A DNA stretch of 64,000 bases from the NCBI RefSeq assembly GCF_014193425.1, contig NZ_JACHZG010000001.1, positions 124,001 through 188,000 of the forward strand, read 5' to 3'. The notes below the pieces were generated by a model, which was not told the DNA's origin, searched no databases, and worked only from the letters and a program-made list of their open reading frames with translations. Numbering within the stretch: position 1 is the stretch's first letter; every line of letters begins with the position of its first letter. This stretch comes from Microlunatus antarcticus. Lineage in GTDB: Bacteria > Actinomycetota > Actinomycetes > Propionibacteriales > Propionibacteriaceae. Both the position numbers and the translations under genes were made by a program. Positions 1 to 64,000 of this stretch are shown here, piece by piece.

Positions 1-513
1 CCCCTTACTCCGCTCACATTTGCTTAAGGTCGTGCAAGAGGCCGCCGAACGCACAAAGTCATGCCACGTGAGGTCGAAGGATTGTAAGATCGGCAGCGCC
101 CAGGTTGATCGATCATCGTCTGTCTTAAACTCCAAGTCGTCGCTCCGCAACCCTGCCACGACCGGGAAGTTGCCGAAAGGCACTGTCGCTTCCGAGAAGA
201 ACACATAGGGCAACTCGGAGCGCTTGCACTCGATCAGTGCGGCTACTCCCGGACGGACCCTGTACCTATTGGGGTCGCCATCGGAGAGATCGACAAAGCA
301 TTGTAAATCTATCGCACGCATTTCACCAGAGAACCGGTCGCGAAAGCCCCACTCTGATTTCGAAACAAGCCCGTCGATCGCGCTCACCTTATGAGTGACC
401 ACGGTCTGAAGCGGATACCCGGAGCGGAGGATCGCCTGATTGACCTGAGCGGCAGTTATGCCAGCCGGAAGGGTGAGTTCGGCGTCTGTCTCCTCAGCGT
501 TCTCGTCGCTCAC
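1..513 (-). CDS. Partial hypothetical protein with a PD-(D/E)XK-like ECK motif
   Basis: An open frame of 171 codons runs from a GTG at 513 to the window edge, so the C-terminus is missing. The start is set by an in-frame TAG a few codons upstream and by an AAGGG ribosome site 6 nt before the GTG. Residues 65-75 (MRAIDLQCFVD) and 91-106 (AALIECKRSELPYVFF) resemble the acidic strand and E-x-K strand of PD-(D/E)XK nucleases; this is a motif-level guess. Base composition is clearly lower in GC than the rest, and three TTA leucine codons occur in 171, which is rare in high-GC actinobacteria. It lies beside the 3' end of a tRNA, so it is probably horizontally acquired. It could instead be a non-nuclease protein; I do not recognise a family. 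Confidence 0.7.
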   Translation of the reverse strand, partial: MSDENAEETDAELTLPAGITAAQVNQAILRSGYPLQTVVTHKVSAIDGLVSKSEWGFRDRFSGEMRAIDLQCFVDLSDGDPNRYRVRPGVAALIECKRSELPYVFFSEATVPFGNFPVVAGLRSDDLEFKTDDDRSTWALPILQSFDLTWHDFVRSAASCTTLSKCERSKG

Positions 514-677
514 AATAGACCCTTCGCGCTAATTTCAATCTGCGTGTGGCGGTGCCGCCCCAGCTGCCGATAGCCCAAGTTGATTATCCAACTGAGCTTC
601 TCCGTCTGAATGCTAAAGCTAGACGCGAGTGAATGCCAGCTCGAGTAGATTCATGGCACTGCCGGTCTGTGTAGAGG

Positions 678-713
678 AAAAAGGAGAGCCTGCCCTTCGG
701 GGCAAGCTCTCCT
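678..713 (-). terminator. Rho-independent terminator downstream of tRNA-Pro
   Basis: AGGAGAGC (682-689) pairs with GCTCTCCT (706-713), and the stem continues inward through TGCCC/GGGCA around a TTCG tetraloop. Read on the minus strand, the stem is followed by five T residues (682-678). This is the expected end of the minus-strand tRNA-Pro transcript and separates it from the low-GC gene. Confidence 0.85.
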
Positions 714-761
714 CAAACGAATGAATCGTACAGCCAGCTAACTTCTCCAACCAACACACAC

Positions 762-837
<76 letters not shown>

Positions 838-900
838 TGATCCAACCCTTGCGGACCTCCCAGAGTCTAGCCCATCAAGGTCTGTGGACCCGCCGCCCGC

Positions 901-1830
901 TCAGGTTTTGGGCGTGAGCGTCAGGAGCGTCGCCTCGGGCGGGCAGGCGAAGCGCACCGCCGCGTACGGGGAGGTCCCCAGGCCCGCCGAGACGTGCATC
1001 CAGGACGTTCGGCCGCCTGCCGTGTTCTGCGACAGGCCCTTGACCCGGCGGGTGTCGAGGTCGCAGTTCGTGACCAGCGCGCCGTAGCCGGGCACGGCGA
1101 CCTGGCCGCCGTGGGTGTGCCCGGCGAGGACGAGGTCCATCCCGTCGGCCGTCATCGCGTCGATCACCCGCAAGTACGGCGCGTGGGTCACCCCGATGGC
1201 CACGTCGACCTCGCTCCAGTCGACGGGCCCGGCGACCTCGGCGTAGTGGTCGCGGCGCAGGTGCGCGTCGTCGGTGCCCCGGAACCCGAGCCGGACGCCC
1301 TCGATCTCGATCGTGGTCGTGGTGTGGGTGAGGTCGTCCCAGCCGCGCCGGGTGAAGGCCTCGCCGAGGTCGACCCACGGCAGCTCGCGCTCGGGGTGCT
1401 GGTTGGGCGTCTTGCCGCGCTGCGTGAGGTAGCGGAACGGGTTCTTGAACGACGGCGCGAAGTAGTCGTTCGACCCCCAGACGTAGACGCCCGGACGGTC
1501 CAGCAGGCGGCCGAGGCTGCGGACCACGAAGGGCACGGCGTCCGGGTGCGCGAGGTTGTCCCCGGTGTCCACGACGAGGTCGGGCTCGAGGCCGGACAGC
1601 TCGGTGAGCCAGCGCTGCCGCTTCGTCCGGCTCGGCGTCATGTGGATGTCCGACAGGTGCAGCACGCGGATGTCGCGGGCGCCGGCCGGCAGCACCGGGA
1701 CCGAGACGCGGCGCAGCCGGTAGGACTCGACCTCGTACAGCCCGGCGTAGGCGAGCGTCCCCGCCCCGAGGAGGCCGGCGACGCCGAGGCCCTGGAGCCC
1801 GCGGCGCGCCACGACGGAAGCGGTGGGCAC
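901..1830 (-). CDS. Calcineurin-like metallophosphoesterase (Rv3683-like)
   Basis: A 309-residue protein with a hydrophobic N-terminal segment (about residues 13-33), probably a membrane anchor or uncleaved signal, followed by a YaeI-type metallophosphoesterase domain. Visible metal motifs are HLSDIH (about 58-63), DTGDN (88-92) and AGHTHGGQ near the C-terminus. The usual GNHD/E block appears as WGSNDYFAP, so the canonical Asn and His are replaced. I believe this is normal for the actinobacterial branch that sits next to ponA2. It is divergent from yqeY and follows the PBP gene region, as in M. tuberculosis. The substrate is unknown; it may be a phosphoester in or near the membrane. The GTG at 1830 is chosen because translation upstream loses coherence. 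Confidence 0.85.
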   Translation of the reverse strand: MPTASVVARRGLQGLGVAGLLGAGTLAYAGLYEVESYRLRRVSVPVLPAGARDIRVLHLSDIHMTPSRTKRQRWLTELSGLEPDLVVDTGDNLAHPDAVPFVVRSLGRLLDRPGVYVWGSNDYFAPSFKNPFRYLTQRGKTPNQHPERELPWVDLGEAFTRRGWDDLTHTTTTIEIEGVRLGFRGTDDAHLRRDHYAEVAGPVDWSEVDVAIGVTHAPYLRVIDAMTADGMDLVLAGHTHGGQVAVPGYGALVTNCDLDTRRVKGLSQNTAGGRTSWMHVSAGLGTSPYAAVRFACPPEATLLTLTPKT

Positions 1831-1923
1831 GGGTTCACGGTACAGGCGCGACGGCCTCCGCCCGCCTGCTCCGCGACGCCAAACCCGTACGGGCTCTCGC
1901 ACCGGGCTGCCAGACTGGGCGGC

Positions 1924-2397
1924 ATGTCCGACACGTCGACCCCGCTCAAGGAGCGTCTCCGCACCGACCTCACCGCCGCCATGCGCAGCCGGGACAAGGT
2001 GCGTTCCGGCACCATCCGGATGGTGATCGCCGCCATCAGCGAGGCCGAGGTGGCCGGCAAGGAGGCGCGCGAGCTGAGCGAGGAGCAGGTGCTCGACGTG
2101 GTCGTCCGGGAGGCGAAGAAGCGGCGCGAGTCGCAGGAGGCCTTCACCTCCGCCGGACGCCCGGAGCTCGCCGCCAAGGAGCAGGCCGAGTCCGACGTCC
2201 TCGCCGACTACCTCCCGCAGGCCCTGACGCCCGAGGAGATCAGCGCGGTCGTCCGCGACGCCATCACGGAGGCCGGCGCCGCCGAGCTCGGCCCGAAGGG
2301 CATGGGCAAGGTCATGGGCCTGGTGACGCCCCGGACCAAGGGCCGGGCCGACGGGGGCGCCGTCGCCGCCGAGGTACGGCGCCAGCTCGCCGGCTGA
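1924..2397 (+). CDS. GatB/YqeY domain protein
   Basis: A 157-residue protein matching the stand-alone YqeY family, which resembles the tRNA-binding tail of GatB. The helical N-terminal half (LKERLRTDLTAAMRSRDK) and C-terminal half (LGPKGMGKVMGLVTPR) are both present and the length is typical. The cellular role is not established; association with tRNA or the amidotransferase has been proposed for the family. It starts with ATG about 90 bp from the divergent metallophosphoesterase gene, so the two probably share a promoter region. It is convergent with the PBP gene, with a strong hairpin between them. Confidence 0.9.
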   Translation: MSDTSTPLKERLRTDLTAAMRSRDKVRSGTIRMVIAAISEAEVAGKEARELSEEQVLDVVVREAKKRRESQEAFTSAGRPELAAKEQAESDVLADYLPQALTPEEISAVVRDAITEAGAAELGPKGMGKVMGLVTPRTKGRADGGAVAAEVRRQLAG

Positions 2398-2425
2398 CGC
2401 ACCGCCCACGCTCCACCCCGTCAGC

Positions 2426-2461
2426 AACGAGGCCGGCCCCCTTCCGGGGACCGGCCTCGTT
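2426..2461. terminator. Bidirectional hairpin terminator between yqeY and PBP genes
   Basis: AACGAGGCCGG (2426-2436) pairs with CCGGCCTCGTT (2451-2461), and inner CCCC/GGGG pairs surround a short loop. It lies between two convergent genes and can serve both. Only a weak T run follows on the plus strand. Confidence 0.75.
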
Positions 2462-2477
2462 CGTCTGCTCGGGCGGG

Positions 2478-4916
2478 CTAGCCGCCGTCCTTCTTGTCCT
2501 TCTCGTCCTTCTTCTTCTTCTCCTCGGCCTTCTTCTTGGCCGCCTTCTTGGCCTTCTCGATCGCCGGGTCCTTGCCCTTGCTCACCAGCTTGTAGATCGT
2601 GCTGAACTCCGACACCCGGCTGCCCGCCCCCGCCGACCAGCCGATGAAGGAGTACTTCGGCCGGTTGCTGTAGCGGTACTCGGTCTCGACGTTGAAGCCC
2701 TCCTTCTGCAGCTTCTTGGTCGCCGACGACAGGCTCAGGTTGCCGGTGTAGGGGACCGTGACCTTCTTGCCGGTCTCGATGCGCTTGGGCGGGTCGTCGA
2801 ACTTGGTGCGCGGGACCTGCTTGAAGTACTCCTGCATGACGGGCTTCCAGATGTACTGGCCGGAGTCGCCCGAGCCCGAGCCCTCGAGGTACTTCCCGGT
2901 CGACGGCACGCGGTAGCCCGTGACGCCGTTCTTGCGGAAGCCCGACTTGCCCTTCATGAAGGGCTTCTTCTGGTTGTCGATCGAGATCATCGCGACGCCG
3001 GCGACCTCGGGGGTGTAGCCCGCGAACCAGACGGCCTCGGCGCTGTCGATCGTCCCGGTCTTGCCGGCCTGGTCACGCCCGTCGCGGACGAGGGCCCGGG
3101 TGCCGGTGCCCTTGTTGATCACGGCCTTGAGGACCTTGCTGACCCCGTCGGCGACGTCCTTGTCCATGACCCGCTTGCAGTCGCCGCTGGGGGTCGCCAG
3201 CTGCTTGCCCTTACGGTCGACGATCTTGGAGACGATGATCGGGTTGCAGTGGATGCCGCCCGAGGCGAAGGTCGCGTACGCCTCGGCCATCGACAGCGGG
3301 CTGACCTCGACGGTGCCGAGGGTGAACGACGGCTTGTCCTGGTACTTCTTCACGATGTTGACCGAGGGCGCCCCGATCTGGTGCCCGACGTCCACGCCGG
3401 TCTTCTGCGCCATCTTGGTGACCCCGCACATGCCGGTCGCCAGCTCGAGCTGCACGAAGTAGGTGTTCACCGACCACTCGGCCGCCTCGGTCATGCCGAT
3501 CTTCTTGCTGTGCCCGACCGAGTTCTTGACCTTCCAGGTCCCGTAGACCTTCTTGCGGCCGTCGCAGGTGTCGAACGACTTGCCGCTGAAGTTGTAGGGC
3601 GACTTCGCGTTGAACTTCTTGCTGATCGGGATGCCCTTCTCCAGCGCGGCGGCGAGGGTGAAGGCCTTGAAGGTCGAGCCGGCCTGGTAGCCCTGGATGC
3701 CACCCATCTCGGTCGGCGCGGAGAGGTTCCAGTAGGTCTGGCCCTTCTTCGAGCCCATCACCGGTCGGCTCTGCGCCGAGGCCAGGATCAGGCCGGTGCC
3801 CGGCTGGATCATGTTCATGGTCGAGATCAGCGGGTCCTTCGACCCGACGAAGGCGCTGACCTTCTTCTGCGCCATGCTCTGGGTCTTCGGGTCGATCGCG
3901 GTGTAGATCTTCAGCCCGCCCCGGTTGAGCGTGTTGTCGCGCTCGGTGATGTTGTCACCCAGGCTCGGCTCGAGCTCGAGGCTGCGCTTGACGTAGTCGC
4001 ACAGGAACGGGAAGCGGGTGCCCTGGCACCCCTTGATGATCGGCTTCACGGCCTTGGTGCTGAAGCCCTGCGCCTTGGCCGACTTGACCTGCGCCGGCGT
4101 GATCAGCCCGAGCTCGGCCATGCGGTTGATCACCACGTCGCGGCGGTCCAGCGCGGCGGGCTTGTTGTTCATCGGGTTGTTCGCGTCGGGGTTCTGCACC
4201 AGCCCGGCGAGCATGGCCGCCTGCGGCAGGGTGAGCTTGGCCGCCGAGGTGTTGTAGAAGTGGCGCGCGGCGGCCTCGACGCCGTACGTCCCGTCGCCGT
4301 AGTAGGCGATGTTGAGGTAGTTCGAGAGGATCTGGTCCTTGGTGAGCCGCTTCTCCAGCGCGATGGCGTAGCGCAGCTCGCGGACCTTGCGCTCCATCGT
4401 GGGCGCCCGTGAGTCGTCGACGCACTTCTTCGTCACGGCGGCCGAGGAGCCCTTGGTCTGGCAGGCCTCGATCTGCACCATCTTCACGTACTGCTGGGTG
4501 ATCGACGACCCACCCTGCGTACCGTCCGTGCTCGTGGAGTTGCGGACGAGGGCGCGCAGCGTGCCCTTGACGTCGAGCGCACCGTGCTCGTAGTAGCGGT
4601 GGTCCTCGATCGCCAGCTGCGCCTGGCGCATGACCGGCGCGATCTTGTCCAGGGGGACGGCGATGCGGTTCTCGGCGAAGAAGTGGGCCAGCACCTTGCC
4701 GTCAGCCATGTAGACCGTCGAGCGGGTGGGCGGCGTGGGCGTCGCGAGCTCGGTCGGCAGGCTGTTCAGCTCGTCGGCCGCGGCCTTGCTCCCCATCCCG
4801 GCGAGGCCGGCGTAGGGGACGAAGAGGCCGGCCACGAGGACGCCGGCGAGCACGCTGACGATGGCGAACATCGTCAGCGAGTACGCCACGCTCCCGACAC
4901 GTTTTGGACTGGGCAC
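2478..4916 (-). CDS. Bifunctional class A penicillin-binding protein with PASTA domain (PonA2-like)
   Basis: About 812 residues with a transmembrane helix near residues 12-34, then a GT51 peptidoglycan glycosyltransferase domain (EDHRYYEHGALD; GGSSITQQYVK; ALEKRLTKDQILSNYLNIAY), then a transpeptidase domain with SxxK in AGSTFKAF, an SVN motif and KTGT in AGKTGTIDSAEAVWFAGY. One PASTA domain follows (about 715-780), and the tail is rich in Lys and Glu. It polymerises and cross-links peptidoglycan outside the membrane. Synteny with whiB4 and the ArsA pair supports a PonA2 orthologue. The GTG at 4916 is the best start but has no strong ribosome site; a later start is possible. Confidence 0.93.
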   Translation of the reverse strand: MPSPKRVGSVAYSLTMFAIVSVLAGVLVAGLFVPYAGLAGMGSKAAADELNSLPTELATPTPPTRSTVYMADGKVLAHFFAENRIAVPLDKIAPVMRQAQLAIEDHRYYEHGALDVKGTLRALVRNSTSTDGTQGGSSITQQYVKMVQIEACQTKGSSAAVTKKCVDDSRAPTMERKVRELRYAIALEKRLTKDQILSNYLNIAYYGDGTYGVEAAARHFYNTSAAKLTLPQAAMLAGLVQNPDANNPMNNKPAALDRRDVVINRMAELGLITPAQVKSAKAQGFSTKAVKPIIKGCQGTRFPFLCDYVKRSLELEPSLGDNITERDNTLNRGGLKIYTAIDPKTQSMAQKKVSAFVGSKDPLISTMNMIQPGTGLILASAQSRPVMGSKKGQTYWNLSAPTEMGGIQGYQAGSTFKAFTLAAALEKGIPISKKFNAKSPYNFSGKSFDTCDGRKKVYGTWKVKNSVGHSKKIGMTEAAEWSVNTYFVQLELATGMCGVTKMAQKTGVDVGHQIGAPSVNIVKKYQDKPSFTLGTVEVSPLSMAEAYATFASGGIHCNPIIVSKIVDRKGKQLATPSGDCKRVMDKDVADGVSKVLKAVINKGTGTRALVRDGRDQAGKTGTIDSAEAVWFAGYTPEVAGVAMISIDNQKKPFMKGKSGFRKNGVTGYRVPSTGKYLEGSGSGDSGQYIWKPVMQEYFKQVPRTKFDDPPKRIETGKKVTVPYTGNLSLSSATKKLQKEGFNVETEYRYSNRPKYSFIGWSAGAGSRVSEFSTIYKLVSKGKDPAIEKAKKAAKKKAEEKKKKDEKDKKDGG

Positions 4917-5200
4917 CTCGTGAGGGTACGTGAGCCGGGTGGCCCCGGCGCAACCCCGCGCAGAGCAACTCCGGATCGTTGCACACCCGCTCCCGGGGCG
5001 GCGGGAGGTCTCGTGGAGAAATTTTGTACGAGAGGCAATCCAGAGGATCGTGGGCAACGAAATCAAGATATCGTCACGATCTCATCAGTTTCTTAGAAAG
5101 AGTGGCGTAACAGGCACGACGTTCGTACGATTCAGCAGTCGACCCGCATGGGCCGGGGATAGCCCGGGTCGACAGCCACAACCACAAGGGGAGAACCAGC
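4917..5200. promoter_or_regulatory. Divergent promoter region between PBP and whiB genes
   Basis: This 284-bp non-coding stretch is richer in AT than its surroundings and drives two divergent genes. It contains short palindromes, ATCGTCACGAT near 5074-5084 and TCGTACGA near 5122-5129, which could be operators. No clear -35/-10 pair can be assigned by eye. Confidence 0.5.
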
Positions 5201-5488
5201 ATGTCTGCCATCACGCACGCCGACTGGACCATGGACGCCAAGTGCCGGGGCATGGAAGACGCCCTGTTCCCGGAGGCCTCCGAGCAGAAGCGCGTCCGTC
5301 AGCTGTGCATGGGGTGCCCCGTGCGCATGCAGTGCCTCTCGGAGGCGCTCGACAACCGCATCGAGTGGGGTGTGTGGGGTGGCATGACCGAGCGCGAGCG
5401 CCGCCAGCTGCTGCGCCAGCGTCCCGACGTCACCTCCTGGGCGGACCTGCTCATGGGTGGCGGTCGTCAGGTCGAGAAGGCCGCTTAG
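5201..5488 (+). CDS. WhiB-family iron-sulfur transcription regulator (WhiB4-like)
   Basis: A 95-residue protein with the four WhiB cysteines (C15, C36, C39, C45; the middle pair as CMGC), the GVWGG turn and a basic segment ERERRQLLRQR that contacts DNA. These proteins carry an O2- and NO-sensitive 4Fe-4S cluster and act with the primary sigma factor or directly on DNA. The strong ribosome site AGGGGAG lies 7 nt before the ATG. Position next to the PonA2-type PBP and the ArsA-like ATPases matches M. tuberculosis whiB4, a redox regulator; orthology is inferred from context and not from sequence identity. Confidence 0.92.
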   Translation: MSAITHADWTMDAKCRGMEDALFPEASEQKRVRQLCMGCPVRMQCLSEALDNRIEWGVWGGMTERERRQLLRQRPDVTSWADLLMGGGRQVEKAA

Positions 5489-5829
5489 CTCTTCGTCTTT
5501 GGTCCCGTCCGGGTGCAGGCTCTGCTGCCGGACGGTCCGAGGAGAACGCCGCCTCACAACCATCCGCCCGGGCGTCGTCGCGTACGACGTCCTGGTGCGG
5601 TGCCTTCACGCCCGGGCTCCCGCCAGACCCATCCAGGCTCGGCGGCGTCCTCCTCGGACCGTCCTTCGAGGTCGCGCCCGCGCGGGGCCGTGGTCGATCC
5701 AGGGCGTCCTGTCGCCGGGCGGCTTCATCCCGTGCGCCGGTCTTCCCCGTTGCTGCGTCTTTGCGCTTGTCGATCGACCAGCAGCTGGTGAGGGATCGCG
5801 CTCGGCACCGGCGCTCGGCTCTGAGCGCG
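5489..5829. other. Intergenic region with one hairpin
   Basis: 341 bp between whiB and the convergent ATPase gene. CCGTCCGG (5505-5512) pairs with CCGGACGG (5528-5535), and TGCAG/CTGC pairs inside; this could end the whiB transcript, though no T run follows. I see no convincing coding sequence in the rest. Confidence 0.5.
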
Positions 5830-7005
5830 TCAGTCCTTCTCGGCCATCAGCCTGCCGACCTCGCGGAGGTCGGCGAGGGCGGTGACGTCGCTCGGCAGGA
5901 CCGGGACCTGGGTCTGCGGGACCTCCGGGCGGGAGGAGGCGAAGCGGTCGAGCAGGGTCGACTCGGCGTCGGCCACGCGCATGAGGTCGGCGTGGCGGCG
6001 CAGCGCCTCGGCCTCCAGCTCGTGCGTGCCGTCGAGGTCCTCGGCGAGGGAGGCGGAACGTTCCGCCGAGACGTCGAGGGTGCTGCCGTGGACGCGGTTG
6101 ACGACGAGGCCGGCGAGGGGCATGCGCTCCTCGGTGAGGCGGTCGACGAAGTAGGAGGCCTCGCGCAGCGCGTCGCGCTGGGCGGTGGCGACGACGAGGA
6201 AGACCGTGTGGCGTGAGCTGAGCCGCGCGAACGTCTCCTCCGCGCGCTGGCGGAACCCGCCGAAGATCGCTTCGCAGGCCCGGACGAAGGTCTGCACGTC
6301 GGTGATGAGGCTGCTGCCCAGCACCTTGTTCATGGCGTTCGAGACCAGGTTGAAGCCGACCCCCATGAGGCGGAGCGGGCCCTTGGCCGGCGCGAGCAGC
6401 AGCCGGATGAACCGGCCGTCGAGCAGCGAGCTCAGGTGCTCGGGCGCGTCGAGGAAGTCGAGCGCCGAGCGGGCGGGCGGGGTGTCGACGACGATCAGGT
6501 CCCAGGCGGGCCGACCGGCCGCGGCGTCGGTGCTGGCCTGGGCGTGCAGCTGGCCGAGCCGCTCCATGGCCATGTACTCCTGCGTGCCCGAGAAGGACGA
6601 GGACAGGGCCTTGTAGAAGGGGTTCGCCAGGATCTGCTGCGCCTTCTCCGGCGTGGAGTGCGTGACCACGACCTCGTCGAAGGTCCGCTTCATGTCGAGC
6701 ATCATCGCGTCGAGGCTGCCGCCGGCGGTGGTGTCGATGCCGACCACCGGTCGCGGGGTGTTGTCGAGCTCGCCGAGTCCGAGGGACTGCGCGAGGCGGC
6801 GGGCCGGGTCGATGGTCAGCACGACGACCCGACGGCCGGCCTCGGCCGCCCGGACCGCGAGCGCGGCGGAGGTCGTGGTCTTGCCGACCCCTCCGGAGCC
6901 GCAGCAGATGACGATCTCGATCTGGCGGTCGCCGATCAGGGTGTCGACGTCGAGGAAGGGCGCCGTGTGCACGGCGTGCCCCGTACGGGCGGGCGGGGGA
7001 GTCAC
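5830..7005 (-). CDS. ArsA-like P-loop ATPase, second of pair (Rv3680-like)
   Basis: A 391-residue ATPase of the ArsA/GET3 class. The deviant Walker A GSGGVGKTTTSAAL is at about residues 33-46, followed by TIDPARRLAQSLGL and the switch region VVDTPPARSALDFLD. There is no arsenite-type cysteine cluster that I can see. The GTG at 7005 overlaps the stop of the upstream ATPase gene (GTGA), implying translational coupling, so the two probably form a heterodimer. M. tuberculosis Rv3679/Rv3680 are the likely counterparts; the substrate or client is not evident. This is the last gene of a three-gene operon. Confidence 0.88.
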   Translation of the reverse strand: MTPPPARTGHAVHTAPFLDVDTLIGDRQIEIVICCGSGGVGKTTTSAALAVRAAEAGRRVVVLTIDPARRLAQSLGLGELDNTPRPVVGIDTTAGGSLDAMMLDMKRTFDEVVVTHSTPEKAQQILANPFYKALSSSFSGTQEYMAMERLGQLHAQASTDAAAGRPAWDLIVVDTPPARSALDFLDAPEHLSSLLDGRFIRLLLAPAKGPLRLMGVGFNLVSNAMNKVLGSSLITDVQTFVRACEAIFGGFRQRAEETFARLSSRHTVFLVVATAQRDALREASYFVDRLTEERMPLAGLVVNRVHGSTLDVSAERSASLAEDLDGTHELEAEALRRHADLMRVADAESTLLDRFASSRPEVPQTQVPVLPSDVTALADLREVGRLMAEKD

Positions 7006-7964
7006 GCGACCTCCAGGGCGAGCTGGTCGGTGAGCTGCTCCGCGATCGCGAAGAGCGACTCGGCGTCGATCCCCAGCGGGTCGAAGTCGACCTGGACGAG
7101 CGGGAGCCCGAGCTGCTGGAGGCGTTCGTGCCGGACCTGCTGCTCGAGGGTGCGCGAGGCCTCGACGGCGAACTCCGCGGCCAGCGCCGCGTTCTGCTGC
7201 TGCTCCCACCCCGGCACGTCCAGGGCGACGGACCCGGCGGCCACGTCGGCGAGCACCGCGGGCTCGAAGGGCGACGGGTTGACCATGTTCTCGATGACCG
7301 TGCCGACGCCGGTGCCGCTCGCGCGGAGCGCGCCGACGGCCTCCTCGGTCTCGGTGACGGGCATGTCCTCGAGCAGGGTCACCAGGTGCACGATCGTCGA
7401 GCGCGACCGCAGCAGCGCCGCGACCGAGTCGGCCTGGGACCGGATCGGGCCGACCTTGGCGATGCCCGAGACCTCGTCGTGGATGTTGAGGAACTGCCCG
7501 ATGCGTCCGGTGGGCGGCGCGTCGAGGACGACGGAGTCGTACGCGGTCGGGAGCCGCTTCACGCCGCGGCGCACGGCCTCGTAGACCTTGCCGGTGAGCA
7601 GCACGTCGCGGAGCCCCGGCGCGATGGACGTCACGAAGTCGATCACGCCGAAGCGGTCGAGCGCCCGGCCGGCGAGGCCCAGGTGGTAGAAGGTCTCGAG
7701 GTACTCCCGCAGGGCGTCCTCGGCGTCGATCGACAGGCCGAAGACGCTGCCGCCGGCCGGCGTACGGGTCAGGCGCCGTTCCTCGTCGCCCTCCAGCGGC
7801 GGGACGCCGAAGAGCTCGCTCAGCCCCTGACGCTTCTCGACCTCGCAGAGCAGCACGCGCCGACCGCGGGTCGCCAGCGCGCAGGCCAGCCCGGCGGCGA
7901 CCGTCGTCTTCCCCGTGCCGCCCTTGCCGCTGACGATGTGGAGGGTGTGGCGAGGAGCGCTCAC
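7002..7964 (-). CDS. ArsA-like P-loop ATPase, first of pair (Rv3679-like)
   Basis: A 320-residue ATPase with the deviant Walker A SGKGGTGKTTVAAGL (about residues 12-26), LLCEVEKRQGLSELF after the second strand, and VVLDAPPTGRIGQFL as the switch region. It belongs to the ArsA/MinD-like superfamily, whose members move clients or ions by ATP-driven dimer changes. The GTG start overlaps the stop of the F420 reductase gene (GTGA), and its own stop overlaps the start of the next ATPase, so three genes are tightly coupled. The paired arrangement suggests one two-subunit machine. Confidence 0.88.
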   Translation of the reverse strand: MSAPRHTLHIVSGKGGTGKTTVAAGLACALATRGRRVLLCEVEKRQGLSELFGVPPLEGDEERRLTRTPAGGSVFGLSIDAEDALREYLETFYHLGLAGRALDRFGVIDFVTSIAPGLRDVLLTGKVYEAVRRGVKRLPTAYDSVVLDAPPTGRIGQFLNIHDEVSGIAKVGPIRSQADSVAALLRSRSTIVHLVTLLEDMPVTETEEAVGALRASGTGVGTVIENMVNPSPFEPAVLADVAAGSVALDVPGWEQQQNAALAAEFAVEASRTLEQQVRHERLQQLGLPLVQVDFDPLGIDAESLFAIAEQLTDQLALEVA

Positions 7965-8626
7965 GGCGCGCTCGCGGCGGGGACGTCGGGCAGGCCGCTG
8001 ATCGAGATGCCGGAGTGGGTCTTGTAGCGGCGGTTCACCGCGATGAGGTTGGCGGTGAGGCTCTCGACCGTGCGGGCCAGCCGCAGCCGCCCGCCGTACA
8101 GGCCGCGGGAGCCCGGGAGCGCGGTCACGAGGTCGATCACGAGCGCGATCGCGTCGCGGTCCTCGCCGAGCACGAGGACGTCGCCGGGGATGTGCGTCAC
8201 GGACGGGTCGTCGAGCAGGCGGGCGCTGACGTTGTGGAACGCGCCGACCACGGTCGAGCCCGGCAGGATCCGCTGCGCCTCCTGGGCGGCCGAACCGTCG
8301 GGGACGTCGAGCGGGTACGGGCCGTGGGCGTCGAAGCCGAGCGGGTTGACGCAGTCCACGACGACCTTGCCCGCCAGGGCGTCGGCGAGGGAGGTCAGCA
8401 GGTCGGCGTGCCCCTCGTACGGGACGGCGACGACGACGAGCTCGGCCTGCGCGGCCTCCGCGTTGGCCACGCCGGAGACGTTCCCGGCGTCGGCCAGCTC
8501 CTCGGCGACCTGCTGGGCCCGGGAGGCGTCCCGGCTGCCGAGCAGCACCTCGTGCCCGGCCATCGCGAACCGGCGTCCCAGGCCGCGGCCCTGGGGGCCG
8601 GTCCCGCCCAGGATCCCGATCCTCAC
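7961..8626 (-). CDS. NADPH-dependent F420 reductase (F420:NADP oxidoreductase)
   Basis: A 221-residue protein beginning MRIGILGGTGPQGRGLG, the N-terminal Rossmann motif of the NADP-dependent F420 reductase family, then VVVAVPYEGHADLL and VVDCVNPLGFDAHG, also typical. The enzyme passes hydride between NADPH and the deazaflavin F420, linking central redox pools to F420-using enzymes. It is the first gene of an operon with two ArsA-like ATPases. The GTG at 8626 starts directly at the first strand of the fold. The pairing with ArsA-like genes is not something I recall from M. tuberculosis. Confidence 0.88.
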   Translation of the reverse strand: MRIGILGGTGPQGRGLGRRFAMAGHEVLLGSRDASRAQQVAEELADAGNVSGVANAEAAQAELVVVAVPYEGHADLLTSLADALAGKVVVDCVNPLGFDAHGPYPLDVPDGSAAQEAQRILPGSTVVGAFHNVSARLLDDPSVTHIPGDVLVLGEDRDAIALVIDLVTALPGSRGLYGGRLRLARTVESLTANLIAVNRRYKTHSGISISGLPDVPAASAP

Positions 8627-8736
8627 GCGGCGCTCACGGCAGGCTCGTACGGCGTGGGGGTCATGGCCCCGATGGTAGTCAGCAGGGCGTCGGGGCCCGT
8701 CGCGGAAGTGTCAGACCGCAGGAGGACGCTGGCGTC

Positions 8737-9168
8737 ATGAGTGAGAGTCCCGTGCGCTTCGACCTCGTCGCCCTCGACACGCCTGACCCGGCCGGTCTGG
8801 CCCGCTTCTACTGCGACCTGCTCGGCTGGCAGGTCGAGAGCGGCGACGCGAGCGACGACTGGGTGACCATCCGCGCGGACGGCGGGACGGGACCCGGTGC
8901 GGGGGCACGGCTCGCGTTCCAGCTGGCCCCCGACTTCGTGGCCCCGACGTGGCCCGACCCGGCCGTCCCGCAGCAGGTCCACCTCGACCTCGCGGTGGAC
9001 GACCTGGAGTCGGCCGGCGCGTTCGCCGAGTCGGTCGGCGCCCACCGTGTCCGCGGGCCGGGCACGGAGCAGGACTACTGGGTCTACCTGGACCCGGCGG
9101 GCCACCCGTTCTGCCTGTGCGTGTCAGCGCCGGCCACGGCGGGCGCGGCGGAGGGGACCTCTCGCTAG
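8737..9168 (+). CDS. VOC (glyoxalase/bleomycin-resistance) superfamily protein
   Basis: A 143-residue protein with two beta-alpha-beta-beta-beta halves: FDLVALDTPDPAGLARFYCD at the N-terminus, QVHLDLAVDDLESAGAF in the middle, and WVYLDPAGHPFCLC near the end. These are typical of small actinobacterial VOC proteins. Reaction and ligand cannot be read from the sequence. It is transcribed away from the F420 reductase and just ahead of the small DUF4177-like gene. Confidence 0.85.
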   Translation: MSESPVRFDLVALDTPDPAGLARFYCDLLGWQVESGDASDDWVTIRADGGTGPGAGARLAFQLAPDFVAPTWPDPAVPQQVHLDLAVDDLESAGAFAESVGAHRVRGPGTEQDYWVYLDPAGHPFCLCVSAPATAGAAEGTSR

Positions 9169-9177
9169 GCTCCGCCC

Positions 9178-9339
9178 ATGACGAAGTGGGAGTACGTGAC
9201 CGTTCCGCTGCTGGTGCACGCGACCAAGCAGATCCTCGACAACTGGGGCTCGGACGGGTGGGAGCTGGTCCAGGTGGTGCCGGGCCTCAACCCGGAGAAC
9301 CTCGTGGCCTACCTCAAGCGCCCGCTGCCGACGGCCTGA
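9178..9339 (+). CDS. Small DUF4177-like protein (Rv3678A-like)
   Basis: A 53-residue frame starting MTKWEYVTVPLLVHATKQIL and containing LDNWGSDGWELVQVV, the signature of the DUF4177 group. It has no signal peptide or membrane segment. It lies 9 bp after the VOC gene and 2 bp before the RidA start, so it is part of the same operon. M. tuberculosis has a similar small gene at the same place beside RidA. Function unknown. Confidence 0.85.
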   Translation: MTKWEYVTVPLLVHATKQILDNWGSDGWELVQVVPGLNPENLVAYLKRPLPTA

Positions 9340-9341
9340 TC

Positions 9342-9860
9342 GTGACAGCCCCGCAGTCATCGACGGACGGCCAGACGCCGACGGCCCGCCTGGCCGCGCT
9401 CGGGCTGGAGCTGCCGGCCGTGGCGGCGCCGGTCGCCGCGTACGTCCCGGCGGTCCGGCTCGGCGACACGGTCTGGACGAGCGGACAGCTGCCGTTCGTC
9501 GACGGCAAGCTGCTGGCCACCGGCAAGGTCGGTGACGGCATCCGGTCCGAGATCGACGCCGACGGCGCCGCCCACCTCGCACAGGTCGCCGGGCTGAACG
9601 CCCTGGCCGCCGTGGCCGAGCAGGCGGGCGGGCTCGACGCGGTCGTCCGGATCGTCAAGGTCGTCGTGTTCGTGGCGAGCACGCCGGACTTCACCGGCCA
9701 GCCGGCCGTGGCCAACGGGGCGAGCGAGCTGTTCGGCCAGGTCTTCGGCAGCGCCCACGCGCGCAGCGCCGTGGGCGTGGTCGTGCTCCCGCTCGACTCG
9801 CCCGTCGAGGTCGAGGTCGTGGCCGAGGTCCGCAGCCGCCCCACCGTCGTCCCCGTCTGA
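9342..9860 (+). CDS. RidA-family protein
   Basis: A 172-residue protein with the RidA (YjgF/YER057c/UK114) fold. LGDTVWTSGQLPFVDGKLLA and ARSAVGVVVLPLDSPVEVEV are diagnostic, and the Arg that binds the substrate carboxylate in RidA (in ARS) is kept. The family hydrolyses reactive enamine/imine intermediates from amino-acid metabolism. It is longer than RidA itself (about 130), like Rv3678c, so the true substrate may differ. The GTG at 9342 lies directly after the DUF4177-like stop. Confidence 0.87.
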   Translation: MTAPQSSTDGQTPTARLAALGLELPAVAAPVAAYVPAVRLGDTVWTSGQLPFVDGKLLATGKVGDGIRSEIDADGAAHLAQVAGLNALAAVAEQAGGLDAVVRIVKVVVFVASTPDFTGQPAVANGASELFGQVFGSAHARSAVGVVVLPLDSPVEVEVVAEVRSRPTVVPV

Positions 9861-9864
9861 GGCG

Positions 9865-10677
9865 GTGTCGGCAGTGCGGGCGGGGTCGGCGGTGCCGGGC
9901 GTGGTGGCGTCGGTCCTGGCGCCCAACCCCGGCCCGATGACGCTCCAGGGCACGAACAGCTGGGTCCTCGGCGACCCGGCGCTCGGCCCGGTCGTGGTCG
10001 TCGACCCGGGTCCCGAGGACGACGGTCACCTGACCCGGGTGCTCGAGGCCGCGGGGGGCCGGGTGGTCACCGTGCTCCTCACCCACCGCCACCTCGACCA
10101 CAGTGCGGGGGCGGCTACGTTCGCCGCCCGGGCGGGCTGCGGCGTCCGGGCCGTGGACCCCGCCTGGCGGGTCGGTGACGACGGGCTCGACGACGGCACG
10201 GTGATCGAGGCCGCCGGCGTCCGGCTCGAGGTGCTGGCGACGCCCGGGCACACGAGCGACTCGGTGAGCCTGCTCGCGACGTACGCCGAGGACGGGGTGC
10301 CCCGGGTCGACCTCCTGACCGGGGACACCGTCCTGGGCTTCGGCAGCACCGTCATCACGCACCCCGACGGCGACCTGGGCGCATACCTCGACTCGCTCGA
10401 CCGCCTCCTCGGCGTCGTCGACGACCGCGGGGTCACCCGGATCCTGCCCGGCCACGGCCCGGTCGTGGCCGACCCCGAGGGCGTCCTGACGGGCTACCGC
10501 ACCCACCGGCGGGAGCGACTGGCGCAGGTGCGTGCAGCGCTCGCCGCGGGCGCCCGGACGCCGGAGGAGGTGCTGGCCGCGGTCTACCCCGACTCGGTCG
10601 GCACGCCGATCGAGGGCGCGGCGCTCCAGTCGGTCCGCGCCCAGCTCGACCACCTCGACGCTCATCGGCAGCACTGA
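9865..10677 (+). CDS. MBL-fold metallohydrolase (Rv3677c-like)
   Basis: A 270-residue metallo-beta-lactamase-fold enzyme. The zinc motif THRHLDHS lies in the first half, then ATPGHTSDSVS, LTGDTVLGFGST and ILPGHGPVV. The opening PNPGPMTLQGTNSWVLGD and C-terminal winged helix-like region (RTPEEVLAAVYPDSVGTP) resemble LACTB2-type hydrolases, which include RNases and thioesterases. It starts with GTG 4 bp after the RidA stop, in the same operon. The substrate is not known. Confidence 0.88.
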   Translation: MSAVRAGSAVPGVVASVLAPNPGPMTLQGTNSWVLGDPALGPVVVVDPGPEDDGHLTRVLEAAGGRVVTVLLTHRHLDHSAGAATFAARAGCGVRAVDPAWRVGDDGLDDGTVIEAAGVRLEVLATPGHTSDSVSLLATYAEDGVPRVDLLTGDTVLGFGSTVITHPDGDLGAYLDSLDRLLGVVDDRGVTRILPGHGPVVADPEGVLTGYRTHRRERLAQVRAALAAGARTPEEVLAAVYPDSVGTPIEGAALQSVRAQLDHLDAHRQH

Positions 10678-10722
10678 GCGCACGCACAGCAACCGCACAG
10701 GCTCGGCCTGCACCGTAGACGC

Positions 10723-12078
10723 ATGACGTCGGACGAGCAGCGCGACCCGGGCACCCCCTCGACCCCTCCCTCGGCCTACCAGGGGCCGTACTCCTACGGC
10801 TCCGGCGGGAGCTACCCGCCGCCCACGGGGTCGGCGTACGGGCAGCCGAGCGGTCCGTCCTACGGGAGCCCCTCGTACGGCGCGCCGTCCTACGGGAGCC
10901 AGTCGTACGCCGGACAGCCCTACGGCACGCCGGCTCCGGGCACGTCGACCCCGGGTCAGCCGGGGACGACCGCGCTGGTCGAGCGCCCGCGACGTCGGCG
11001 CGGCGGGATCCTCGCGGCCGCCACGCTCGCCGCGGTGATCGGTGCCGGCGCCGGGATCGGCTCGTACGCCTACCTCGGCGGAGCGGCGACCTCGGCCGGC
11101 TCGCCGATCAGCGTGACCACCGTCCCCGCGGCCAGCAGCCCGGTGCTCGACGGCACGATCAGCGCGGCCGCGGGCAAGATCGACCCCTCGGTGGTGACCA
11201 TCACCGTGCAGGCCGGCAACAGCGGCGACATCGGCAGCGGCGTCGTGCTCGACACCGACGGCCACATCCTCACGAACAACCACGTGGTCTCGGCCGCCGC
11301 GGGTTCCGGGCAGACGAGCATGACGGTGACGCTGCCGGACGGGACGACGGCGCCGGCCACGGTCGTCGGCACCTCGGCCAGCAACGACCTCGCCGTGATC
11401 AAGGTCGACGGCGTGGCGGACCTCAAGCCGGCGACGTTCGCGAAGTCGGACGCCCTGCAGGTGGGCCAGGCCGTCGTCGCGGCCGGTGCGCCGCTGGGTC
11501 TGTCGGAGTCGATCACCAGCGGCATCGTGTCCAACACGGCCCGTCCGGTGCGCTCCGGGAACGACAACGACGCGGTCTACCTCGCCGTCCAGACCGATGC
11601 GGCCATCAACCCCGGCAACTCGGGCGGCCCTCTCGTCGACCTCAACGGCTCGGTCGTCGGCATCAACTCCTCGATCGCCAGCACCGGCTCCAGCGGCGGC
11701 AGCGGCAGCCAGTCCGGCAACATCGGCATCGGCTTCGCCATCCCGTCCGACGTCGCCGTCCGCGTCGCCGGCGAGCTGATCGCCAACGGCAAGTCGGTCA
11801 ACGCGGCCTTCGGCGTCACGGTCGGCGGCAGCGCGGACTCCGACCTGTCGACCGCCACCGGCGTCGCGCTGCAGACCGTCGTGCCCGACGGCGCCGCGGC
11901 AGCCGCCGGTCTGCGGGCCGGGGACGTCGTGACCAAGGTCGACGACTTCCACACCACCACCGCCGACGGCCTCATCGCCTCGACCCGCTACTTCGCCCCG
12001 GGCACCACGGTCACCGTCACGTACGTCCGCGACGGCGGCGCCGCGCAGACGGTCGACGTCAAGCTCGGCTCCTCCTGA
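10723..12078 (+). CDS. HtrA/DegP-family serine protease with PDZ domain
   Basis: A 451-residue protein. Residues 1-85 are cytoplasmic and rich in Tyr, Gly, Pro and Ser with repeated SYG/PSYGS units. A transmembrane helix (about 92-115) follows a basic RPRRRRGG stop, then a trypsin-like domain with catalytic His in TNNHVV, Asp in SNDLAVIKV and Ser in NPGNSGGPL, then a PDZ domain to the end. It is membrane-anchored with its protease outside, where it would degrade or process misfolded envelope proteins. It is not the four-helix MarP architecture found near this place in M. tuberculosis. Confidence 0.92.
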   Translation: MTSDEQRDPGTPSTPPSAYQGPYSYGSGGSYPPPTGSAYGQPSGPSYGSPSYGAPSYGSQSYAGQPYGTPAPGTSTPGQPGTTALVERPRRRRGGILAAATLAAVIGAGAGIGSYAYLGGAATSAGSPISVTTVPAASSPVLDGTISAAAGKIDPSVVTITVQAGNSGDIGSGVVLDTDGHILTNNHVVSAAAGSGQTSMTVTLPDGTTAPATVVGTSASNDLAVIKVDGVADLKPATFAKSDALQVGQAVVAAGAPLGLSESITSGIVSNTARPVRSGNDNDAVYLAVQTDAAINPGNSGGPLVDLNGSVVGINSSIASTGSSGGSGSQSGNIGIGFAIPSDVAVRVAGELIANGKSVNAAFGVTVGGSADSDLSTATGVALQTVVPDGAAAAAGLRAGDVVTKVDDFHTTTADGLIASTRYFAPGTTVTVTYVRDGGAAQTVDVKLGSS

Positions 12079-12083
12079 CGCGC

Positions 12084-12114
12084 AGCCGGCCCTGACCAGT
12101 GGTCAGGGCCGGCT
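12084..12114. terminator. Perfect 31-bp palindrome after the HtrA gene
   Basis: AGCCGGCCCTGACCA (12084-12098), a central G, then TGGTCAGGGCCGGCT (12100-12114). It lies 5 bp after the htrA stop and would form a very stable hairpin, so it may end the htrA transcript, though no T run follows. Its core is the first of three copies of a motif spaced 50 bp apart. Confidence 0.6.
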
Positions 12115-12206
12115 CCGACCGGGGTGCGGGGTGCCGGGTTTCTGACCACTGGTCGCTCCTGGCAGGTTCCGCAGCTTCGGGACCCGCGCAAGTGACCAGT
12201 GGTGGC
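12092..12206. repeat. Three palindromic TGACCASTGGTCR motifs at exact 50-bp spacing
   Basis: Copies begin at 12092 (CTGACCAGTGGTCAG), 12142 (CTGACCACTGGTCGC) and 12192 (GTGACCAGTGGTGGC). Each is a partial or full palindrome centred on one base, and the interval is exactly 50 bp twice. They fill the gap between htrA and the radical SAM gene. They could be operator sites or decayed copies of a 50-bp tandem unit, since the downstream flanks of copies 2 and 3 also look alike. Confidence 0.7.
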
Positions 12207-12253
12207 TCCGGGCGGGGCCTGGGCAGTCCAGGTCTCGCGGCTGGTGCTCGATT

Positions 12254-12267
12254 AGAACGTGTGTTCT
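12254..12267. promoter_or_regulatory. Candidate LexA (SOS) box
   Basis: AGAACGTGTGTTCT is a perfect 5+5 inverted repeat with the GAAC-N4-GTTC core of Gram-positive LexA operators. It ends 8 bp before the ATG at 12276 of the radical SAM gene, so bound LexA would block initiation. Confidence 0.6.
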
Positions 12268-12275
12268 CATGGAGC

Positions 12276-13268
12276 ATGCGGTGGGCGGGTCAATCGGTCG
12301 GGAACGTGGTGTCCGACGCCGCCGCGCTGCCGGGGCTGGAGGAGATGCCCGGGCTCGTCCGGACGGTGCGGACGCCGGAGTTCGCGGGGGTCACGTTCCA
12401 CGAGGTGATGGCGCGGTCCGCGCTCAACCACGTGCCCGCCACCTCGGACGTGCCGTTCCGCTGGACGATCAACCCCTACCGCGGCTGCACCCACGGGTGC
12501 GTCTACTGCTTCGCCCGGCAGACGCACTCCTACCTCGACCTGGACACCGGGGCGGACTTCGACGCCGAGATCGTGGTCAAGGTCAACGTCGCCGAGGTGC
12601 TGGCCCGCGAGGTCGCCCGCCCGTCCTGGGGTCGCGAGGCGGTCGCGCTCGGCACGAACACCGACCCCTACCAGCGGGCCGAGGGCCGCTACCGGCTGAT
12701 GCCCGGGATCATCGAGGCCCTCGCCGGGTCGGCGACGCCGTTCTCGATCCTGACCAAGGGCACCACGCTTCGCCGCGACCTTTCGCTGCTCGCCGAGGCC
12801 GCGAGCCGTGCGCCCGTGATGATGGGCGTCTCGCTGGCCCTGCTCGACGAGACCGTGCAGGAGACGCTGGAGCCCGGCACCCCCTCGCCGCGGGCCCGCC
12901 TGGAGCTGGTCCGGTCGATCCGCGCGGCGGGCCTGCCGTGCCAGGTCCTGATCGCGCCGGTCCTGCCGCTGCTGACCGACCGCGACGACGACCTCGAACG
13001 CGTGATCACCGCGGTGGCGGAGGCCGGTGCCACCTCGGCGTCGGTCATGGCGCTGCACCTGCGGCCCGGGGCGCGCGAGTGGTTCCTGCGCTGGCTGGGG
13101 GAGCAGCACCCCGAGCTCGTCGAGCCGTACTCCGAGCTCTACCGCGGCGGGTCGTACGTCCTGAAGTCGTACGCGTCCGACCTGGCCGAGCGCACGCGTC
13201 CGCTGCTGCGCCGGTTCGGTCTGAACCGGCCGTCCGCCTGGCGCCAGCCGTCGCGGGACAGCAGCTAG
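12276..13268 (+). CDS. Radical SAM protein of the spore-photoproduct-lyase-like Rv2578c family
   Basis: A 330-residue protein with the radical SAM cysteine motif CTHGCVYC at about residues 70-77 (CxxxCxxC after NPYRG), which holds the 4Fe-4S cluster that cleaves S-adenosylmethionine. FHEVMARSALNHVP and ALGTNTDPYQRAEGRYR are typical of the SplB-like family. The role is probably DNA-damage related but not proven for this branch. The ATG at 12276 gives the family-type opening MRWAGQ; a GTG at 12261 is an in-frame alternative but would place the LexA-like box inside the start. Confidence 0.85.
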   Translation: MRWAGQSVGNVVSDAAALPGLEEMPGLVRTVRTPEFAGVTFHEVMARSALNHVPATSDVPFRWTINPYRGCTHGCVYCFARQTHSYLDLDTGADFDAEIVVKVNVAEVLAREVARPSWGREAVALGTNTDPYQRAEGRYRLMPGIIEALAGSATPFSILTKGTTLRRDLSLLAEAASRAPVMMGVSLALLDETVQETLEPGTPSPRARLELVRSIRAAGLPCQVLIAPVLPLLTDRDDDLERVITAVAEAGATSASVMALHLRPGAREWFLRWLGEQHPELVEPYSELYRGGSYVLKSYASDLAERTRPLLRRFGLNRPSAWRQPSRDSS

Positions 13269-13942
13269 CGCGCCCGGCGTTCCACGCGCTCGACGTCGAG
13301 CAGGGTCACGGAACGGGGCTCGAGCCGGATCCAGCCGCGGGCGGCGAAGTCGGCGAGGGCCTTGTTGACCGTCTCGCGGGAGGCGCCCACCAGCTGGGCG
13401 AGCTCCTCCTGGGTGAGGTCGTGGTGGACGTGCACGCCGTCGTCCTTGCGGTCGCCGAAGCGGCGGGCGAGCTCGAGCAGCTGCTTGGCCACCCGTCCCG
13501 GGACGTCGGAGAAGACCAGGTCGGCGACGACGTCGTTGGCCCGGCGCAGCCGGCCCGCGAGCTGCGCGAGCAGGCTCCGCGCGACCTCGGGGTGCCCCTC
13601 GATCCAGCGCATCAGCTCGTCGTGCTCGAGCGTGCGCACCTCGACCGCGGTGACCGCGGTCGCCGTGCTCGAGCGGGGGCCGGGGTCGAAGACCGACAGC
13701 TCGCCGAACATCTGGCCCGGGCCGAGGACGGCCAGCAGGTTCTCCCGACCGGCGGAACCGCTCCGGCCGAGCTTGATCTTGCCGGCGACCACGACGTACA
13801 GCCGGTCCTCGGTCTCGCCCTCCCGGAAGAGGATCTCGCCCTTGGACAGCCGCAGCGTCCCCATCGCCTGCTCGAGCGCCGATGCGCTCTCGGCGTCGAG
13901 CTCGGCGAAGAGCGGGGCCTTGGTCAACACCTCGGGATCCAC
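13265..13942 (-). CDS. crp: Crp/Fnr-family cAMP-responsive transcription regulator (Crp/GlxR-like)
   Basis: A 225-residue protein. The cyclic-nucleotide domain contains GEILFREGETEDRLYVV and MFGELSVFDPGPRSSTATA, which in this family holds the cAMP pocket (PGPRSS). The DNA-binding domain has RVAKQLLELARRFG and the recognition helix in TQEELAQLVGASRETVNKAL (about 172-191), and the protein ends in VERRAR like mycobacterial Crp. It is a global regulator of carbon and energy genes. The GTG at 13942 has a consensus AGGAGG 6 nt upstream. It is divergent from nth, as in M. tuberculosis. Confidence 0.95.
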   Translation of the reverse strand: MDPEVLTKAPLFAELDAESASALEQAMGTLRLSKGEILFREGETEDRLYVVVAGKIKLGRSGSAGRENLLAVLGPGQMFGELSVFDPGPRSSTATAVTAVEVRTLEHDELMRWIEGHPEVARSLLAQLAGRLRRANDVVADLVFSDVPGRVAKQLLELARRFGDRKDDGVHVHHDLTQEELAQLVGASRETVNKALADFAARGWIRLEPRSVTLLDVERVERRAR

Positions 13943-14110
13943 CGGCGCCCTCCTGTAGTTCGCGTCACACTGCTCGGCCAACCTACCGTCGTCGGCTCGA
14001 CGGCGAGCGGGGACGGCACCGGCGTGGTCCGCAGGCACCCTCACCGTAACGGCGATGTGGTCCCAGACAAGGAGAGGTCGCCAGATGAGCCGCAGACGTA
14101 GGGTGGCGGC

Positions 14111-14812
14111 GTGAGCCCGAGCGACACGCGGACCGCCCTGGTCCGTCGGGCCCGGTCGATCGACCGGACGCTGGGACACACCTATCCCGAGGCCCACGTC
14201 GAGCTCGACTTCACGACGCCGCTCGAGCTGCTCGTCGCGACGATCCTCTCCGCGCAGAGCACGGACAAGCGGGTCAACACGATCACCCCGGTCCTCTTCG
14301 CCCGCTACCCCGACGCGGCGGCGTACGCGGGGGCCGACCGGGTCGAGCTCGAGACGCTGATCACCCCCACCGGGTTCTTCCGGGCCAAGACCGACACCCT
14401 GCTCAAGCTCGGGGTGCAGCTCCTCGAGCGCTTCGACGGGGAGGTCCCCGCCACCCTGGCCGAGCTCGTGACGCTGCCGGGGGTGGGCCGCAAGACGGCG
14501 AACGTCGTGCTCGGCAACGCCTTCGGGATCCCCGGGATCACGGTCGACACGCACTTCGGCCGGCTCTCGCGCCGGTTCGGCTGGACGACCGAGGAGGACC
14601 CGGTCAAGGTCGAGGCCGAGGTCGGCGCGCTCTTTCCCAAGAAGGACTGGGTGATGCTGTGCCACCACGTCATCTGGCACGGCCGCCGTCGCTGCCACGC
14701 GCGCAACCCGGCCTGCGGCGCCTGCCCGGTCGCGAAGCTCTGCCCGTCGTACGGCGAGGGTGAGACCGACCCGACGAAGGCGGCGAAGCTCGTCCGCGAG
14801 CCGCGCGGATGA
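14111..14812 (+). CDS. nth: Endonuclease III (base-excision DNA glycosylase/AP lyase)
   Basis: A 233-residue protein. The helix-hairpin-helix [12 protein letters not shown] carries the catalytic Lys, the aspartate is in [11 protein letters not shown], and the C-terminal 4Fe-4S site has [17 protein letters not shown] (Cys spacing 6-2-5). It removes oxidised pyrimidines from DNA and nicks the abasic site. It starts with GTG and its stop overlaps the thioredoxin-like gene start (ATGA), so the downstream gene is coupled. Confidence 0.95.
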
Positions 14813-15441
14813 GGGGCCTGCGGCGTACGGCGGCCGTCGTCGGTCTGGTCCTGGCGCTGGCCGGCTGCACGGAGACGCCGAGCGTGGTGCGCTCCACGCA
14901 GCCCGCCACGGCCCCGTCGACGGCCGCACCCGCGGACCCGACCTCGGCGCCGAACCCGGACCTCGCGGCGGCCAAGAAGGCGGCCGGGATCGCCGACTGC
15001 CCGACCACCGACGCCAGCCCGGCGAAGGGCGGGCTGCCGGACGCCAGCGTTGAGTGCCTGGACGGTGGGCGCGACGTGCGGCTGGCGTCCCTGCGCGGCC
15101 CGCTGATCGTCAACGTCTGGGCGTCCTGGTGCGGGCCGTGCCGGACGGAGGCCCCGTTCCTGGCCGAGGCCGGCCGGGCGGGCTCAGCGGTCCGGCTGAT
15201 CGGCGTCAGCTTCAACGACCCGGCCCCCGACGCGGCGGTGACCTTCGCCGCCGACGCCGGCTGGACCTACCCCCAGCTCTACGACGCCGACCAGGTCCTC
15301 CGCCGCGCCCAGGTCGGAGGCCTGCCGGTGACGTTCTTCGTCCGTCCCGACGGGACCGTGGCCGGGCGACACGCGGGCGGGTTCACCTCGTCGCAGGAGC
15401 TCGCCGACGCGAGCCGGCAGTACCTGGGCGTCGCGCCGTGA
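14809..15441 (+). CDS. TlpA/ResA-like thioredoxin-fold lipoprotein
   Basis: A 210-residue secreted protein. The lipobox LAGC at about residues 18-21 follows a hydrophobic stretch, so it is predicted to be lipid-anchored outside the membrane. A Thr/Pro/Ala-rich linker precedes the thioredoxin fold with WASWCGPC and [12 protein letters not shown] (cis-Pro). Such proteins reduce disulfides, often in cytochrome c maturation. The ATG overlaps nth, and the stop overlaps the Nudix GTG. The order nth, thioredoxin-like, Nudix is the same as M. tuberculosis Rv3674c-Rv3672c. Confidence 0.9.
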
Positions 15442-16136
15442 GCGCGGAGCCGGTCGTCCGTCCGAGCTGGGTCGGGCCGCTCGCTGCCGCGCTGGCCGAG
15501 CACGCGGAACCGTGGGTCGACGTCCTGCGGCCCGCCCAGGGCGCCCGGAAGTCGGCCGTCCTCGCGCTCTTCGGCGAGGGTCCGTCCGGACCGGAGGTGC
15601 TGCTCGTCGAGCGGGCGTTGACGCTGCGCTCGCACCCCGGCCAGATCGCCTTCCCCGGCGGCGCCGCCGACCCGGGCGACGTCGACCTCGTCGACACCGC
15701 GCTGCGGGAGGCGTACGAGGAGTGCGGCGTGCTGCGCGACGGTGTCGAGGTCCTCGGCGCGCTTCCCGCCGCGCACGTCGTCGTGAGCGGCTTCGACGTC
15801 ACCGCGGTCGTGGCCTGGTGGCGCGTCCCGCTGGCGGACACCCCGGCCGACCCGGGCGAGGTCGCCGCGGTGCTGCGGGTGCCGGTCGCCGACCTCGTCG
15901 ACCCGGCCAACCGCGTGACCGCCCGGCACCCGACGGGCTTCCGCGGCCCGGCGTTCACCGTCGCCGGTCACCTCGTCTGGGGCCTCACCGCCCACCTGCT
16001 CGCCGCCGTGCTGGACCTGGCCGGCTGGACCACGCCCTGGGACGACACGCGCGAGGTCGGGATCCCCGACCGTTACTTGCGCGACCGTCGTCCGAGCACG
16101 CTCGCCCGAGACACCGGAGGACCCGATGCCCACTGA
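15438..16136 (+). CDS. Nudix hydrolase, CoA pyrophosphatase-like (NudL type)
   Basis: A 232-residue protein. RSHPGQIAFPGGAADPGD is the NudL-specific segment, and the Nudix box ends in REAYEECGV (about 90-98), giving the Mg-binding glutamates. Enzymes of this group split CoA or other nucleotide diphosphates. The GTG at 15438 overlaps the TlpA stop (GTGA). The 3' end overlaps the HD-protein gene by 11 bp. Confidence 0.88.
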   Translation: MSAEPVVRPSWVGPLAAALAEHAEPWVDVLRPAQGARKSAVLALFGEGPSGPEVLLVERALTLRSHPGQIAFPGGAADPGDVDLVDTALREAYEECGVLRDGVEVLGALPAAHVVVSGFDVTAVVAWWRVPLADTPADPGEVAAVLRVPVADLVDPANRVTARHPTGFRGPAFTVAGHLVWGLTAHLLAAVLDLAGWTTPWDDTREVGIPDRYLRDRRPSTLARDTGGPDAH

Positions 16137-16815
16137 GACCCGTACGCCCCGCCCCCTGTCCGACGCGGACGCCGCCGAGCTGGCCGAGCGCTGGCACGCC
16201 GTGCTGCCGCACCAGGAGGCGATGGGCGCGGACCTCGTCGAGCGCTACCGCGAGCCCTGGCGTCGCTACCACGACGTCCGCCACCTGCTGGCCGTGCTGC
16301 GCCAGGTCGACGCGCTGGCCAGCGACCAGGACCTCTTCATCGTCCGGCTGGCGGCGTGGTTCCACGACGCGATCTACGACATCCCGTTCCGCGAGCTGAC
16401 GAACGAGGAGGGCTCGGCCCGGCTGGCGCTGCGCGAGCTGAGCCGTGCGGGGCTGGAGCAGGAGGACCTCACGCAGGTCGCCCGCCTCGTCCGGATGACC
16501 GCCGACCACGTGCCCGGCAGCCGCGACCCCGAGGGCGAGCTGCTGTGCGACGCCGACCTCGCCGTCCTGGCCGGTTCGCCGGAGGAGTACGCCGCGTACG
16601 TGGCCGACGTCCGCGAGGAGTACGCCGACGTGGCGGACGACGACTTCTTCTCGGCCCGCTTCGAGGTCCTCGAGCCCTGGGTCGAGGGCGAGATCTACCG
16701 CACCGGCAAGGGCAAGCTGCTGACCCCGGCCGCCCGCGCGAACGTCGCCGCCGAGGTGCGCGAGCTCGCCGAGCACCTCGGCATCGAGGCCCCGCCCGCA
16801 GCCCTGGAGCTCTGA
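16126..16815 (+). CDS. HD-domain metal-dependent phosphohydrolase-like protein
   Basis: A 229-residue, mostly helical protein. YHDVRHL and AAWFHDAIYD give the His and His-Asp metal ligands, with a further D in CDADLAVLAG. The family is widespread in actinobacteria and often called a predicted metal-dependent HD superfamily phosphohydrolase; no substrate is known. Its start lies inside the Nudix gene, so it is translated from the same mRNA. Confidence 0.85.
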   Translation: MPTETRTPRPLSDADAAELAERWHAVLPHQEAMGADLVERYREPWRRYHDVRHLLAVLRQVDALASDQDLFIVRLAAWFHDAIYDIPFRELTNEEGSARLALRELSRAGLEQEDLTQVARLVRMTADHVPGSRDPEGELLCDADLAVLAGSPEEYAAYVADVREEYADVADDDFFSARFEVLEPWVEGEIYRTGKGKLLTPAARANVAAEVRELAEHLGIEAPPAALEL

Positions 16816-16838
16816 CCGGTCATGGCAGGCTGGTCGTC

Positions 16839-18593
16839 GTGACGGCATCGACGACGACCAGCCCCGAGACCACGCCCCCCGGTGCGGTGGTCCCCTCCGA
16901 GCGAGTCGAGGGCTGGTGGCGCAACGCCGTCGTCTACCAGATCTACCCGCGCTCGTTCGCCGACAGCAACGGTGACGGCACCGGTGACATCCCCGGGATC
17001 ATCGCCCACCTGGACCACCTGGCCGAGCTGGGCGTCGACGTCATCTGGCTGTCGCCGGTCTACACCTCGCCGATGGACGACAACGGCTACGACATCGCCA
17101 ACTACCAGGACATCGACCCGCTGTTCGGGACGCTGGCCGACATGGACGAGCTGCTCGCCCAGGCCCACCGGCGCGGGATCAAGATCCTCATGGACCTCGT
17201 GGTCAACCACACCTCGGACGAGCACCCGTGGTTCGTCGAGTCGCGCCAGCCGGGCTCGGCCAAGCGCGACTGGTACTGGTGGCGCCCCGCCCGCGACGGG
17301 CACGAGCCCGGGACGCCCGGCGCCGAGCCGACGAACTGGGCCTCCGCCTTCTCCGGCCCCGCCTGGCACTGGGACGAGGAGGCGGGCGCGTACTACCTGC
17401 ACCTGTTCACCCGCAAGCAGCCCGACCTCAACTGGGGGAACCGGGAGGTCCGCGAGGCCGTCTACGCGATGATGCGCTGGTGGGTCGCCCGCGGGGTGGA
17501 CGGCTTCCGCATGGACGTCATCAACCTCATCTCCAAGCCCACGGAGCTCGTCGACGTGCCGCTCCGGGCGGGGCAGCCGTACGGCGACGGGTTCGAGGCG
17601 GTCGGCAACGGCCACCGGCTGGCCGAGTTCCTCGCGGAGATGAACGAGCAGGTGGGGCTCGACGAGCACCACCTGCTGACCGTGGGCGAGATGCCCGGCT
17701 CGACGGTCGAGCTGGCCCGCACGATCACCGACCGCGCGAACCACGGGCTGAACATGGTGTTCACGTTCGAGCACGTCAACCTCGACCGCGACCCGGAGGG
17801 CTCCAAGTTCTCCCACGTGCCGCTCGACCTGGTCGCGCTCAAGCGCAACCTCGAGGCGTGGCAGGTCGGGCTCGCCGACGTCGGCTGGAACTCGCTCTAC
17901 TGGGACAACCACGACCAGCCGCGGGCGGTGTCGCGCTTCGGCGACGACTCGCCCGAGCACCGGGTCGCCTCGGCCAAGACGCTGGCGAGCGTCCTGCACC
18001 TGCACCGCGGTACGCCGTACGTCTACCAGGGCGAGGAGCTCGGGATGACGAACACGCGGTTCGCGAGCATCGCGGACTACCGCGACGTCGAGGCGCTGAA
18101 CTACCACGCCGAGGCCGTGGGGCTGGGGCAGGACCCCGACACCGTGCTGGCCGGGCTGGCCACGCACAGCCGCGACAACGCGCGGACGCCGATGCAGTGG
18201 GACGACACGCACCAGGCCGGCTTCACCGAGGGCATCCCGTGGCTGTCGGTGAACCCGAACTACGTCACGGTCAACGCGCGCGCCGAGCGGATGGACCCGG
18301 CGTCGGTGTTCCACCACACGCGTCAGCTGATCGCGCTGCGCCACGACCTGGCGGCGGTGGCCGAGGGTCGCTTCGACCTGCTGCTCGGCGACGACCCGCA
18401 GATCTGGGCGCTCACCCGCACGCTCGACGACCAGCGCGTGCTGCTGGTCGCGAACTTCTCCTCCACGCCGGCCACGGTCCCGGACGGGTCCCTGCCCGAC
18501 GTGGCCTCGGCCCGCCTGCTGCTGGCCACGCACGGCGACCGCCGGGGCGCGGACCTGGCGCCCTGGGAGTCGCGGGTCTTCCTGCTCGGCTAG
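16839..18593 (+). CDS. GH13 alpha-glucosidase / oligo-1,6-glucosidase
   Basis: A 584-residue cytoplasmic enzyme without signal peptide. GH13 blocks in order are DLVVNHTSDEHPWF, GVDGFRMDVINLI (catalytic Asp), LTVGEMPGST (acid/base Glu) and WDNHDQPRAVSRFGDD (third Asp). The long GWWRNAVVYQIYPRSFADSNGDG opening is typical of the oligo-1,6-glucosidase/alpha-glucosidase subfamily, which releases glucose from short alpha-glucosides such as isomaltose, maltose or trehalose-6-phosphate. Which substrate applies cannot be told. It starts with GTG at 16839. Confidence 0.88.
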   Translation: MTASTTTSPETTPPGAVVPSERVEGWWRNAVVYQIYPRSFADSNGDGTGDIPGIIAHLDHLAELGVDVIWLSPVYTSPMDDNGYDIANYQDIDPLFGTLADMDELLAQAHRRGIKILMDLVVNHTSDEHPWFVESRQPGSAKRDWYWWRPARDGHEPGTPGAEPTNWASAFSGPAWHWDEEAGAYYLHLFTRKQPDLNWGNREVREAVYAMMRWWVARGVDGFRMDVINLISKPTELVDVPLRAGQPYGDGFEAVGNGHRLAEFLAEMNEQVGLDEHHLLTVGEMPGSTVELARTITDRANHGLNMVFTFEHVNLDRDPEGSKFSHVPLDLVALKRNLEAWQVGLADVGWNSLYWDNHDQPRAVSRFGDDSPEHRVASAKTLASVLHLHRGTPYVYQGEELGMTNTRFASIADYRDVEALNYHAEAVGLGQDPDTVLAGLATHSRDNARTPMQWDDTHQAGFTEGIPWLSVNPNYVTVNARAERMDPASVFHHTRQLIALRHDLAAVAEGRFDLLLGDDPQIWALTRTLDDQRVLLVANFSSTPATVPDGSLPDVASARLLLATHGDRRGADLAPWESRVFLLG

Positions 18594-18644
18594 GGCGCTC
18601 GGTCGCGGTGCGGACCCGCCGCAGCTCTGTCAGAGGGTGCACCG

Positions 18645-19265
18645 ATGCTGGATCTCAGCCCAGCATCGGAGGAGACCGTGTACGCACCCACCGAGGACGA
18701 CGAGGTCACGACGTCCGTCCGCTACGCCGATCAGCAGCTCGCCGCGATCCACGCGAGCCTGCTCGGCCTGACCGAGGAGCAGGCGCGCTCGACACCCTGC
18801 CATAGCGCCCTCTCGCCGGCCGGGCTGGTCAAGCACGTGACGCGGGTGATGAGGCAGGCCGTGGTGACGCTGACGCGGGGTCCCGACCTCGCCGCGGAGC
18901 TCGACCTCGCGGCCCACGAGGCGAGCTTCGTGCTCGCCGACGACGAGACCGCGGCGGGCGTGCTCGAGCAGTTCGAGGCGGCGAGACCGGGCTACCTCGC
19001 CGCGATCGCCGGGACCGACCCCGATGCACGGACGCTGACGCCGCCGGCACCGTGGGACGGGATCGACGACGAGCGCCCGGTGAGGCGTCGCTACCAGCTG
19101 CTCCACCAGATCGAGGAGCTCGCGCGCCACGCCGGCCACGCGGACATCCTGCGGGAGCAGATCGACGGCGTCTCGGTCCCGGCCCTCGTGCTGACCGAGG
19201 ACGGTGCGCCGCCGAACGACTTCTTCGCGCCGTACGTGCCGGCGCCCGGGACGCTCGGCGCCTGA
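18645..19265 (+). CDS. DinB/DUF664-family protein
   Basis: A 206-residue helical protein. YADQQLAAIHASLLGLTEEQ opens the four-helix bundle, LVKHVTRVMRQAVV supplies the first His, and LLHQIEELARHAGHADILREQIDG carries the other histidines of the DinB-type metal site. Many DUF664 proteins are thiol-dependent (mycothiol) transferases, but this is not proven here. ATG at 18645 with an AGAGGG element upstream; GTG at 18679 is an alternative. Confidence 0.8.
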   Translation: MLDLSPASEETVYAPTEDDEVTTSVRYADQQLAAIHASLLGLTEEQARSTPCHSALSPAGLVKHVTRVMRQAVVTLTRGPDLAAELDLAAHEASFVLADDETAAGVLEQFEAARPGYLAAIAGTDPDARTLTPPAPWDGIDDERPVRRRYQLLHQIEELARHAGHADILREQIDGVSVPALVLTEDGAPPNDFFAPYVPAPGTLGA

Positions 19266-19281
19266 CGGCGCCGGTGCAGCC

Positions 19282-19713
19282 CTAGCGGTCGAGCGCCTTC
19301 TTGACGTCGGAGCCCTTGATCCCGGCCAGCGTCTGCTGCGCCGACGCCTTCACGGCGTCGACGGTCTCCTTGGCCTGCTTGATCGCGCGCTGCGGGGCCT
19401 TGACCTTCTTGATCATGCTGTAGCCGATCGCCCCGAGGATACCGGCCAGCACGAGCAGCGCTGCGCCGACGATGAGGAACGAGGCCCACTCGGGCAGCCC
19501 GAGCCGCACCAGCACGTAGACGACGCAGAAGTAGAGGATGAAGACGGCCGAGACGCCGAAGAACGCGGCGCCCGCGAGCAGGCCCGCACCGATCCCGCCC
19601 GCCTTGGCGGCGGGGACGAGCTCGGCCTTGGCCAGCTGGACCTCGTCGCGCACCAGCTCCTTCACGTCGCCCGTGATGGCCTTGATGATGTCGCCGACGG
19701 CTTGCTCCGCCAT
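19282..19713 (-). CDS. Phage-holin-superfamily III-like membrane protein (DUF1469)
   Basis: A 143-residue protein with a cytoplasmic amphipathic N-terminus (IKAITGDVKELVRDEVQLAKAEL), two transmembrane helices (about 40-65 and 72-97) and a Lys-rich C-terminal helix. This matches the PF07332 layout. Despite the family name, these are chromosomal membrane proteins in actinobacteria and not evidence of a phage. ATG at 19713 has GGGAGG 6 nt upstream. Function unknown. Confidence 0.8.
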   Translation of the reverse strand: MAEQAVGDIIKAITGDVKELVRDEVQLAKAELVPAAKAGGIGAGLLAGAAFFGVSAVFILYFCVVYVLVRLGLPEWASFLIVGAALLVLAGILGAIGYSMIKKVKAPQRAIKQAKETVDAVKASAQQTLAGIKGSDVKKALDR

Positions 19714-19918
19714 GATGTGCCTCCCTCGTTCGCTCCGGAGCCTAGTGGCTAGACCGGGCTGCGTCGGGCAGCGGTCCGGCGTCGTCGGGACGCGGCGGCC
19801 AGCAGGGCCGGGGGCAGGGGGCCGGCCAGGACGGCCGCGCGGGTCGTCAGGGTTGTCTCTGGGTCGTCGACACCGACGTGCTCGAGGACGTGCGACGACG
19901 AGAGCGAAGGGGACGGAC

Positions 19919-20368
19919 ATGGCGGAGGAGCAGACGGCGCCGGCGCGGCTCCGGGCGCTGGCCAGCTGGCAGGCCGGGCGGGTCGCCACGCTCGGCGCCC
20001 GGCTCACCGCCGCGCACATGGCCCTGGAGGCGCGGTCGGACTTCGCCGTGCTGGCCGCGCTGGACGAGCTGGGTGCGCTGAGCCAGGCCGAGATCGGCCG
20101 GAGCCTCGGCCTCGACCGGGCGAACGTCAACCGCATCGTGACCCGGCTGGAGCGCGAGGGGCTGCTCGAGCGCGCCGCGGACCCGCACGACGGCCGGCGG
20201 CTGGTCCTGACGGCGACCGCCGCCGGGGGTGACCACCTGCGTGACCTCGAGCGCCGGGCGGCCCGGGTGCAGGACGAGCTGCTGGTCGCCCTCGACGCCG
20301 AGGAGCGGGAGCAGCTGCGGCTGCTGCTCGACCGCGTCCTGGCCGCCCATCCCGCGCAGCCGGCCTAG
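19919..20368 (+). CDS. MarR-family transcription regulator
   Basis: A 149-residue protein with the MarR winged helix: FAVLAALDELGALSQAEIGRSLGLDRANVNRIV (HTH) and the wing ADPHDGRRLVLTATAAG. It lies next to and convergent with an MFS exporter gene, which could be its target or simply a neighbour. The effector is unknown. The ATG at 19919 has AAGGGG 6 nt upstream. Confidence 0.88.
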   Translation: MAEEQTAPARLRALASWQAGRVATLGARLTAAHMALEARSDFAVLAALDELGALSQAEIGRSLGLDRANVNRIVTRLEREGLLERAADPHDGRRLVLTATAAGGDHLRDLERRAARVQDELLVALDAEEREQLRLLLDRVLAAHPAQPA

Positions 20369-21570
20369 CCCGCCCGGCCCTCCACCGCGGCTGGTGCCTC
20401 GACCCGCGTACGGGCGGCGAGGAGGAGGGTGCCGACGAGGACGGCGGCGACGGCGGTGGCCCAGCCGAGGGCCCGCCAGCTGCTCTCGGTGGTGAAGCCG
20501 GCAGCCGCGAACGAGCCGCCGACCTGCGCGGCGATGCCCAGCACCTCCGCGACCGGCTGGACGCGGCCGCGTTCCGCCGGGCGGTAGGACGAGGCGATCA
20601 TGGCGCTGCCGCCGGAGTAGGCGAGGTTCCACCCGACGCCCACCGCGAACATCGCCGTCAGGTAGAGCGGGAGCGAGGCCCCTCCCGCGGCGGCGAGGCC
20701 GGCCAGCAGGATCACGGCGCAGCCGAGCGCGGCGACGCGACGTTCGCCGAGGCGCCCGATGACGCGCGGCACCAGGAAGCCCGGGGCGAACATCCCGACC
20801 AGGTGCAGCTGGATCGCGAGTGCCGCCTGCCCGGGCGTCCGGCCCGCCGCCAGCCCGAGGATCGGCCCGGCGGTCATCAGCGCCAGCATGGTCAGCGCGG
20901 CGACCACGGCGGCCGTGGTCCCCAGCAGCAGGACGGGCTGGCGCCACAGGACCCCGTACGGACGGGGTGCCGCGGCGTCCGGGGAGCCGGCCTCGGGCCG
21001 GGGTGCCGGCGGCGGGAGCCGGAGGCGGCTGTTCCAGACCGCGGAGCCAAGGCCGAGCGCGGCGACCAGGAGGTAGGACGCGACGTACGGGGTGGGCGTC
21101 AGGTCGCGCACGCCGGTCGCGGCGAACGGCCCCACCAGGGCGGCGACCAGGCCGCCGGCCAGGACGGTGCTGACCGCACGGGCCCGGGCGTCCGGGTTGG
21201 TGTCGGCGGCGAGGTAGCGGTAGTAGCCGACGGTCGCGTTAGAGGCGCCGACGAGCGCGGTCCCGACGCAGAACAGGCCGAACGACCCGTGGGCGATGGC
21301 CAGCGCCGACACGGTGCCGCCGGCCGTGGCCACGAGGCCCGACACCACGAAGGTCGCCCGGTGGCCGAAGCGGCCGATCGCCCGGGACGCGAAGAAGGTG
21401 GTCAGGCCGGCGGCGACGAACAGCAGGCTGAACGGCAGCGTGGCCAGCTCCGGGCGCGGCGCGACCTGCGTCCCGACGATGCCGGTCAGGGTCAGGTCGA
21501 CGCTCGAGCCGGCGACGGCGAAGGCCTGCGCGACCGCGAGGTGCCGGACGACCCGGGCGGGAGAGCTCAC
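20365..21570 (-). CDS. MFS transporter
   Basis: About 401 residues with 12 predicted membrane helices and the MFS loop FASRAIGRFGHRATFVV between helices 2 and 3. The spacing of helices suits a 12-TM drug or metabolite exporter. It is divergent from an AraC-type regulator whose start lies 50 bp away, so that regulator probably controls it. The GTG at 21570 is the first good start before the hydrophobic part. Substrate unknown. Confidence 0.85.
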   Translation of the reverse strand: MSSPARVVRHLAVAQAFAVAGSSVDLTLTGIVGTQVAPRPELATLPFSLLFVAAGLTTFFASRAIGRFGHRATFVVSGLVATAGGTVSALAIAHGSFGLFCVGTALVGASNATVGYYRYLAADTNPDARARAVSTVLAGGLVAALVGPFAATGVRDLTPTPYVASYLLVAALGLGSAVWNSRLRLPPPAPRPEAGSPDAAAPRPYGVLWRQPVLLLGTTAAVVAALTMLALMTAGPILGLAAGRTPGQAALAIQLHLVGMFAPGFLVPRVIGRLGERRVAALGCAVILLAGLAAAGGASLPLYLTAMFAVGVGWNLAYSGGSAMIASSYRPAERGRVQPVAEVLGIAAQVGGSFAAAGFTTESSWRALGWATAVAAVLVGTLLLAARTRVEAPAAVEGRAG

Positions 21571-21619
21571 GGGTGCAGCCTGCCCTGCGCCGCGGTCGGT
21601 CGCGAACGAGAATGGCCCG

Positions 21620-22069
21620 GTGACCCGAGCCGGCGAGGAACGCAACCGGGCGATGCTCCGCGCCCGGGACGCGATGGACGCGGGCTACGAGGGGGAGCTC
21701 GACATCGCGGCCCTGGCCCGGCTGGCCTGCTGCTCGCCGAGCCACTTCATCCGGACCTTCGCGGCGACGTTCGACGAGACGCCGCACCGCTACCTCCAGC
21801 GGCGTCGGGTGGAGCGGGCCATGTTCCTGCTGCGCTCGACGCCGGCGAACGTCACCGACGTCTGCTGGTCCGTCGGGTTCGCGAGCCTGGGCACGTTCAC
21901 GCGGACGTTCACCCGGGTGGTCGGGGAGACGCCCACCGCATACCGCGCCCGGGGCCCGCTGCCGCCGGTGCCGTCCTGCTTCGCCATGGCCTGGCTGCGA
22001 CCGAGCAGTTTCGGAGAAGCGGGGGACGGCCGTACGGCACTAGCGTCCGACGCATGCTCACCTCGTTGA
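21620..22069 (+). CDS. AraC-family regulator with DNA-binding domain only
   Basis: A 149-residue protein. Two helix-turn-helix motifs are seen, LDIAALARLACCSPSHFIRT and VTDVCWSVGFASLGTFTRTF, which is the full AraC DNA-binding domain. There is no ligand-binding N-terminal domain, so it is shorter than usual AraC proteins. The GTG at 21620 lies in the 49-bp gap from the divergent MFS gene. Its stop lies inside the next gene, a VOC protein, implying a two-gene operon. Confidence 0.83.
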   Translation: MTRAGEERNRAMLRARDAMDAGYEGELDIAALARLACCSPSHFIRTFAATFDETPHRYLQRRRVERAMFLLRSTPANVTDVCWSVGFASLGTFTRTFTRVVGETPTAYRARGPLPPVPSCFAMAWLRPSSFGEAGDGRTALASDACSPR

Positions 22070-22461
22070 CCATCACGTCCCTCTACGTCCTCGACCAGGA
22101 CCAGGCGCTCGACTTCTACGTCGGCACGCTCGGGCTCGAGGTCGGCAGCGACCTCGACCTCGGCTTCATGCGCTGGCTGACCGTCCGGGTCCCCGGCGAG
22201 ACGCGCGAGGTCCTGCTCGAGCGGCCCGGCCCGCCCGCGATGGACGGGGGGACCGCCGACCAGGTGCGCGACCTCGTCACCAAGGGTGCGAGCGCGGGCA
22301 CGCTGTTCTTCAACACCGACGACGTCCAGCAGACCTGGGACGACCTCAAGGCCAAGGGCGTCGACCTGCCGGAGGAGCCGACCGAGCGCGGCTACGGGAA
22401 GGACTTCGGGTTCCGAGACCCGTTCGGCAACCACGTCCGCATCGCCCAGCTGCCGGGCTGA
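22054..22461 (+). CDS. VOC (glyoxalase) superfamily protein
   Basis: A 135-residue protein. SLYVLDQDQALDFYVGTLGL and FGFRDPFGNHVRI are the paired VOC repeats, with a likely metal-ligand His in FGNHVRI. The gene start overlaps the end of the AraC regulator by 16 bp, so the two are coexpressed; the pair could be a small resistance or detoxification unit with the MFS exporter. No substrate can be assigned. Confidence 0.83.
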   Translation: MLTSLTITSLYVLDQDQALDFYVGTLGLEVGSDLDLGFMRWLTVRVPGETREVLLERPGPPAMDGGTADQVRDLVTKGASAGTLFFNTDDVQQTWDDLKAKGVDLPEEPTERGYGKDFGFRDPFGNHVRIAQLPG

Positions 22462-22478
22462 CGCCGGGCGAGACGGCG

Positions 22479-24419
22479 TCAGTCCTCCGACGAGGTCGTG
22501 GCCAGGTTGCCCTTGATCAGGTCCATGACCGTGGAGTCGGTCAGGGTCGTCACGTCGCCCAGCTCGCGGTTCTCGGCGACGTCGCGGAGCAGGCGGCGCA
22601 TGATCTTGCCCGAGCGGGTCTTCGGGAGCTCCTGGACGACCATGATCTGGCGCGGCCGGGCGATCGGGCCGATCTCCTTCGCCACGTGCGTCCGCAGCTC
22701 GGCGACCACGTCCGGACCGCCGTCGCCGGCCTCGCTGCGCAGGATGACGAAGGCGACGATCGCCTGGCCGGTCGTGTCGTCGGTCGCCCCGACCACGGCC
22801 GCCTCGGCGACCTTGGGGTGCGAGACCAGGGCCGACTCGATCTCCGCGGTCGACATCCGGTGCCCGGACACGTTCATCACGTCGTCGACCCGGCCCAGGA
22901 GCCAGATGTCGCCGTCGGCGTCGAGCTTGGCGCCGTCGCCGGCGAAGTAGACGCCGGGGAAGCGCGACCAGTAGGTGTCGGTGTAGCGCTGCTCGTCGCC
23001 CCAGATGCCGCGCAGCATCGCCGGCCACGGCTTGTCGATGACGAGGTAGCCGGCGGCGTCGTCCGCGATCGGCTGCCCCTCGTCGTTGACGACCTTGACG
23101 CTGACCCCGGGCACGGCGCGCATCGCCGAGCCGGGCTTGCCCTCGGCCACGCCCGGCATGGGCGAGATCATGTGCATCCCGGTCTCGGTCTGCCACCAGG
23201 TGTCGACCACCGGCGTGCGGTCGTGGCCGATGTGACGGCGGTACCAGACGTACGCCTCCGGGTTGATCGGCTCACCGACCGAGCCGAGGATCCGCAGCGT
23301 CGACAGGTCGTAGCGCGCGGGGATGTCCTCGCCCCACTTCATGAACGTGCGGATCGCGGTCGGGGCGCAGTAGAGGATCGTGACGCCGTACTTGTCGACG
23401 ATCTCCCACCACCGGCCCTGGTGCGGGCTGTCGGGCGTCCCCTCGTACATGACGCTCGTCGCGCCGTTGGCCAGCGGGCCGTAGACGAGGTACGAGTGCC
23501 CGGTCACCCAGCCGATGTCGGCCGCGGTCCAGAACACGTCGGTGTCGGCCTTGAGGTCGAACGTCGCCCAATGCGTGTACGCGACGCCGACGAGGTAGCC
23601 GCCGGTCGTGTGGAGGATGCCCTTCGGCTTACCGGTGCTGCCCGAGGTGTACATGATGTAGAGCGGGTGCTCGGCCGGGAACGTCTCGTACGCGTGCTCG
23701 GTGGGCTGGGACTCGACGAGGTCGTGCCACCACACGTCGCGGCCCTCGACCATCGCGGTCTCCTGGCCGGTCCGGCGCACGACGAGGACGTTCTTGACCT
23801 CCGGGCAGCGTTCCAGGGCCTCGTCCACGGCGGGCTTGAGCGCCGACGACTTCCCCTTGCGCCAGCCGCCGTCGGCGGTGATGACGTGCTCGACGCCGCA
23901 GTCGAGGATCCGGGTGGCCAGCGCGTCGGAGGAGAAGCCGCCGAACACGACCGTGTGCGGGGCGCCGAGGCGGGCGCAGGCCAGCATCGCGACCGCGGCC
24001 TCCGGGACCATCGGGAGGTAGATCGCGACCCGGTCGCCGGCCTTGACGCCCAGCTCGGTCAGCGCGTTCGCGGCCTGGCAGACCTGGGCCGTGAGCTCGG
24101 CGTACGTGATCGTGCGGGTGTCGCCGGGCTCGCCCTCGAAGTGGAACGCGACCCGGTCGCCGTGGCCGGCCTCGACGTGGCGGTCGAGGCAGTTGTACGC
24201 GGCGTTGAGCGTGCCGTCGGCGTACCACTGCGCGAAGGGCGCGTTGCTCCAGTCGAGCGTCTCGGTCGGAGGGGTGCCCCAGGAGAGCCGGTCGGCCTGC
24301 TCCGCCCAGAAGGCGACGTCGTCCGCGGCGGCCTCGGTGAACGTCGCCTCGGTGACGTTGGCGTGCTCCGCCAGCCCCGGCGGCGGCGGGAAGCGGTCGG
24401 TCCGGGCGTCGTCGCTCAC
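22479..24419 (-). CDS. acs: Acetyl-coenzyme A synthetase
   Basis: A 646-residue protein, the normal length. LYIMYTSGSTGKPKGILHTT is the P-loop (motif A3). The CoA-site segments WWQTETGMHMISP and WLLGRVDDVMNVSGHRM are intact, and the catalytic Lys sits in KTRSGKIMRR, the site of regulation by lysine acetylation. It makes acetyl-CoA from acetate, ATP and CoA. The GTG at 24419 has AGGAG 6 nt upstream. It is convergent with the VOC gene. M. tuberculosis Rv3667 lies in the same broad neighbourhood. Confidence 0.96.
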   Translation of the reverse strand: MSDDARTDRFPPPPGLAEHANVTEATFTEAAADDVAFWAEQADRLSWGTPPTETLDWSNAPFAQWYADGTLNAAYNCLDRHVEAGHGDRVAFHFEGEPGDTRTITYAELTAQVCQAANALTELGVKAGDRVAIYLPMVPEAAVAMLACARLGAPHTVVFGGFSSDALATRILDCGVEHVITADGGWRKGKSSALKPAVDEALERCPEVKNVLVVRRTGQETAMVEGRDVWWHDLVESQPTEHAYETFPAEHPLYIMYTSGSTGKPKGILHTTGGYLVGVAYTHWATFDLKADTDVFWTAADIGWVTGHSYLVYGPLANGATSVMYEGTPDSPHQGRWWEIVDKYGVTILYCAPTAIRTFMKWGEDIPARYDLSTLRILGSVGEPINPEAYVWYRRHIGHDRTPVVDTWWQTETGMHMISPMPGVAEGKPGSAMRAVPGVSVKVVNDEGQPIADDAAGYLVIDKPWPAMLRGIWGDEQRYTDTYWSRFPGVYFAGDGAKLDADGDIWLLGRVDDVMNVSGHRMSTAEIESALVSHPKVAEAAVVGATDDTTGQAIVAFVILRSEAGDGGPDVVAELRTHVAKEIGPIARPRQIMVVQELPKTRSGKIMRRLLRDVAENRELGDVTTLTDSTVMDLIKGNLATTSSED

Positions 24420-24500
24420 GGTGTGCTCCTCAGCAGGTGGGTCGGGTGCGTCTCGCACCCTATACAGCCCGCCGGGACCGGACGGTCCGGCCGTACGGGC

Positions 24501-25505
24501 TCACTCCGAGCCGCGCGGCACGACCTCGGTCTCGAGGATGGTCACGCGCTCGACGGGCCGGCCCTCGACGAGGCCGATGAGCACGTCCACCATCGTCCGC
24601 CCGACCTCGAGCGTGGGCTGGCGGACGGTCGTGAGCGGCGGCACCGAGCTCTGCGCGTAGTAGTTGTCGTCCACCGTGACCACGCCGAGGTCGCGGGGCA
24701 CGACCAGACCGTGCTCGCGCAGGACGGCCAGGGCGCCGGCGGCCATCTGCGCGCTGGCGACGAACAGGCCGTCGAAGGGCACGCCGCGGGCGAGCAGCCG
24801 GCGCGCGGCCTCGCCCCCGCTCGCCGGGCTGAAGTCGCCGTGCTCCACCAGGTCGTCCGCCTGGCCGGCCTCGGCGAGGGCCCGGCGCCAGCCGGTGAGG
24901 CGGTCGACGCCGACCCCCATGTCGGCGGGCCCGGTGATGGTGGCGATCCGCGCCCGCCCTGCGGCCACGAGCCGGCGGGTCACCGTCGCGGCCGCCTCGA
25001 CGTTGTCGACGTCGACGTAGCAGGGGAGCGACCCCTCCGCGCTCATCGGGCGGCCGCCGAAGACCAGGGGCAGGGCGTCGTCCAGGTGCGCGTACGAGCG
25101 GTCGTCGCTGTGGTGCGACAGGACCAGGGCCCCGTCGACGCTCCCGGTCCGCAGGTAGCGCCGGGTCTTGTCCTCCGAGCCCGCGGAGATCAGCAGGGCG
25201 AGGGTGAAGTCGGTCTGGGACACGCGCATCGCCGCGCCCTGGATGACCGAGGCGAAGTAGGGGTCGGTGAAGAACGTGGCCGTCTTCTCGGGGATGACGA
25301 GCGCGAGGGTCTGGGTGCGCCGGCTGACCAGCGAGCGGGCGGCGCGGTTGGGGGTGTAGCCGAGCCGCTCGATCGCGGCCGACACCGCGGCCACGGCCTC
25401 GGGCGTGACGCTCGGCGAGTCGTTGATGACGCGGGAGACGGTCGACTTGGAGACGCCCGCCGCCGCGGCCACCATCTTCAGCGTCGGGACGACGGTGACG
25501 GTCAC
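24501..25505 (-). CDS. LacI-family transcription regulator
   Basis: A 334-residue protein. The HTH LKMVAAAAGVSKSTVSRVIN and hinge helix PNRAARSLVSRRT open it, followed by a periplasmic-binding-protein-like ligand domain (FVASAQMAAGALAVLREHGL; VVTVDDNYYAQSSVPPLTTV). It is divergent from an aldo-keto reductase gene 63 bp away, and is probably its regulator. The ligand, likely a sugar or sugar acid, is unknown. The start could also be one of the GTG or GTC codons shortly after 25505. Confidence 0.87.
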   Translation of the reverse strand: MTVTVVPTLKMVAAAAGVSKSTVSRVINDSPSVTPEAVAAVSAAIERLGYTPNRAARSLVSRRTQTLALVIPEKTATFFTDPYFASVIQGAAMRVSQTDFTLALLISAGSEDKTRRYLRTGSVDGALVLSHHSDDRSYAHLDDALPLVFGGRPMSAEGSLPCYVDVDNVEAAATVTRRLVAAGRARIATITGPADMGVGVDRLTGWRRALAEAGQADDLVEHGDFSPASGGEAARRLLARGVPFDGLFVASAQMAAGALAVLREHGLVVPRDLGVVTVDDNYYAQSSVPPLTTVRQPTLEVGRTMVDVLIGLVEGRPVERVTILETEVVPRGSE

Positions 25506-25568
25506 CGCGGCCGTGCCGCGCTCGGGGCCGCTCTCACGTCGCTCATGCTAGGGCTCTAACGTTCAGTC

Positions 25569-26609
25569 GTGACCCCTCCCTACCTCGCCGACGAGAACCG
25601 CTACGACGTCCAGCCCTACCGCCGCTGCGGGGTGAGCGGTCTCCACCTGCCCGCCGTCTCGCTCGGCTTCTGGCACAACTTCGGCGACGACAAGCCGATC
25701 GAGACCCAGCGCGCGATCATGCGCCGGGCGTTCGACCTCGGGGTGAACCACTTCGACCTCGCCAACAACTACGGCCCGCCGTACGGCTCCGCCGAGACCA
25801 ACGCCGGGCGGATCCTCACCGAGGACTTCAAGCCCTACCGCGACGAGCTCGTCATCTCGTCCAAGGCCGGCTGGGACATGTGGCCGGGCCCGTTCGGCGA
25901 CCACGGCTCGCGGAAGTACCTGACGGCGAGCCTGGACCAGTCGCTGAAGCGGCTGAACCTCGACTACGTCGACGTCTTCTACCACCACCGCCCGGACGCC
26001 GACACCCCGCTCGAGGAGACGATGGGCGCGCTCGACGCGGCCGTCCGCGCGGGCAAGGCGCTCTACGTCGGGGTGTCGTCCTACTCCCCGGAGCACACGC
26101 TCGCGGCGGCGAAGATCCTGCGCGAGCTCGGCACGCCGATGCTGATCCACCAGCCGTCGTACTCGATGTTCAACCGGTGGATCGAAGGCGGGCTGCTCGA
26201 CGCCCTCGAGCAGGCCGGCGTCGGCTGCATCGCCTTCACCGCGCTCGCCCAGGGGCTGCTGACCAACCGCTACCTCAACGGCATCCCGGCCGACTCCCGC
26301 GCGGCGCAGGGCAAGTCGCTGGAGCAGGAGACCATCACGCCCGAGGTCATCGAGCGGGTCAAGAAGCTCAACGACCTCGCCGAGGGCCGCGGTCAGACCC
26401 TGGCGCAGATGGCGCTGGCGTGGGTGCTCCGCGACGCCCGCGTCACCAGCACGCTGATCGGCGCGAGCAGCGTCGCCCAGCTCGAGGACAACGTCGCGGC
26501 GACGAAGAACCTCACGTTCTCCGACGACGAGCTGAAGCAGATCGACGACCTGGCCGTCGAGTCCGGCGTCGACCTCTGGGCCGACGCGCGGGATGCGACC
26601 GACGCCTGA
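25569..26609 (+). CDS. Aldo-keto reductase (YghZ/Kv-beta-like)
   Basis: A 346-residue TIM-barrel reductase. The catalytic Asp-Tyr-Lys-His set is seen in HFDLANNYGPPYG, ISSKAGWDMWPGP and FYHHRPD. The GYG and WPGP features place it with the YghZ/L-glyceraldehyde-3-phosphate reductase group. Such enzymes use NADPH to reduce aldehydes. It is divergent from a LacI regulator and starts with GTG. A long inverted repeat lies downstream. Confidence 0.88.
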   Translation: MTPPYLADENRYDVQPYRRCGVSGLHLPAVSLGFWHNFGDDKPIETQRAIMRRAFDLGVNHFDLANNYGPPYGSAETNAGRILTEDFKPYRDELVISSKAGWDMWPGPFGDHGSRKYLTASLDQSLKRLNLDYVDVFYHHRPDADTPLEETMGALDAAVRAGKALYVGVSSYSPEHTLAAAKILRELGTPMLIHQPSYSMFNRWIEGGLLDALEQAGVGCIAFTALAQGLLTNRYLNGIPADSRAAQGKSLEQETITPEVIERVKKLNDLAEGRGQTLAQMALAWVLRDARVTSTLIGASSVAQLEDNVAATKNLTFSDDELKQIDDLAVESGVDLWADARDATDA

Positions 26610-26625
26610 GCCGAGAGCTCCCGCA

Positions 26626-26682
26626 CGAGCGGTAGGTTGCCGCGACGATCCTGGCATCAGGGACGCGGCAACCTACCGCTCG
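26626..26682. repeat. Perfect 19-bp inverted repeat, 19-nt loop
   Basis: CGAGCGGTAGGTTGCCGCG (26626-26644) is exactly matched by its complement at 26664-26682. It lies 16 bp after the aldo-keto reductase stop and 23 bp before the next gene start. The loop is too long for a classic terminator and no T run follows; it could be a transcription end, an attenuator or a two-site operator. Confidence 0.75.
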
Positions 26683-26705
26683 CGGAGTCATCGGATGATG
26701 TCCCC

Positions 26706-27707
26706 GTGAAGCCGACCGTCGTCCTCGTCCCGCAGCCGCAGCCCGTCGAGCGGATCTTCCGCCCCGAGACGCTGGCCCGGCTGCACGAAGCCTTCGAGGT
26801 GGTCGAGCCGGCCGAGGGCGAGCTCGACGCCGCGCTGGGTGACGCCTGGGCGATCGTGGGCCAGCCCGAACTGCCGACCGAGCGGCTCGAGCGCGCGCCG
26901 CACCTGCGGGCCGTGCTCAACGTCGAGGGGAACTTCTACCCCAACGTCGACTACCCGACCTGCTTCACCCGGAGCATCCGGGTGCTCGGCTGCGGGCCCG
27001 CGTACGCGCAGGCCGTGGCCGAGCACGCGCTCGGGCTCGCCCTGGACCTGGCGCGGGGGATCAGCCGGGAGGACCGCGCGTTCCGCGCCGGGCGTGAGCG
27101 CTACCTCGGCGAGGGCAACGCCGACGCGGTGCTGCTGCGGCACGCCGACGTGGGCCTGGTCGGCTACGGGAACATCGGACGCGCGCTGCGCCCGCTGCTG
27201 GCCGCGTTCGGCGCGAGGGTCCGGGCGTACGACCCGTGGCTCCCGGACGCCGTCCTGCGCGACGCGGACGTCGAGCCCGCGTCGCTCGACGAGGTGCTCC
27301 GCCGCAGCACGTTCGTCGTCGTCCTGGCCACGGTCACCGACGACAGCCAGCACCTGCTCGGCCCCCGCGAGCTCGACCTGCTGCCCGAGGGTGCCCGCCT
27401 GGTGCTGGTCAGCCGCGCCGCGGTGACCGACTACGAGGCCCTGGGCGAGCGCGTCGCCGCGGGCCGCTTCCTCGCCGCGTCCGACGTGTGGCCGACCGAG
27501 CCGGTGCCGGCGGACTCACCCTTCCGGTCGATGGAGGGCCTGCTCCTGTCGGCCCACCGCGCGGGCGGCATCCCGGCCGCGTTCCTCGAGATCGGCGACA
27601 TGGTCGTCGACGACCTCGAGCTGCTGGCCCGCGGGCTCGCCCCCGTCCGGATGCAGCAGGCCGCGCCCGAGCTGGTCGGGCGCTACCGGAACCGTCCCGC
27701 CGGCTGA
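26706..27707 (+). CDS. D-2-hydroxyacid dehydrogenase, NAD(P)-binding
   Basis: A 333-residue protein. The Rossmann motif VGLVGYGNIGRALRPLL, substrate-site Arg in RLVLVSRAAVTDYEAL and the Asp/His region (DVWPTEPVPADSPF, LSAHRAG) fit the D-isomer-specific 2-hydroxyacid dehydrogenase family. It oxidises or reduces a 2-hydroxy/2-keto acid. The GTG at 26706 follows the inverted repeat. Its 3' end overlaps the convergent TagF-like gene by 25 bp. Confidence 0.85.
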   Translation: MKPTVVLVPQPQPVERIFRPETLARLHEAFEVVEPAEGELDAALGDAWAIVGQPELPTERLERAPHLRAVLNVEGNFYPNVDYPTCFTRSIRVLGCGPAYAQAVAEHALGLALDLARGISREDRAFRAGRERYLGEGNADAVLLRHADVGLVGYGNIGRALRPLLAAFGARVRAYDPWLPDAVLRDADVEPASLDEVLRRSTFVVVLATVTDDSQHLLGPRELDLLPEGARLVLVSRAAVTDYEALGERVAAGRFLAASDVWPTEPVPADSPFRSMEGLLLSAHRAGGIPAAFLEIGDMVVDDLELLARGLAPVRMQQAAPELVGRYRNRPAG

Positions 27708-28789
27708 GCGTCGGCGCCCGGCCGGAGCCGCGCGAGCACCTGGTCGAGCACGCGGTCGGTGGCCCCGCCGTCGTCGAGGGCGCACCAGCGCTCGCGGAAC
27801 GCGGCGTAGCGCGCGGCGTCGGCGGCCGACGTCGCGGGCAGGGCGAGCAGCGCCTGGGCCAGCGACCCGGGGTCGAGCACGAGGGCGCTCGGACCCTCGG
27901 TCGCGAGGTCGAAGGTGAAGCCGCGGAGCTCGTCGCGGTAGTGCGCGAGGTCGTACGGGTAGAGCAGCAGCGGCTTGCCCGTCACGGCGAAGTCGAACAT
28001 CGCCGAGGAGTAGTCGGTGACCATCGCGTCGGCGGCGAGGTAGAGGTCGGCGATGTCGGGGTTGTCCGACACGTCGACGAGGCCGGCCACGCCCGTCCGC
28101 ACCGGGCGGCGGTAGAGGTAGTAGTGCTGGCGCAGGAGCACCGTGTAGCCGGGGCCGAGGCGTTCGAGCAGGAGCTCGAGGTCGAGCCCGTCGGGCGAGT
28201 CCGCGGCGTCCACGGTGTCGTCGCGGTAGGTCGGGGCGTAGAGGACGGCGGTGATGTCAGGGCCGATGCCCAGCTCGTCGCGCAGCGCGGCCCGGCGCTC
28301 GGCGGCGTCCGGTGCGCTCAGCACGTCGTTGCGCGGGTAGCCGGTCTCCAGGACGGGTCCGCCGTAGCCGAACGCGTCGCGCAGCAGGACGGTCGCGGCG
28401 GGGCTCTGGCTGACCAGCGCGTCCCAGCTCGCGATGTCGTCGTCGAGCTCACGCATCATCTCCTCGGCCGGGATGCTGGCCGCCGCGCGGTGGATCCGCT
28501 TGAGCGGGGTGCCGTGCCAGGTCTGGAGGTAGAAGGCGCCCGCCGGCTTGCGCCAGCGGTCGAGCTGCATGTGGGTGTTGCTGACGAGCACGTCGGCCGA
28601 CTCGAGCGCGGCCACGGCGGCCGGGGTGCCGATCGGCACGGTCGTGACGCCGGCCGGGAAGCCGCCGACGAAGCGTTCGTCCTGCAGCCACACGTGCTCG
28701 GCCTCGACGCCCCGCGCGAGCAGGCCCTGGTGGAGGGCGCGGGGGCTGTCCGCGTAGCGCCCGTTGAACGCGTTGTAAAGGAACCTCAC
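27683..28789 (-). CDS. CDP-glycerol glycerophosphotransferase-like (TagF type)
   Basis: A 368-residue protein without membrane helices. LQTWHGTPLKRI is the family signature near the N-terminus, and DIADLYLAADAMVTDYSSAMFDF is the conserved C-terminal block. TagF-type enzymes add glycerol-phosphate or similar polyol-phosphate units from a CDP donor to a teichoic-type polymer at the cytoplasmic face. No other teichoic gene is next to it, so which polymer is made is unknown. It starts with GTG and overlaps the convergent dehydrogenase gene by 25 bp. Confidence 0.88.
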   Translation of the reverse strand: MRFLYNAFNGRYADSPRALHQGLLARGVEAEHVWLQDERFVGGFPAGVTTVPIGTPAAVAALESADVLVSNTHMQLDRWRKPAGAFYLQTWHGTPLKRIHRAAASIPAEEMMRELDDDIASWDALVSQSPAATVLLRDAFGYGGPVLETGYPRNDVLSAPDAAERRAALRDELGIGPDITAVLYAPTYRDDTVDAADSPDGLDLELLLERLGPGYTVLLRQHYYLYRRPVRTGVAGLVDVSDNPDIADLYLAADAMVTDYSSAMFDFAVTGKPLLLYPYDLAHYRDELRGFTFDLATEGPSALVLDPGSLAQALLALPATSAADAARYAAFRERWCALDDGGATDRVLDQVLARLRPGADAQPAGRFR

Positions 28790-28835
28790 CGATGAAGTGT
28801 GCAGGAAAGTCGAAACGACCTGCGGTGACGCCGGG

Positions 28836-30038
28836 TCAGCGCCGGTCGTCGCTCGGCAGCGGGCGTACGGTCCCGGCGATGGCGACCGCCAGGGCCAGCA
28901 GCACGGCGACGGCGGTCAGCGCGTGCAGGACGCCGATGTGCTCGCCGAGGAACCCGATCAGCGGCGGCCCGCCCAGGAACGCGAGGTAGCCGATCGAGGC
29001 GATGACGCTGACCCGCGACGCGGCGTGCGCGGGGTCGTCGGCCCCCGCGCTCATGCCCACGGGGAAGCCGAGCGACAGGCCCGCCCCCCACAGGACGGCC
29101 CCGGCGAAGGCGAGCGCCGGGTGCCCGCCGAAGACGAAGAGCAGCAGGCCCAGCCCGCTCGCGGCGGCCATGACCCGGCAGACGGCGACGCGGCCGTAGC
29201 GGTCGAGCAGCTCGGGGCCGAACCAGCGGCCGGCGGTCATCGCGGCGAGGAACGTGGCGAAGCCCAGGATGCCCACGACGCGCGACGTGCCGTAGCCGTC
29301 GATCAGCGCGACGCTCGTCCAGTCGTTGCCGGTGCCCTCGGCGAAGGCGAAGGCGAGCACGAACAGCCCCACCAGCAGCGTGCGCGGCTCCCGCCAGGCG
29401 GCCAGCGCGCTGCGCCGCTCGGGGGCCGGTCCGTCCCCGGGCACCGGCTCGTCGGCGTCGGCGACGAAGCCGCGGACGACGAACGGGACCACCGCGGCGA
29501 CGAGGACGCCGACGACGACCAGGTGCACCGTCACGCCGACGCCCAGGCCCACGAGCGCCGCGCCGCTGAGCGCGCCGCCGACCGTGCCGATGCTGAAGCC
29601 CGCGTGGAAGCGCGGCATGATCGCCCGCCCGAGGCGACGCTCGACGACGGCGCCCTGGACGTTCATGGCGACGTCCCAGGCGCCCTGGCCGAAACCGAAG
29701 AGGAACAGCCCCACCACGACCGGCACGACCCCGCCCAGGTAGCCCAGGCCGACGACGACCAGCGCGACGGCGTCGACGAGCGCCATCAGCTGCACGGTGC
29801 GCCGCGAGCCGATCCGGGCGACGACCGGTCCGGCCAGGGGCAGCGAGATCACCGACCCGGCGGCGATCGCCAGCAGGACCAGGCCCAGCTGGGCCGACGA
29901 CAGCTCGAGCCGGTCACGGACCTGCGGGATCTCCGACGCCCAGCTCGCGAAGGCGAAGCCGGTGGCGATGAAGGCCGCGTACGTGGCCCGTACCCCGGCC
30001 TGGATCGCGACCGGGGAGGACGTGGAGGAGTGCGGCAC
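28836..30038 (-). CDS. MFS transporter (YbjJ-like)
   Basis: About 400 residues with 12 membrane helices. IPQVRDRLELSSAQLGLVLL and VARIGSRRTVQLMALVDAV give the YbjJ-type MFS layout, seen in uptake or efflux carriers of unknown substrate. The GTG at 30038 lies 20 nt after the stop of the GAF-ANTAR gene, so the genes may be cotranscribed. Confidence 0.85.
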   Translation of the reverse strand: MPHSSTSSPVAIQAGVRATYAAFIATGFAFASWASEIPQVRDRLELSSAQLGLVLLAIAAGSVISLPLAGPVVARIGSRRTVQLMALVDAVALVVVGLGYLGGVVPVVVGLFLFGFGQGAWDVAMNVQGAVVERRLGRAIMPRFHAGFSIGTVGGALSGAALVGLGVGVTVHLVVVGVLVAAVVPFVVRGFVADADEPVPGDGPAPERRSALAAWREPRTLLVGLFVLAFAFAEGTGNDWTSVALIDGYGTSRVVGILGFATFLAAMTAGRWFGPELLDRYGRVAVCRVMAAASGLGLLLFVFGGHPALAFAGAVLWGAGLSLGFPVGMSAGADDPAHAASRVSVIASIGYLAFLGGPPLIGFLGEHIGVLHALTAVAVLLALAVAIAGTVRPLPSDDRR

Positions 30039-30058
30039 GCGGAGAACTCTGCCCGAGA

Positions 30059-30805
30059 TCAGGAGGGGTCGAAGGGTCGTCCCTCTTCGGGGGACTGACC
30101 GCTGGTCCGCTGCACCAGGTCCGCAGCGACGTCGCGGAGGCGGCGGTGGCCGTTCTGGGACTCGCGGCGGAGCAGCTCGAAGGCGACCGTCGCGGTGCAG
30201 CGCTGCTGGCCCATGATGATGCCGAGCGCCTGGTCGATGACCGTGCGCGAGCGGAGCGACTCCTCCATCTGGGCCAGGAGGTTGGCGTCCTTGACCTGCC
30301 GGGTCGCGACGCGCAGGGTGCCGGCCGCCTGGGTCGCGAACAGCTCGAGGTCGCGCTGCTCGGTCGGGCCGAAGAGGCCGGGCTCGGAGAAGCCGTAGAG
30401 GTTGAGGGCGCCGAAGGTGTCGCTCCGGATGGTCAGCGGGAGGCTCAGCGAGCACCGGAGCCCGGTCTCGGCCGCGAGCCCGACGTAGTCCGGCCACCGC
30501 TGCTCGGTCCGAGCGTCGACGACGGAGACGACCTGGCCCCGGCTCAGGCTCTCCAGGCACGGCCCCGACCCGACCCGGTACTGCGTCTCGTCGAGGGTCT
30601 CGGCCCGGGCGTCGCTGAAGCCGAACGTCAGCAGGGTGTCGTCGTAGCGGAGCATGATCCCGCTGGACACCGGGGCCTTGAGCACCGTGGTCGAGAGCTC
30701 GGCCAGCTCCTTCAGGAAGAGCTTGATGTCCGCCACGTCGAGCAGCAGGTTCTGCAGCCGCTCGATCGGCAGGTGGTGACCCGGCTGCGGGTCGGGGACG
30801 GTCAC
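30059..30805 (-). CDS. GAF-ANTAR regulator A
   Basis: A 248-residue protein. An N-terminal GAF-type domain contains QYRVGSGPCLESLSRGQVV and LTIRSDTFGALNLYGFS. The C-terminal ANTAR domain, TVIDQALGIIMGQQRC and ESQNGHRRLRDVAADLV, binds two-hexaloop RNA terminators and prevents termination. The GTG overlaps the stop of the upstream GAF-ANTAR gene (GTGA), so the two are translated together. Confidence 0.9.
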   Translation of the reverse strand: MTVPDPQPGHHLPIERLQNLLLDVADIKLFLKELAELSTTVLKAPVSSGIMLRYDDTLLTFGFSDARAETLDETQYRVGSGPCLESLSRGQVVSVVDARTEQRWPDYVGLAAETGLRCSLSLPLTIRSDTFGALNLYGFSEPGLFGPTEQRDLELFATQAAGTLRVATRQVKDANLLAQMEESLRSRTVIDQALGIIMGQQRCTATVAFELLRRESQNGHRRLRDVAADLVQRTSGQSPEEGRPFDPS

Positions 30806-31623
30806 TGCTCGAGCTCGTCGAGGGTGGTCCGGCCCGCGACGAGGTCGTCCGCGAGCTCGTCCAGGGTCACGTCGAGGGAGTAGGCGTGGGCCCGGAGCAG
30901 CGCCAGCGCGTCGCGGGTGGCCTGACGGCGCCGGCCGACGAGCATCCCGGTGGCCACCCAGACGTGGTGGCGTCGGCTGGTGGCGACCCGATACCAGTCG
31001 GGCATGGCGTCGTCGAGGTCGACGTCGTGGACGTCGGCCATGCAGATGCTGAGGAGGGCCGAGACCGGACCCGCCACGTGGTCGGTGATCGCGGCGACGT
31101 CCAGGCGGCGGCTGAGGTACTCGTCCTCGGCGTAGAGGTCGAGCGCGGCGAAGACCTCGCCGTCCGGCGTGCTCAGGGGGATGGAGGCGACCGAGCGGAA
31201 GGGCGTGCGCTTCACCAGCTCCTCGCCGTAGACGGGCCAGCGGTGGGTCAGCTCGGCGAGGTCGGCCACGCAGGCGGCCTTGGCCACGGCCGCGGCCAGG
31301 CACGGACCCTCGCCGATGGAGGTCTGCAGCTCCTCGGCGGTGGACGCAGTCGCACTGCTCCCGCCCAGCGGCAGCCGCAGGATCTCGAGCAGGGTCGACA
31401 GCCCGGCGGCGTCCACCGGCAGCAGGTCGACGGCGGCCTGCGCGAGGACGGCCGGGGTGAGCCCGGTGCTTCCGCGCATGCGGTGGCTGACGGACTGGAG
31501 GAGGTCGGCGGTCAGGTCCACGACCACGCTGCTTCGCACCGGCGGAGCCAGGGCATCGAGCCACCTTCGGAGGTGCTGGGAGAGTGGGGACGCGAGCGCC
31601 CCGGCAACTTCCCAGCCGGGCAC
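30802..31623 (-). CDS. GAF-ANTAR regulator B
   Basis: A 273-residue protein. The GAF half has IGEGPCLAAAVAKAACVADL and SVASIPLSTPDGEVFAAL; the C-terminal half WVATGMLVGRRRQATRDALA and VTLDELADDLV is ANTAR-like. It is somewhat more divergent than its neighbours. The start is uncertain: the GTG at 31623 is used here, but the first 35 residues look weakly conserved. It is cotranscribed with regulator A. Confidence 0.82.
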   Translation of the reverse strand: MPGWEVAGALASPLSQHLRRWLDALAPPVRSSVVVDLTADLLQSVSHRMRGSTGLTPAVLAQAAVDLLPVDAAGLSTLLEILRLPLGGSSATASTAEELQTSIGEGPCLAAAVAKAACVADLAELTHRWPVYGEELVKRTPFRSVASIPLSTPDGEVFAALDLYAEDEYLSRRLDVAAITDHVAGPVSALLSICMADVHDVDLDDAMPDWYRVATSRRHHVWVATGMLVGRRRQATRDALALLRAHAYSLDVTLDELADDLVAGRTTLDELEQ

Positions 31624-31874
31624 AGGCTAGCGCGCAGTCCCTCACGCCACGGGGCGTCCGGCGTGCGTCGCCGGGGGTGGGAGGGCCCGGCGGGCTGCGC
31701 TGTTGAACTCGCCGAACCTGTGCGGTCGTCGAGCACCTCGACGACCAGCACTCGTGGTCTACCCCGTTCTCCGTCCGGACACGCACGGATGCGGCAAGGG
31801 TCCGCCGGTCCGCTCGGTAGGGTCGCACCAGCGGCGCCGCCGGACGGTGGCGTCCGCAGCGAGAGGTGTCCCCG
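31624..31874. promoter_or_regulatory. Divergent promoter region between GAF-ANTAR genes
   Basis: A 251-bp gap separates the minus-strand regulators A and B from the plus-strand regulator C and must contain their promoters. I could not assign a convincing -35/-10 pair. Downstream-most is GAGAGG, the ribosome site for the ATG at 31875. Confidence 0.45.
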
Positions 31875-32627
31875 ATGACCGGTAGTCCAGGAGCCCCTGC
31901 GCGAGACCCCCGACCTCCGAGCTCCGAGGTCGAGGCCGTGCGCGACCTGGCCGGGCAGCTGGGCCGGCTGGCTCGGACGCTGGAGGCCGAGGACGACACC
32001 GCCGCCATGCTCGACGAGGTCGTCGCGGCCGCGGTCCGGCTCATCCCAGGCGCCGAGGACGCCTCCATCAGCCTGGTGGTCGCGCGGCGCCAGATCTCCT
32101 CGCCCCACCGGACGGGCGACCTGCCGGGGAAGGTCGACGCCATCCAGACGGCGACGGCCGAGGGGCCGTGCCTGGACGCCGCGTACGAGCACCAGACCGT
32201 CCGGGTGCCGGACATGCGCCACGAGCGGCGCTGGCCCAAGTTCGCGCGAGAGGCCTACCAGGCCGGCGCCGGCAGCATGCTCTCGTTCCAGCTGTACGTG
32301 CAGGGCGACACCCTGGGCGCGCTGAACCTCTACAACCGGGCGGCGGGGGCCTTCGACGACGAGTCCGAAGAGGTCGGGCTGCTCTTCGCCGTCCATGCGG
32401 CGGTCGCCTTCGCCGATGCGCAGAAGCTGGACCACCTGGATCGCGCCGTCGCGAGCCGCGACCTGATCGGGCAGGCCAAGGGCATGCTCATGGAGCGCTA
32501 CCGCATCGACGGCGACGGCGCCTTCCGGGTGCTGGCCCGGGTCAGCCAGTCGACCAACCGGCCCCTGCGTGACGTCGCCCGTCAGCTCGTTGAGACCGGG
32601 CACCTCGACCTGGTCGAGGCGGACTGA
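31875..32627 (+). CDS. GAF-ANTAR regulator C
   Basis: A 250-residue protein. The GAF domain shows TATAEGPCLDAAYEHQTVRV and LGALNLYNRAAGAFDDES. The ANTAR domain shows RDLIGQAKGMLMERYRIDGD and QSTNRPLRDVARQLVETG, with the conserved aromatic and Ala residues that read RNA. ATG at 31875 has GAGAGG 8 nt upstream. It is probably the first gene of a plus-strand pair with regulator D. Confidence 0.9.
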   Translation: MTGSPGAPARDPRPPSSEVEAVRDLAGQLGRLARTLEAEDDTAAMLDEVVAAAVRLIPGAEDASISLVVARRQISSPHRTGDLPGKVDAIQTATAEGPCLDAAYEHQTVRVPDMRHERRWPKFAREAYQAGAGSMLSFQLYVQGDTLGALNLYNRAAGAFDDESEEVGLLFAVHAAVAFADAQKLDHLDRAVASRDLIGQAKGMLMERYRIDGDGAFRVLARVSQSTNRPLRDVARQLVETGHLDLVEAD

Positions 32628-32754
32628 CGCGACGACGACTGCGTCGGACTCCCCGCGCAGACGGTCGCACCGTGCAAGAATTTCGACCCTCAGGTCAGGA
32701 AGCGGCCGGGACCGTGGCCCGGCGACGCCGGCGCCCAAGCAGGAGCTGGCCCTC

Positions 32755-33465
32755 ATGGCCCCACCTCATCTCGACCACGCCCAGCGCTCGTTCGGCGTCT
32801 TCACCGCGCTCGTGCACGAGCCCTCGACCGCAGGGGGGCGGCTGCAGCGGGGTGTCGAGCTGCTCGCGAGGCTCGTCCCGGGCTGCGACCACGCGGGGGT
32901 CACGCTCCTGACGCCGGCCTTCGTGGAGAGCGTCGCCGCCACCGACGACGTCGTGGTGCGGGGGGACGCCTGGCAGCACGAGCTGAGCGAGGGGCCGGGC
33001 CTGGACAGCGTGCGAGGCCGGACGACGGTCGTCAGCCAGGACCTCCGCACCGACCCGCGCTGGCGCACCTGGGCCCCCCGCGTCGTGGACGGCCTCGGGG
33101 TGCGCTCGACGATGTCGGTCCTGCTCGAGCGCCACGAGGACGTCGTCGCGTCGCTCACGCTCTACGCCGACCGCCCGGACGTCTGGGACCCGGGCCGGCA
33201 GCAGCTCGCGACGGCACTGGCGAGCCAGCTCGCCGGGGCGAGCGCCGAGGCGAGGATGCTCGACGACCGTGAGCGCGCGCTCGTGTCCCGGGTCGGCCTG
33301 GGGCAGGCCCAGGGGATCGTGATGGAGCGGTTCGACCTGGGCGCGGACGAGGCGTACGACTACCTGCGTCGGCTGTCGCAGAGCACGCAGGTGGGGCTGC
33401 TGCAGCTCGCCGGGCACATCGTCCGGACCCGGGTGGTGCCGCCGCTGCCGGGCCGCTCCACGTAG
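32755..33465 (+). CDS. GAF-ANTAR regulator D
   Basis: A 236-residue protein. The GAF half contains LSEGPGLDSVRGRTTVVSQD and VLLERHEDVVASLTLYADRP, and the ANTAR half contains LVSRVGLGQAQGIVMERFDL and YDYLRRLSQSTQVGLLQLAG. It keeps the ANTAR spacing. The ATG at 32755 has AGGAG 9 nt upstream. It sits between regulator C and a sigma factor. Confidence 0.88.
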   Translation: MAPPHLDHAQRSFGVFTALVHEPSTAGGRLQRGVELLARLVPGCDHAGVTLLTPAFVESVAATDDVVVRGDAWQHELSEGPGLDSVRGRTTVVSQDLRTDPRWRTWAPRVVDGLGVRSTMSVLLERHEDVVASLTLYADRPDVWDPGRQQLATALASQLAGASAEARMLDDRERALVSRVGLGQAQGIVMERFDLGADEAYDYLRRLSQSTQVGLLQLAGHIVRTRVVPPLPGRST

Positions 33466-33480
33466 GCCGCGAGCCGGCCG

Positions 33481-33514
33481 GGGCGGTCGCCCCTAGGGGG
33501 GTACCCGACCGCCC
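33481..33514. terminator. Inverted repeat after GAF-ANTAR regulator D
   Basis: GGGCGGTCG (33481-33489) pairs with CGACCGCCC (33506-33514), enclosing a second palindrome CCCCTAGGGG (33490-33499). It lies 15 bp after the stop of regulator D, so a transcription end is likely; alternatively it is an operator for the sigma-factor gene. There is no T run. Confidence 0.55.
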
Positions 33515-33587
33515 GAGTCTGTGGTTCACTTCCTGCTGTGGCCAGCAGCGCGCCACGTTCGTACACACACGGACGGAAGAGCGCGCC

Positions 33588-34412
33588 ATGTCACTTCTCG
33601 CACCCCCTCTCCCCACCGTCTCCACCGGACGTGCCCCGACCCGTGGGTCGGATCCCGCCCAGCGTCTGGAGCTGGCCGAGCTGACCCTGGCGCGGCTGCG
33701 TGCCGCCCGGGTGGCGGACGAGGCCGGCCGCCAGGCGCTCTTCGAGGAGGTCGTGGTCTCCCACCTCTGGCTGGCCGACTCGGTCGCCCGCCGGTTCCGG
33801 GACCGCGGCGAGGACTCCGAGGACCTGCGTCAGATCGCCCGGTCCGGCCTGGTCGAGGCCTGTGCCCGCTTCGACCCCGACCAGGGCTCGTTCGCCGCTT
33901 TCGCCTTCCCCACGGTCACCGGGCTGGTCAAGCGCCACTTCCGGGACCACGGCTGGTCCATCCGGCCCTCGCGCCCCACCCAGGAGCTGTCCGCCGAGAT
34001 GTGGCGGCGCTGGCCGGAGGTCGCGCAGGCGGTGGGCGGCGAGCCGACCGAGCGCCAGCTGGCCGAGGTGCTGCGGGTGCCGCTCGACGACGTCCGGCGG
34101 GCACGTCGCGCCACGCAGGCGTACACGTGCAGCTCCCTCGACGCCCTGACCCACGACCACGAGAGCGACGAGCCGGACTCCGACCGGGCCGAGGCGCACG
34201 TGCTCGTGTCCTCGGTGTGGAAGGAGCTGACCGACGTCGAGCGGCGGCTGCTGCAGATGCGCTTCTTCGAGGAGCGGTCCCAGGCCGACATCGCGGTCGC
34301 GCTGGGCACCAACCAGATGCAGGTCTCCCGCATGCTCGCCCGGCTGCTCATGCGGCTGCGCGGGATGATCGGGTCCCTGGACGAGCCCACCGTCGCGTCC
34401 CACGCCGCCTGA
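33588..34412 (+). CDS. RNA polymerase sigma factor of the SigB/SigF/SigG group
   Basis: A 274-residue sigma-70-family protein with region 2 (SVARRFRDRGEDSEDLRQIARSGL; FDPDQGSFAAFAFPTVTGLVKRHFRDHGW), a region 3 helical part (LSAEMWRRWPEVAQAVGG) and region 4 (LTDVERRLLQMRFFEERSQADIAVALGTNQMQVSRML). The group serves general stress, sporulation or developmental regulons. No anti-sigma or anti-anti-sigma gene is adjacent, which is unusual for this group. Location after four ANTAR proteins suggests a common sensing block, which is an inference. Confidence 0.9.
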   Translation: MSLLAPPLPTVSTGRAPTRGSDPAQRLELAELTLARLRAARVADEAGRQALFEEVVVSHLWLADSVARRFRDRGEDSEDLRQIARSGLVEACARFDPDQGSFAAFAFPTVTGLVKRHFRDHGWSIRPSRPTQELSAEMWRRWPEVAQAVGGEPTERQLAEVLRVPLDDVRRARRATQAYTCSSLDALTHDHESDEPDSDRAEAHVLVSSVWKELTDVERRLLQMRFFEERSQADIAVALGTNQMQVSRMLARLLMRLRGMIGSLDEPTVASHAA

Positions 34413-34455
34413 CCGCACCGGGTGGGCCGCGGGCGGCGCCGTACGCTCCCGCGTC

Positions 34456-35409
34456 GTGAGGATCCTGCTGTTCGACGTGCACGGCGGCTACACCGACGCG
34501 CTGCTCGCCGGGGCGCACGACTACGCGTTCCTGCCGGCGGTGGACGGCCGGGGCGGGCTGTCCCGCCTCGGCGCCCTGGCCCCGGCCCGGGCGCGCGAGG
34601 TCGACTCGGCCGAGCTCCGCGACGACCCGCCGGACGTCGTGCTCCTGCAGCGGCCCGAGGACGCGGCGACGATCGCGGATCGGACCGGCCTGCGGGCCGG
34701 GACGGACGTGCCGGCCGTGTTCCTCGAGCACAACACGCCCAAGGAGTCGGTGCCGAACACGCGGCACCCGCTCGCCGACGGTCCGATCCGGGTCGTCCAC
34801 GTCACCCACCTCAACGCCCTGCTCTGGGACTGCGGACGGACGCCGACGACGGTCGTCGAGCACGGGCTGCCGGACCCCGGCCTGCGCTACGTCGGCGACG
34901 TCGACCACCTCGCGTTCGTGGTCAACGAGCCCGTCCGCCGCTGGCGGGTGACCGGCACCGACCTGCTGCCGCGCTTCGCCCCGCTGGGGATCGACGCCTT
35001 CGGGATCGACGGCGACCTGCTCCCGGCCGCGCTCGACGACCAGCCCGGCGTGGCCTTCGCGGGCAACCTCAAGCCCCCGCAGCTGCGCGACGCCCTGGTC
35101 GCGCGGCGCGCGTACCTGCACCTCAACCGCTGGACCTCGCTGGGTCTGTCGCTGATCGAGGCCATGCTGCTCGGGCTGCCCGTCGTCGTCCTCGACACCA
35201 CGGTCGCCGCCCGGACGGTGCCCCCGGCCGCCGGGGCGATCTCGGCCGACCCGGACGTGCTGGTCGCCGCGGCACGCCGGCTGCTGACCGACCCGGACGA
35301 GGCCCGGGCCGCCGGGCTGGTGGCCCGGGAGGCGGCGCTCGCGCGGCACGGGCTGGCCCGGTTCCTGGGCGACTGGGACCGGGTGCTTGCCGAGGCCGTC
35401 GCCGGGTAG
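34456..35409 (+). CDS. GT4-like glycosyltransferase
   Basis: A 317-residue protein. LFLDVHG-type N-terminal strand (MRILLFDVHGGYTDALL), VEHGLPDPGLRYVGD mid-region, and the C-terminal SLGLSLIEAMLLGLPVVVLD donor-site block with the Glu-x7-Glu-like layout of GT4. The substrate is not evident. The next gene starts 9 bp after, encoding an MBL-fold enzyme. Confidence 0.8.
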   Translation: MRILLFDVHGGYTDALLAGAHDYAFLPAVDGRGGLSRLGALAPARAREVDSAELRDDPPDVVLLQRPEDAATIADRTGLRAGTDVPAVFLEHNTPKESVPNTRHPLADGPIRVVHVTHLNALLWDCGRTPTTVVEHGLPDPGLRYVGDVDHLAFVVNEPVRRWRVTGTDLLPRFAPLGIDAFGIDGDLLPAALDDQPGVAFAGNLKPPQLRDALVARRAYLHLNRWTSLGLSLIEAMLLGLPVVVLDTTVAARTVPPAAGAISADPDVLVAAARRLLTDPDEARAAGLVAREAALARHGLARFLGDWDRVLAEAVAG

Positions 35410-35418
35410 GGAGCAGGG

Positions 35419-36183
35419 GTGCCCGCCGCCGATCACGTCCAGACCGTCCGCGACGTCGTGCCGGGGGTCCACCTGGTCACCCACGGCCACACCAACTGCT
35501 ACGTCGTCGAGGGCGAGGACGGCGTCACCCTCGTCGACGCGGCGTACCCCCGGACGTGGTCGGCGGTGCGGCAGTGCCTGGCCGACGTCGGTCGCCGCGT
35601 GTCCGACGTCCGGGGCCTGGTGCTGACCCACGGGCACTTCGACCATGTCGGCTTCGCCGGGCGCCTGCAGCGCGACCACGGCGTGGAGGTCTGGGCCGGC
35701 GCGGGGGACGCCTTCCTGGTGCGCCACCCGTACCGCTACCGCCCGGCCCGGCCGCGCCTGACCTACCCGCCGGTGCACCCGCGGTCCTGGCCGGTGCTGG
35801 GCTCGATGGTGCGGGCCGGCGCGCTGCGCGTGCCCGGCGTGACGGCCGACCACCTCGTCGGAGGCCGGACGTCCCTCGACCTGCCGGGCCGCCCCGAGCT
35901 GGTCCCGGCGCCCGGCCACACGGACGGGGAGCTGGTGGTGCACCTGCCCAACCACGGCGCGGTGCTGACCGGCGACGCGCTCGTCACCCTGGACCCGTAC
36001 ACCGGGCGGCGGGGCCCGCGGGTGGTCGCCCGGGCGGCGACGAACGACGCCCGGCTCGCCCTGGACTCCCTCACGGCCGTCGCCGAGCTCGACGTCGCCG
36101 CCGTGCTGCCCGGCCACGGCGAGCCGTGGCTCCGCGGCAGCCGGGCGGCGGTCGACGCCGCCCGCGCGGCCGGCGTCGCCTGA
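35419..36183 (+). CDS. MBL-fold metallohydrolase
   Basis: A 254-residue enzyme with LTHGHFDHVGFAGRL (zinc motif), PAPGHTDGELVVHLPNHGAV and VLPGHGEPW. It belongs to the broad MBL-fold hydrolase class; reaction unknown. It starts with GTG just after a GGGAGCAGG ribosome site and follows the GT4 gene closely. It is convergent with the SDR gene, only 9 bp apart. Confidence 0.83.
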   Translation: MPAADHVQTVRDVVPGVHLVTHGHTNCYVVEGEDGVTLVDAAYPRTWSAVRQCLADVGRRVSDVRGLVLTHGHFDHVGFAGRLQRDHGVEVWAGAGDAFLVRHPYRYRPARPRLTYPPVHPRSWPVLGSMVRAGALRVPGVTADHLVGGRTSLDLPGRPELVPAPGHTDGELVVHLPNHGAVLTGDALVTLDPYTGRRGPRVVARAATNDARLALDSLTAVAELDVAAVLPGHGEPWLRGSRAAVDAARAAGVA

Positions 36184-36192
36184 CCCTCTAGA

Positions 36193-36936
36193 TCACGGCC
36201 AGGAGGTCTCGACCGAGCTCGCGACGACGAGCTCGCGCACCTCGCAGCCGGCGGGCTGGGACAGGGCGAAGACGACCGCGGCGGCCGTGTCCTCCGGCCG
36301 GTTGAGCACCGCGTCGGCACCGGGCTTGTACTGCGCGTCCCGCTCGTCGAAGAAGTGCGTGTGCATGCCGCCGGGGATCAGCAGCGTGACGCCGACCTGG
36401 CCGGCGGTCTCGGCGGCCAGCGACCGGGTGAAGCCGACCACGCCGAACTTGGACGCGCAGTACGCGGTCGCGTCGCCGACGGCCTTGATGCCGAGCGTCG
36501 AGGCGACCGTGACGATGCGGCCGTGGCTGGCCTTGAGGTAGGGCAGCGCGGCGCGCGCGACGGCGGCGGTGCCGAACAGGTTCACCATGACGATCCGCTC
36601 CCACGTGGGACCGTCGATCCCGTCGAGCGGTGCGGGGAAGTCGATGCCCGCCGCGGTCAGGACGCCGTCCAGCCGCCCGCCGTGGGCCTCCACGATGTCG
36701 CGGACGGCCGCCTCGGCCGCACGCGGGTCGGACAGGTCCACCTGCGCGTACGCGACGTCTCCGGCGGGCGGCGCGAGGTCGAGCACGAGCGGGGTGCCCC
36801 CGGCGGCCAGGACGGCGGCGACCGTGGCCGCGCCGAGGCCGGACGACCCGCCGGTGATCAGCACGGTGCCGAGCGTCGTGCGCTCGCGCGACGACGCGGC
36901 GGTGTCGGTGGCGGGGGGCGTCAGGGTCGACGTCAT
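36193..36936 (-). CDS. Short-chain dehydrogenase/reductase (SDR)
   Basis: A 247-residue classical SDR. The cofactor motif TGGSSGLGAATVAA (TGxxxGxG), LTAAGID, catalytic Ser in VASTLGI, and YCASK (Tyr-x3-Lys) are all present. It is a classical, not extended, SDR, so it is not HldD, the ADP-heptose epimerase. The ATG overlaps the HldE stop (ATGA) with AGGAG 5 nt upstream, so it is the last gene of the heptose operon and probably modifies the sugar or is an unrelated passenger. Confidence 0.85.
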   Translation of the reverse strand: MTSTLTPPATDTAASSRERTTLGTVLITGGSSGLGAATVAAVLAAGGTPLVLDLAPPAGDVAYAQVDLSDPRAAEAAVRDIVEAHGGRLDGVLTAAGIDFPAPLDGIDGPTWERIVMVNLFGTAAVARAALPYLKASHGRIVTVASTLGIKAVGDATAYCASKFGVVGFTRSLAAETAGQVGVTLLIPGGMHTHFFDERDAQYKPGADAVLNRPEDTAAAVVFALSQPAGCEVRELVVASSVETSWP

Positions 36937-38414
36937 GAGATCTCCTCGGTGTGGTTCGGACGTGCAGGAACGGGTGCCGCCGACGCGGTCGCACGGGACC
37001 GGTCGACGAGGCGGGTGGTGGAGTAGCCGTCGACGACGGGCAGCAGGACGACGCGCCCGCCCCCCTCCTCGACGACCCGGGCCTCCGGGATGTCCTGGCC
37101 GGCGTAGTCGCTGCCCTTGACCCAGACGTCGGGCCGGAGCTCGGCGAGGAGCTCGGCGGGCGTGGCCTCGTCGAAGACGACGACCCCGTCGACGCAGGCC
37201 AGGGCGGACAGGACCCGGGCGCGGTCCTCGGCCGTGACCAGCGGCCGGTCCGGCCCCTTGGCCCGGCGGACGGAGGCGTCGGAGTTGATGCAGACGACGA
37301 GCGCGTCGCCCAGGGAACGGGCGGCGGTCAGCAGGCTCACGTGGCCCCGGTGCAGCAGGTCGAAGCACCCGCCGGTCGCGACCACGGTCCCGCCGGCGGC
37401 GCGGACCTGCGCCACCAGCGCGAAGGCGTCGGCCGGCTCGGGCCGGTCGGAGGACGTCGCGTACGGGACCTCGGTCGAGACGGCGGTCGCGGCGCCGGCC
37501 AGCACGAACGCGGTGGCGCTCGCGACCGCACGGCGGACCGCGGTGCCCGGGGTCGCGCCCTCGAGCAGGGCGACGGCGGCGGCGACGGCGAAGGCGTCAC
37601 CGGCCCCGCAGGTGTCGAGCCGACCGGCGTGCGGGGCGCGGCCGGCCGCGTCGACGCGCTGTCCTGAGCCTGTCGAAGAGGTCTCGGGCTCGTCGAGCGG
37701 GACGTGCGTGTCGAGGTCGCCCTCGACCAGCAGGGCCCCGCGCGCGCCGAGCGTGACGGCGACGGCCTCGGCCCGCCAGAGCCGGCCGAGCACGCGGCCC
37801 TGGTCGGCGGTGCCGTCCACGGCCCCCAGCGCTCTGGCCTCGCTGGCGTTCGGGGTGACCAGGGCGCAGCCCGCGACCGGAGCGGTCCCGCGGGGGTGCG
37901 GGTCCCAGACCACGGGGACCTGGCGGGCCCGGGCGGTCAGCCGCTCGCGGATCCCGTCGAGCGCCGTGACCCCGCGGCCGTAGTCGGCGACCAGGACGGC
38001 TCCGGCGCGGTCGAGGGCGTCGTACGCCGCCTGCGGGACCGGGGCGTCGAGCGCCCGACCGCGGCCGACGTCGAGCCGGGTCACCGGGACGCCGTTGGCC
38101 AGCACGCGGGTCTTGCGGCTCGTGCCGCCGGACAGCGGCAGCGCGACCACCTCGACGAGCCCGCCGAGGAGGCTGCGGAGGCGGTCGGCGGAGTCGTCGG
38201 CCCCGATCGCCGTGACGAGCACGACCTCGTGGCCCGACCGGGCGGCGAGCAGCGCGGCGAGGCCGGCACCGCCGGGACGCTGCCACTCGCGGGCGACGTC
38301 GACCACCGGCACCGGGGCGTCGGGGGCGAGGCGCTCCGAGCTGCCCTCGAGGTCGACGTCGAGCAGGGAGTCGCCGACGACGACGAGCGGGCCGACCGCG
38401 CGGGTGGTGCTCAC
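36933..38414 (-). CDS. hldE: Bifunctional heptose kinase/adenylyltransferase (HldE), copy 1
   Basis: A 493-residue protein with both HldE domains. The N-terminal PfkB/ribokinase domain has RPGGAGLAALLAARSG and DTCGAGDAFAVAAAVALL (catalytic Asp). The C-terminal nucleotidyltransferase has GGCFDLLHRGHVSLL and VKGSDYAGQDI. HldE phosphorylates heptose-7-phosphate at C1 and, after phosphatase action, transfers AMP to give ADP-heptose. A run SSTGSGQ between the domains comes from a known-looking dispersed repeat. The GTG overlaps the GmhA stop. There is a second, separate HldE at 45825. Confidence 0.92.
   Translation of the reverse strand: MSTTRAVGPLVVVGDSLLDVDLEGSSERLAPDAPVPVVDVAREWQRPGGAGLAALLAARSGHEVVLVTAIGADDSADRLRSLLGGLVEVVALPLSGGTSRKTRVLANGVPVTRLDVGRGRALDAPVPQAAYDALDRAGAVLVADYGRGVTALDGIRERLTARARQVPVVWDPHPRGTAPVAGCALVTPNASEARALGAVDGTADQGRVLGRLWRAEAVAVTLGARGALLVEGDLDTHVPLDEPETSSTGSGQRVDAAGRAPHAGRLDTCGAGDAFAVAAAVALLEGATPGTAVRRAVASATAFVLAGAATAVSTEVPYATSSDRPEPADAFALVAQVRAAGGTVVATGGCFDLLHRGHVSLLTAARSLGDALVVCINSDASVRRAKGPDRPLVTAEDRARVLSALACVDGVVVFDEATPAELLAELRPDVWVKGSDYAGQDIPEARVVEEGGGRVVLLPVVDGYSTTRLVDRSRATASAAPVPARPNHTEEIS
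37661..37678 (-). repeat. CCTGAGCCTGTCGAAG-type dispersed repeat inside hldE
   Basis: The plus strand reads GTCCTGAGCCTGTCGAAG, a sequence that I recall as a common dispersed repeat of many high-GC genomes. It lies within the coding sequence of hldE copy 1 and adds a short Ser/Thr/Gly-rich stretch between domain elements. A second copy was not found in this window. Confidence 0.5.
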
Positions 38415-39070
38415 GCGACGACCGGGGGCTGGACGCCGAGCGCGTCGTCGAGGGCGATGCAGAGCGCGTGCACGAGGCTCAGGTGGATCTCCTGGACCGT
38501 CGCGGTCGTGGGTGCCTCGACGGCGACCGCCTCGTCGGCGAGCGCGGTGAGCGGGTTGGGGCCGGGCCCGGTGAGCGCCCACACGCTCACGCCGGCCCGG
38601 CGGCCGGCCCGGGCCGCGGCGAGCACGTTCGGGCTGGTGCCGCTGGTGGAGAAGGCGACGAGCACGTCCCCGGGGCGCCCCCAGGCGGTGACCTGGCGGG
38701 CGAACACCTCGTCGAAGCCGTAGTCGTTCGCGATGGCCGTGTGCGCCGCGGAGTCGGCGGACAGCGCGACGGCGGGCAGGGGCCGGCGGTCGTGGCGGAA
38801 CCGTCCCACCAGCTCGCCGGTCAGGTGCTGCGCCTCGGCGGCGCTGCCGCCGTTGCCGCAGGCGATCAGGTGCGCCCCGGCGTCGTAGCGCCGGGCCAGC
38901 TCGGCCCCCCAGGCGCTGACCGTGGCGGCGTACGCCCCGGCCCGGCCCGCCGCCTCGGCGAGCGCTGCGAGGTGGTCGGTGACGAGAGCGAGGCGGTCGC
39001 TGGCGCGTACGGGCGGAACGGGCTCGGTGGCACGGGCGGACGGGGGGCTGACCGTGGTGTCAAGCGACAT
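38411..39070 (-). CDS. gmhA: Phosphoheptose isomerase (GmhA)
   Basis: A 219-residue SIS-domain isomerase. IACGNGGSAAEAQH, TAIANDYGFDEVFARQV and FSTSGTSPNVLAAA are the GmhA hallmarks. It turns sedoheptulose-7-phosphate into D-glycero-D-manno-heptose-7-phosphate, the first step of nucleotide-heptose synthesis. The ATG at 39070 has GAGAGG 6 nt upstream and lies 11 bp inside the glycosyltransferase gene; the stop overlaps hldE. A GTG at 39106 is less likely. Confidence 0.92.
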   Translation of the reverse strand: MSLDTTVSPPSARATEPVPPVRASDRLALVTDHLAALAEAAGRAGAYAATVSAWGAELARRYDAGAHLIACGNGGSAAEAQHLTGELVGRFRHDRRPLPAVALSADSAAHTAIANDYGFDEVFARQVTAWGRPGDVLVAFSTSGTSPNVLAAARAGRRAGVSVWALTGPGPNPLTALADEAVAVEAPTTATVQEIHLSLVHALCIALDDALGVQPPVVA

Positions 39071-40145
39071 GGTCGACCTCTCGGGGACGGGCCGGGACCG
39101 GGTCACGGTCGTCGACGGGCGGGACGCGGCGGAGCTCCGCCACGGCGGCGACGACGTCAGCGGGGCTGACGCCGTCCAGGCAGGGGTGTCCGGGCACGGG
39201 GCAGTGCCGCGCCCGGGTCAGGCGGCAGGCCGCGTCCTGGTCGCCGAGCAGGACGACCGGGACGCCGTACGGGGCCCAGCGCTCCGGCGGGACGACCGGG
39301 GCGAAGAGGGAGACGACCGGGGTGCCCACGGCCGCGGCCAGGTGGGCCGGACCGGTGTTGGGCGCCACGACGACCTCGGCACCCGCGAGGACCGCGGCGA
39401 GGCCGGCGAGGTCGACGGCGCCGGTGAGGTCGAGGGCGAGCCCGCCCGCCACGAGGCCGGTGAGCGTGGACTCGCCGGGGGACCCGGTCACGACCACGCG
39501 GTGCCCGGCCTCGACGAGCGCGGCGACCAGCGCCCGGCTGTGCTCGGCCCCGGGCCGGCGGGCCGGGGCGTCGGCGCCCGGGTGGTAGACGACGTACGGG
39601 TCCGGTCCGACGAGGGCGGAGACGTCGGGGAGCGGCCGGCGGACGGCGAGCGTGGCCGGCCCGTCGAGACCGAAGCCGGCGGCGCGGGCGAGCGACAGCG
39701 CCCGCTCGCTCTCGGGCACGTCGGCCGGGACCTCGGGCATCCGGTGGCGCAGGTCGAGCAGGGATCCGGGGTAGTCGTCGCTGATCGCGCCGACCCAGCC
39801 GACCCCGGCGAGGCGCAGGAGCAGGGCCAGGGGCAGCGGCGACTGGTGGAACGAGGTGAGGATCAGCGCCGCGTCGACGCCGGCCCTACGGACGGTCTCC
39901 ACGAACGCGCCGATCGCGGCGGGGTCCACGGGCCCGGGGTCGGCGACGATCCAGGGCGCGTCGAGCTCGAGCACGTCGTCGACCCCGGGCAGCAGCCGCG
40001 CGACCGCGGAACGTCCCCGGCCGACGAGCAGCGTGACCCGCGCCGACGACGCGGCCACGGCCCGGACGGCAGGACCCGAGAGCAGGACGTCGCCCACGCT
40101 GTCGAGCCGGGCGACGAGGACGTGGCCGCCGGTCGGGGCGCTCAC
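39060..40145 (-). CDS. Glycosyltransferase family 9 (heptosyltransferase-like), operon copy
   Basis: A 361-residue GT-B protein. ARLDSVGDVLLSGPAVRAV opens with the GT9 GD motif and the C-terminal donor site has VVVAPNTGPAHLAAAVGTPV and CPVPGHPCLDGVSPADVVAA. GT9 members of LPS systems transfer ADP-heptose (WaaC/WaaF type). Here it sits between gmhB and gmhA, so an ADP-heptose donor is likely. The stop is 11 bp inside gmhA. The GTG overlaps the gmhB stop (GTGA). Confidence 0.87.
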   Translation of the reverse strand: MSAPTGGHVLVARLDSVGDVLLSGPAVRAVAASSARVTLLVGRGRSAVARLLPGVDDVLELDAPWIVADPGPVDPAAIGAFVETVRRAGVDAALILTSFHQSPLPLALLLRLAGVGWVGAISDDYPGSLLDLRHRMPEVPADVPESERALSLARAAGFGLDGPATLAVRRPLPDVSALVGPDPYVVYHPGADAPARRPGAEHSRALVAALVEAGHRVVVTGSPGESTLTGLVAGGLALDLTGAVDLAGLAAVLAGAEVVVAPNTGPAHLAAAVGTPVVSLFAPVVPPERWAPYGVPVVLLGDQDAACRLTRARHCPVPGHPCLDGVSPADVVAAVAELRRVPPVDDRDPVPARPREVDHVA

Positions 40146-40711
40146 GGGGCGACCTGTTCGCCGAGGGCGAGCGCCAGCGCGACGGCCTCGCGGAGGTCGT
40201 GCGCCACCAGGGCGTGCTCGCGAGCGTGCGCGACCTCCTCGGCCCGGGTGACCGGCGTCGGGACGAGGACGGCGCGGGCCCCGGCGGCGAGAGCGGCACC
40301 GACGTCGGCGCCGATGTCGCCGATCACCACGCAGTCCGCCGGCTCGACCCCGAGGGCCGCAGCGGCGGCGAGCACCATCCCGGGCGCCGGCTTGCGGCAG
40401 GCGCACCCGTCGGCCGCGCCGTGGGGGCAGACCTGCCACGTCCCGAACGGTCCGAGCAGCGCGTCGACCCGGCCGTTGACCGCCGCGAGCTGGGCGGGGG
40501 TGATCAGCCCGCGGGCGATGCCGGACTGGTTGCTGACCACGCCGAGGCCGAGGCCCCGGCGACGCAGGTCGTCGAGCACCTCCCGCGCCCCGTCGACCGG
40601 GGCGACCAGGTCGGGGTCGGCGTTGTAGGGGACGTCGTGCACGAGCGTGCCGTCACGGTCGAACAGGACCGCTCGCACACCTCGGGGCCGCTCGTCGACG
40701 CCCGGGCTCAC
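40142..40711 (-). CDS. gmhB: D-glycero-D-manno-heptose-1,7-bisphosphate 7-phosphatase (GmhB-like HAD)
   Basis: A 189-residue HAD-superfamily phosphatase. AVLFDRDGTLVHDVPYN carries the nucleophile and acid Asp pair, VVSNQSGIARGLIT the second motif, CPHGAADGCACRKPAPGM the four zinc-binding-type cysteines/His typical of GmhB, and VIGDIGADVGAALAAGA the fourth motif. It removes the C7 phosphate of heptose-1,7-bisphosphate between the two HldE reactions. The GTG overlaps the stop of the upstream GT4. Confidence 0.9.
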   Translation of the reverse strand: MSPGVDERPRGVRAVLFDRDGTLVHDVPYNADPDLVAPVDGAREVLDDLRRRGLGLGVVSNQSGIARGLITPAQLAAVNGRVDALLGPFGTWQVCPHGAADGCACRKPAPGMVLAAAAALGVEPADCVVIGDIGADVGAALAAGARAVLVPTPVTRAEEVAHAREHALVAHDLREAVALALALGEQVAP

Positions 40712-41949
40712 GCCGGGCCCAGGGCGGGCAGCAGGCTCGCCCGGTGCTTCGGCGCGACCCCGGCGACCAGCGCCTCCTCGTAGACCTCGGCCGTCGCCGT
40801 GGCGACCGCGTCCCACGAGTAAAGCGACCGGGCCCGACGGACGCCGGCCCGCCCGTACGCCCGGCGCCGGGCCGGGTCGGCGAGCAGCCCGCGCAGGGCG
40901 GTGGCCAGCGCGGCCGGGTCCTGCGGGGGCACCAGGGCGCCGGTCTCGCCGTCGGCGACGGAGTCGAGCATCCCGCCGACGGCCGAGGCGACGACCGGGA
41001 CGCCGCAGGCCATGGCCTCGAGGGGGACGAGACCGAACGGCTCGTACCAGGGCGTGCAGACGACGACGTCGCCGGTGCTGAGCAGGGCGGGCATGAGGAA
41101 GTGCCCGACCTGGCCGATGAGGTGGACGCGGTCGGCGACCCCCAGCCCGGCGGCGAGCGCCTGGAGGCGGAGCTGCTCGGCCTCGACGTGCCCGTCGTCC
41201 ACGTGACCGCCGGCGACGACGAGCTCGACCCCGGGCAGGTCGACGAGCGACTCGACGACGGTGGCGTACCCCTTGCGCGGGACGAGCCGCCCGACGCTGA
41301 CGATCCGGTACGGCTGGCGGCGGGGCGGGTCGTCCAGCGGGGCCGCGTCGGGGGTGAAGTGGCGGACGTCGACGCCGCAGGGGACGACGTCGACGCGCTC
41401 GAGGTCGACCCCCATCGCGGCGAGCTCGGCGACCTCGTCGCGGCAGGTGGCCACGACGCCGGCGGCGCGCGTGGCGACGGCGAGCTCGACGTCGACGCGC
41501 TCGGCCGGGCTGGTGTCCGCGTCACCCTGGTGGCGTTGCTTGACCGAGCCCAGCGCGTGGAACGTGACGAACGTGGGGATGCCCAGACCGCGCGTCGCGC
41601 GCGTCGCCGCCCAGCCGGACATCCAGAAGTGGGCGTGCACGACGTCCGCCGGGCGGCTCTGCAGGTGGCGGCGGAGCGCGTCCGCGAACCTCGGCATGAG
41701 GGGCCAGAGGTCGTCCTTGGCCAGCCGCTCGGCCGGGCCCGCGTCGAGGTGGACGACGTCGTAGCCGTCGTCGGTCCGGACCGACGACGGGAGCTCGACG
41801 GCGTCCCGGCGCGTGTAGACGACGACGTCGTGGCCGAGCCGCGTCAGCCCGCTCGCGAGCTCGGCGACGTGGACGTTCTGCCCGCCGGCGTCGACCGCGC
41901 CGATCGCGGCGAGGGGGCTCGCGTGCTCGGACACCAGAGCGATCCGCAC
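40708..41949 (-). CDS. GT4 glycosyltransferase (first gene of heptose operon)
   Basis: A 413-residue GT-B protein. VDAGGQNVHVAELASGLTRL at the N-terminus and WYEPFGLVPLEAMACGVPVV (E-x7-E block) at the C-terminus are the GT4 signatures, close to sucrose-phosphate-synthase or trehalose/mannose-type transferases. GTG at 41949 has AAGGAG 5 nt upstream. It heads the tightly coupled set gmhB, GT9, gmhA, hldE, SDR. Acceptor unknown. Confidence 0.88.
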   Translation of the reverse strand: MRIALVSEHASPLAAIGAVDAGGQNVHVAELASGLTRLGHDVVVYTRRDAVELPSSVRTDDGYDVVHLDAGPAERLAKDDLWPLMPRFADALRRHLQSRPADVVHAHFWMSGWAATRATRGLGIPTFVTFHALGSVKQRHQGDADTSPAERVDVELAVATRAAGVVATCRDEVAELAAMGVDLERVDVVPCGVDVRHFTPDAAPLDDPPRRQPYRIVSVGRLVPRKGYATVVESLVDLPGVELVVAGGHVDDGHVEAEQLRLQALAAGLGVADRVHLIGQVGHFLMPALLSTGDVVVCTPWYEPFGLVPLEAMACGVPVVASAVGGMLDSVADGETGALVPPQDPAALATALRGLLADPARRRAYGRAGVRRARSLYSWDAVATATAEVYEEALVAGVAPKHRASLLPALGPA

Positions 41950-42059
41950 ACCATCTCCTTCGCCCGACGTCTGATCTGAGTACCTAGTACCACCCGGGGC
42001 CTGAACCAAACCGCCCCGACGTTACGGGGTCGTGACCGGAGGGTTCCACGTCTGCGGGG
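41950..42059 (-). promoter_or_regulatory. Probable promoter region of the heptose operon
   Basis: A 110-bp AT-richer gap separates this operon from the upstream GT9 genes. On the minus strand GTACTAGGTAC is a short inverted repeat that could overlap a -10 element. The 5' boundary also contains the end of the upstream GT9 gene. I give low weight to any single hexamer. Confidence 0.4.
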
Positions 42060-43043
42060 TCACGCCCGGAGCAGACGCTCGGCGGCCCCGAGCACGTCGT
42101 CGACCGTCACGGCGAGCAGGGCCGGGTCGGGCTCGGGGGCGAAGACGTCGCCGCGGCGCACGCGCTCGTCGGTGAGGACGACGTGCGGCCCGCCGGGCGG
42201 CGGGCCCCAGCGGGCGACCGGGGCGGGGCCGAACAGCACGACGGACGGCGTCCCGTACGCGGTGGCCAGGTGCGCCGCCCCGGTGTCGACCGTGACGACC
42301 AGCGCGGCGTCGGCCACCAGGGCGGCCAGCTCGGCCAGACCCGTACGCCCGGCCAGGTCCGCGCCCTGCGGCAGCCCGGCGGCCACGGCGATCGCTCCCG
42401 CCCGTTCCTGCTCGGCCGCGGAGCCGGTGAGCACGACCCGGTGCCCGGCCGCCGTCAGCGTGCGGGCCACGGCGGCGAAGCGTTCGGCGGGCCAGGAGCG
42501 GGACCCGTACGCCGCCCCGACGTGGACGACGACCGCACCGGGTGCCGGGCTCGGGACGGAGGGACGTCGCAGGCCGAGCGCCGCCGGGTCGTCGGGGTCG
42601 TCGGCGTCGCGGGCGAGCCCGTGGTGGCGCAGGAGATCGAGCCACCGGAGGCGTTCGCCGACCTCCTCGACCCATGCCGGCCCGTCCCAGCCCGGCGCCG
42701 CGTGCCCGACCCGGTGCCGCGGCGCGAGCGCGTCGAGGCGGGCGTGGCTCTGCGGTCCGCGGCCGTGGAGGTTCACCGCGAGGTCGGGCGGACCCCCGCC
42801 CACCTCGGGCAGCGGCTCGTCGAGCCCGGCCACCGGGAGCAGGGTGTCGACGGCGTCGACGAGGTCGACGACCGGGCCCAGCCACGCGGGCGCGGCGAGG
42901 ACGACACGGTGCTCCGGCCGGGCCCGGCGCAGCGCCCGCAGGGCGGGCACGGAGACCAGCAGGTCACCCAGGCCCAGCGCGCGCAGCACGAGGGCGACGG
43001 GGCGGTCGTCCTGCGCTCGGGCGACCACGGCGGGGACGCTCAC
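42060..43043 (-). CDS. Glycosyltransferase family 9, second upstream copy
   Basis: A 327-residue GT9 protein. LRALGLGDLLVSVPALRALR, VNLHGRGPQSHARLDAL, VHVGAAYGSRSWPAERFA and VVTVDTGAAHLATAYGTPSV are the family blocks. GT9 enzymes usually use ADP-heptose. The GTG overlaps the stop of the preceding GT9 (GTGA), so the two are coupled, and it precedes the heptose operon by 110 bp. Confidence 0.87.
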   Translation of the reverse strand: MSVPAVVARAQDDRPVALVLRALGLGDLLVSVPALRALRRARPEHRVVLAAPAWLGPVVDLVDAVDTLLPVAGLDEPLPEVGGGPPDLAVNLHGRGPQSHARLDALAPRHRVGHAAPGWDGPAWVEEVGERLRWLDLLRHHGLARDADDPDDPAALGLRRPSVPSPAPGAVVVHVGAAYGSRSWPAERFAAVARTLTAAGHRVVLTGSAAEQERAGAIAVAAGLPQGADLAGRTGLAELAALVADAALVVTVDTGAAHLATAYGTPSVVLFGPAPVARWGPPPGGPHVVLTDERVRRGDVFAPEPDPALLAVTVDDVLGAAERLLRA

Positions 43044-44140
43044 GACAGGTCCCGTGGGGTGTCGAGGAGGTCGAGCACGTCGGCGAGCACCGGCTCGACC
43101 CCGACGTCGGCCACCCACGACTCCTGGTGGTCGCAGCGGCGGTCGTCGCCCTGCGCGAGGGGGGCGCCGCAGCGTGGGCAGTGCAGGACCCAGCCGGGCA
43201 GCACCCGGTGCCGGCGGCGGGCGACCGGCGCGGCGTTGATCATGTTCGGGCCCCAGAACACCCCGACCGTCGCCGTGCCGACGGCCATGGCCACGTGGCG
43301 CGGGCCGGAGTCGTTCGCCAGCACCACGTCGCTGTCCTCGAGGAGGTCGACCAGCGCGGGCAGGCCGATCGTGTCGGCGACGGAGGTGACGAGCGGGCTC
43401 TCCGCGTACGCGACGATCGCGGCCGCGGCGTCACGGTCGCTCGCGTCCCCGACCACGACGACCTCGACGCCCCGCTGGGCCACGGCGGCCGCGACCTCGG
43501 CGAAGCGTCGCGCCGGCCAGCGGCGCCGGGGGTCGGTGGCGCCGGGGTGCACGACGAGCCGCGGCGCGGCCCCTGGACGGGGACGGCGGTTGGCCCGGCC
43601 GCGGAGCCGCGCCTCCAGCTGGACCGCCGGGGCGCCCGCGAGCGCCGCGACCTCGAGCCAGCGCTGCGTCTCGTGCTGGAAGTAGCGGTAGGGGAGGTCG
43701 CGCTCCAGCTGCGGCGCGCCGGGGGCGGCGGTCCCCACGGTGTGGCGGGCCCCCAGCCGCAGCAGGAACGGGTTGGAGTTGCCGCCGCCCCCGTGGGCCT
43801 GGACGGCGAGGTCGAGGTCGAGCCCGCGGACCCGGGCGACGTACGCGTCGGTCGCCGCCGGGTCGACGCCTGCGCCCTCGCGCACGCCCGGGTGGACGGG
43901 CAGGACCTCGACCGCGCTGAAGGGGGCGGGCCGGTCGGCCAGCAGCGCCGCGTGGGACGGCATGCCGAGCAGGACGATCTCGGCCCCGGGGTACGCCGCG
44001 GCGAGCGACTCGACGGCGGGCAGCACGAACATGAGGTCGCCGATGCCCCCGCCGCGCAGCACCGCGATCCGCCGGACGTCGTCGAAGCGCGGCCCCAGCT
44101 CGCCGACGAGGGTGCCGGACGGGAACGACGGGGGCTGCAC
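43040..44140 (-). CDS. Glycosyltransferase family 9 with C-terminal cysteine cluster
   Basis: A 366-residue GT9 protein: VLRGGGIGDLMFVLPAVESL, VVHPGATDPRRRWPARRFAE and LANDSGPRHVAMAVGTATVG. Between the last block and the end lies HCPRCGAPLAQGDDRRCDH, a C-x2-C-x11-C-x-H set that may bind zinc, not usual in GT9. The GTG at 44140 has no ribosome site but follows a TATCCT -10-like hexamer by 7 bp, so a leaderless mRNA is likely. It is divergent from dedA. Confidence 0.85.
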   Translation of the reverse strand: MQPPSFPSGTLVGELGPRFDDVRRIAVLRGGGIGDLMFVLPAVESLAAAYPGAEIVLLGMPSHAALLADRPAPFSAVEVLPVHPGVREGAGVDPAATDAYVARVRGLDLDLAVQAHGGGGNSNPFLLRLGARHTVGTAAPGAPQLERDLPYRYFQHETQRWLEVAALAGAPAVQLEARLRGRANRRPRPGAAPRLVVHPGATDPRRRWPARRFAEVAAAVAQRGVEVVVVGDASDRDAAAAIVAYAESPLVTSVADTIGLPALVDLLEDSDVVLANDSGPRHVAMAVGTATVGVFWGPNMINAAPVARRRHRVLPGWVLHCPRCGAPLAQGDDRRCDHQESWVADVGVEPVLADVLDLLDTPRDLS

Positions 44141-44200
44141 AGGCGTCAGGATAGAGAGCCTGCTCGGTCGAGCGGCCCAGCGCGAGGGAGAGGTCGGTCG

Positions 44201-44815
44201 TTGACGCAGCTCGTCGCCTGGCTGCTGGCCCTGCCGCCGGCGCTCGTGCTGGTGGCCGCGCTCGTGCTCCCGGCCGTGGAGGCCTCCGCCCTGGTCGGGC
44301 TGGTCGTGCCCGGGGAGACGGCCGTCTTCGTGGCCGGCGTCGTCGCGCACGGGGGCCGGCTCCCGCTCGCCGCGGTCATCGCCGCTGCGGCCGTGGGGGC
44401 GGTCGTGGGCGACCAGATCGGCTACCGGCTGGGCCGGCGCTGGGGTCCGGGCCTGGTCGGCCGGCTGCCCGTCCGGCTCCGCGGCCGCGCGGAGCAGGTG
44501 ACGGGCTTCGTCGCCCGCCGCGGTCGCTGGGCCGTGCTGCTCGGTCGCTGGACCGCGCTGCTGCGGGCCCTCGTGCCCGGCGTGGCCGGGGCCAGCGGAA
44601 TGGCGAAGCGTGACTTCCTCGTGTTCAACGTCCTCGGCGGCGTGACCTGGGCCGTCGCGATCGCCTCGCTGGGCTACGGGGCCGGGGCGGCGTACGCGTC
44701 CGTGCTGACCCGGGTGAACCACGCGAGCGAGATCGCCGTGGGGGTCGTCGTCGTGCTGGTCGTGGCCTGGGTGCTCGTCCGACGCGTGCTGCGGAGGCGG
44801 GGCGCGGAGCTGTGA
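44201..44815 (+). CDS. DedA-family membrane protein
   Basis: A 204-residue integral membrane protein of the DedA/VTT family. PGETAVFVAGVVAHGG, VGDQIGYRLGRRWG and RGRWAVLLGRWTALLRALVPGVAGAS are the recognised blocks, with Arg and acidic residues in membrane segments. Some members flip undecaprenyl phosphate back across the membrane. The best start is TTG at 44201, with GGGAGAGG 7 nt upstream. The neighbour UppP also acts on undecaprenyl carriers, so lipid-carrier recycling is a reasonable role. Confidence 0.87.
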   Translation: MTQLVAWLLALPPALVLVAALVLPAVEASALVGLVVPGETAVFVAGVVAHGGRLPLAAVIAAAAVGAVVGDQIGYRLGRRWGPGLVGRLPVRLRGRAEQVTGFVARRGRWAVLLGRWTALLRALVPGVAGASGMAKRDFLVFNVLGGVTWAVAIASLGYGAGAAYASVLTRVNHASEIAVGVVVVLVVAWVLVRRVLRRRGAEL

Positions 44816-44839
44816 CCCCGGGCTACCACGAGCCCGGGG
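44816..44839 (+). terminator. Hairpin terminator after dedA
   Basis: CCCCGGGCT (44816-44824) pairs with AGCCCGGGG (44831-44839) around a 6-nt loop, directly after the dedA stop. No T run follows, as is common in high-GC actinobacteria. Confidence 0.65.
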
Positions 44840-44899
44840 GACGTTCGCTGAGGAGGAGGAATCGGTCCTGGAGGCCGATCACCCCTAGGCTTCCGGCCC

Positions 44900-45736
44900 A
44901 TGAACTTCTGGCAGGCGATCCTTCTCGGCGTCGTCGAGGGCATCACCGAGTTCCTGCCGGTGTCGAGCACCGGGCACCTCACGATCGTGGAGAAGCTGCT
45001 CGGCCTCAGCGTCGACGACCGGGGCGTGACCGCCTTCACCGCGGTCATCCAGGTCGGCGCGATCCTCGGCTCGATCGTCTACTTCCGTGGCGACATCATC
45101 CGGCTCGCGACCGCCTGGTTCCGGGGGCTGGCGAACAAGGCGGCGCGCGCCGAGCGCGACTACAAGATGGCCTGGCTCGTCATCGCCGGGTCGATCCCGA
45201 TCGGGATCGTCGGCTTCGCGGCCCGTGACCTCATCACCGGGCCGCTGCGCAGCCTCTGGTTCGTCGTGGCCGGGCTCGTGGTCTGGAGCTTCGTCATGAT
45301 CCTCGCCGAGCGCTACGGCCGGCAGGACCGCGGCGAGGAGAGCCTGACGCTCAAGGACAGCCTGGTCGTCGGGTTGTTCCAGTGCATCGCGCTGATCCCC
45401 GGCGTCTCGCGCTCGGGGGCGACAATCAGCGCCGGCTTGTTCCGGGGGCTCGACCGCGTGTCGGCCACCCGCCTCGCGTTCTTCCTGGCCATCCCGGCGC
45501 TGACCGCGGCGGGCGTCTTCGAGGCGGTCGGCAGCGCCGACGACATCGCCTCCTCGGTCGGCTGGGGCCCGACGATCGTCGGCACCGTCGTCAGCCTGGT
45601 CGTCGCGCTCGCGGCCATCGCGTGGCTGCTGCGGATCGTGGCCAAGTTCCCCATCACGGTCTTCGTGGCCTACCGGCTGGTCCTCGCGGCCGTCGTCGCC
45701 GTCCTGCTGCTGACCGGCGTGGTCGACGCCCGCTGA
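44900..45736 (+). CDS. uppP: Undecaprenyl-diphosphate phosphatase
   Basis: A 278-residue protein with multiple membrane helices. GVVEGITEFLPVSSTGHLTI carries the catalytic Glu-rich motif and IALIPGVSRSGATISAGLFR the PGxSRSxAT motif. It converts undecaprenyl diphosphate to the monophosphate, freeing the lipid carrier for cell-wall and glycan synthesis. It is followed by the second HldE gene on the same strand and preceded by DedA. Confidence 0.95.
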   Translation: MNFWQAILLGVVEGITEFLPVSSTGHLTIVEKLLGLSVDDRGVTAFTAVIQVGAILGSIVYFRGDIIRLATAWFRGLANKAARAERDYKMAWLVIAGSIPIGIVGFAARDLITGPLRSLWFVVAGLVVWSFVMILAERYGRQDRGEESLTLKDSLVVGLFQCIALIPGVSRSGATISAGLFRGLDRVSATRLAFFLAIPALTAAGVFEAVGSADDIASSVGWGPTIVGTVVSLVVALAAIAWLLRIVAKFPITVFVAYRLVLAAVVAVLLLTGVVDAR

Positions 45737-45824
45737 CGGGTCGGGCTCCCCGGGCCCCGGGCCCGGGTTCGGCCACGATGGCGGCTCGTGCGGGCAGGGG
45801 TCCCGCGCAGGACGAGGAGACGTG

Positions 45825-47318
45825 ATGCAGGCCGCAGGGTGGGAAGACGGCGGGCGCGGGCGGCTGCTCGGGCCGGAGCTGCCGCTGGCGCTGCGCGACC
45901 GCGCCCCCCGGGTCACGGTGGTCGGCGACCCGATCCTCGACGGCTGGTGGCGCGGGCGTACGGAGCGCATGTCCCGTGAGGCGCCGGCGCCCGTGGTCGA
46001 GGTCTTCGAGCGCCGTCACGTGCCGGGCGGGGCAGCCAACACGGCGATGAACCTGGCCGCCCTCGGGGCGCAGGTCGGTCTGGTCGGCGTCGCGGGCGAC
46101 GACGAGGCCGGCCGCATGCTGCACAGCCTCCTCGAGGCCGCCGGGGTCGACGTCTCCGGCCTGGTCCTCGCCCCCGAGGTCCGCACGACCACGAAGGTCC
46201 GGATCGTCGGCGGCGAGCAGATCCTGCTGCGCATCGACGAGGGCACCGACGTCGCGCCGCCGGAGGAGCTCCGCGACCGTGCGGCCGTCGCCGCCGCGGC
46301 GGTCCTGCGGCGCAGCGACGCCGTCGTGGTCTGCGACTACGGCTCCGGCCCCTCGCCCGCCCTGGTGGAGGCGCTGCTGCGCGACCGGCCGGCGCTGCTG
46401 GTCGTGGACGCGCACGACCCCGCGCCCTGGGCCCAGGTCGCCCCCGACCTCGTCACCCCGAACGCGGGGGAGACGTTCCGGCTGCTCGGCCGGACGCCGC
46501 CGACGTCGGCGCGCGTCGAGTCGGTGCACGCCGCCGCCGCCGAGATCCTCGAGCGCACCGGTGCGACGCAGGTCGTCGTCACGCTCGACGCGGAAGGCGC
46601 CGTGCTGCTCGACGCCACCGGGGTCCTGCACCGCACGACGGCGCGCCCGGTGCTGGACAAGCAGGCGAGCGGGGCGGGCGACACGTTCGTCGCCGCGCTC
46701 ACCCTGGCCCGCGCCGCCGGCGTCGAGCTGCCCGTGGCGCTGGAGCTGGCGCAGGCGGCGGCCGACGTGGTGGTGCACCGCTCGGGCACCTCGGTCTGCA
46801 CCGCCGACGACCTGGCCGACCACCTCGGGCGGACGTCGGAGCGGGTCATGCCCCACGCGGAGCTGGCGCTGCGGGTGCAGGCGGAGCGGGCGGCCGGCCG
46901 TCGGGTCGTGCTGACCAACGGCTGCTTCGACGTTCTGCACCGCGGGCACACGACCTCGCTGGCCCAGGCCGCCCGGCTGGGCGACCTGCTGGTCGTCGCG
47001 GTCAACAGCGACGACTCGGTCCGCCGGCTCAAGGGCCCCCAGCGGCCGATCAACACCGCCGCGGACCGGGCGAGCGTGCTCGCCGCGCTCAGCTGCGTCG
47101 ACTACGTGACCGTGTTCGAGACCGACACCCCCATCCCGCTGCTGGAGCTGCTGCAGCCCGACGTCTACGCCAAGGGCGGCGACTACACGCCCGAGATGAT
47201 GGCCGAGACCCCCGTGGTCCGCGCGTACGGCGGCGAGGTCCGGATCCTCGACTTCGTCCCGGCGCACTCCACGACGGACGTCGTCACCCGGATCCGGAGC
47301 CTCGCGCCCGAGGCCTGA
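45825..47318 (+). CDS. Bifunctional heptose kinase/adenylyltransferase (HldE), copy 2
   Basis: A 497-residue HldE: N-terminal ribokinase-like domain with VVGDPILDGWWRGRTERMSR, VPGGAANTAMNLAALGAQVG and LDKQASGAGDTFVAALTLA (catalytic Asp); C-terminal nucleotidyltransferase with LTNGCFDVLHRGHTTSLAQA and YAKGGDYTPEMMAETPVVRA. This copy is closer to proteobacterial-type HldE than copy 1: its N-terminal opening has the canonical RP/ER set and GGAANTA motif. ATG at 45825 has AGGAG 5 nt upstream; GTG at 45822 is possible. It is not in the heptose operon, so the two copies may differ in regulation or substrate. Confidence 0.92.
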   Translation: MQAAGWEDGGRGRLLGPELPLALRDRAPRVTVVGDPILDGWWRGRTERMSREAPAPVVEVFERRHVPGGAANTAMNLAALGAQVGLVGVAGDDEAGRMLHSLLEAAGVDVSGLVLAPEVRTTTKVRIVGGEQILLRIDEGTDVAPPEELRDRAAVAAAAVLRRSDAVVVCDYGSGPSPALVEALLRDRPALLVVDAHDPAPWAQVAPDLVTPNAGETFRLLGRTPPTSARVESVHAAAAEILERTGATQVVVTLDAEGAVLLDATGVLHRTTARPVLDKQASGAGDTFVAALTLARAAGVELPVALELAQAAADVVVHRSGTSVCTADDLADHLGRTSERVMPHAELALRVQAERAAGRRVVLTNGCFDVLHRGHTTSLAQAARLGDLLVVAVNSDDSVRRLKGPQRPINTAADRASVLAALSCVDYVTVFETDTPIPLLELLQPDVYAKGGDYTPEMMAETPVVRAYGGEVRILDFVPAHSTTDVVTRIRSLAPEA

Positions 47319-47348
47319 GCCGGGGTCGTTCCCCGGGCGTAGAGACGA

Positions 47349-47385
47349 CGCTGCCCGCCCCCGACGACGTCCGGGGCGGGCAGCG
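47349..47385. terminator. Bidirectional hairpin terminator between hldE copy 2 and baeRF gene
   Basis: CGCTGCCCGCCCC (47349-47361) pairs perfectly with GGGGCGGGCAGCG (47373-47385), with an 11-nt loop. It lies between convergent genes. No T run is visible on either strand. Confidence 0.7.
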
Positions 47386-47401
47386 CTGTCGTACGGGTGC
47401 G

Positions 47402-48523
47402 TCAGTGCAGGTCGTCGCTCGAGGTCGTCGACGCGTCGGCGGTGTTGTCCCAGCGCAGCAGCGCCGCGACGGGCTCCCCGCCCAGGGTGCCCACGCGCTC
47501 GATCCGGACGTCGGCGTCGGTCAGCGCCGCCAGGGCGACCAGGACCTGGTCGGCGGGCAGCGGCTGACCGGGGTCGATGATCCCGATGCTGAGCCCGGGG
47601 TGCTCGGCCAGGGTCACCGAGGTCTCCGCGGCGGCGACCGGGTCGAGCAGCAGGGTGTCGACCTGGCCGACGACCAGGGCGTCGAGCACCTCGCCGACGC
47701 CGGAGGCACCCCGGCTGCTGGAGCCCGCGGCGCGCTCGCCGAGGCGCTGCTTCAGCTGGGCGAGGACGTCGAGGTTCGCGGCGACGACCTGCCCGCGCAG
47801 GGCCTCGGCGATCTCCTCGTCGAAGGCCGCGTCACCGCCGTCCTCGTTGCGGCGCCCGCCCTGCAGCTCGACGACCTCGGCCTCGAGGTGCTTGAGCTTG
47901 GCCCGGACCTCGCTCACGGCGTCCGGCTCGCCCCCGAGGAGCACGAGCGACGGGCCGGCGGTGACCTGACGGGTGATCTCGGCCGCGACGTCGTCGGCGC
48001 TGCGCTTCCACTCCTCCTCGACGGAGCCCTCGCGGCTGTCGTCGCCGGTCTTGTGGAGGAAGTTGCTGTCGCCGCCCGCCTCCTGCTCCTCGCGCAGCGG
48101 GCCGCTCGCGCCGTCGCTGTACGTGGACACGTCGCCGCCGGCGTGGTCGACGCGGGCGAGCACGAACGGGACGACCAGCGTGGCGTCGGCGAGCCACGGC
48201 CCGAGGTCGGGCAGGGCGCCCCACGACGTCGTCGGCTGCGGGCGGCGGCCGCGGACGAGGGCGGAGAAGACCACGCCGCTCGCGCTGGCGACGACCACGC
48301 GGGCCACCTCGCCACCCTCGTGGGTGCTGGCGCCGAGCGCCTCCTGGAGAGCCTCGGCGACGTCGGTCGGGCAGCCGGCGGCGACGAGCTCGTCGTGGGC
48401 GGCACGGGCGGTCAGCGTGACCTCGTCGTCGCCGGCCGCGGCCACGCGGCTGACGTCGGCGTACGCCGTCGCGAAGGGGCCGGGATCGTTCGCGAGCACC
48501 TGGGACAGGGCGGGAAGCTTCAT
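47402..48523 (-). CDS. baeRF2-type (Vms1/Rv2629-like) release-factor-family protein
   Basis: A 373-residue soluble protein. SWGALPDLGPWLADATLVVP, EVEEEWKRSADDVAAEIT-like central region and LRGQVVAANLDVLAQLKQRLG fit the bacterial archaeo-eukaryotic release factor family 2, which includes Rv2629. The family is related to eRF1/Vms1 peptidyl-tRNA hydrolases acting on stalled ribosomes; whether this one is active is not shown. ATG at 48523. It is divergent from the RecQ-like gene. Confidence 0.83.
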   Translation of the reverse strand: MKLPALSQVLANDPGPFATAYADVSRVAAAGDDEVTLTARAAHDELVAAGCPTDVAEALQEALGASTHEGGEVARVVVASASGVVFSALVRGRRPQPTTSWGALPDLGPWLADATLVVPFVLARVDHAGGDVSTYSDGASGPLREEQEAGGDSNFLHKTGDDSREGSVEEEWKRSADDVAAEITRQVTAGPSLVLLGGEPDAVSEVRAKLKHLEAEVVELQGGRRNEDGGDAAFDEEIAEALRGQVVAANLDVLAQLKQRLGERAAGSSSRGASGVGEVLDALVVGQVDTLLLDPVAAAETSVTLAEHPGLSIGIIDPGQPLPADQVLVALAALTDADVRIERVGTLGGEPVAALLRWDNTADASTTSSDDLH

Positions 48524-48648
48524 GGCTCCGACGCTACCGGGCGCCGTGGCGACCAGGATGGGACCCCGGGGGCGGCGTCCGAGGGGCCTGCCGCGGGTAA
48601 GCGGTGCCCGTGGGTGCGGGCGGTGCGGAGAACGACGGGGGAGACCGG

Positions 48649-50238
48649 GTGCCGGACAGGATCGACGAGGCCGCCAGCGCGGTGTTCGGGCACGAGCGGC
48701 TCCGGGCCGGGCAGCGCCCGGCGGTGGAGGCGCTGCTGGCCGGGCACGACGTGCTCCTCGTCCAGCCGACCGGGGCCGGGAAGTCGCTGGCCTACCAGCT
48801 GGCCGCGGTGCTGATGGACGGGCCGACGCTCGTGGTCTCGCCGCTGCTCGCGCTGCAGCAGGACCAGACCGACCACCTGGCCGCGTACGGCGGCCGGACG
48901 CGGGCCCGCCGGGTCTCGTCGGCGGAGACGCCCCGGCAGCGCGAGGAGGCGCTCGAGGCCGCGGCGCGCGGCGAGGTCGAGTTCCTGTTCCTGGCGCCCG
49001 AGCAGCTGGCGAACGACGCCGTCCACGCCGCGGTCGGGGCCCTGCGGCCGAGCCTCGTCGCCGTCGACGAGGCGCACTGCGTGTCGTCGTGGGGCCACGA
49101 CTTCCGCCCGGACTACCTGCGCCTCGGCGAGCTGCTCGACGGCCTCGACGCACGGATCATCGCCATGACCGCGACGGCGTCCCCACCGGTCCGCAGCGAC
49201 ATCCAGGAGCGGCTGCACCTGCAGGACCCGACGGTGGTCGTCGGCGGCGCCGCCCGGGAGAACATCGACCTGGCCGTCCGGCGCTGCCTCGACGAGCGTG
49301 ACCAGGAGCAGAAGGTCGTCGCCCACACGGCCGGGGCCGCGGGCAGCGGGATCGTCTACGTCGCCACCCGCCGGGCCGCCGAGCGTTACGCGGGGCTGCT
49401 CGCCGACGCGGGCCGGACGACGACGGCGTACCACGCGGGGCTGGCGAAGAAGACGCGCGAGCAGGCGCAGGCCGACTTCATGACGTCCGAGGTGGACGTC
49501 GTCGTCGCCACGTCGGCCTTCGGGATGGGCATCGACAAGGCGGACGTGCGGTGGGTGGTGCACGCCAACATCCCGGAGTCGCCCGACGAGTACTACCAGC
49601 AGGTCGGTCGGGCGGGGCGCGACGGGGCACCGTCGCAGGGCGTGCTCTTCTACCGCCCCGAGGACCTCGCCCTGCTCAAGTTCCAGACCGTCGCGGTGCC
49701 CTCCGCGGCGCAGGTGACCCGCGTGCTCGGTGCGCTCGCGACGCTGCCCGACGCCGCGCCGGCCGAGCAGGCGGAGGCGGCCGGGGTCAGCGCCCGCAGG
49801 CTGACCCGGATTGCCAACCTCGTGGTCGAGGCCGGGGACGAGGGCGACACCGTCGGCGTCGAGGACGTCCGCGGCCGGGCCGAGGGCTACCGCGCCCTGC
49901 AACGGTCCCGGGTCGACATGGTGCGCGGCTACGCCGAGACGCGGCGCTGCCGGCTCCAGTTCCTGCTGGCCTACCTCGGCGAGGACGGCTCACCGCGCTG
50001 CGAGCGCTGCGACAACTGCCGCTCCGGCGCCGCGGCGGACGAGGACGAGGAGACGGCCACGGCCGAGCCCTCGCCCTTCGTCGCCGAGCAGCCGGTGCAC
50101 CACGCCGCCTTCGGTGACGGCGTGGTGATGAGCGTCGAGGGCGACGAGGTCACCGTGCTCTTCGACGACGTCGGCTACAAGACCCTCTCGGTGCCCACCC
50201 TGGTCGAGCACGACCTGCTCGAGGTGCGGGTGGTCTGA
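48649..50238 (+). CDS. RecQ-like ATP-dependent DNA helicase
   Basis: A 529-residue helicase. Walker A QPTGAGKSLAYQLAA, DEAHCVSSWGHDFRP, MTATASPPVRSDIQ and VATSAFGMGIDKADVRWVVH are the SF2 RecQ motifs, then a zinc site with CRLQFLLAYLGEDGSPRC and CDNC (RecQ-Zn). After the zinc site comes HHAAFGDGVVMSVEGDEVTVLFDD, a tail like DUF3553, and no HRDC domain. It unwinds DNA 3'-5' in repair and recombination. The GTG at 48649 has GGGGGAG 5 nt upstream; earlier GTG codons (48604) lack a good site. Confidence 0.88.
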   Translation: MPDRIDEAASAVFGHERLRAGQRPAVEALLAGHDVLLVQPTGAGKSLAYQLAAVLMDGPTLVVSPLLALQQDQTDHLAAYGGRTRARRVSSAETPRQREEALEAAARGEVEFLFLAPEQLANDAVHAAVGALRPSLVAVDEAHCVSSWGHDFRPDYLRLGELLDGLDARIIAMTATASPPVRSDIQERLHLQDPTVVVGGAARENIDLAVRRCLDERDQEQKVVAHTAGAAGSGIVYVATRRAAERYAGLLADAGRTTTAYHAGLAKKTREQAQADFMTSEVDVVVATSAFGMGIDKADVRWVVHANIPESPDEYYQQVGRAGRDGAPSQGVLFYRPEDLALLKFQTVAVPSAAQVTRVLGALATLPDAAPAEQAEAAGVSARRLTRIANLVVEAGDEGDTVGVEDVRGRAEGYRALQRSRVDMVRGYAETRRCRLQFLLAYLGEDGSPRCERCDNCRSGAAADEDEETATAEPSPFVAEQPVHHAAFGDGVVMSVEGDEVTVLFDDVGYKTLSVPTLVEHDLLEVRVV

Positions 50239-50245
50239 GGCGGGG

Positions 50246-51667
50246 TCAGCCCCGGGCGCGGAGCACCGGGCGCCCGATGTGGACGACCTTGCGCGTGGTC
50301 ATCTCGTCGAGCAGCTCGGGACCGTAGCCGAAGCCGCGCCCGCTGGCCCCGCGCGGCTCGGCGGCCCCGCCCGGGGCGCCCCCGAAGACGGCGTTCACCT
50401 TGACCGTGCCGACCGGCAGCCGCCGGATCGCCTCCGTCGTGTGCTCCAGCGAACCCGTCAGCACGGTGGCTGCGAGCCCGTAGCGGGACGCGACCGCGCG
50501 GTTCAGCCCGTCCTCGAAGCTCGCGACGACCTGGACCGGGGCCACCGGGCCGAAGGTCTCCTCCCGCATCAGGTCGTCGGTCGACGCGACGTCGACGACG
50601 ACCGTCGCCGGGTAGTGCGCGCCAGAGCCCGCGGGGATCTTGCCGCCCGTGAGCACACGCGCGCCGCCGGCCACGGCCGCCGAGACCTGACGGTGGACCT
50701 CGGCCCGCATGCGGGTGTCGACGAGCGGGGCCATGCCGTCCGCGTTCCACCTCTCGGCCTCGGCCACCAGCGCCGCGACGAACTCCTCGGCGACGTCCGC
50801 GTGGACGTAGACGCGCTCGACGGAGGTGCAGATCTGGCCGCTGTTCGCGTACGCGCCGAGGGCGGCCTGGCCCGCGGCCCAGACCGGGTCCACGTCGGCG
50901 TCCACGAGGAGGGCGTCGTTCCCGCCGTTCTCCAGGACGAGGTGGGCGCCCGTGTGCAGCGCCTCGGCGGCGATGGCCTGCCCGGTGGCCGTCGAGCCGA
51001 CGTGGGCGATCGCGTGGACCGCGGCGGAGCGCACCAGGGCGGCACCCGTACGCCCGTCCCCGGTCACAGTCGTCAGGACGCCGTCGGGCAGCGGGGCCGA
51101 CCAGATCTCGCCGAGCAGCGCCCCGACGTGCGGGCAGCGCTCGCTGGGCTTGTGGACGACCGTGTTGCCCGTGACGAGCGCGGCCCCGATCAGGCCGGCG
51201 GCGACGGCGACGGGATCGTTCCAGGGGGTGATGGCGGCGACGACGCCCCGCGGCTCGGGCCGGGTGTAGTCGACGGCGACGTCCGCCCCGCGCAGGCTGT
51301 GGGTGCGGTGCAGCGGCCCGAGCTCGGCGTACTGGCGCAGCGTCCCGACGGCCGCGTCCACCCCGCCCCGGGCGTCACCGGCCGGCTTGCCGGTCTCCCG
51401 GGTGTTCAGCGCGGCCACCTCGTCGGCCCGGGCGGCGAGCCCGTCGGCCATGGCGTGCAGGAGCGCACCCCGCGCGGCCGGCGGGGTCGCGGCCCAGGCC
51501 TCGGAGGCCCGGACGGCGGCCTCGACGGCGCCGGCGACGTCCGCCTCGTCGGCGCTGTGCACCGTGCCGACCGGGCTGCCGTCCTGCGGGTCGACGATGG
51601 TGATGGTGCGCGAGCCGTCAGGGTCGTCGCTCGCGCGGGCGGTGCCGGGCTGGTCGAGCAGGGTCAC
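50246..51667 (-). CDS. NAD(P)-dependent aldehyde dehydrogenase
   Basis: A 473-residue ALDH-superfamily protein. ITPWNDPVAVAAGLIGAALV, GSTATGQAIAAEALHTGAHL, the general-base Glu in VLENGGNDALLVD and the catalytic Cys in NSGQICTSVERVYV are visible. It oxidises an aldehyde to an acid; the aldehyde is not known. The GTG at 51667 has GGAGG upstream. It is convergent with recQ, only 7 bp apart. Confidence 0.9.
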   Translation of the reverse strand: MTLLDQPGTARASDDPDGSRTITIVDPQDGSPVGTVHSADEADVAGAVEAAVRASEAWAATPPAARGALLHAMADGLAARADEVAALNTRETGKPAGDARGGVDAAVGTLRQYAELGPLHRTHSLRGADVAVDYTRPEPRGVVAAITPWNDPVAVAAGLIGAALVTGNTVVHKPSERCPHVGALLGEIWSAPLPDGVLTTVTGDGRTGAALVRSAAVHAIAHVGSTATGQAIAAEALHTGAHLVLENGGNDALLVDADVDPVWAAGQAALGAYANSGQICTSVERVYVHADVAEEFVAALVAEAERWNADGMAPLVDTRMRAEVHRQVSAAVAGGARVLTGGKIPAGSGAHYPATVVVDVASTDDLMREETFGPVAPVQVVASFEDGLNRAVASRYGLAATVLTGSLEHTTEAIRRLPVGTVKVNAVFGGAPGGAAEPRGASGRGFGYGPELLDEMTTRKVVHIGRPVLRARG

Positions 51668-52032
51668 GGTTCTTGGCCTCCGTCAGGTGCTGGGCATCGT
51701 TCTCGGTCGTGCTGGTCCGGCTGGTGCACGCCAGGCCCGGGGCGGGCTCGCGTGCAGAGTTCTTCTTACCCGAGCCGGCCGGCCGGAACCGACCGGCGGT
51801 GCGGACCGGTGGTGCGGACCGGGCGATGCAGATCGGCGGGGCTGGACCGCGTGTTCCTTGTGTCAGATGGTGCGGGCGGGGTACTAATGAGACATACCGG
51901 GGCGCCGACCCTGGTGCGGAGGGTGACGACGCCCAGTGCCGGGGTGCTGACCCGGCCTCGGGCGCGTCGCCCTCCGCGACGCCCCCGCTGACCTGCGCGA
52001 CGTACGGGCTCCGGAGGCGGTGCGCGAGAACC
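51668..52032. other. Intergenic region with no convincing gene
   Basis: 365 bp between two minus-strand genes. It contains the upstream ribosome site of the aldehyde dehydrogenase and a plus-strand TTGTGT...TACTAA promoter-like pair near 51856-51886 that does not lead to a recognisable gene. I see nothing else. Confidence 0.4.
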
Positions 52033-52812
52033 TCAGACGGCGATGGTCAGAGCCGGGTCGTCGTCGATCGACAGCTCGGTGTGGTCGACCTGAGCGCGCC
52101 AGCAGCTCGTGCGGAACGGCAGCAGCAGCGGCTCGGGTGCGCGGGCCGACGAGTCGTACAGGGCCCCGACCTCCGCCAGCAGGTCCTCGCGCTCGGCCGC
52201 CGGCAGCGCGGCGACGGCCGAACGCCGGCTGGCCATCGTGACCAGCCCCTCGCGGGTCGTCGGCACCCACGCCCGGAAGTCGCGGCGCTCGAGGGAGTGG
52301 AAGTAGGGGCTCTCGCCCACCTCCGCGACCGATGCGTCGCCGTAGGCCCCCTGCATCGCGGAAGGGTCCACGCGCTGCAGGATGCCCATCAGGCGCCGCA
52401 CCCAGGGAACGGTGTCGTCGCGGGTCTGGTAGACGACGGCGAGGTGGCCGCCCGGCCTCAGCACGCGGGCGATCTCGGTGACGGCGAGGCCGGGGGCGAA
52501 GCGGTGCAGCGTCTGCGATGCGCTGACCACGTCGAAGTGGCACGAGAGGTAGGGCATCGACTCGACCTGCCCGGCGACGTGCAGCCGGGTCCCGAGCCGC
52601 CCCGGGAGGGTCGCGACCCGTGCGGGGTCCTGGTCGAGGCAGAAGACCTCGTGGCCGGCGTCGGCGAGCGTCGAGGCGAAGGCGCCTCTCCCCGAGCCGA
52701 GGTCGAGGACGCGGACGGGCTCCTCGCCCAGCAGCCAGTCGACGGCGGCGGGGGTCAGCGCACCGCTTCCCCGGGGGCCCGGGCGGCTGCCGGAGGAGGG
52801 GGCGGGGGGCAT
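52033..52812 (-). CDS. SAM-dependent methyltransferase (class I)
   Basis: A 259-residue protein. VRVLDLGSGRGAFASTLADA is motif I, HFDVVSASQTLHRF the motif after the fourth strand, and IARVLRPGGHLAVVYQTRDD motif III, all of the UbiE/class-I type. The long C-terminal part differs from common members, so the substrate is unknown. ATG at 52812 has no ribosome site but follows a TACCGT -10-like hexamer, so a leaderless mRNA is possible. Confidence 0.8.
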   Translation of the reverse strand: MPPAPSSGSRPGPRGSGALTPAAVDWLLGEEPVRVLDLGSGRGAFASTLADAGHEVFCLDQDPARVATLPGRLGTRLHVAGQVESMPYLSCHFDVVSASQTLHRFAPGLAVTEIARVLRPGGHLAVVYQTRDDTVPWVRRLMGILQRVDPSAMQGAYGDASVAEVGESPYFHSLERRDFRAWVPTTREGLVTMASRRSAVAALPAAEREDLLAEVGALYDSSARAPEPLLLPFRTSCWRAQVDHTELSIDDDPALTIAV

Positions 52813-53239
52813 GGCGCAAACGGTAGCCGTGGACCGGGACGGGCCGGCGTCGGCGCGCCTGCCGCAGCGGGCGGCGCCCTCCGGAGGAGGTGGTCCGGCG
52901 CCGGGTGACCAGGCGTGCGTGTGCAACGTTGGCCCCGGTCGAGCCGAGGACGCAACTCCCTGTGTCAATGGGTGATCGCCGCGTGGGTACCCGGCGTCGG
53001 ACCGAGATGGTGCGGGCCTCGCGACCCGCGATCTCCTGTCTCCGAGTGTGCACCCGATCCTCGCTCTTGTGAAGTGGCTCACAGGACTTCTTTCGTTTGG
53101 CGGCGTTCCCTCACCACCACTCTGGCGACGCGTCCCGGAATCGTGCCGCTGTCCACAGGGGCGGGGCGCGACGTCCGGATCTGTCCACAGGCGGCGCTCG
53201 ACCCGGCACGCGGCGCCGGTCCGTCCCCAAGGTGTGGAC
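52813..53239. promoter_or_regulatory. Promoter region ahead of the tad operon, with two GTCCACAGG repeats
   Basis: 427 bp of non-coding DNA. Direct repeats GTCCACAGG start at 53151 and 53183, exactly 32 bp apart, about 55-90 bp before the first tad gene start. A reverse-strand half site GTGTGGAC occurs near 53233. The repeats resemble actinobacterial DnaA-box cores. The rest holds no clear gene. Confidence 0.6.
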
Positions 53240-54334
53240 GTGCCACGACCGAGTCCTCCACCGCCGCACCCGGCGCCCGAGCCGGGTCCCCGCGTCCTGG
53301 TCCTGACGGCCGACGCTCTCCTCGCGCGCCATCTGCTCTCCGTCGTCGCCGCGGTGGGGCTCGCGCCCGACCTGGCGGCGGAGGACGACGAGGTGCGTCG
53401 CGCGTGGCGCACCTCCTCGGCCGTCCTCGTCGGGTGGGACCGGGCGAGCACGGTGAGCGCGCTCGCGCTCCCCACGCGCCCGGAGGTCTACGTCGTGGGT
53501 CGCGACGACGACCGGGTCGAGACCTACGCCTGGTCCACGCGGCTGCGTGCGGCCGCCGCCCTGCTCCCGGACGGCGCCGCCGACCTGGCCGCAGCCCTGT
53601 CCGCCCTGGCCGCCGAGGCCGGACGGGGTCTGGTCCTGGCGCTCGCCGGCGGGTCCGGCGGGGTCGGGACGTCGACCCTCGCGGCCGCTCTGGCGTTCGC
53701 CGCCGCCCGCGAGGACCTGCGCACGCTGCTGCTCGACACCGACCTGGGTGGCGGCGGCATCGACGTCCTCCTCGGGGCCGAGCACCTGCCGGGCTGGCGC
53801 TGGAACCGTCTGGAGGCAGCCCGCGGCCACCTCGGCGACCTCGCCGGCCAGCTCCCGCACTGCGACGGGGTCGACGTGCTCGCGGTGGACCGACCCGGCC
53901 GTCCGGGCACGGCCCTGCGGCCCGAGCAGCTGGCGGCGGTGCTCGACTCCGCCGCGCGCGGCAACGACGTGACCGTCGTCGACCTGCCCCGTCATCTCGA
54001 CGCCGCCCACGAGGAGGTCCTGCGGCGGGCCGACCGCGTCCTGCTGCTGACCCGGGCCGACGTCCGGGGTGTCGCGGCCGCCGACCACGCCGCCCGGTCG
54101 CTCGGCCCGCGCTGCCGCGAGCTCGAGGTGGTCGTCCGGACGGGTCCGGGGCGCACGCTCGCGCCGGGCCTGGTCGCCGACGCGCTCGACCTGCCGTTGG
54201 CCGGGGTGCTCGAGGAGGACCAGGCCGTGCGCAGCGCGGCGGAGCGGGGGGACCCGCCGGGCCGGTCATCCCGGTCGTCGCTCGCCCGGCTCTGCGGCCG
54301 GCTCCTGCGCGCCGAGACCGAGGTGGCGGCGTGA
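53240..54334 (+). CDS. CpaE/SsD-like P-loop protein (tad operon)
   Basis: A 364-residue protein. A receiver-like N-terminal part (RVLVLTADALLARHLLSVVA) precedes an ATPase-like domain with LALAGGSGGVGTSTLAAALA at the Walker A place; the usual lysine is replaced (GTST instead of GKT), and LLLDTDLGGGGIDVLLG follows. This matches actinobacterial CpaE-like/SsD proteins that place pili or septa. The GTG at 53240 has AAGG upstream. It begins the operon and its stop overlaps tadA. Confidence 0.85.
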   Translation: MPRPSPPPPHPAPEPGPRVLVLTADALLARHLLSVVAAVGLAPDLAAEDDEVRRAWRTSSAVLVGWDRASTVSALALPTRPEVYVVGRDDDRVETYAWSTRLRAAAALLPDGAADLAAALSALAAEAGRGLVLALAGGSGGVGTSTLAAALAFAAAREDLRTLLLDTDLGGGGIDVLLGAEHLPGWRWNRLEAARGHLGDLAGQLPHCDGVDVLAVDRPGRPGTALRPEQLAAVLDSAARGNDVTVVDLPRHLDAAHEEVLRRADRVLLLTRADVRGVAAADHAARSLGPRCRELEVVVRTGPGRTLAPGLVADALDLPLAGVLEEDQAVRSAAERGDPPGRSSRSSLARLCGRLLRAETEVAA

Positions 54335-55482
54335 GCGCGCTCGAGGAGCTCGAGCCGATCCGGACGCGGCTGGCCCGGCTCGGCCGGGCGCACACCCCGG
54401 CGGACGTCGCGGAGGCGATGCGGGCCGAGGGCCGGGTGATGAGCGACTCCGCGCTGATCGACACCCTGGACCTCCTGCACCGGCACAGCGTCGGAGCGGG
54501 CCCGCTCGAGGCGCTGCTCGCCGAGCCGGGCGTGACCGACGTGGTGGTCAACGGCGCGGACCAGGTCTTCGTGGACCGGGGGCGCGGGCTGGAACGTACG
54601 CCGGTCCGCTTCTCCTCGGAGTCGGAGGTGCGCCGGCTCGCCCAGCGGCTGGCGGCCTCGGTCGGTCGCCGCCTGGACGACGCCGTCCCCTTTGTCGACG
54701 CCCGCCTGGCCGACGGCAGCCGCGTCCACGCGGTCCTCGGGACCGTCGCCGACCCGGGCACGTGCATCAGCCTCCGGGTCCCGGCCAGCCGGACGTTCTC
54801 CCTCGCCGACTGCGTGGCCTCCGGATCCCTCACCCCGGGTGCGGCCGAGCTGCTCGCCCGGATCGTCGGGTCGAGACTGGCCTTCCTCGTCAGCGGGGGC
54901 ACCGGCAGCGGCAAGACCACGCTCCTGGCCGCGCTGCTGGCCCTCGTCCCGCCGACGGAGCGGATCGTGGTGGTCGAGGACTCCCGCGAGCTGGCGCCTG
55001 CGCACCCGCACGTGGTCCGGATGGAGGGGCGCCCGGCCAACTCCGAGCTCGCCGGCGCCGTCACCCTGACCGACCTCGTACGGCAGTCCCTGCGGATGCG
55101 GCCCGACCGGCTCGTGGTCGGGGAGGTGCGCGGTCCCGAGATCGCCGACCTCCTCACGGCCATGAACACGGGGCACGAGGGCGGCTGCGGGACCGTCCAC
55201 GCCAACTCCTCCGCCGACGTCCCGGCCCGTCTCGAGGCGCTGGCCGCCCTGGCGGGCCTGTCCCGGCTCGCGGTCCACGCGCAGATCGCCTCGGCGCTGC
55301 ACGCCTCGGTCCACATCACCCGGGACGCCCACGGGCGCCGGCGCGTCAGCGAGATCTCGGTGTTTGCGCGCGACGCGGCGACGGGCCTGACCCGGACGGA
55401 GCAGGCCGTGGCGTTCGACGCGGACGGGACGACCCGGGTCGGCCCCGGTGGTCCGCGGCTGGAACGGATGCTCGCCCGATGA
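54331..55482 (+). CDS. tadA: TadA/CpaF-type pilus assembly ATPase
   Basis: A 383-residue secretion ATPase. VSGGTGSGKTTLLAALLALV is Walker A, VVVEDSRELAPAHPHVVRM the Asp box, SLRMRPDRLVVGEVRGPE Walker B, and TGHEGGCGTVHANSS the His box, all of the TadA (CpaF) type. It powers assembly of Flp/type IVc pili. The GTG overlaps the CpaE-like stop (GTGA) and the stop overlaps tadB (ATGA). Confidence 0.93.
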   Translation: MSALEELEPIRTRLARLGRAHTPADVAEAMRAEGRVMSDSALIDTLDLLHRHSVGAGPLEALLAEPGVTDVVVNGADQVFVDRGRGLERTPVRFSSESEVRRLAQRLAASVGRRLDDAVPFVDARLADGSRVHAVLGTVADPGTCISLRVPASRTFSLADCVASGSLTPGAAELLARIVGSRLAFLVSGGTGSGKTTLLAALLALVPPTERIVVVEDSRELAPAHPHVVRMEGRPANSELAGAVTLTDLVRQSLRMRPDRLVVGEVRGPEIADLLTAMNTGHEGGCGTVHANSSADVPARLEALAALAGLSRLAVHAQIASALHASVHITRDAHGRRRVSEISVFARDAATGLTRTEQAVAFDADGTTRVGPGGPRLERMLAR

Positions 55483-56321
55483 GCGCTGGCCTGGCCGCCG
55501 TCCTGACCGTGGTGCTGGCCGCCCTCACCGCCGCGCTCGCCGTGCCCCGGTCGGCGGCCGCACGTTCCCGGGCGCGGCTGGGACGGTCGCCGACCACGAC
55601 GACCGCGTCGACCGGGCCGCTGCGGCGTCGGCGGGGCGCGGCCGTGCTCGCGCTGGCGTCGGGCTCGGCCGTCGTGGTCGCGTCGGCCGCCGTCGGCGGG
55701 GTCCGTGGGGCCGTGCTCGGCACGGCGGTGACGATCGCCGGTGGGACCGTCGTCCGCATCGTCGTGCTCCACGCCCGCGACCGGGCCGCCCGCCGGGCCC
55801 AGACCGAGGTCGCGCGGGCCTGCGGTGTCCTCGCGTCCTACGTCCGGGTCGGGCAGGTGCCGGCCGACGCGCTGGTCCTCGTCGCCGCGGACTGCCCCGT
55901 GCTCGCCGAGGCGGCGGCCGTGCAGCGGATCGGTGGCGACGTCCCCGACGCGCTGCGGGCCCACGCCGGACGCCCCGGCCACGGTGGCCTGCTGGACCTG
56001 GCCCGGGCCTGGCAGGTCTCGTCCTCGACCGGCGCGCCCATGGCGCCGGCCCTCGAGGAGGTCGCCTCGGGGCTGGCGTCGGACGAGTCCCTGCGCTCGG
56101 TCGTGTCGGCCGAGCTCGCGGCTCCGCGCTCGACCGGCAAGGTCATGGCGGTCCTGCCGCTCGTCGGCATCGCCCTCGGTTACCTGCTGGGCGGTCGGCC
56201 GCTGGAGTGGCTGGTGGCGGCACCGGTGGGTTGGGCCTGCCTGCTGGTGGGACTGCTGCTGGCGGCTGGCGGAGTCCTCTGGATCGAGCGGCTCGCCCGC
56301 GCCGCCGCCGCCGGGGGCTGA
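55479..56321 (+). CDS. tadB: TadB-like type II/IV secretion inner-membrane protein
   Basis: A 280-residue membrane protein. Two N-terminal membrane segments, a T2SSF-type cytoplasmic helical domain (RAAQTEVARACGVLASYVRVGQ) and two C-terminal membrane helices (VMAVLPLVGIALGYLLGG; GWACLLVGLLLAAGGVLW). It is a platform for the pilus motor with TadC. The ATG overlaps the tadA stop. Confidence 0.88.
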   Translation: MSAGLAAVLTVVLAALTAALAVPRSAAARSRARLGRSPTTTTASTGPLRRRRGAAVLALASGSAVVVASAAVGGVRGAVLGTAVTIAGGTVVRIVVLHARDRAARRAQTEVARACGVLASYVRVGQVPADALVLVAADCPVLAEAAAVQRIGGDVPDALRAHAGRPGHGGLLDLARAWQVSSSTGAPMAPALEEVASGLASDESLRSVVSAELAAPRSTGKVMAVLPLVGIALGYLLGGRPLEWLVAAPVGWACLLVGLLLAAGGVLWIERLARAAAAGG

Positions 56322-56322
56322 G

Positions 56323-57114
56323 GTGGCGCCCCCTGACCCGGCGGCGGTCTCGTCCTGGGTGTGGGCGGCCTCCGTCCTCGCCGGGCTGACGACGTTCGCG
56401 CTGCTGCCGCCCTCGCGCCGCCCGGGGGACCTCGAGCCCGCAGCGCAGAACCGGTCGTCGCGGCCGGCGGGCTGGATCCGTGGGCGCGAGGACGCCGTGC
56501 CGGTGGTGCGGCGGGTCTGGCTCGGGGTGGTCCTCGGCGCGGTGGCGGTGCTGCTCGCGGTGAGGTCCGGCCTGGGTGCCGGGTGGGCCTGGCCCCTCGG
56601 GCCGCTGGCGGCGCTGGCGGTCGTGGTCCTGCTCGGCCGGGTGGAGCCGGTCGCCGTCCGACGGCGACGGCAGGTGCTCGTGCTGCAGACCCCGCAGGCG
56701 CTCGAGCTGATGGCGTCGTGCCTGGCCGCGGGCCTCCCGGTCCGCGGGGCGTGCGCCGTGGTGGCCGACGCGTTCGAGGGGCCGGTGGGGGAGGACCTCG
56801 GCCGGGTCCGGGCGTCGACCGACCTCGGGGTGGCGGACGTGGACGCCTGGCTCCAGCTGGCCGACCACGCCCAGCTGGGGCCGGCGGCCGCCGACCTCGC
56901 GCGCTCCGTCGAGTCCGGCACGCTGCTCGTGACGACCCTGCGCCACCACGCTGTGCAGGCGCGCGCTCGCCGCGAGGCGGCGCTCCAGGTCGTCGCCCGC
57001 AGCGTCGGCGTCCGCAGCGTGCTGCCGCTGATGACCTGCTTCATCCCGGCCTTCCTCCTGCTCGGGGTCGTCCCGACCGTCGCCTCCGCGCTGGGTCGTG
57101 CGCTCGCGCTGTGA
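56323..57114 (+). CDS. tadC: TadC-like type II/IV secretion inner-membrane protein
   Basis: A 263-residue membrane protein. Membrane helices (SWVWAASVLAGLTTFALL; PLGPLAALAVVVLLG) precede a T2SSF domain (LELMASCLAAGLPVRGACAV and RREAALQVVARSVGVRSVLP) and a C-terminal helix (MTCFIPAFLLLGVVPTVAS). It partners TadB. The GTG lies 1 bp after the tadB stop, so translational coupling is expected. Confidence 0.88.
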   Translation: MAPPDPAAVSSWVWAASVLAGLTTFALLPPSRRPGDLEPAAQNRSSRPAGWIRGREDAVPVVRRVWLGVVLGAVAVLLAVRSGLGAGWAWPLGPLAALAVVVLLGRVEPVAVRRRRQVLVLQTPQALELMASCLAAGLPVRGACAVVADAFEGPVGEDLGRVRASTDLGVADVDAWLQLADHAQLGPAAADLARSVESGTLLVTTLRHHAVQARARREAALQVVARSVGVRSVLPLMTCFIPAFLLLGVVPTVASALGRALAL

Positions 57115-57268
57115 GCGGGCCGCCCGTCCACAGGCCCGACGGCCCGGGGCGGGGTCCGTCCACAGGCCCCGACCCGACCGGCCCGTCCGGCGTTCCGTCC
57201 TGAGACTCCCGGTGCGTCCGGGCGGACGCCCCGTCCCGGTGGGGCGGGATGACCTGAGGAGGTCGGAG
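57115..57268. promoter_or_regulatory. Region between tadC and pilin with two GTCCACAGG repeats
   Basis: Direct repeats GTCCACAGG start at 57126 and 57158, again exactly 32 bp apart, as before the first tad gene. The second pair lies in the gap before the pilin gene, so the pilin and downstream genes may have their own regulated promoter. A good ribosome site (GAGGAGG) precedes the ATG at 57269. Confidence 0.6.
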
Positions 57269-57520
57269 ATGGAGCAGGTGCAGGACGCGGTGGCGGCGAC
57301 GGACGAGAAGGGGCGCGCGGTCGTGTGGGCCCCGTCGGTGCCCGTGCGGAGCCCGCGCACCGAGCGCGGCATGGTCAGCGCCGAGTGGGCGGTGGGCATC
57401 GTCGCGGCGGTCGCCATCGCCGGGGTGCTGCTCGCGGTGGTGACGTCCGGGGCGGTCAAGGCCGCGCTGCTCGGGATCGTGCTCAAGGTGCTGAGCACGT
57501 TCCTGAAGTTCGCTCACTGA
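57269..57520 (+). CDS. Flp/DUF4244-like pilin
   Basis: An 83-residue protein. A basic N-terminal part ends in ERGMVSAEWAVGIVAAVAIA, which is the start of one long hydrophobic helix with the Glu typical of type IV/Flp pilins (cleavage before M-V-S-A-E by a prepilin peptidase). It should be the major pilin of the Flp system. ATG at 57269 follows GAGGAGG at a good distance. Confidence 0.88.
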   Translation: MEQVQDAVAATDEKGRAVVWAPSVPVRSPRTERGMVSAEWAVGIVAAVAIAGVLLAVVTSGAVKAALLGIVLKVLSTFLKFAH

Positions 57521-57537
57521 GGCCGGGGCGTCGCACG

Positions 57538-57918
57538 GTGGACAGGAGCGGGACGTCCGGACGGACGGTGCGGCGCCCGGGGGAGCGGGGGATGGTGACG
57601 GCCGAGCTGGCCGTCGCCACCCTCGCGGCCCTCGCGCTGCTCGGGATGATGCTGTGGGGGATCTTCCTCGTGGTCGTCGAGCTGCGGTGCGTCGACACCG
57701 CGGCGGCCGTGGCCCGCCAGGCGGCCCGCGGCGACGCCCAGGGGGTGCGGATGGCCAAGGCGGCCGCACCGGCCGGCGCGAGCGTGACCACGAGCACCCG
57801 CGCGGGGGTCGTGACCGTGACGGTCCGGGTCCGGGCCCGGCCGATCGTGGAGGGCCTGCCCTCGGTGCCGCTGGCCGCACAGGCGCGTGTGGCCAAGGAG
57901 CCCGGGGGTGACTGGTGA
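57538..57918 (+). CDS. TadE-like pseudopilin
   Basis: A 126-residue protein. After a short basic segment, GMVTAELAVATLAALALLG gives the TadE-type hydrophobic helix with Glu at the fifth place. The C-terminal part (RCVDTAAAVARQAARGD; VTVRVRARPIVEGLPSVPLA) is the TadE periplasmic-like domain. It is a minor pilin/pseudopilin. The GTG at 57538 is the likely start; ATG at 57592 is an alternative. Its stop overlaps the next gene. Confidence 0.85.
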   Translation: MDRSGTSGRTVRRPGERGMVTAELAVATLAALALLGMMLWGIFLVVVELRCVDTAAAVARQAARGDAQGVRMAKAAAPAGASVTTSTRAGVVTVTVRVRARPIVEGLPSVPLAAQARVAKEPGGDW

Positions 57919-58292
57919 CCGGCCGTCCGAGCGGACGCCGCGACGAGCGGGGCAGCGGGTCGCTGCTGGTCGTCGGGGTGATGGGGGTCGTCGGGGTCGT
58001 GGCCATGATGGCGGTGGTGGCGGCGGCCTACCTGGTGGCGGGCCACCGGGCCCACGGTGCGGCCGACCTGGCCGCGCTCAGCGGGGCGGCGGCGTACGCG
58101 GAGGGGCGTCCGCCCTGCCCGGCCGCCGCCCGGCTCGCCCGGGTGAACGACGCCCGGCTGGTCCGGTGCGACCGGGTGGGTGACGACGTCGACTACGTCG
58201 TGAGCGTGACCGTCGATGTCGAGGTCGGGCTGCGCGTCCCGGGCCTCCCGCGGGCGCTGAGCGGCCGGGCGCACGCCGGCCCGGTGGCCTGA
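57915..58292 (+). CDS. TadG-like/Rv3654c-like membrane-anchored protein
   Basis: A 125-residue protein. GSGSLLVVGVMGVVGVVAMMAVVAAAYLVAGHRA is an N-terminal membrane helix, then AADLAALSGAAAYAEGRPPC, the TadG/Rv3654c-type helix-turn motif, and a Cys-containing C-terminal domain. It completes the pilin set. The GTG overlaps the TadE stop (GTGA). Confidence 0.85.
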   Translation: MTGRPSGRRDERGSGSLLVVGVMGVVGVVAMMAVVAAAYLVAGHRAHGAADLAALSGAAAYAEGRPPCPAAARLARVNDARLVRCDRVGDDVDYVVSVTVDVEVGLRVPGLPRALSGRAHAGPVA

Positions 58293-58350
58293 CCCGGTGG
58301 ACGCCGCGGGCGCGCGTACGGCGCACGACCGAACCAGTGACGCATGTGGT

Positions 58351-58356
58351 TAGACT
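58351..58356 (+). promoter_or_regulatory. -10-like TAGACT ahead of hppA
   Basis: TAGACT fits TANNNT and lies 99 bp before the hppA start in an otherwise GC-rich gap. No clear -35 hexamer is at 17-18 bp spacing, so this is a tentative call. Confidence 0.35.
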
Positions 58357-58454
58357 GCGCCGGTCTGAGCACGAGGACGTGTGCGCCTGGCTGGCCGGAG
58401 ACGCGCCGCCGTGACCTTCGTACGCGTCCCCCGAAGCACCCAGGAGGACCCCCG

Positions 58455-60809
<2,355 letters not shown>

Positions 60810-60813
60810 CCCC

Positions 60814-61626
60814 GTGGCCCGCCCCGCCCGCGATCCCGGCGCGCTGGACTGGTTCACCCGGCCGTCCTCCACGTCGACCGGGACGCTCAACCTCGCCTAC
60901 AACGCGCTCGACCGCCACGTCGTGCGTGGACTGGCCGACGAGGCAGCGCTGCTGGACCCCTTCGCCGAGCAGGGGTCACGCACCTCCTACTCGTACGCCG
61001 ACCTCCTCGAGCAGGTCGGCCAGCTCGGGGGAGCGTTCCGCGAGCTGGGGGTGACGCCGGGCCGGTACGTCCTGCTCGCCCTGCCGCTCGGACCGGAGCT
61101 CCTCTTCGGCCTGCTCGCCTGCGCCCGCCTGGGCGCGGTCGCGGTGCCGCTGGTCGACGCCGAGCCGGCCGACGTCCGCCGGCTCGGGAACGACCCGGCC
61201 ACCGCACCGCCGACGGTCGTCGTCGTGGACGGCGAGCGTCGCGCGGCGCTCGACCCGGTCCTCGAGGAGGTCGGGATGACCCCGACCTACGAGGTGGTGC
61301 GGCACCCCGCCCCCGGCACGGTCGACGCGACCCTGGGGTCCTTCGACCTCGCGGTCCTGATGCGGCCGGGCTCGTTCCAGCCGGCGGCGTGCGCCGAGCT
61401 GGCGCCCGGGAGCCCGTTCCTCGTCCGGTCGTCCACGCAGGACGCGGCCGAGCCCCCGAGGGTCTTCGACCAGCTCTGGGCCGCCGACCTCGCCGACACC
61501 GCGGTCCGCGCCGGGTGGGCGCCGGGGAGCTACGTGGCCCCGGCCGACGACCCCACCGACGCGGCCCCGTACGCGGCGCTGCTCGCACCCCTGATGCTCG
61601 GCGCCGCCGTCGAGCTGCGCCGATGA
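60814..61626 (+). CDS. Acs-like AMP-binding half enzyme, probably inactive
   Basis: A 270-residue protein. Its opening, GTLNLAYNALDRHVVRGLAD, and PLGPELLFGLLACARLGAVA follow the first part of acetyl/propionyl-CoA synthetases. Where the P-loop YTSGTTGxPKG should be, the sequence reads FLVRSSTQDAAEPPRV, so the ATP-binding motif is lost, and the protein stops before the C-terminal lid with the catalytic Lys. It is therefore not a CoA ligase by itself. It is translationally coupled to the next gene (ATGA) and follows hppA. Whether it binds AMP or acyl-adenylate is unknown; it might be a relic or a regulator. Confidence 0.75.
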   Translation: MARPARDPGALDWFTRPSSTSTGTLNLAYNALDRHVVRGLADEAALLDPFAEQGSRTSYSYADLLEQVGQLGGAFRELGVTPGRYVLLALPLGPELLFGLLACARLGAVAVPLVDAEPADVRRLGNDPATAPPTVVVVDGERRAALDPVLEEVGMTPTYEVVRHPAPGTVDATLGSFDLAVLMRPGSFQPAACAELAPGSPFLVRSSTQDAAEPPRVFDQLWAADLADTAVRAGWAPGSYVAPADDPTDAAPYAALLAPLMLGAAVELRR

Positions 61627-63158
61627 CCGCTCCGACGACCGGTGACGGCGCGCCCGGGCGGCTGCTCACCCCGGCCGCCTGCGCCGACCTGACGGCGGCG
61701 TTCGCCGAGCACGCGTACGAGGTCGACGCCGTCGTGGCGGCGATCGGCGAACCCGCCCACGCCGCGCTCGCCCGGAACGCGACCGTCCCGGCCCGCCTGG
61801 CCCTCACCGGTCGGGACGACCCGCTCGCCACGCTCACCCGGCTGTGGCTGCTGCAGGACCGCGTGCCGCGCCGCGACCTCGACCGGGCGCTGCCCGGCCT
61901 CGTCCCGACCCTCGCCGACGCCGGGATCCTCCAGGCCGACGACGACACGGTCCTCGCCCTCGTCGACCTGCGGCCGTACGCCTCCGACGACGGTGCGTCG
62001 GGCTGGATCGCCTCCGACCTGACGCCGGGCCTCGACACCCGCATCACGCCGATGCGGCCCGACTTCGTGCTGGGCGTCTCGTCGGCGTCCTCGACGCTCG
62101 CCCAGATGACCGTCCGCCGTCCGGTCGCCCGGGCCCTGGACCTCGGCACCGGCTGCGGCGTGCAGAGCCTCCACCTCGCGCGGCACGCCCGCGAGGTCGT
62201 GGCCACCGACCTCAACCCGCGCGCCCTTCTCCTGGCCCGGCTCACCGCCGACCTCAACGGCGTCGAGGTCGACCTGCGCCAGGGCGACCTCTACGCCCCC
62301 GTCGCCGGGGAACGTTTCGACCTCGTCGTCACCAACCCGCCGTACGTGCTCTCCCCGCCGACCGGCGAGCGCCTCACCTACCGCGAGGGCACCCGGACGT
62401 CGGACGGCCTGGTCGAGGCGGTCGTGCGCCAGGGCGTCGAGCACCTCACCGACGGCGGCGTGCTGCAGGTCCTCGCCAACTGGGCCCACGTCCGCGGCGA
62501 GGACTGGACCGACCGCGTCGCCGCCTGGGTGCCCGCGGGCTTCGACCTGCACGCCGTCGAGCGCGAGGTGCTCGACCCGTACGCCTACGTCGAGCTCTGG
62601 CTCGCCGACGCCGGGCTGACCGGGGCGCCCGACTACCTCGAGCGGTACGCCGCCTGGTGCGCCTACTTCGACCGGCTCGGCATCGAGGGCGTCGGGATGG
62701 GCTGGTTGCTGGTCCGCGGGCCGGGCGGCGCCGGCTCCGGCACGGGCCCCGCGCACCGCACGCTCGAGTCCTGGCCGTACGGCGTCGAGCAGCCGGTCGC
62801 CCCGGCCTTCGCCCGCGAGCTGGACGTCGTCGACGCGCTCCGCGGGCGCACCGCCGACGAGGTCCTCGACACCGCCTGGACGCTGGCTCCCGACGTGGTC
62901 GAGGAGACGTTCGGGGCACCGGGGGCCGACGACCCCTCCTCGATCGTCCTGCGCCAGCAGCGCGGGCTGCGTCGCGCCGTCGCGCTCGACACCGCCGCCG
63001 CCGGCGTGCTCGGGGCCTGCGACGGAGACCTCCCCCTGCGGACGCTGGTGGAGACCGTGGCCGGGCTGCTCCGGGTGGACGCCGCGCCGCTGGCCGCCGC
63101 GCTCGTCGACCGGGTCCGGGACCTCGCCGTGGACGGGCTGCTCACCGCCGACCGTTGA
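61623..63158 (+). CDS. PrmC-like NPPY methyltransferase with long C-terminal part
   Basis: A 511-residue protein. An N-terminal helical part is followed by a methyltransferase with ALDLGTGCGVQSLHLARH (SAM-binding motif I) and VVTNPPYVLSPPTGE (NPPY), the HemK/PrmC-type N-methyltransferase motif. NPPY enzymes methylate N atoms of Gln or bases, so Gln-methylation of a protein or nucleic acid methylation are both possible. The 240-residue C-terminal part (from about 270) has no motif I know. The ATG overlaps the stop of the AMP-binding half enzyme. Confidence 0.82.
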   Translation: MTAPTTGDGAPGRLLTPAACADLTAAFAEHAYEVDAVVAAIGEPAHAALARNATVPARLALTGRDDPLATLTRLWLLQDRVPRRDLDRALPGLVPTLADAGILQADDDTVLALVDLRPYASDDGASGWIASDLTPGLDTRITPMRPDFVLGVSSASSTLAQMTVRRPVARALDLGTGCGVQSLHLARHAREVVATDLNPRALLLARLTADLNGVEVDLRQGDLYAPVAGERFDLVVTNPPYVLSPPTGERLTYREGTRTSDGLVEAVVRQGVEHLTDGGVLQVLANWAHVRGEDWTDRVAAWVPAGFDLHAVEREVLDPYAYVELWLADAGLTGAPDYLERYAAWCAYFDRLGIEGVGMGWLLVRGPGGAGSGTGPAHRTLESWPYGVEQPVAPAFARELDVVDALRGRTADEVLDTAWTLAPDVVEETFGAPGADDPSSIVLRQQRGLRRAVALDTAAAGVLGACDGDLPLRTLVETVAGLLRVDAAPLAAALVDRVRDLAVDGLLTADR

Positions 63159-63267
63159 TCCCGGAATGGTGGAGCGCGCTGCATCGTTGGCGGCTCGGAG
63201 GGTAGGGCGGGTCGTAGAGTGTGCCCGGCTCGCGCCCCGAGCGGGCGGGCACCAGATGGAGGAACAC

Positions 63268-64000
63268 GTGGCGAAGGCTGCAACAGGTCGGCCGAAGGCT
63301 GGCGGATCCGGTCGACGGCTCGTCATCGTCGAGTCCCCGACCAAGGTCGCGAGCATCGCGAGCTATCTCGGCGACGGCTACATCGTGGAGTCGAGCCGCG
63401 GTCACGTCCGCGACCTCCCGACCGGTGCCGCCGAGGTGCCCGCCAAGTACAAGGGTGAGAAGTGGGCCCGCACCGGCGTCGACGTCGACCACGACTTCGA
63501 GCCCCTCTACGTGGTCGCGCAGGACAAGAAGGCCACGATGCGCTCCCTCAAGGACGCGCTCGCCCAGGCCGACGAGCTCCTGCTCGCCACCGACGACGAC
63601 CGCGAGGGCGAGGCGATCGCCTGGCACCTGCTGCAGGAGCTGAAGCCGAAGGTCCCGGCGCGGCGGATGGTGTTCCGCGAGATCACGCCCAAGGCGATCG
63701 CCGACGCGGTGGCCAACCTCCGCGACCTCGACACCGACCTCGTCGACGCCCAGGAGACGCGCCGCATCCTCGACCGGCTCTACGGCTACGAGGTCTCCCC
63801 GGTGCTGTGGAAGAAGGTCATGCCCCGGCTGTCGGCCGGGCGCGTGCAGTCGGTCGCCACCCGCCTCGTCGTCGAGCGGGAGCGCGAGCGGATCGCCTTC
63901 CGCACCGGCTCGTACTGGGACCTCGACGCCGTCCTCGACGCGGGTGAGGGCGCCGAGCCGCCGCTGTTCCCGGCCCGGCTGACCCGGGTGGGGGAGCGTC
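63268..64000 (+). CDS. topA: DNA topoisomerase I, 5' part
   Basis: The first 244 residues of a type IA topoisomerase; the gene runs off the window. RLVIVESPTKVASIASYLG gives the Toprim Glu, and LLATDDDREGEAIAWHLLQE the Asp triad. The catalytic Tyr and C-terminal domains lie beyond the edge. It relaxes negative supercoils. The GTG at 63268 has GGAGG 5 nt upstream; an ATG at 63256 is in-frame but lacks a good ribosome site. Confidence 0.95.
   Translation, partial: MAKAATGRPKAGGSGRRLVIVESPTKVASIASYLGDGYIVESSRGHVRDLPTGAAEVPAKYKGEKWARTGVDVDHDFEPLYVVAQDKKATMRSLKDALAQADELLLATDDDREGEAIAWHLLQELKPKVPARRMVFREITPKAIADAVANLRDLDTDLVDAQETRRILDRLYGYEVSPVLWKKVMPRLSAGRVQSVATRLVVERERERIAFRTGSYWDLDAVLDAGEGAEPPLFPARLTRVGER

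Follow-up and report, generated by a model that had tools for sequence, protein, structure and literature searches.

Why should a Gram-positive bacterium carry genes for activating and transferring heptose, and onto what would the sugar be placed? The question is raised by a gene cluster of Microlunatus antarcticus, located in a stretch of 64,000 nucleotides that is here called the window. Most likely their product is NDP-D-glycero-D-manno-heptose, predicted from sequence and destined for a lipid-linked glycan of the envelope. The locus is a variant of the Streptomyces cwg operon, and both that operon and actinobacterial NDP-heptose synthetases are already in print.

Layout of the gene cluster

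Profile searches of the open reading frames (ORFs) identified, on the minus strand between 36193 and 44140, the genes for GT9A, GT9B, GT4, GmhB, GT9C, GmhA, bifunctional HldE1 and a short-chain dehydrogenase (SDR). Gene starts were picked from overlaps and start codons. The derived gene ends overlap at six of the seven junctions, five times by 4 bases and once by 11; the sole non-overlapping junction is that of GT9B and GT4, with a gap of 110 bases. The preliminary description had named GmhA, HldE, GmhB, a GT4 and three GT9 genes. All are present on this strand, and the derived ends agree with its outer coordinates.

The glycosyltransferase GT9A (43040–44140; PF01075, 5.6e-24) is a recurrent partner of a second HldE. 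GT9B (42060–43043; PF01075, 2.8e-28) aligns with heptosyltransferase II (1psw) and corresponds to cwgJ, with 50% identity to its counterpart in L130, a cluster of Streptomyces flaveolus. The GT4 glycosyltransferase (cwgG; 40708–41949; PF00534, 7.4e-37) displays 56% identity to L130. GmhB, a heptose bisphosphate phosphatase (cwgD; 40142–40711), aligns with 4pnh and 2gmw and scores above the TIGR01656 cut-off (3.7e-29, 103 bits); its presence rules out the suggestion that there is no GmhB, the ORF at 36193 being an SDR. GT9C (cwgE; 39060–40145; PF01075, 2.7e-22; 60% identity to L130) belongs to the heptosyltransferase family. GmhA, the sedoheptulose-7-phosphate isomerase (cwgH; 38411–39070), aligns with the solved phosphoheptose isomerases 5i01 and 1x92 and matches TIGR00441 (9.2e-47) at 158.9 bits, under the cut-off of 209.45. 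A second GmhA on contig 7 was ruled out, with 20.9 bits to the same profile. HldE1, of the cwgI type (36933–38414; 55% identity to the L130 protein), combines a heptose-7-phosphate kinase with a heptose-1-phosphate nucleotidyltransferase that exceeds the TIGR02199 cut-off of 181.5 (1.8e-56, 189.9 bits). The classical SDR is the last gene (36193–36936; PF00106, 1.6e-35 on an over-long ORF); its ATG start at 36936 gives a 4-base overlap with HldE1.

Divergent from this operon is a plus-strand group. It comprises a DedA-family membrane protein with a VTT domain (44201–44815; PF09335, 5.3e-17), which adjoins GT9A also in two genomes of the same genus, the undecaprenyl-diphosphate phosphatase UppP/BacA (44900–45736; PF02673, 7.5e-81; NF001392 above cut-off), and a second full bifunctional enzyme, HldE2 (45825–47318; NF008454, 365.4 bits; TIGR02199, 192.6 bits, above cut-off). 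Convergent with the operon, on the plus strand, is a CwgF-like GT4-type glycosyltransferase (34456–35409; PF00534, 1.5e-08), which shares 48% identity across 318 residues with the product of the sixth L130 gene; with it, the glycosyltransferases number five. A metallo-beta-lactamase-fold protein (35419–36183, plus strand; PF00753, 1.3e-28), a neighbor retained in two same-genus genomes, is a possible associate. The preliminary description did not include the terminal SDR, DedA, UppP, HldE2 or the fifth glycosyltransferase, and it missed that the cluster is not isolated but related to the cwg operon.

Predicted pathway and acceptor

Judging from their families, GmhA would convert sedoheptulose 7-phosphate to D-glycero-D-manno-heptose 7-phosphate, the HldE kinase domains would produce the 1,7-bisphosphate, GmhB would take off the 7-phosphate, and the HldE nucleotidyltransferase domains would yield ADP-heptose, or perhaps another NDP-heptose. 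With less certainty, GT9A, GT9B and GT9C may transfer heptose onto an undecaprenyl-linked oligosaccharide, to which the GT4 enzymes may add other sugars; DedA and UppP may recycle the lipid carrier, the SDR may modify a sugar, and HldE2 and GT9A may form a second heptosyl module on top of the cwg core.

The gene set for NDP-D-glycero-D-manno-heptose (GmhA, heptose-7-phosphate kinase, GmhB and heptose-1-phosphate nucleotidyltransferase) is complete, with GmhA, the NF006506 match and the kinase domain under strict cut-offs. The profile matches of HldE1, GmhA, GmhB and the three GT9 genes are far beyond chance, and in alignment GmhA, HldE and GmhB carry the motif stretches of solved relatives. 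The substrates are not fixed by these sequences, because GmhA, GmhB (NF006506, 116.6 bits, cut-off 178), the HldE1 kinase half, both whole HldE proteins and the three GT9 proteins, these last against LPS heptosyltransferase models, all score under equivalog cut-offs.

No HldD, the 6-epimerase of the L-glycero-heptose branch, was found above cut-off in the genome (best TIGR02197 match 124 bits versus 274.6), as the preliminary description had stated for the cluster. For this reason the D-glycero-D-manno form that it expected is plausible, subject to a possible change of the sugar by the SDR of the operon itself; sequence does not decide which nucleotide is attached. LpxC gave no match in the genome, which is 95.19% complete. 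LPS is therefore not the acceptor.

The cwg ("cell wall glycan") operon is, in the available portions of two papers, S. coelicolor SCO6179-6190, a vancomycin-induced sigma-E target whose product is a cell wall glycan by prediction only (PMC5839063, PMC6767563). The locus is probably a rearranged cell-envelope glycan operon of this type. The heptose-bearing surface glycan proposed earlier is still the best reading in a cell without LpxC and is strengthened by the cwg synteny. The cluster is no unexplained oddity: published passages present cwg as a putative wall glycan operon, NDP-heptose synthetases have been reported from actinobacteria, and of the 296 genomes sampled from the phylum, 27, the present one included, have a single match of at least 480 bits to the cwg-type HldE profile, a count that leaves out three genomes (G159, G174 and G228) with two adjacent half-length matches each, summing to more than 500 bits.

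In LPS the acceptors of GT9 enzymes are lipids. The heptose could go to a membrane glycolipid, or else to proteins, and not to a wall polymer, and a Pfam scan of 35 window ORFs (a partial gene set, some in the wrong frame) recognized no polymerase, flippase or wall-attachment gene for the glycan. We consider this destination unlikely, since GT9B reaches only 19.7 bits on the autotransporter heptosyltransferase model TIGR04414 (cut-off 200) and the homologous cwg operon is described, itself by prediction, as one for a wall glycan. Read as a heptose pathway, cwg has a product open to test by simple sugar analysis. If the reading is true, NDP-heptose, which mammalian ALPK1 senses, would gain Gram-positive producers.

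The two HldE enzymes and their distribution

HldE2 is of another lineage than HldE1. In the tree a 100/100 split parts the two, and HldE2 groups with the HldE of E. coli and Azospirillum. HldE2 also scores higher on the whole-protein profile NF008454, where HldE1 has 263.6 bits, and on the kinase profile TIGR02198 (217.6 versus 105.8 bits, both under the cut-off of 345). HldE2 and GT9A (a match of 45% identity or more) occur together at 11 of 12 HldE2 loci, nine of which came through HldE1-led searches, two from another search, the last being the window. That HldE2 exists only alongside HldE1 can not be claimed, as six genomes of the phylum have a full-length match of 319–346 bits and none of at least 480; the origin of the nine loci likewise bars the claim that HldE2 is restricted to HldE1 genomes.

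Named-genome loci were the best 80 of 518 relatives, not a random sample. The gene set recurs in cwg-type clusters: at these 80 loci the partners near HldE1 were GmhA (79), GT9B (75), GT9C (73), GmhB (69), GT4 (68) and SDR (54). HldE2 was present at only one of them, and UppP and DedA, near the cluster in the window's genus only, at none. Relatives of the cluster occur in many soil actinobacteria as well as in nocardiae, mycobacteria and amycolatopses. Seven genomes of the window's genus were sampled: five carry both HldE and a GmhA (158–162 bits), and two carry neither.

HldE2 alone might be the true heptose enzyme; HldE1 would then have shifted to a related sugar phosphate, and the activated sugar made by the operon would be a different one. 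The low kinase score of HldE1 and the split in the tree would fit such drift, as would two same-genus genomes in which HldE1 is reduced to its kinase half and HldE2 is whole. It is nevertheless improbable: the transferase half of HldE1 exceeds its cut-off, the kinase half retains the GAGD stretch, and among the best 80 of 518 relatives it is HldE1, not HldE2, that GmhA accompanies.

Very improbable is a small secreted molecule as the destination, in the manner of the Streptomyces compounds septacidin and hygromycin B, whose heptoses reportedly have sedoheptulose 7-phosphate as precursor (Tang 2018, by title): streptomycete plasmids do carry related heptose gene sets with carbamoyltransferase and epimerase, but the core is retained amid glycosyltransferases across many actinobacterial genera (best 80 of 518 relatives), the streptomycete operon is controlled by cell-envelope stress in the available text, and UppP and DedA adjoin the cluster in the genus. 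Plasmid homologs of HldE1 at 1e-5 numbered 55 records, two better than 1e-50, with a query weakened by the BLAST low-complexity filter.

For the envelope glycan, a further proposal is possible yet doubtful. The cwg glycan would be an undecaprenyl-linked polymer of the envelope that contains heptose and, in many species, carbamoyl groups. In the window's lineage HldE2 with GT9A, beside DedA and UppP, would be a separately inherited second module that provides either a different nucleotide-heptose or another heptosyl step, with the result that a single Gram-positive cell would operate two heptose-activating enzymes in parallel to build its surface glycan. The paired enzymes offer a natural test of the evolution of nucleotide choice.

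Comparison with known heptose systems

Actinobacteria reportedly have tridomain NDP-heptose synthetases (Tang 2022, by title). NDP-heptose synthesis in an actinobacterium is common to both, here as a prediction. The tridomain enzyme is one chain, whereas in the window isomerase and kinase/transferase are separate chains with genes overlapping by 4 bases, and the GmhA-HldE1 interval is open in frame at one of 79 loci (best 80 of 518 relatives). The septacidin and hygromycin B pathways likewise draw, in actinobacteria, on sedoheptulose 7-phosphate, as predicted here; the window set instead lies amid glycosyltransferases with a widely conserved core, and no antibiotic assembly genes were recognized among the window ORFs scanned with Pfam.

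The ADP-heptose pathway of Gram-negative LPS (GmhA-HldE-GmhB-HldD) has its first three enzymes in common with the window, which differs in having no HldD above cut-off, no LpxC, a second HldE, and GT9 proteins under the LPS heptosyltransferase cut-offs. In the available part of PMC11573728, the promiscuous STTR5 heptose nucleotidyltransferases carry arginine at position 5 of (F/L)XXGRSTT. This arginine is absent here, HldE1 having VVDGYSTT and HldE2 FVPAHSTT.

The cwg correspondence was judged from the gene order of streptomycete loci and the published names of cwgH and cwgI. L130 genes share 48–63% identity with those of the window, and ahead of the L130 cluster stands a sequence that agrees in 28 of 29 letters with the cwg promoter published for S. 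coelicolor. In print cwgD is named a "dehydratase", not a phosphatase, a label that we take to be a carried-over annotation. Among titles and abstracts, no paper was found joining cwg, heptose and Streptomyces. A sigma-E-type pattern scan gave no site before GT9A or GT4. A sigma-E-like site before DedA (44122 on) was rejected, for the window holds 7 occurrences of the strict pattern and two same-genus genomes do not retain the site.

The window cluster is without CwgA (epimerase), CwgB (carbamoyltransferase) and CwgC (GT2), and the carbamoyltransferase domain PF16861 is absent from the genome. Gene order differs, the counterpart of cwgF lies on the opposite strand, and SDR, GT9A, DedA, UppP and HldE2 are extra. 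Seven of the first ten cwg positions, D to J, have a counterpart in the window: GmhB, GT9C, the CwgF-like glycosyltransferase, GT4, GmhA, HldE and GT9B.

Organisation of the probable heptose operon

The minus-strand operon at 36193–44140 encodes, in order of transcription, GT9A (43040–44140), GT9B (42060–43043), GT4, GmhB, GT9C (39060–40145), GmhA, HldE1 and a classical short-chain dehydrogenase (SDR). Six of the seven junctions are overlaps of 4 or 11 bases, and 110 bases separate GT9B from GT4. Gene assignments, strand and junctions bear out the preliminary description of a GmhA-HldE-GmhB cluster with GT4 and GT9 genes. All the operon genes it named are present, but it left the SDR unnamed and missed DedA, UppP, a second HldE and a fifth glycosyltransferase. 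Divergent from GT9A, on the plus strand, lie genes for a DedA-family protein (44201–44815), UppP (44900–45736) and HldE2, a second complete HldE (45825–47318). The fifth glycosyltransferase gene, CwgF-like (34456–35409), is convergent with the operon and is followed by a metallo-beta-lactamase-fold gene.

Directly ahead of the CwgF-like gene, two tandem GAF-ANTAR regulator genes and then a sigma-70-family factor occupy 31866–34412. A gene for a CDP-glycerol glycerophosphotransferase of the teichoic-acid type (27683–28789) is found 8 kb from the cluster. A tRNA-Pro(cgg) predicted at 51467–51560, antisense within an aldehyde dehydrogenase ORF (50246–51667), shares its anticodon with the tRNA at 762–837 and is probably a false call. 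The window covers bases 124001–188000 of contig 1 in a 4.37 Mb genome, and its G+C is 66–79% in 2 kb steps. A Pfam scan of 35 window ORFs, a subset of the genes with some ORFs in the wrong frame, recognised no polymerase, flippase or wall-attachment gene. Pattern scans of the window, with relatives compared, found no conserved regulatory site.

Enzyme families and predicted pathway

HldE1 matches both the Pfam kinase and nucleotidyltransferase domains, and for its transferase half the score is above the TIGR02199 cut-off. The solved structure nearest to HldE1 is 5x9q, a putative cytidylyltransferase according to its deposition; for the kinase half it is the heptose-7-phosphate kinase 4e84. GmhA aligns with the phosphoheptose isomerases 5i01 and 1x92. 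GmhB aligns with two solved heptose bisphosphate phosphatases, 4pnh and 2gmw; the alignment covers DRDG, NQSG and a Cys-His stretch, which we take to be its functional motifs. GT9B can be aligned with 1psw, ADP-heptose LPS heptosyltransferase II. Close to the C-terminus the three GT9 proteins share a conserved stretch, NTGPAH in GT9C, DTGAAH in GT9B and DSGPRH in GT9A. Scores fall below the strict equivalog cut-offs for GmhA (158.9 versus 209.45), the HldE1 kinase half (105.8 versus 345), whole HldE1 and HldE2 (263.6 and 365.4 bits versus 521, HldE2 being the better fit to the HldE model) and all three GT9 proteins; GmhB lies below that of NF006506 (116.6 versus 178). Family membership is clear from these matches, while sequence leaves the precise substrates unfixed.

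In the established pathway, sedoheptulose 7-phosphate is converted to NDP-D-glycero-D-manno-heptose by isomerase, kinase, phosphatase and nucleotidyltransferase steps. The available text of the commentary PMC11461863 gives this route and records NDP-heptose synthesis outside Gram-negatives as already published. A profile search of the genome returned no HldD over the cut-off, as anticipated earlier. The D-glycero form is therefore expected, and the earlier D-glycero-D-manno assignment stands to that extent, unless the SDR alters the sugar. LpxC was absent in a profile search of the genome, so LPS is not the destination of the heptose. The GT9 and GT4 enzymes would build a lipid-linked oligosaccharide.

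By the STTR5 rule, as given in the available text of PMC11573728, arginine at motif position 5 predicts broad nucleotide use. This position is tyrosine in the window HldE1 and histidine in HldE2. Among 107 HldE1-type matches, in which pieces of one gene may be counted twice, the 86 readable ones carry R (40), Y (35), H (8) or S (3). Such variation suggests that family members may differ in nucleotide use.

The second HldE and its distribution

HldE1 and HldE2 are 42% identical. In an arbitrarily rooted tree of 45 HldE sequences, a split with support of 100/100 sets 32 sequences of HldE1 type apart from 13 others, namely HldE2 together with those of E. coli and Azospirillum, and the 11 HldE2 sequences form one clade (99/97). 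This well-supported separation indicates that the two are old paralogs and not a recent duplication. GT9A (at least 45% identity) accompanies HldE2 in 11 of 12 HldE2 loci; at the exception, L157, the GT9A match is only 32%. In addition to HldE2, seven of the 12 stretches include the cwg-type core with HldE1. They are the window, two loci from the same genus (L047 and L048), one from the same family (L049), L132 from Amnibacterium, L155 from genome G154 of another family, and L175 from Arthrobacter. The DedA-UppP association is restricted to the window's genus, with none among the best 80 of 518 named-genome relatives. Three relatives carry an aldehyde dehydrogenase gene between HldE2 and GT9A (L132:14760–16145, L155:8366–9730, L049:12906–14270); in the window, one is found about 3 kb beyond HldE2.

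Counting the window's genome, HldE1 matches occur at E <= 1e-20 in 19 of 147 genomes of the order, and profile matches at 1e-40 in 39 of 296 of the phylum. The phylum set includes 27 genomes with a single match of at least 480 bits, three further ones with two adjacent half matches, and six whose sole match is full-length at 319–346 bits, the level of HldE2. HldE occurs in five of the seven genomes sampled from the window's genus, and each of these five also has GmhA (158–162 bits); in the two HldE-less genomes the GmhA match is none or 24 bits. In two same-genus genomes, G001 and G116, the HldE1 match ends after the kinase half (L050:9593–10369, L052:9425–10201), GmhA lies elsewhere, and a whole HldE2 is found alongside two GT9 genes at a separate locus. 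This arrangement suggests that HldE2 may be able to serve the same pathway. In another same-genus genome a manganese catalase gene lies on the opposite strand between GT9B and GT4 (L048:9830–10732).

Comparison with the cwg operon

Scanning named genomes with the HldE1 alignment gave at least 597 matching stretches, 518 encoding a relative. The best 80 of the 518, some ending at contig ends, come from Streptomyces, Amycolatopsis, Nocardia, Actinomadura, Mycobacterium, Nonomuraea, Geodermatophilus and other genera. These 80 loci contain GmhA (79), GT9B (75), GT9C (73), GmhB and an extended-SDR epimerase (69 each), GT4 (68), a carbamoyltransferase (66) and the classical SDR (54), with HldE2 and GT9A in one each. 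Tridomain NDP-heptose synthetases were reportedly described in actinobacteria by Tang in 2022. On the Streptomyces plasmid pFRL5 (L180:5410–7371), a 653-residue rfaE2 gene, possibly a tridomain heptose synthetase judged by its length, accompanies carbamoyltransferase, GT9, epimerase and HAD hydrolase genes.

The streptomycete order, epimerase, carbamoyltransferase, GT2, GmhB, GT9C, GT4-like, GT4, GmhA, HldE, GT9B, fits the S. coelicolor cwg operon (SCO6179–6190) as printed in the available text of PMC5839063, which names cwgH as a putative phosphoheptose isomerase and cwgI as a putative bifunctional synthase/transferase. cwgD is printed there as a "dehydratase", a mismatch with the phosphatase (GmhB) at that position. 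According to the available text of PMC6767563, cwg is an operon of 12 genes with a cell wall glycan as its predicted product; it is vancomycin-induced and partly sigma-E dependent. The S. coelicolor cwg promoter, as given there, is matched ahead of the cluster at 28 of 29 letters in Streptomyces flaveolus (L130) and at 26 of 29 in S. coelicoflavus (L140); the site is absent from the locus L090 (best 20 of 29). "Heptose" is missing from the main text of PMC6767563 and of PMC13011467, which also discusses cwg. Actinobacterial NDP-heptose synthesis and the cwg operon have already been reported; for an explicit cwg-heptose link and for the HldE2-GT9A module, no precedent was found in the literature searched, which covered few subscription papers.

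Identities between the window and L130 are 63% for GmhB, 60% for GT9C and GmhA, 56% for GT4, 55% for HldE1, 50% for GT9B and 48% for the 34456 protein. With its chemistry deduced from gene families, the cluster is probably a rearranged cwg-type cell-envelope glycan operon. The fuller proposal, that the cwg glycan would be heptose-bearing and undecaprenyl-linked and that a separate HldE2-GT9A module would give a second heptose activation or step, is tentative and rather unlikely as a whole. Compared with cwg, the window cluster lacks counterparts of cwgA, cwgB and cwgC, and the carbamoyltransferase C-terminal domain has no match in the genome; the extra genes of the cluster are GT9A and the DedA-UppP-HldE2 group.
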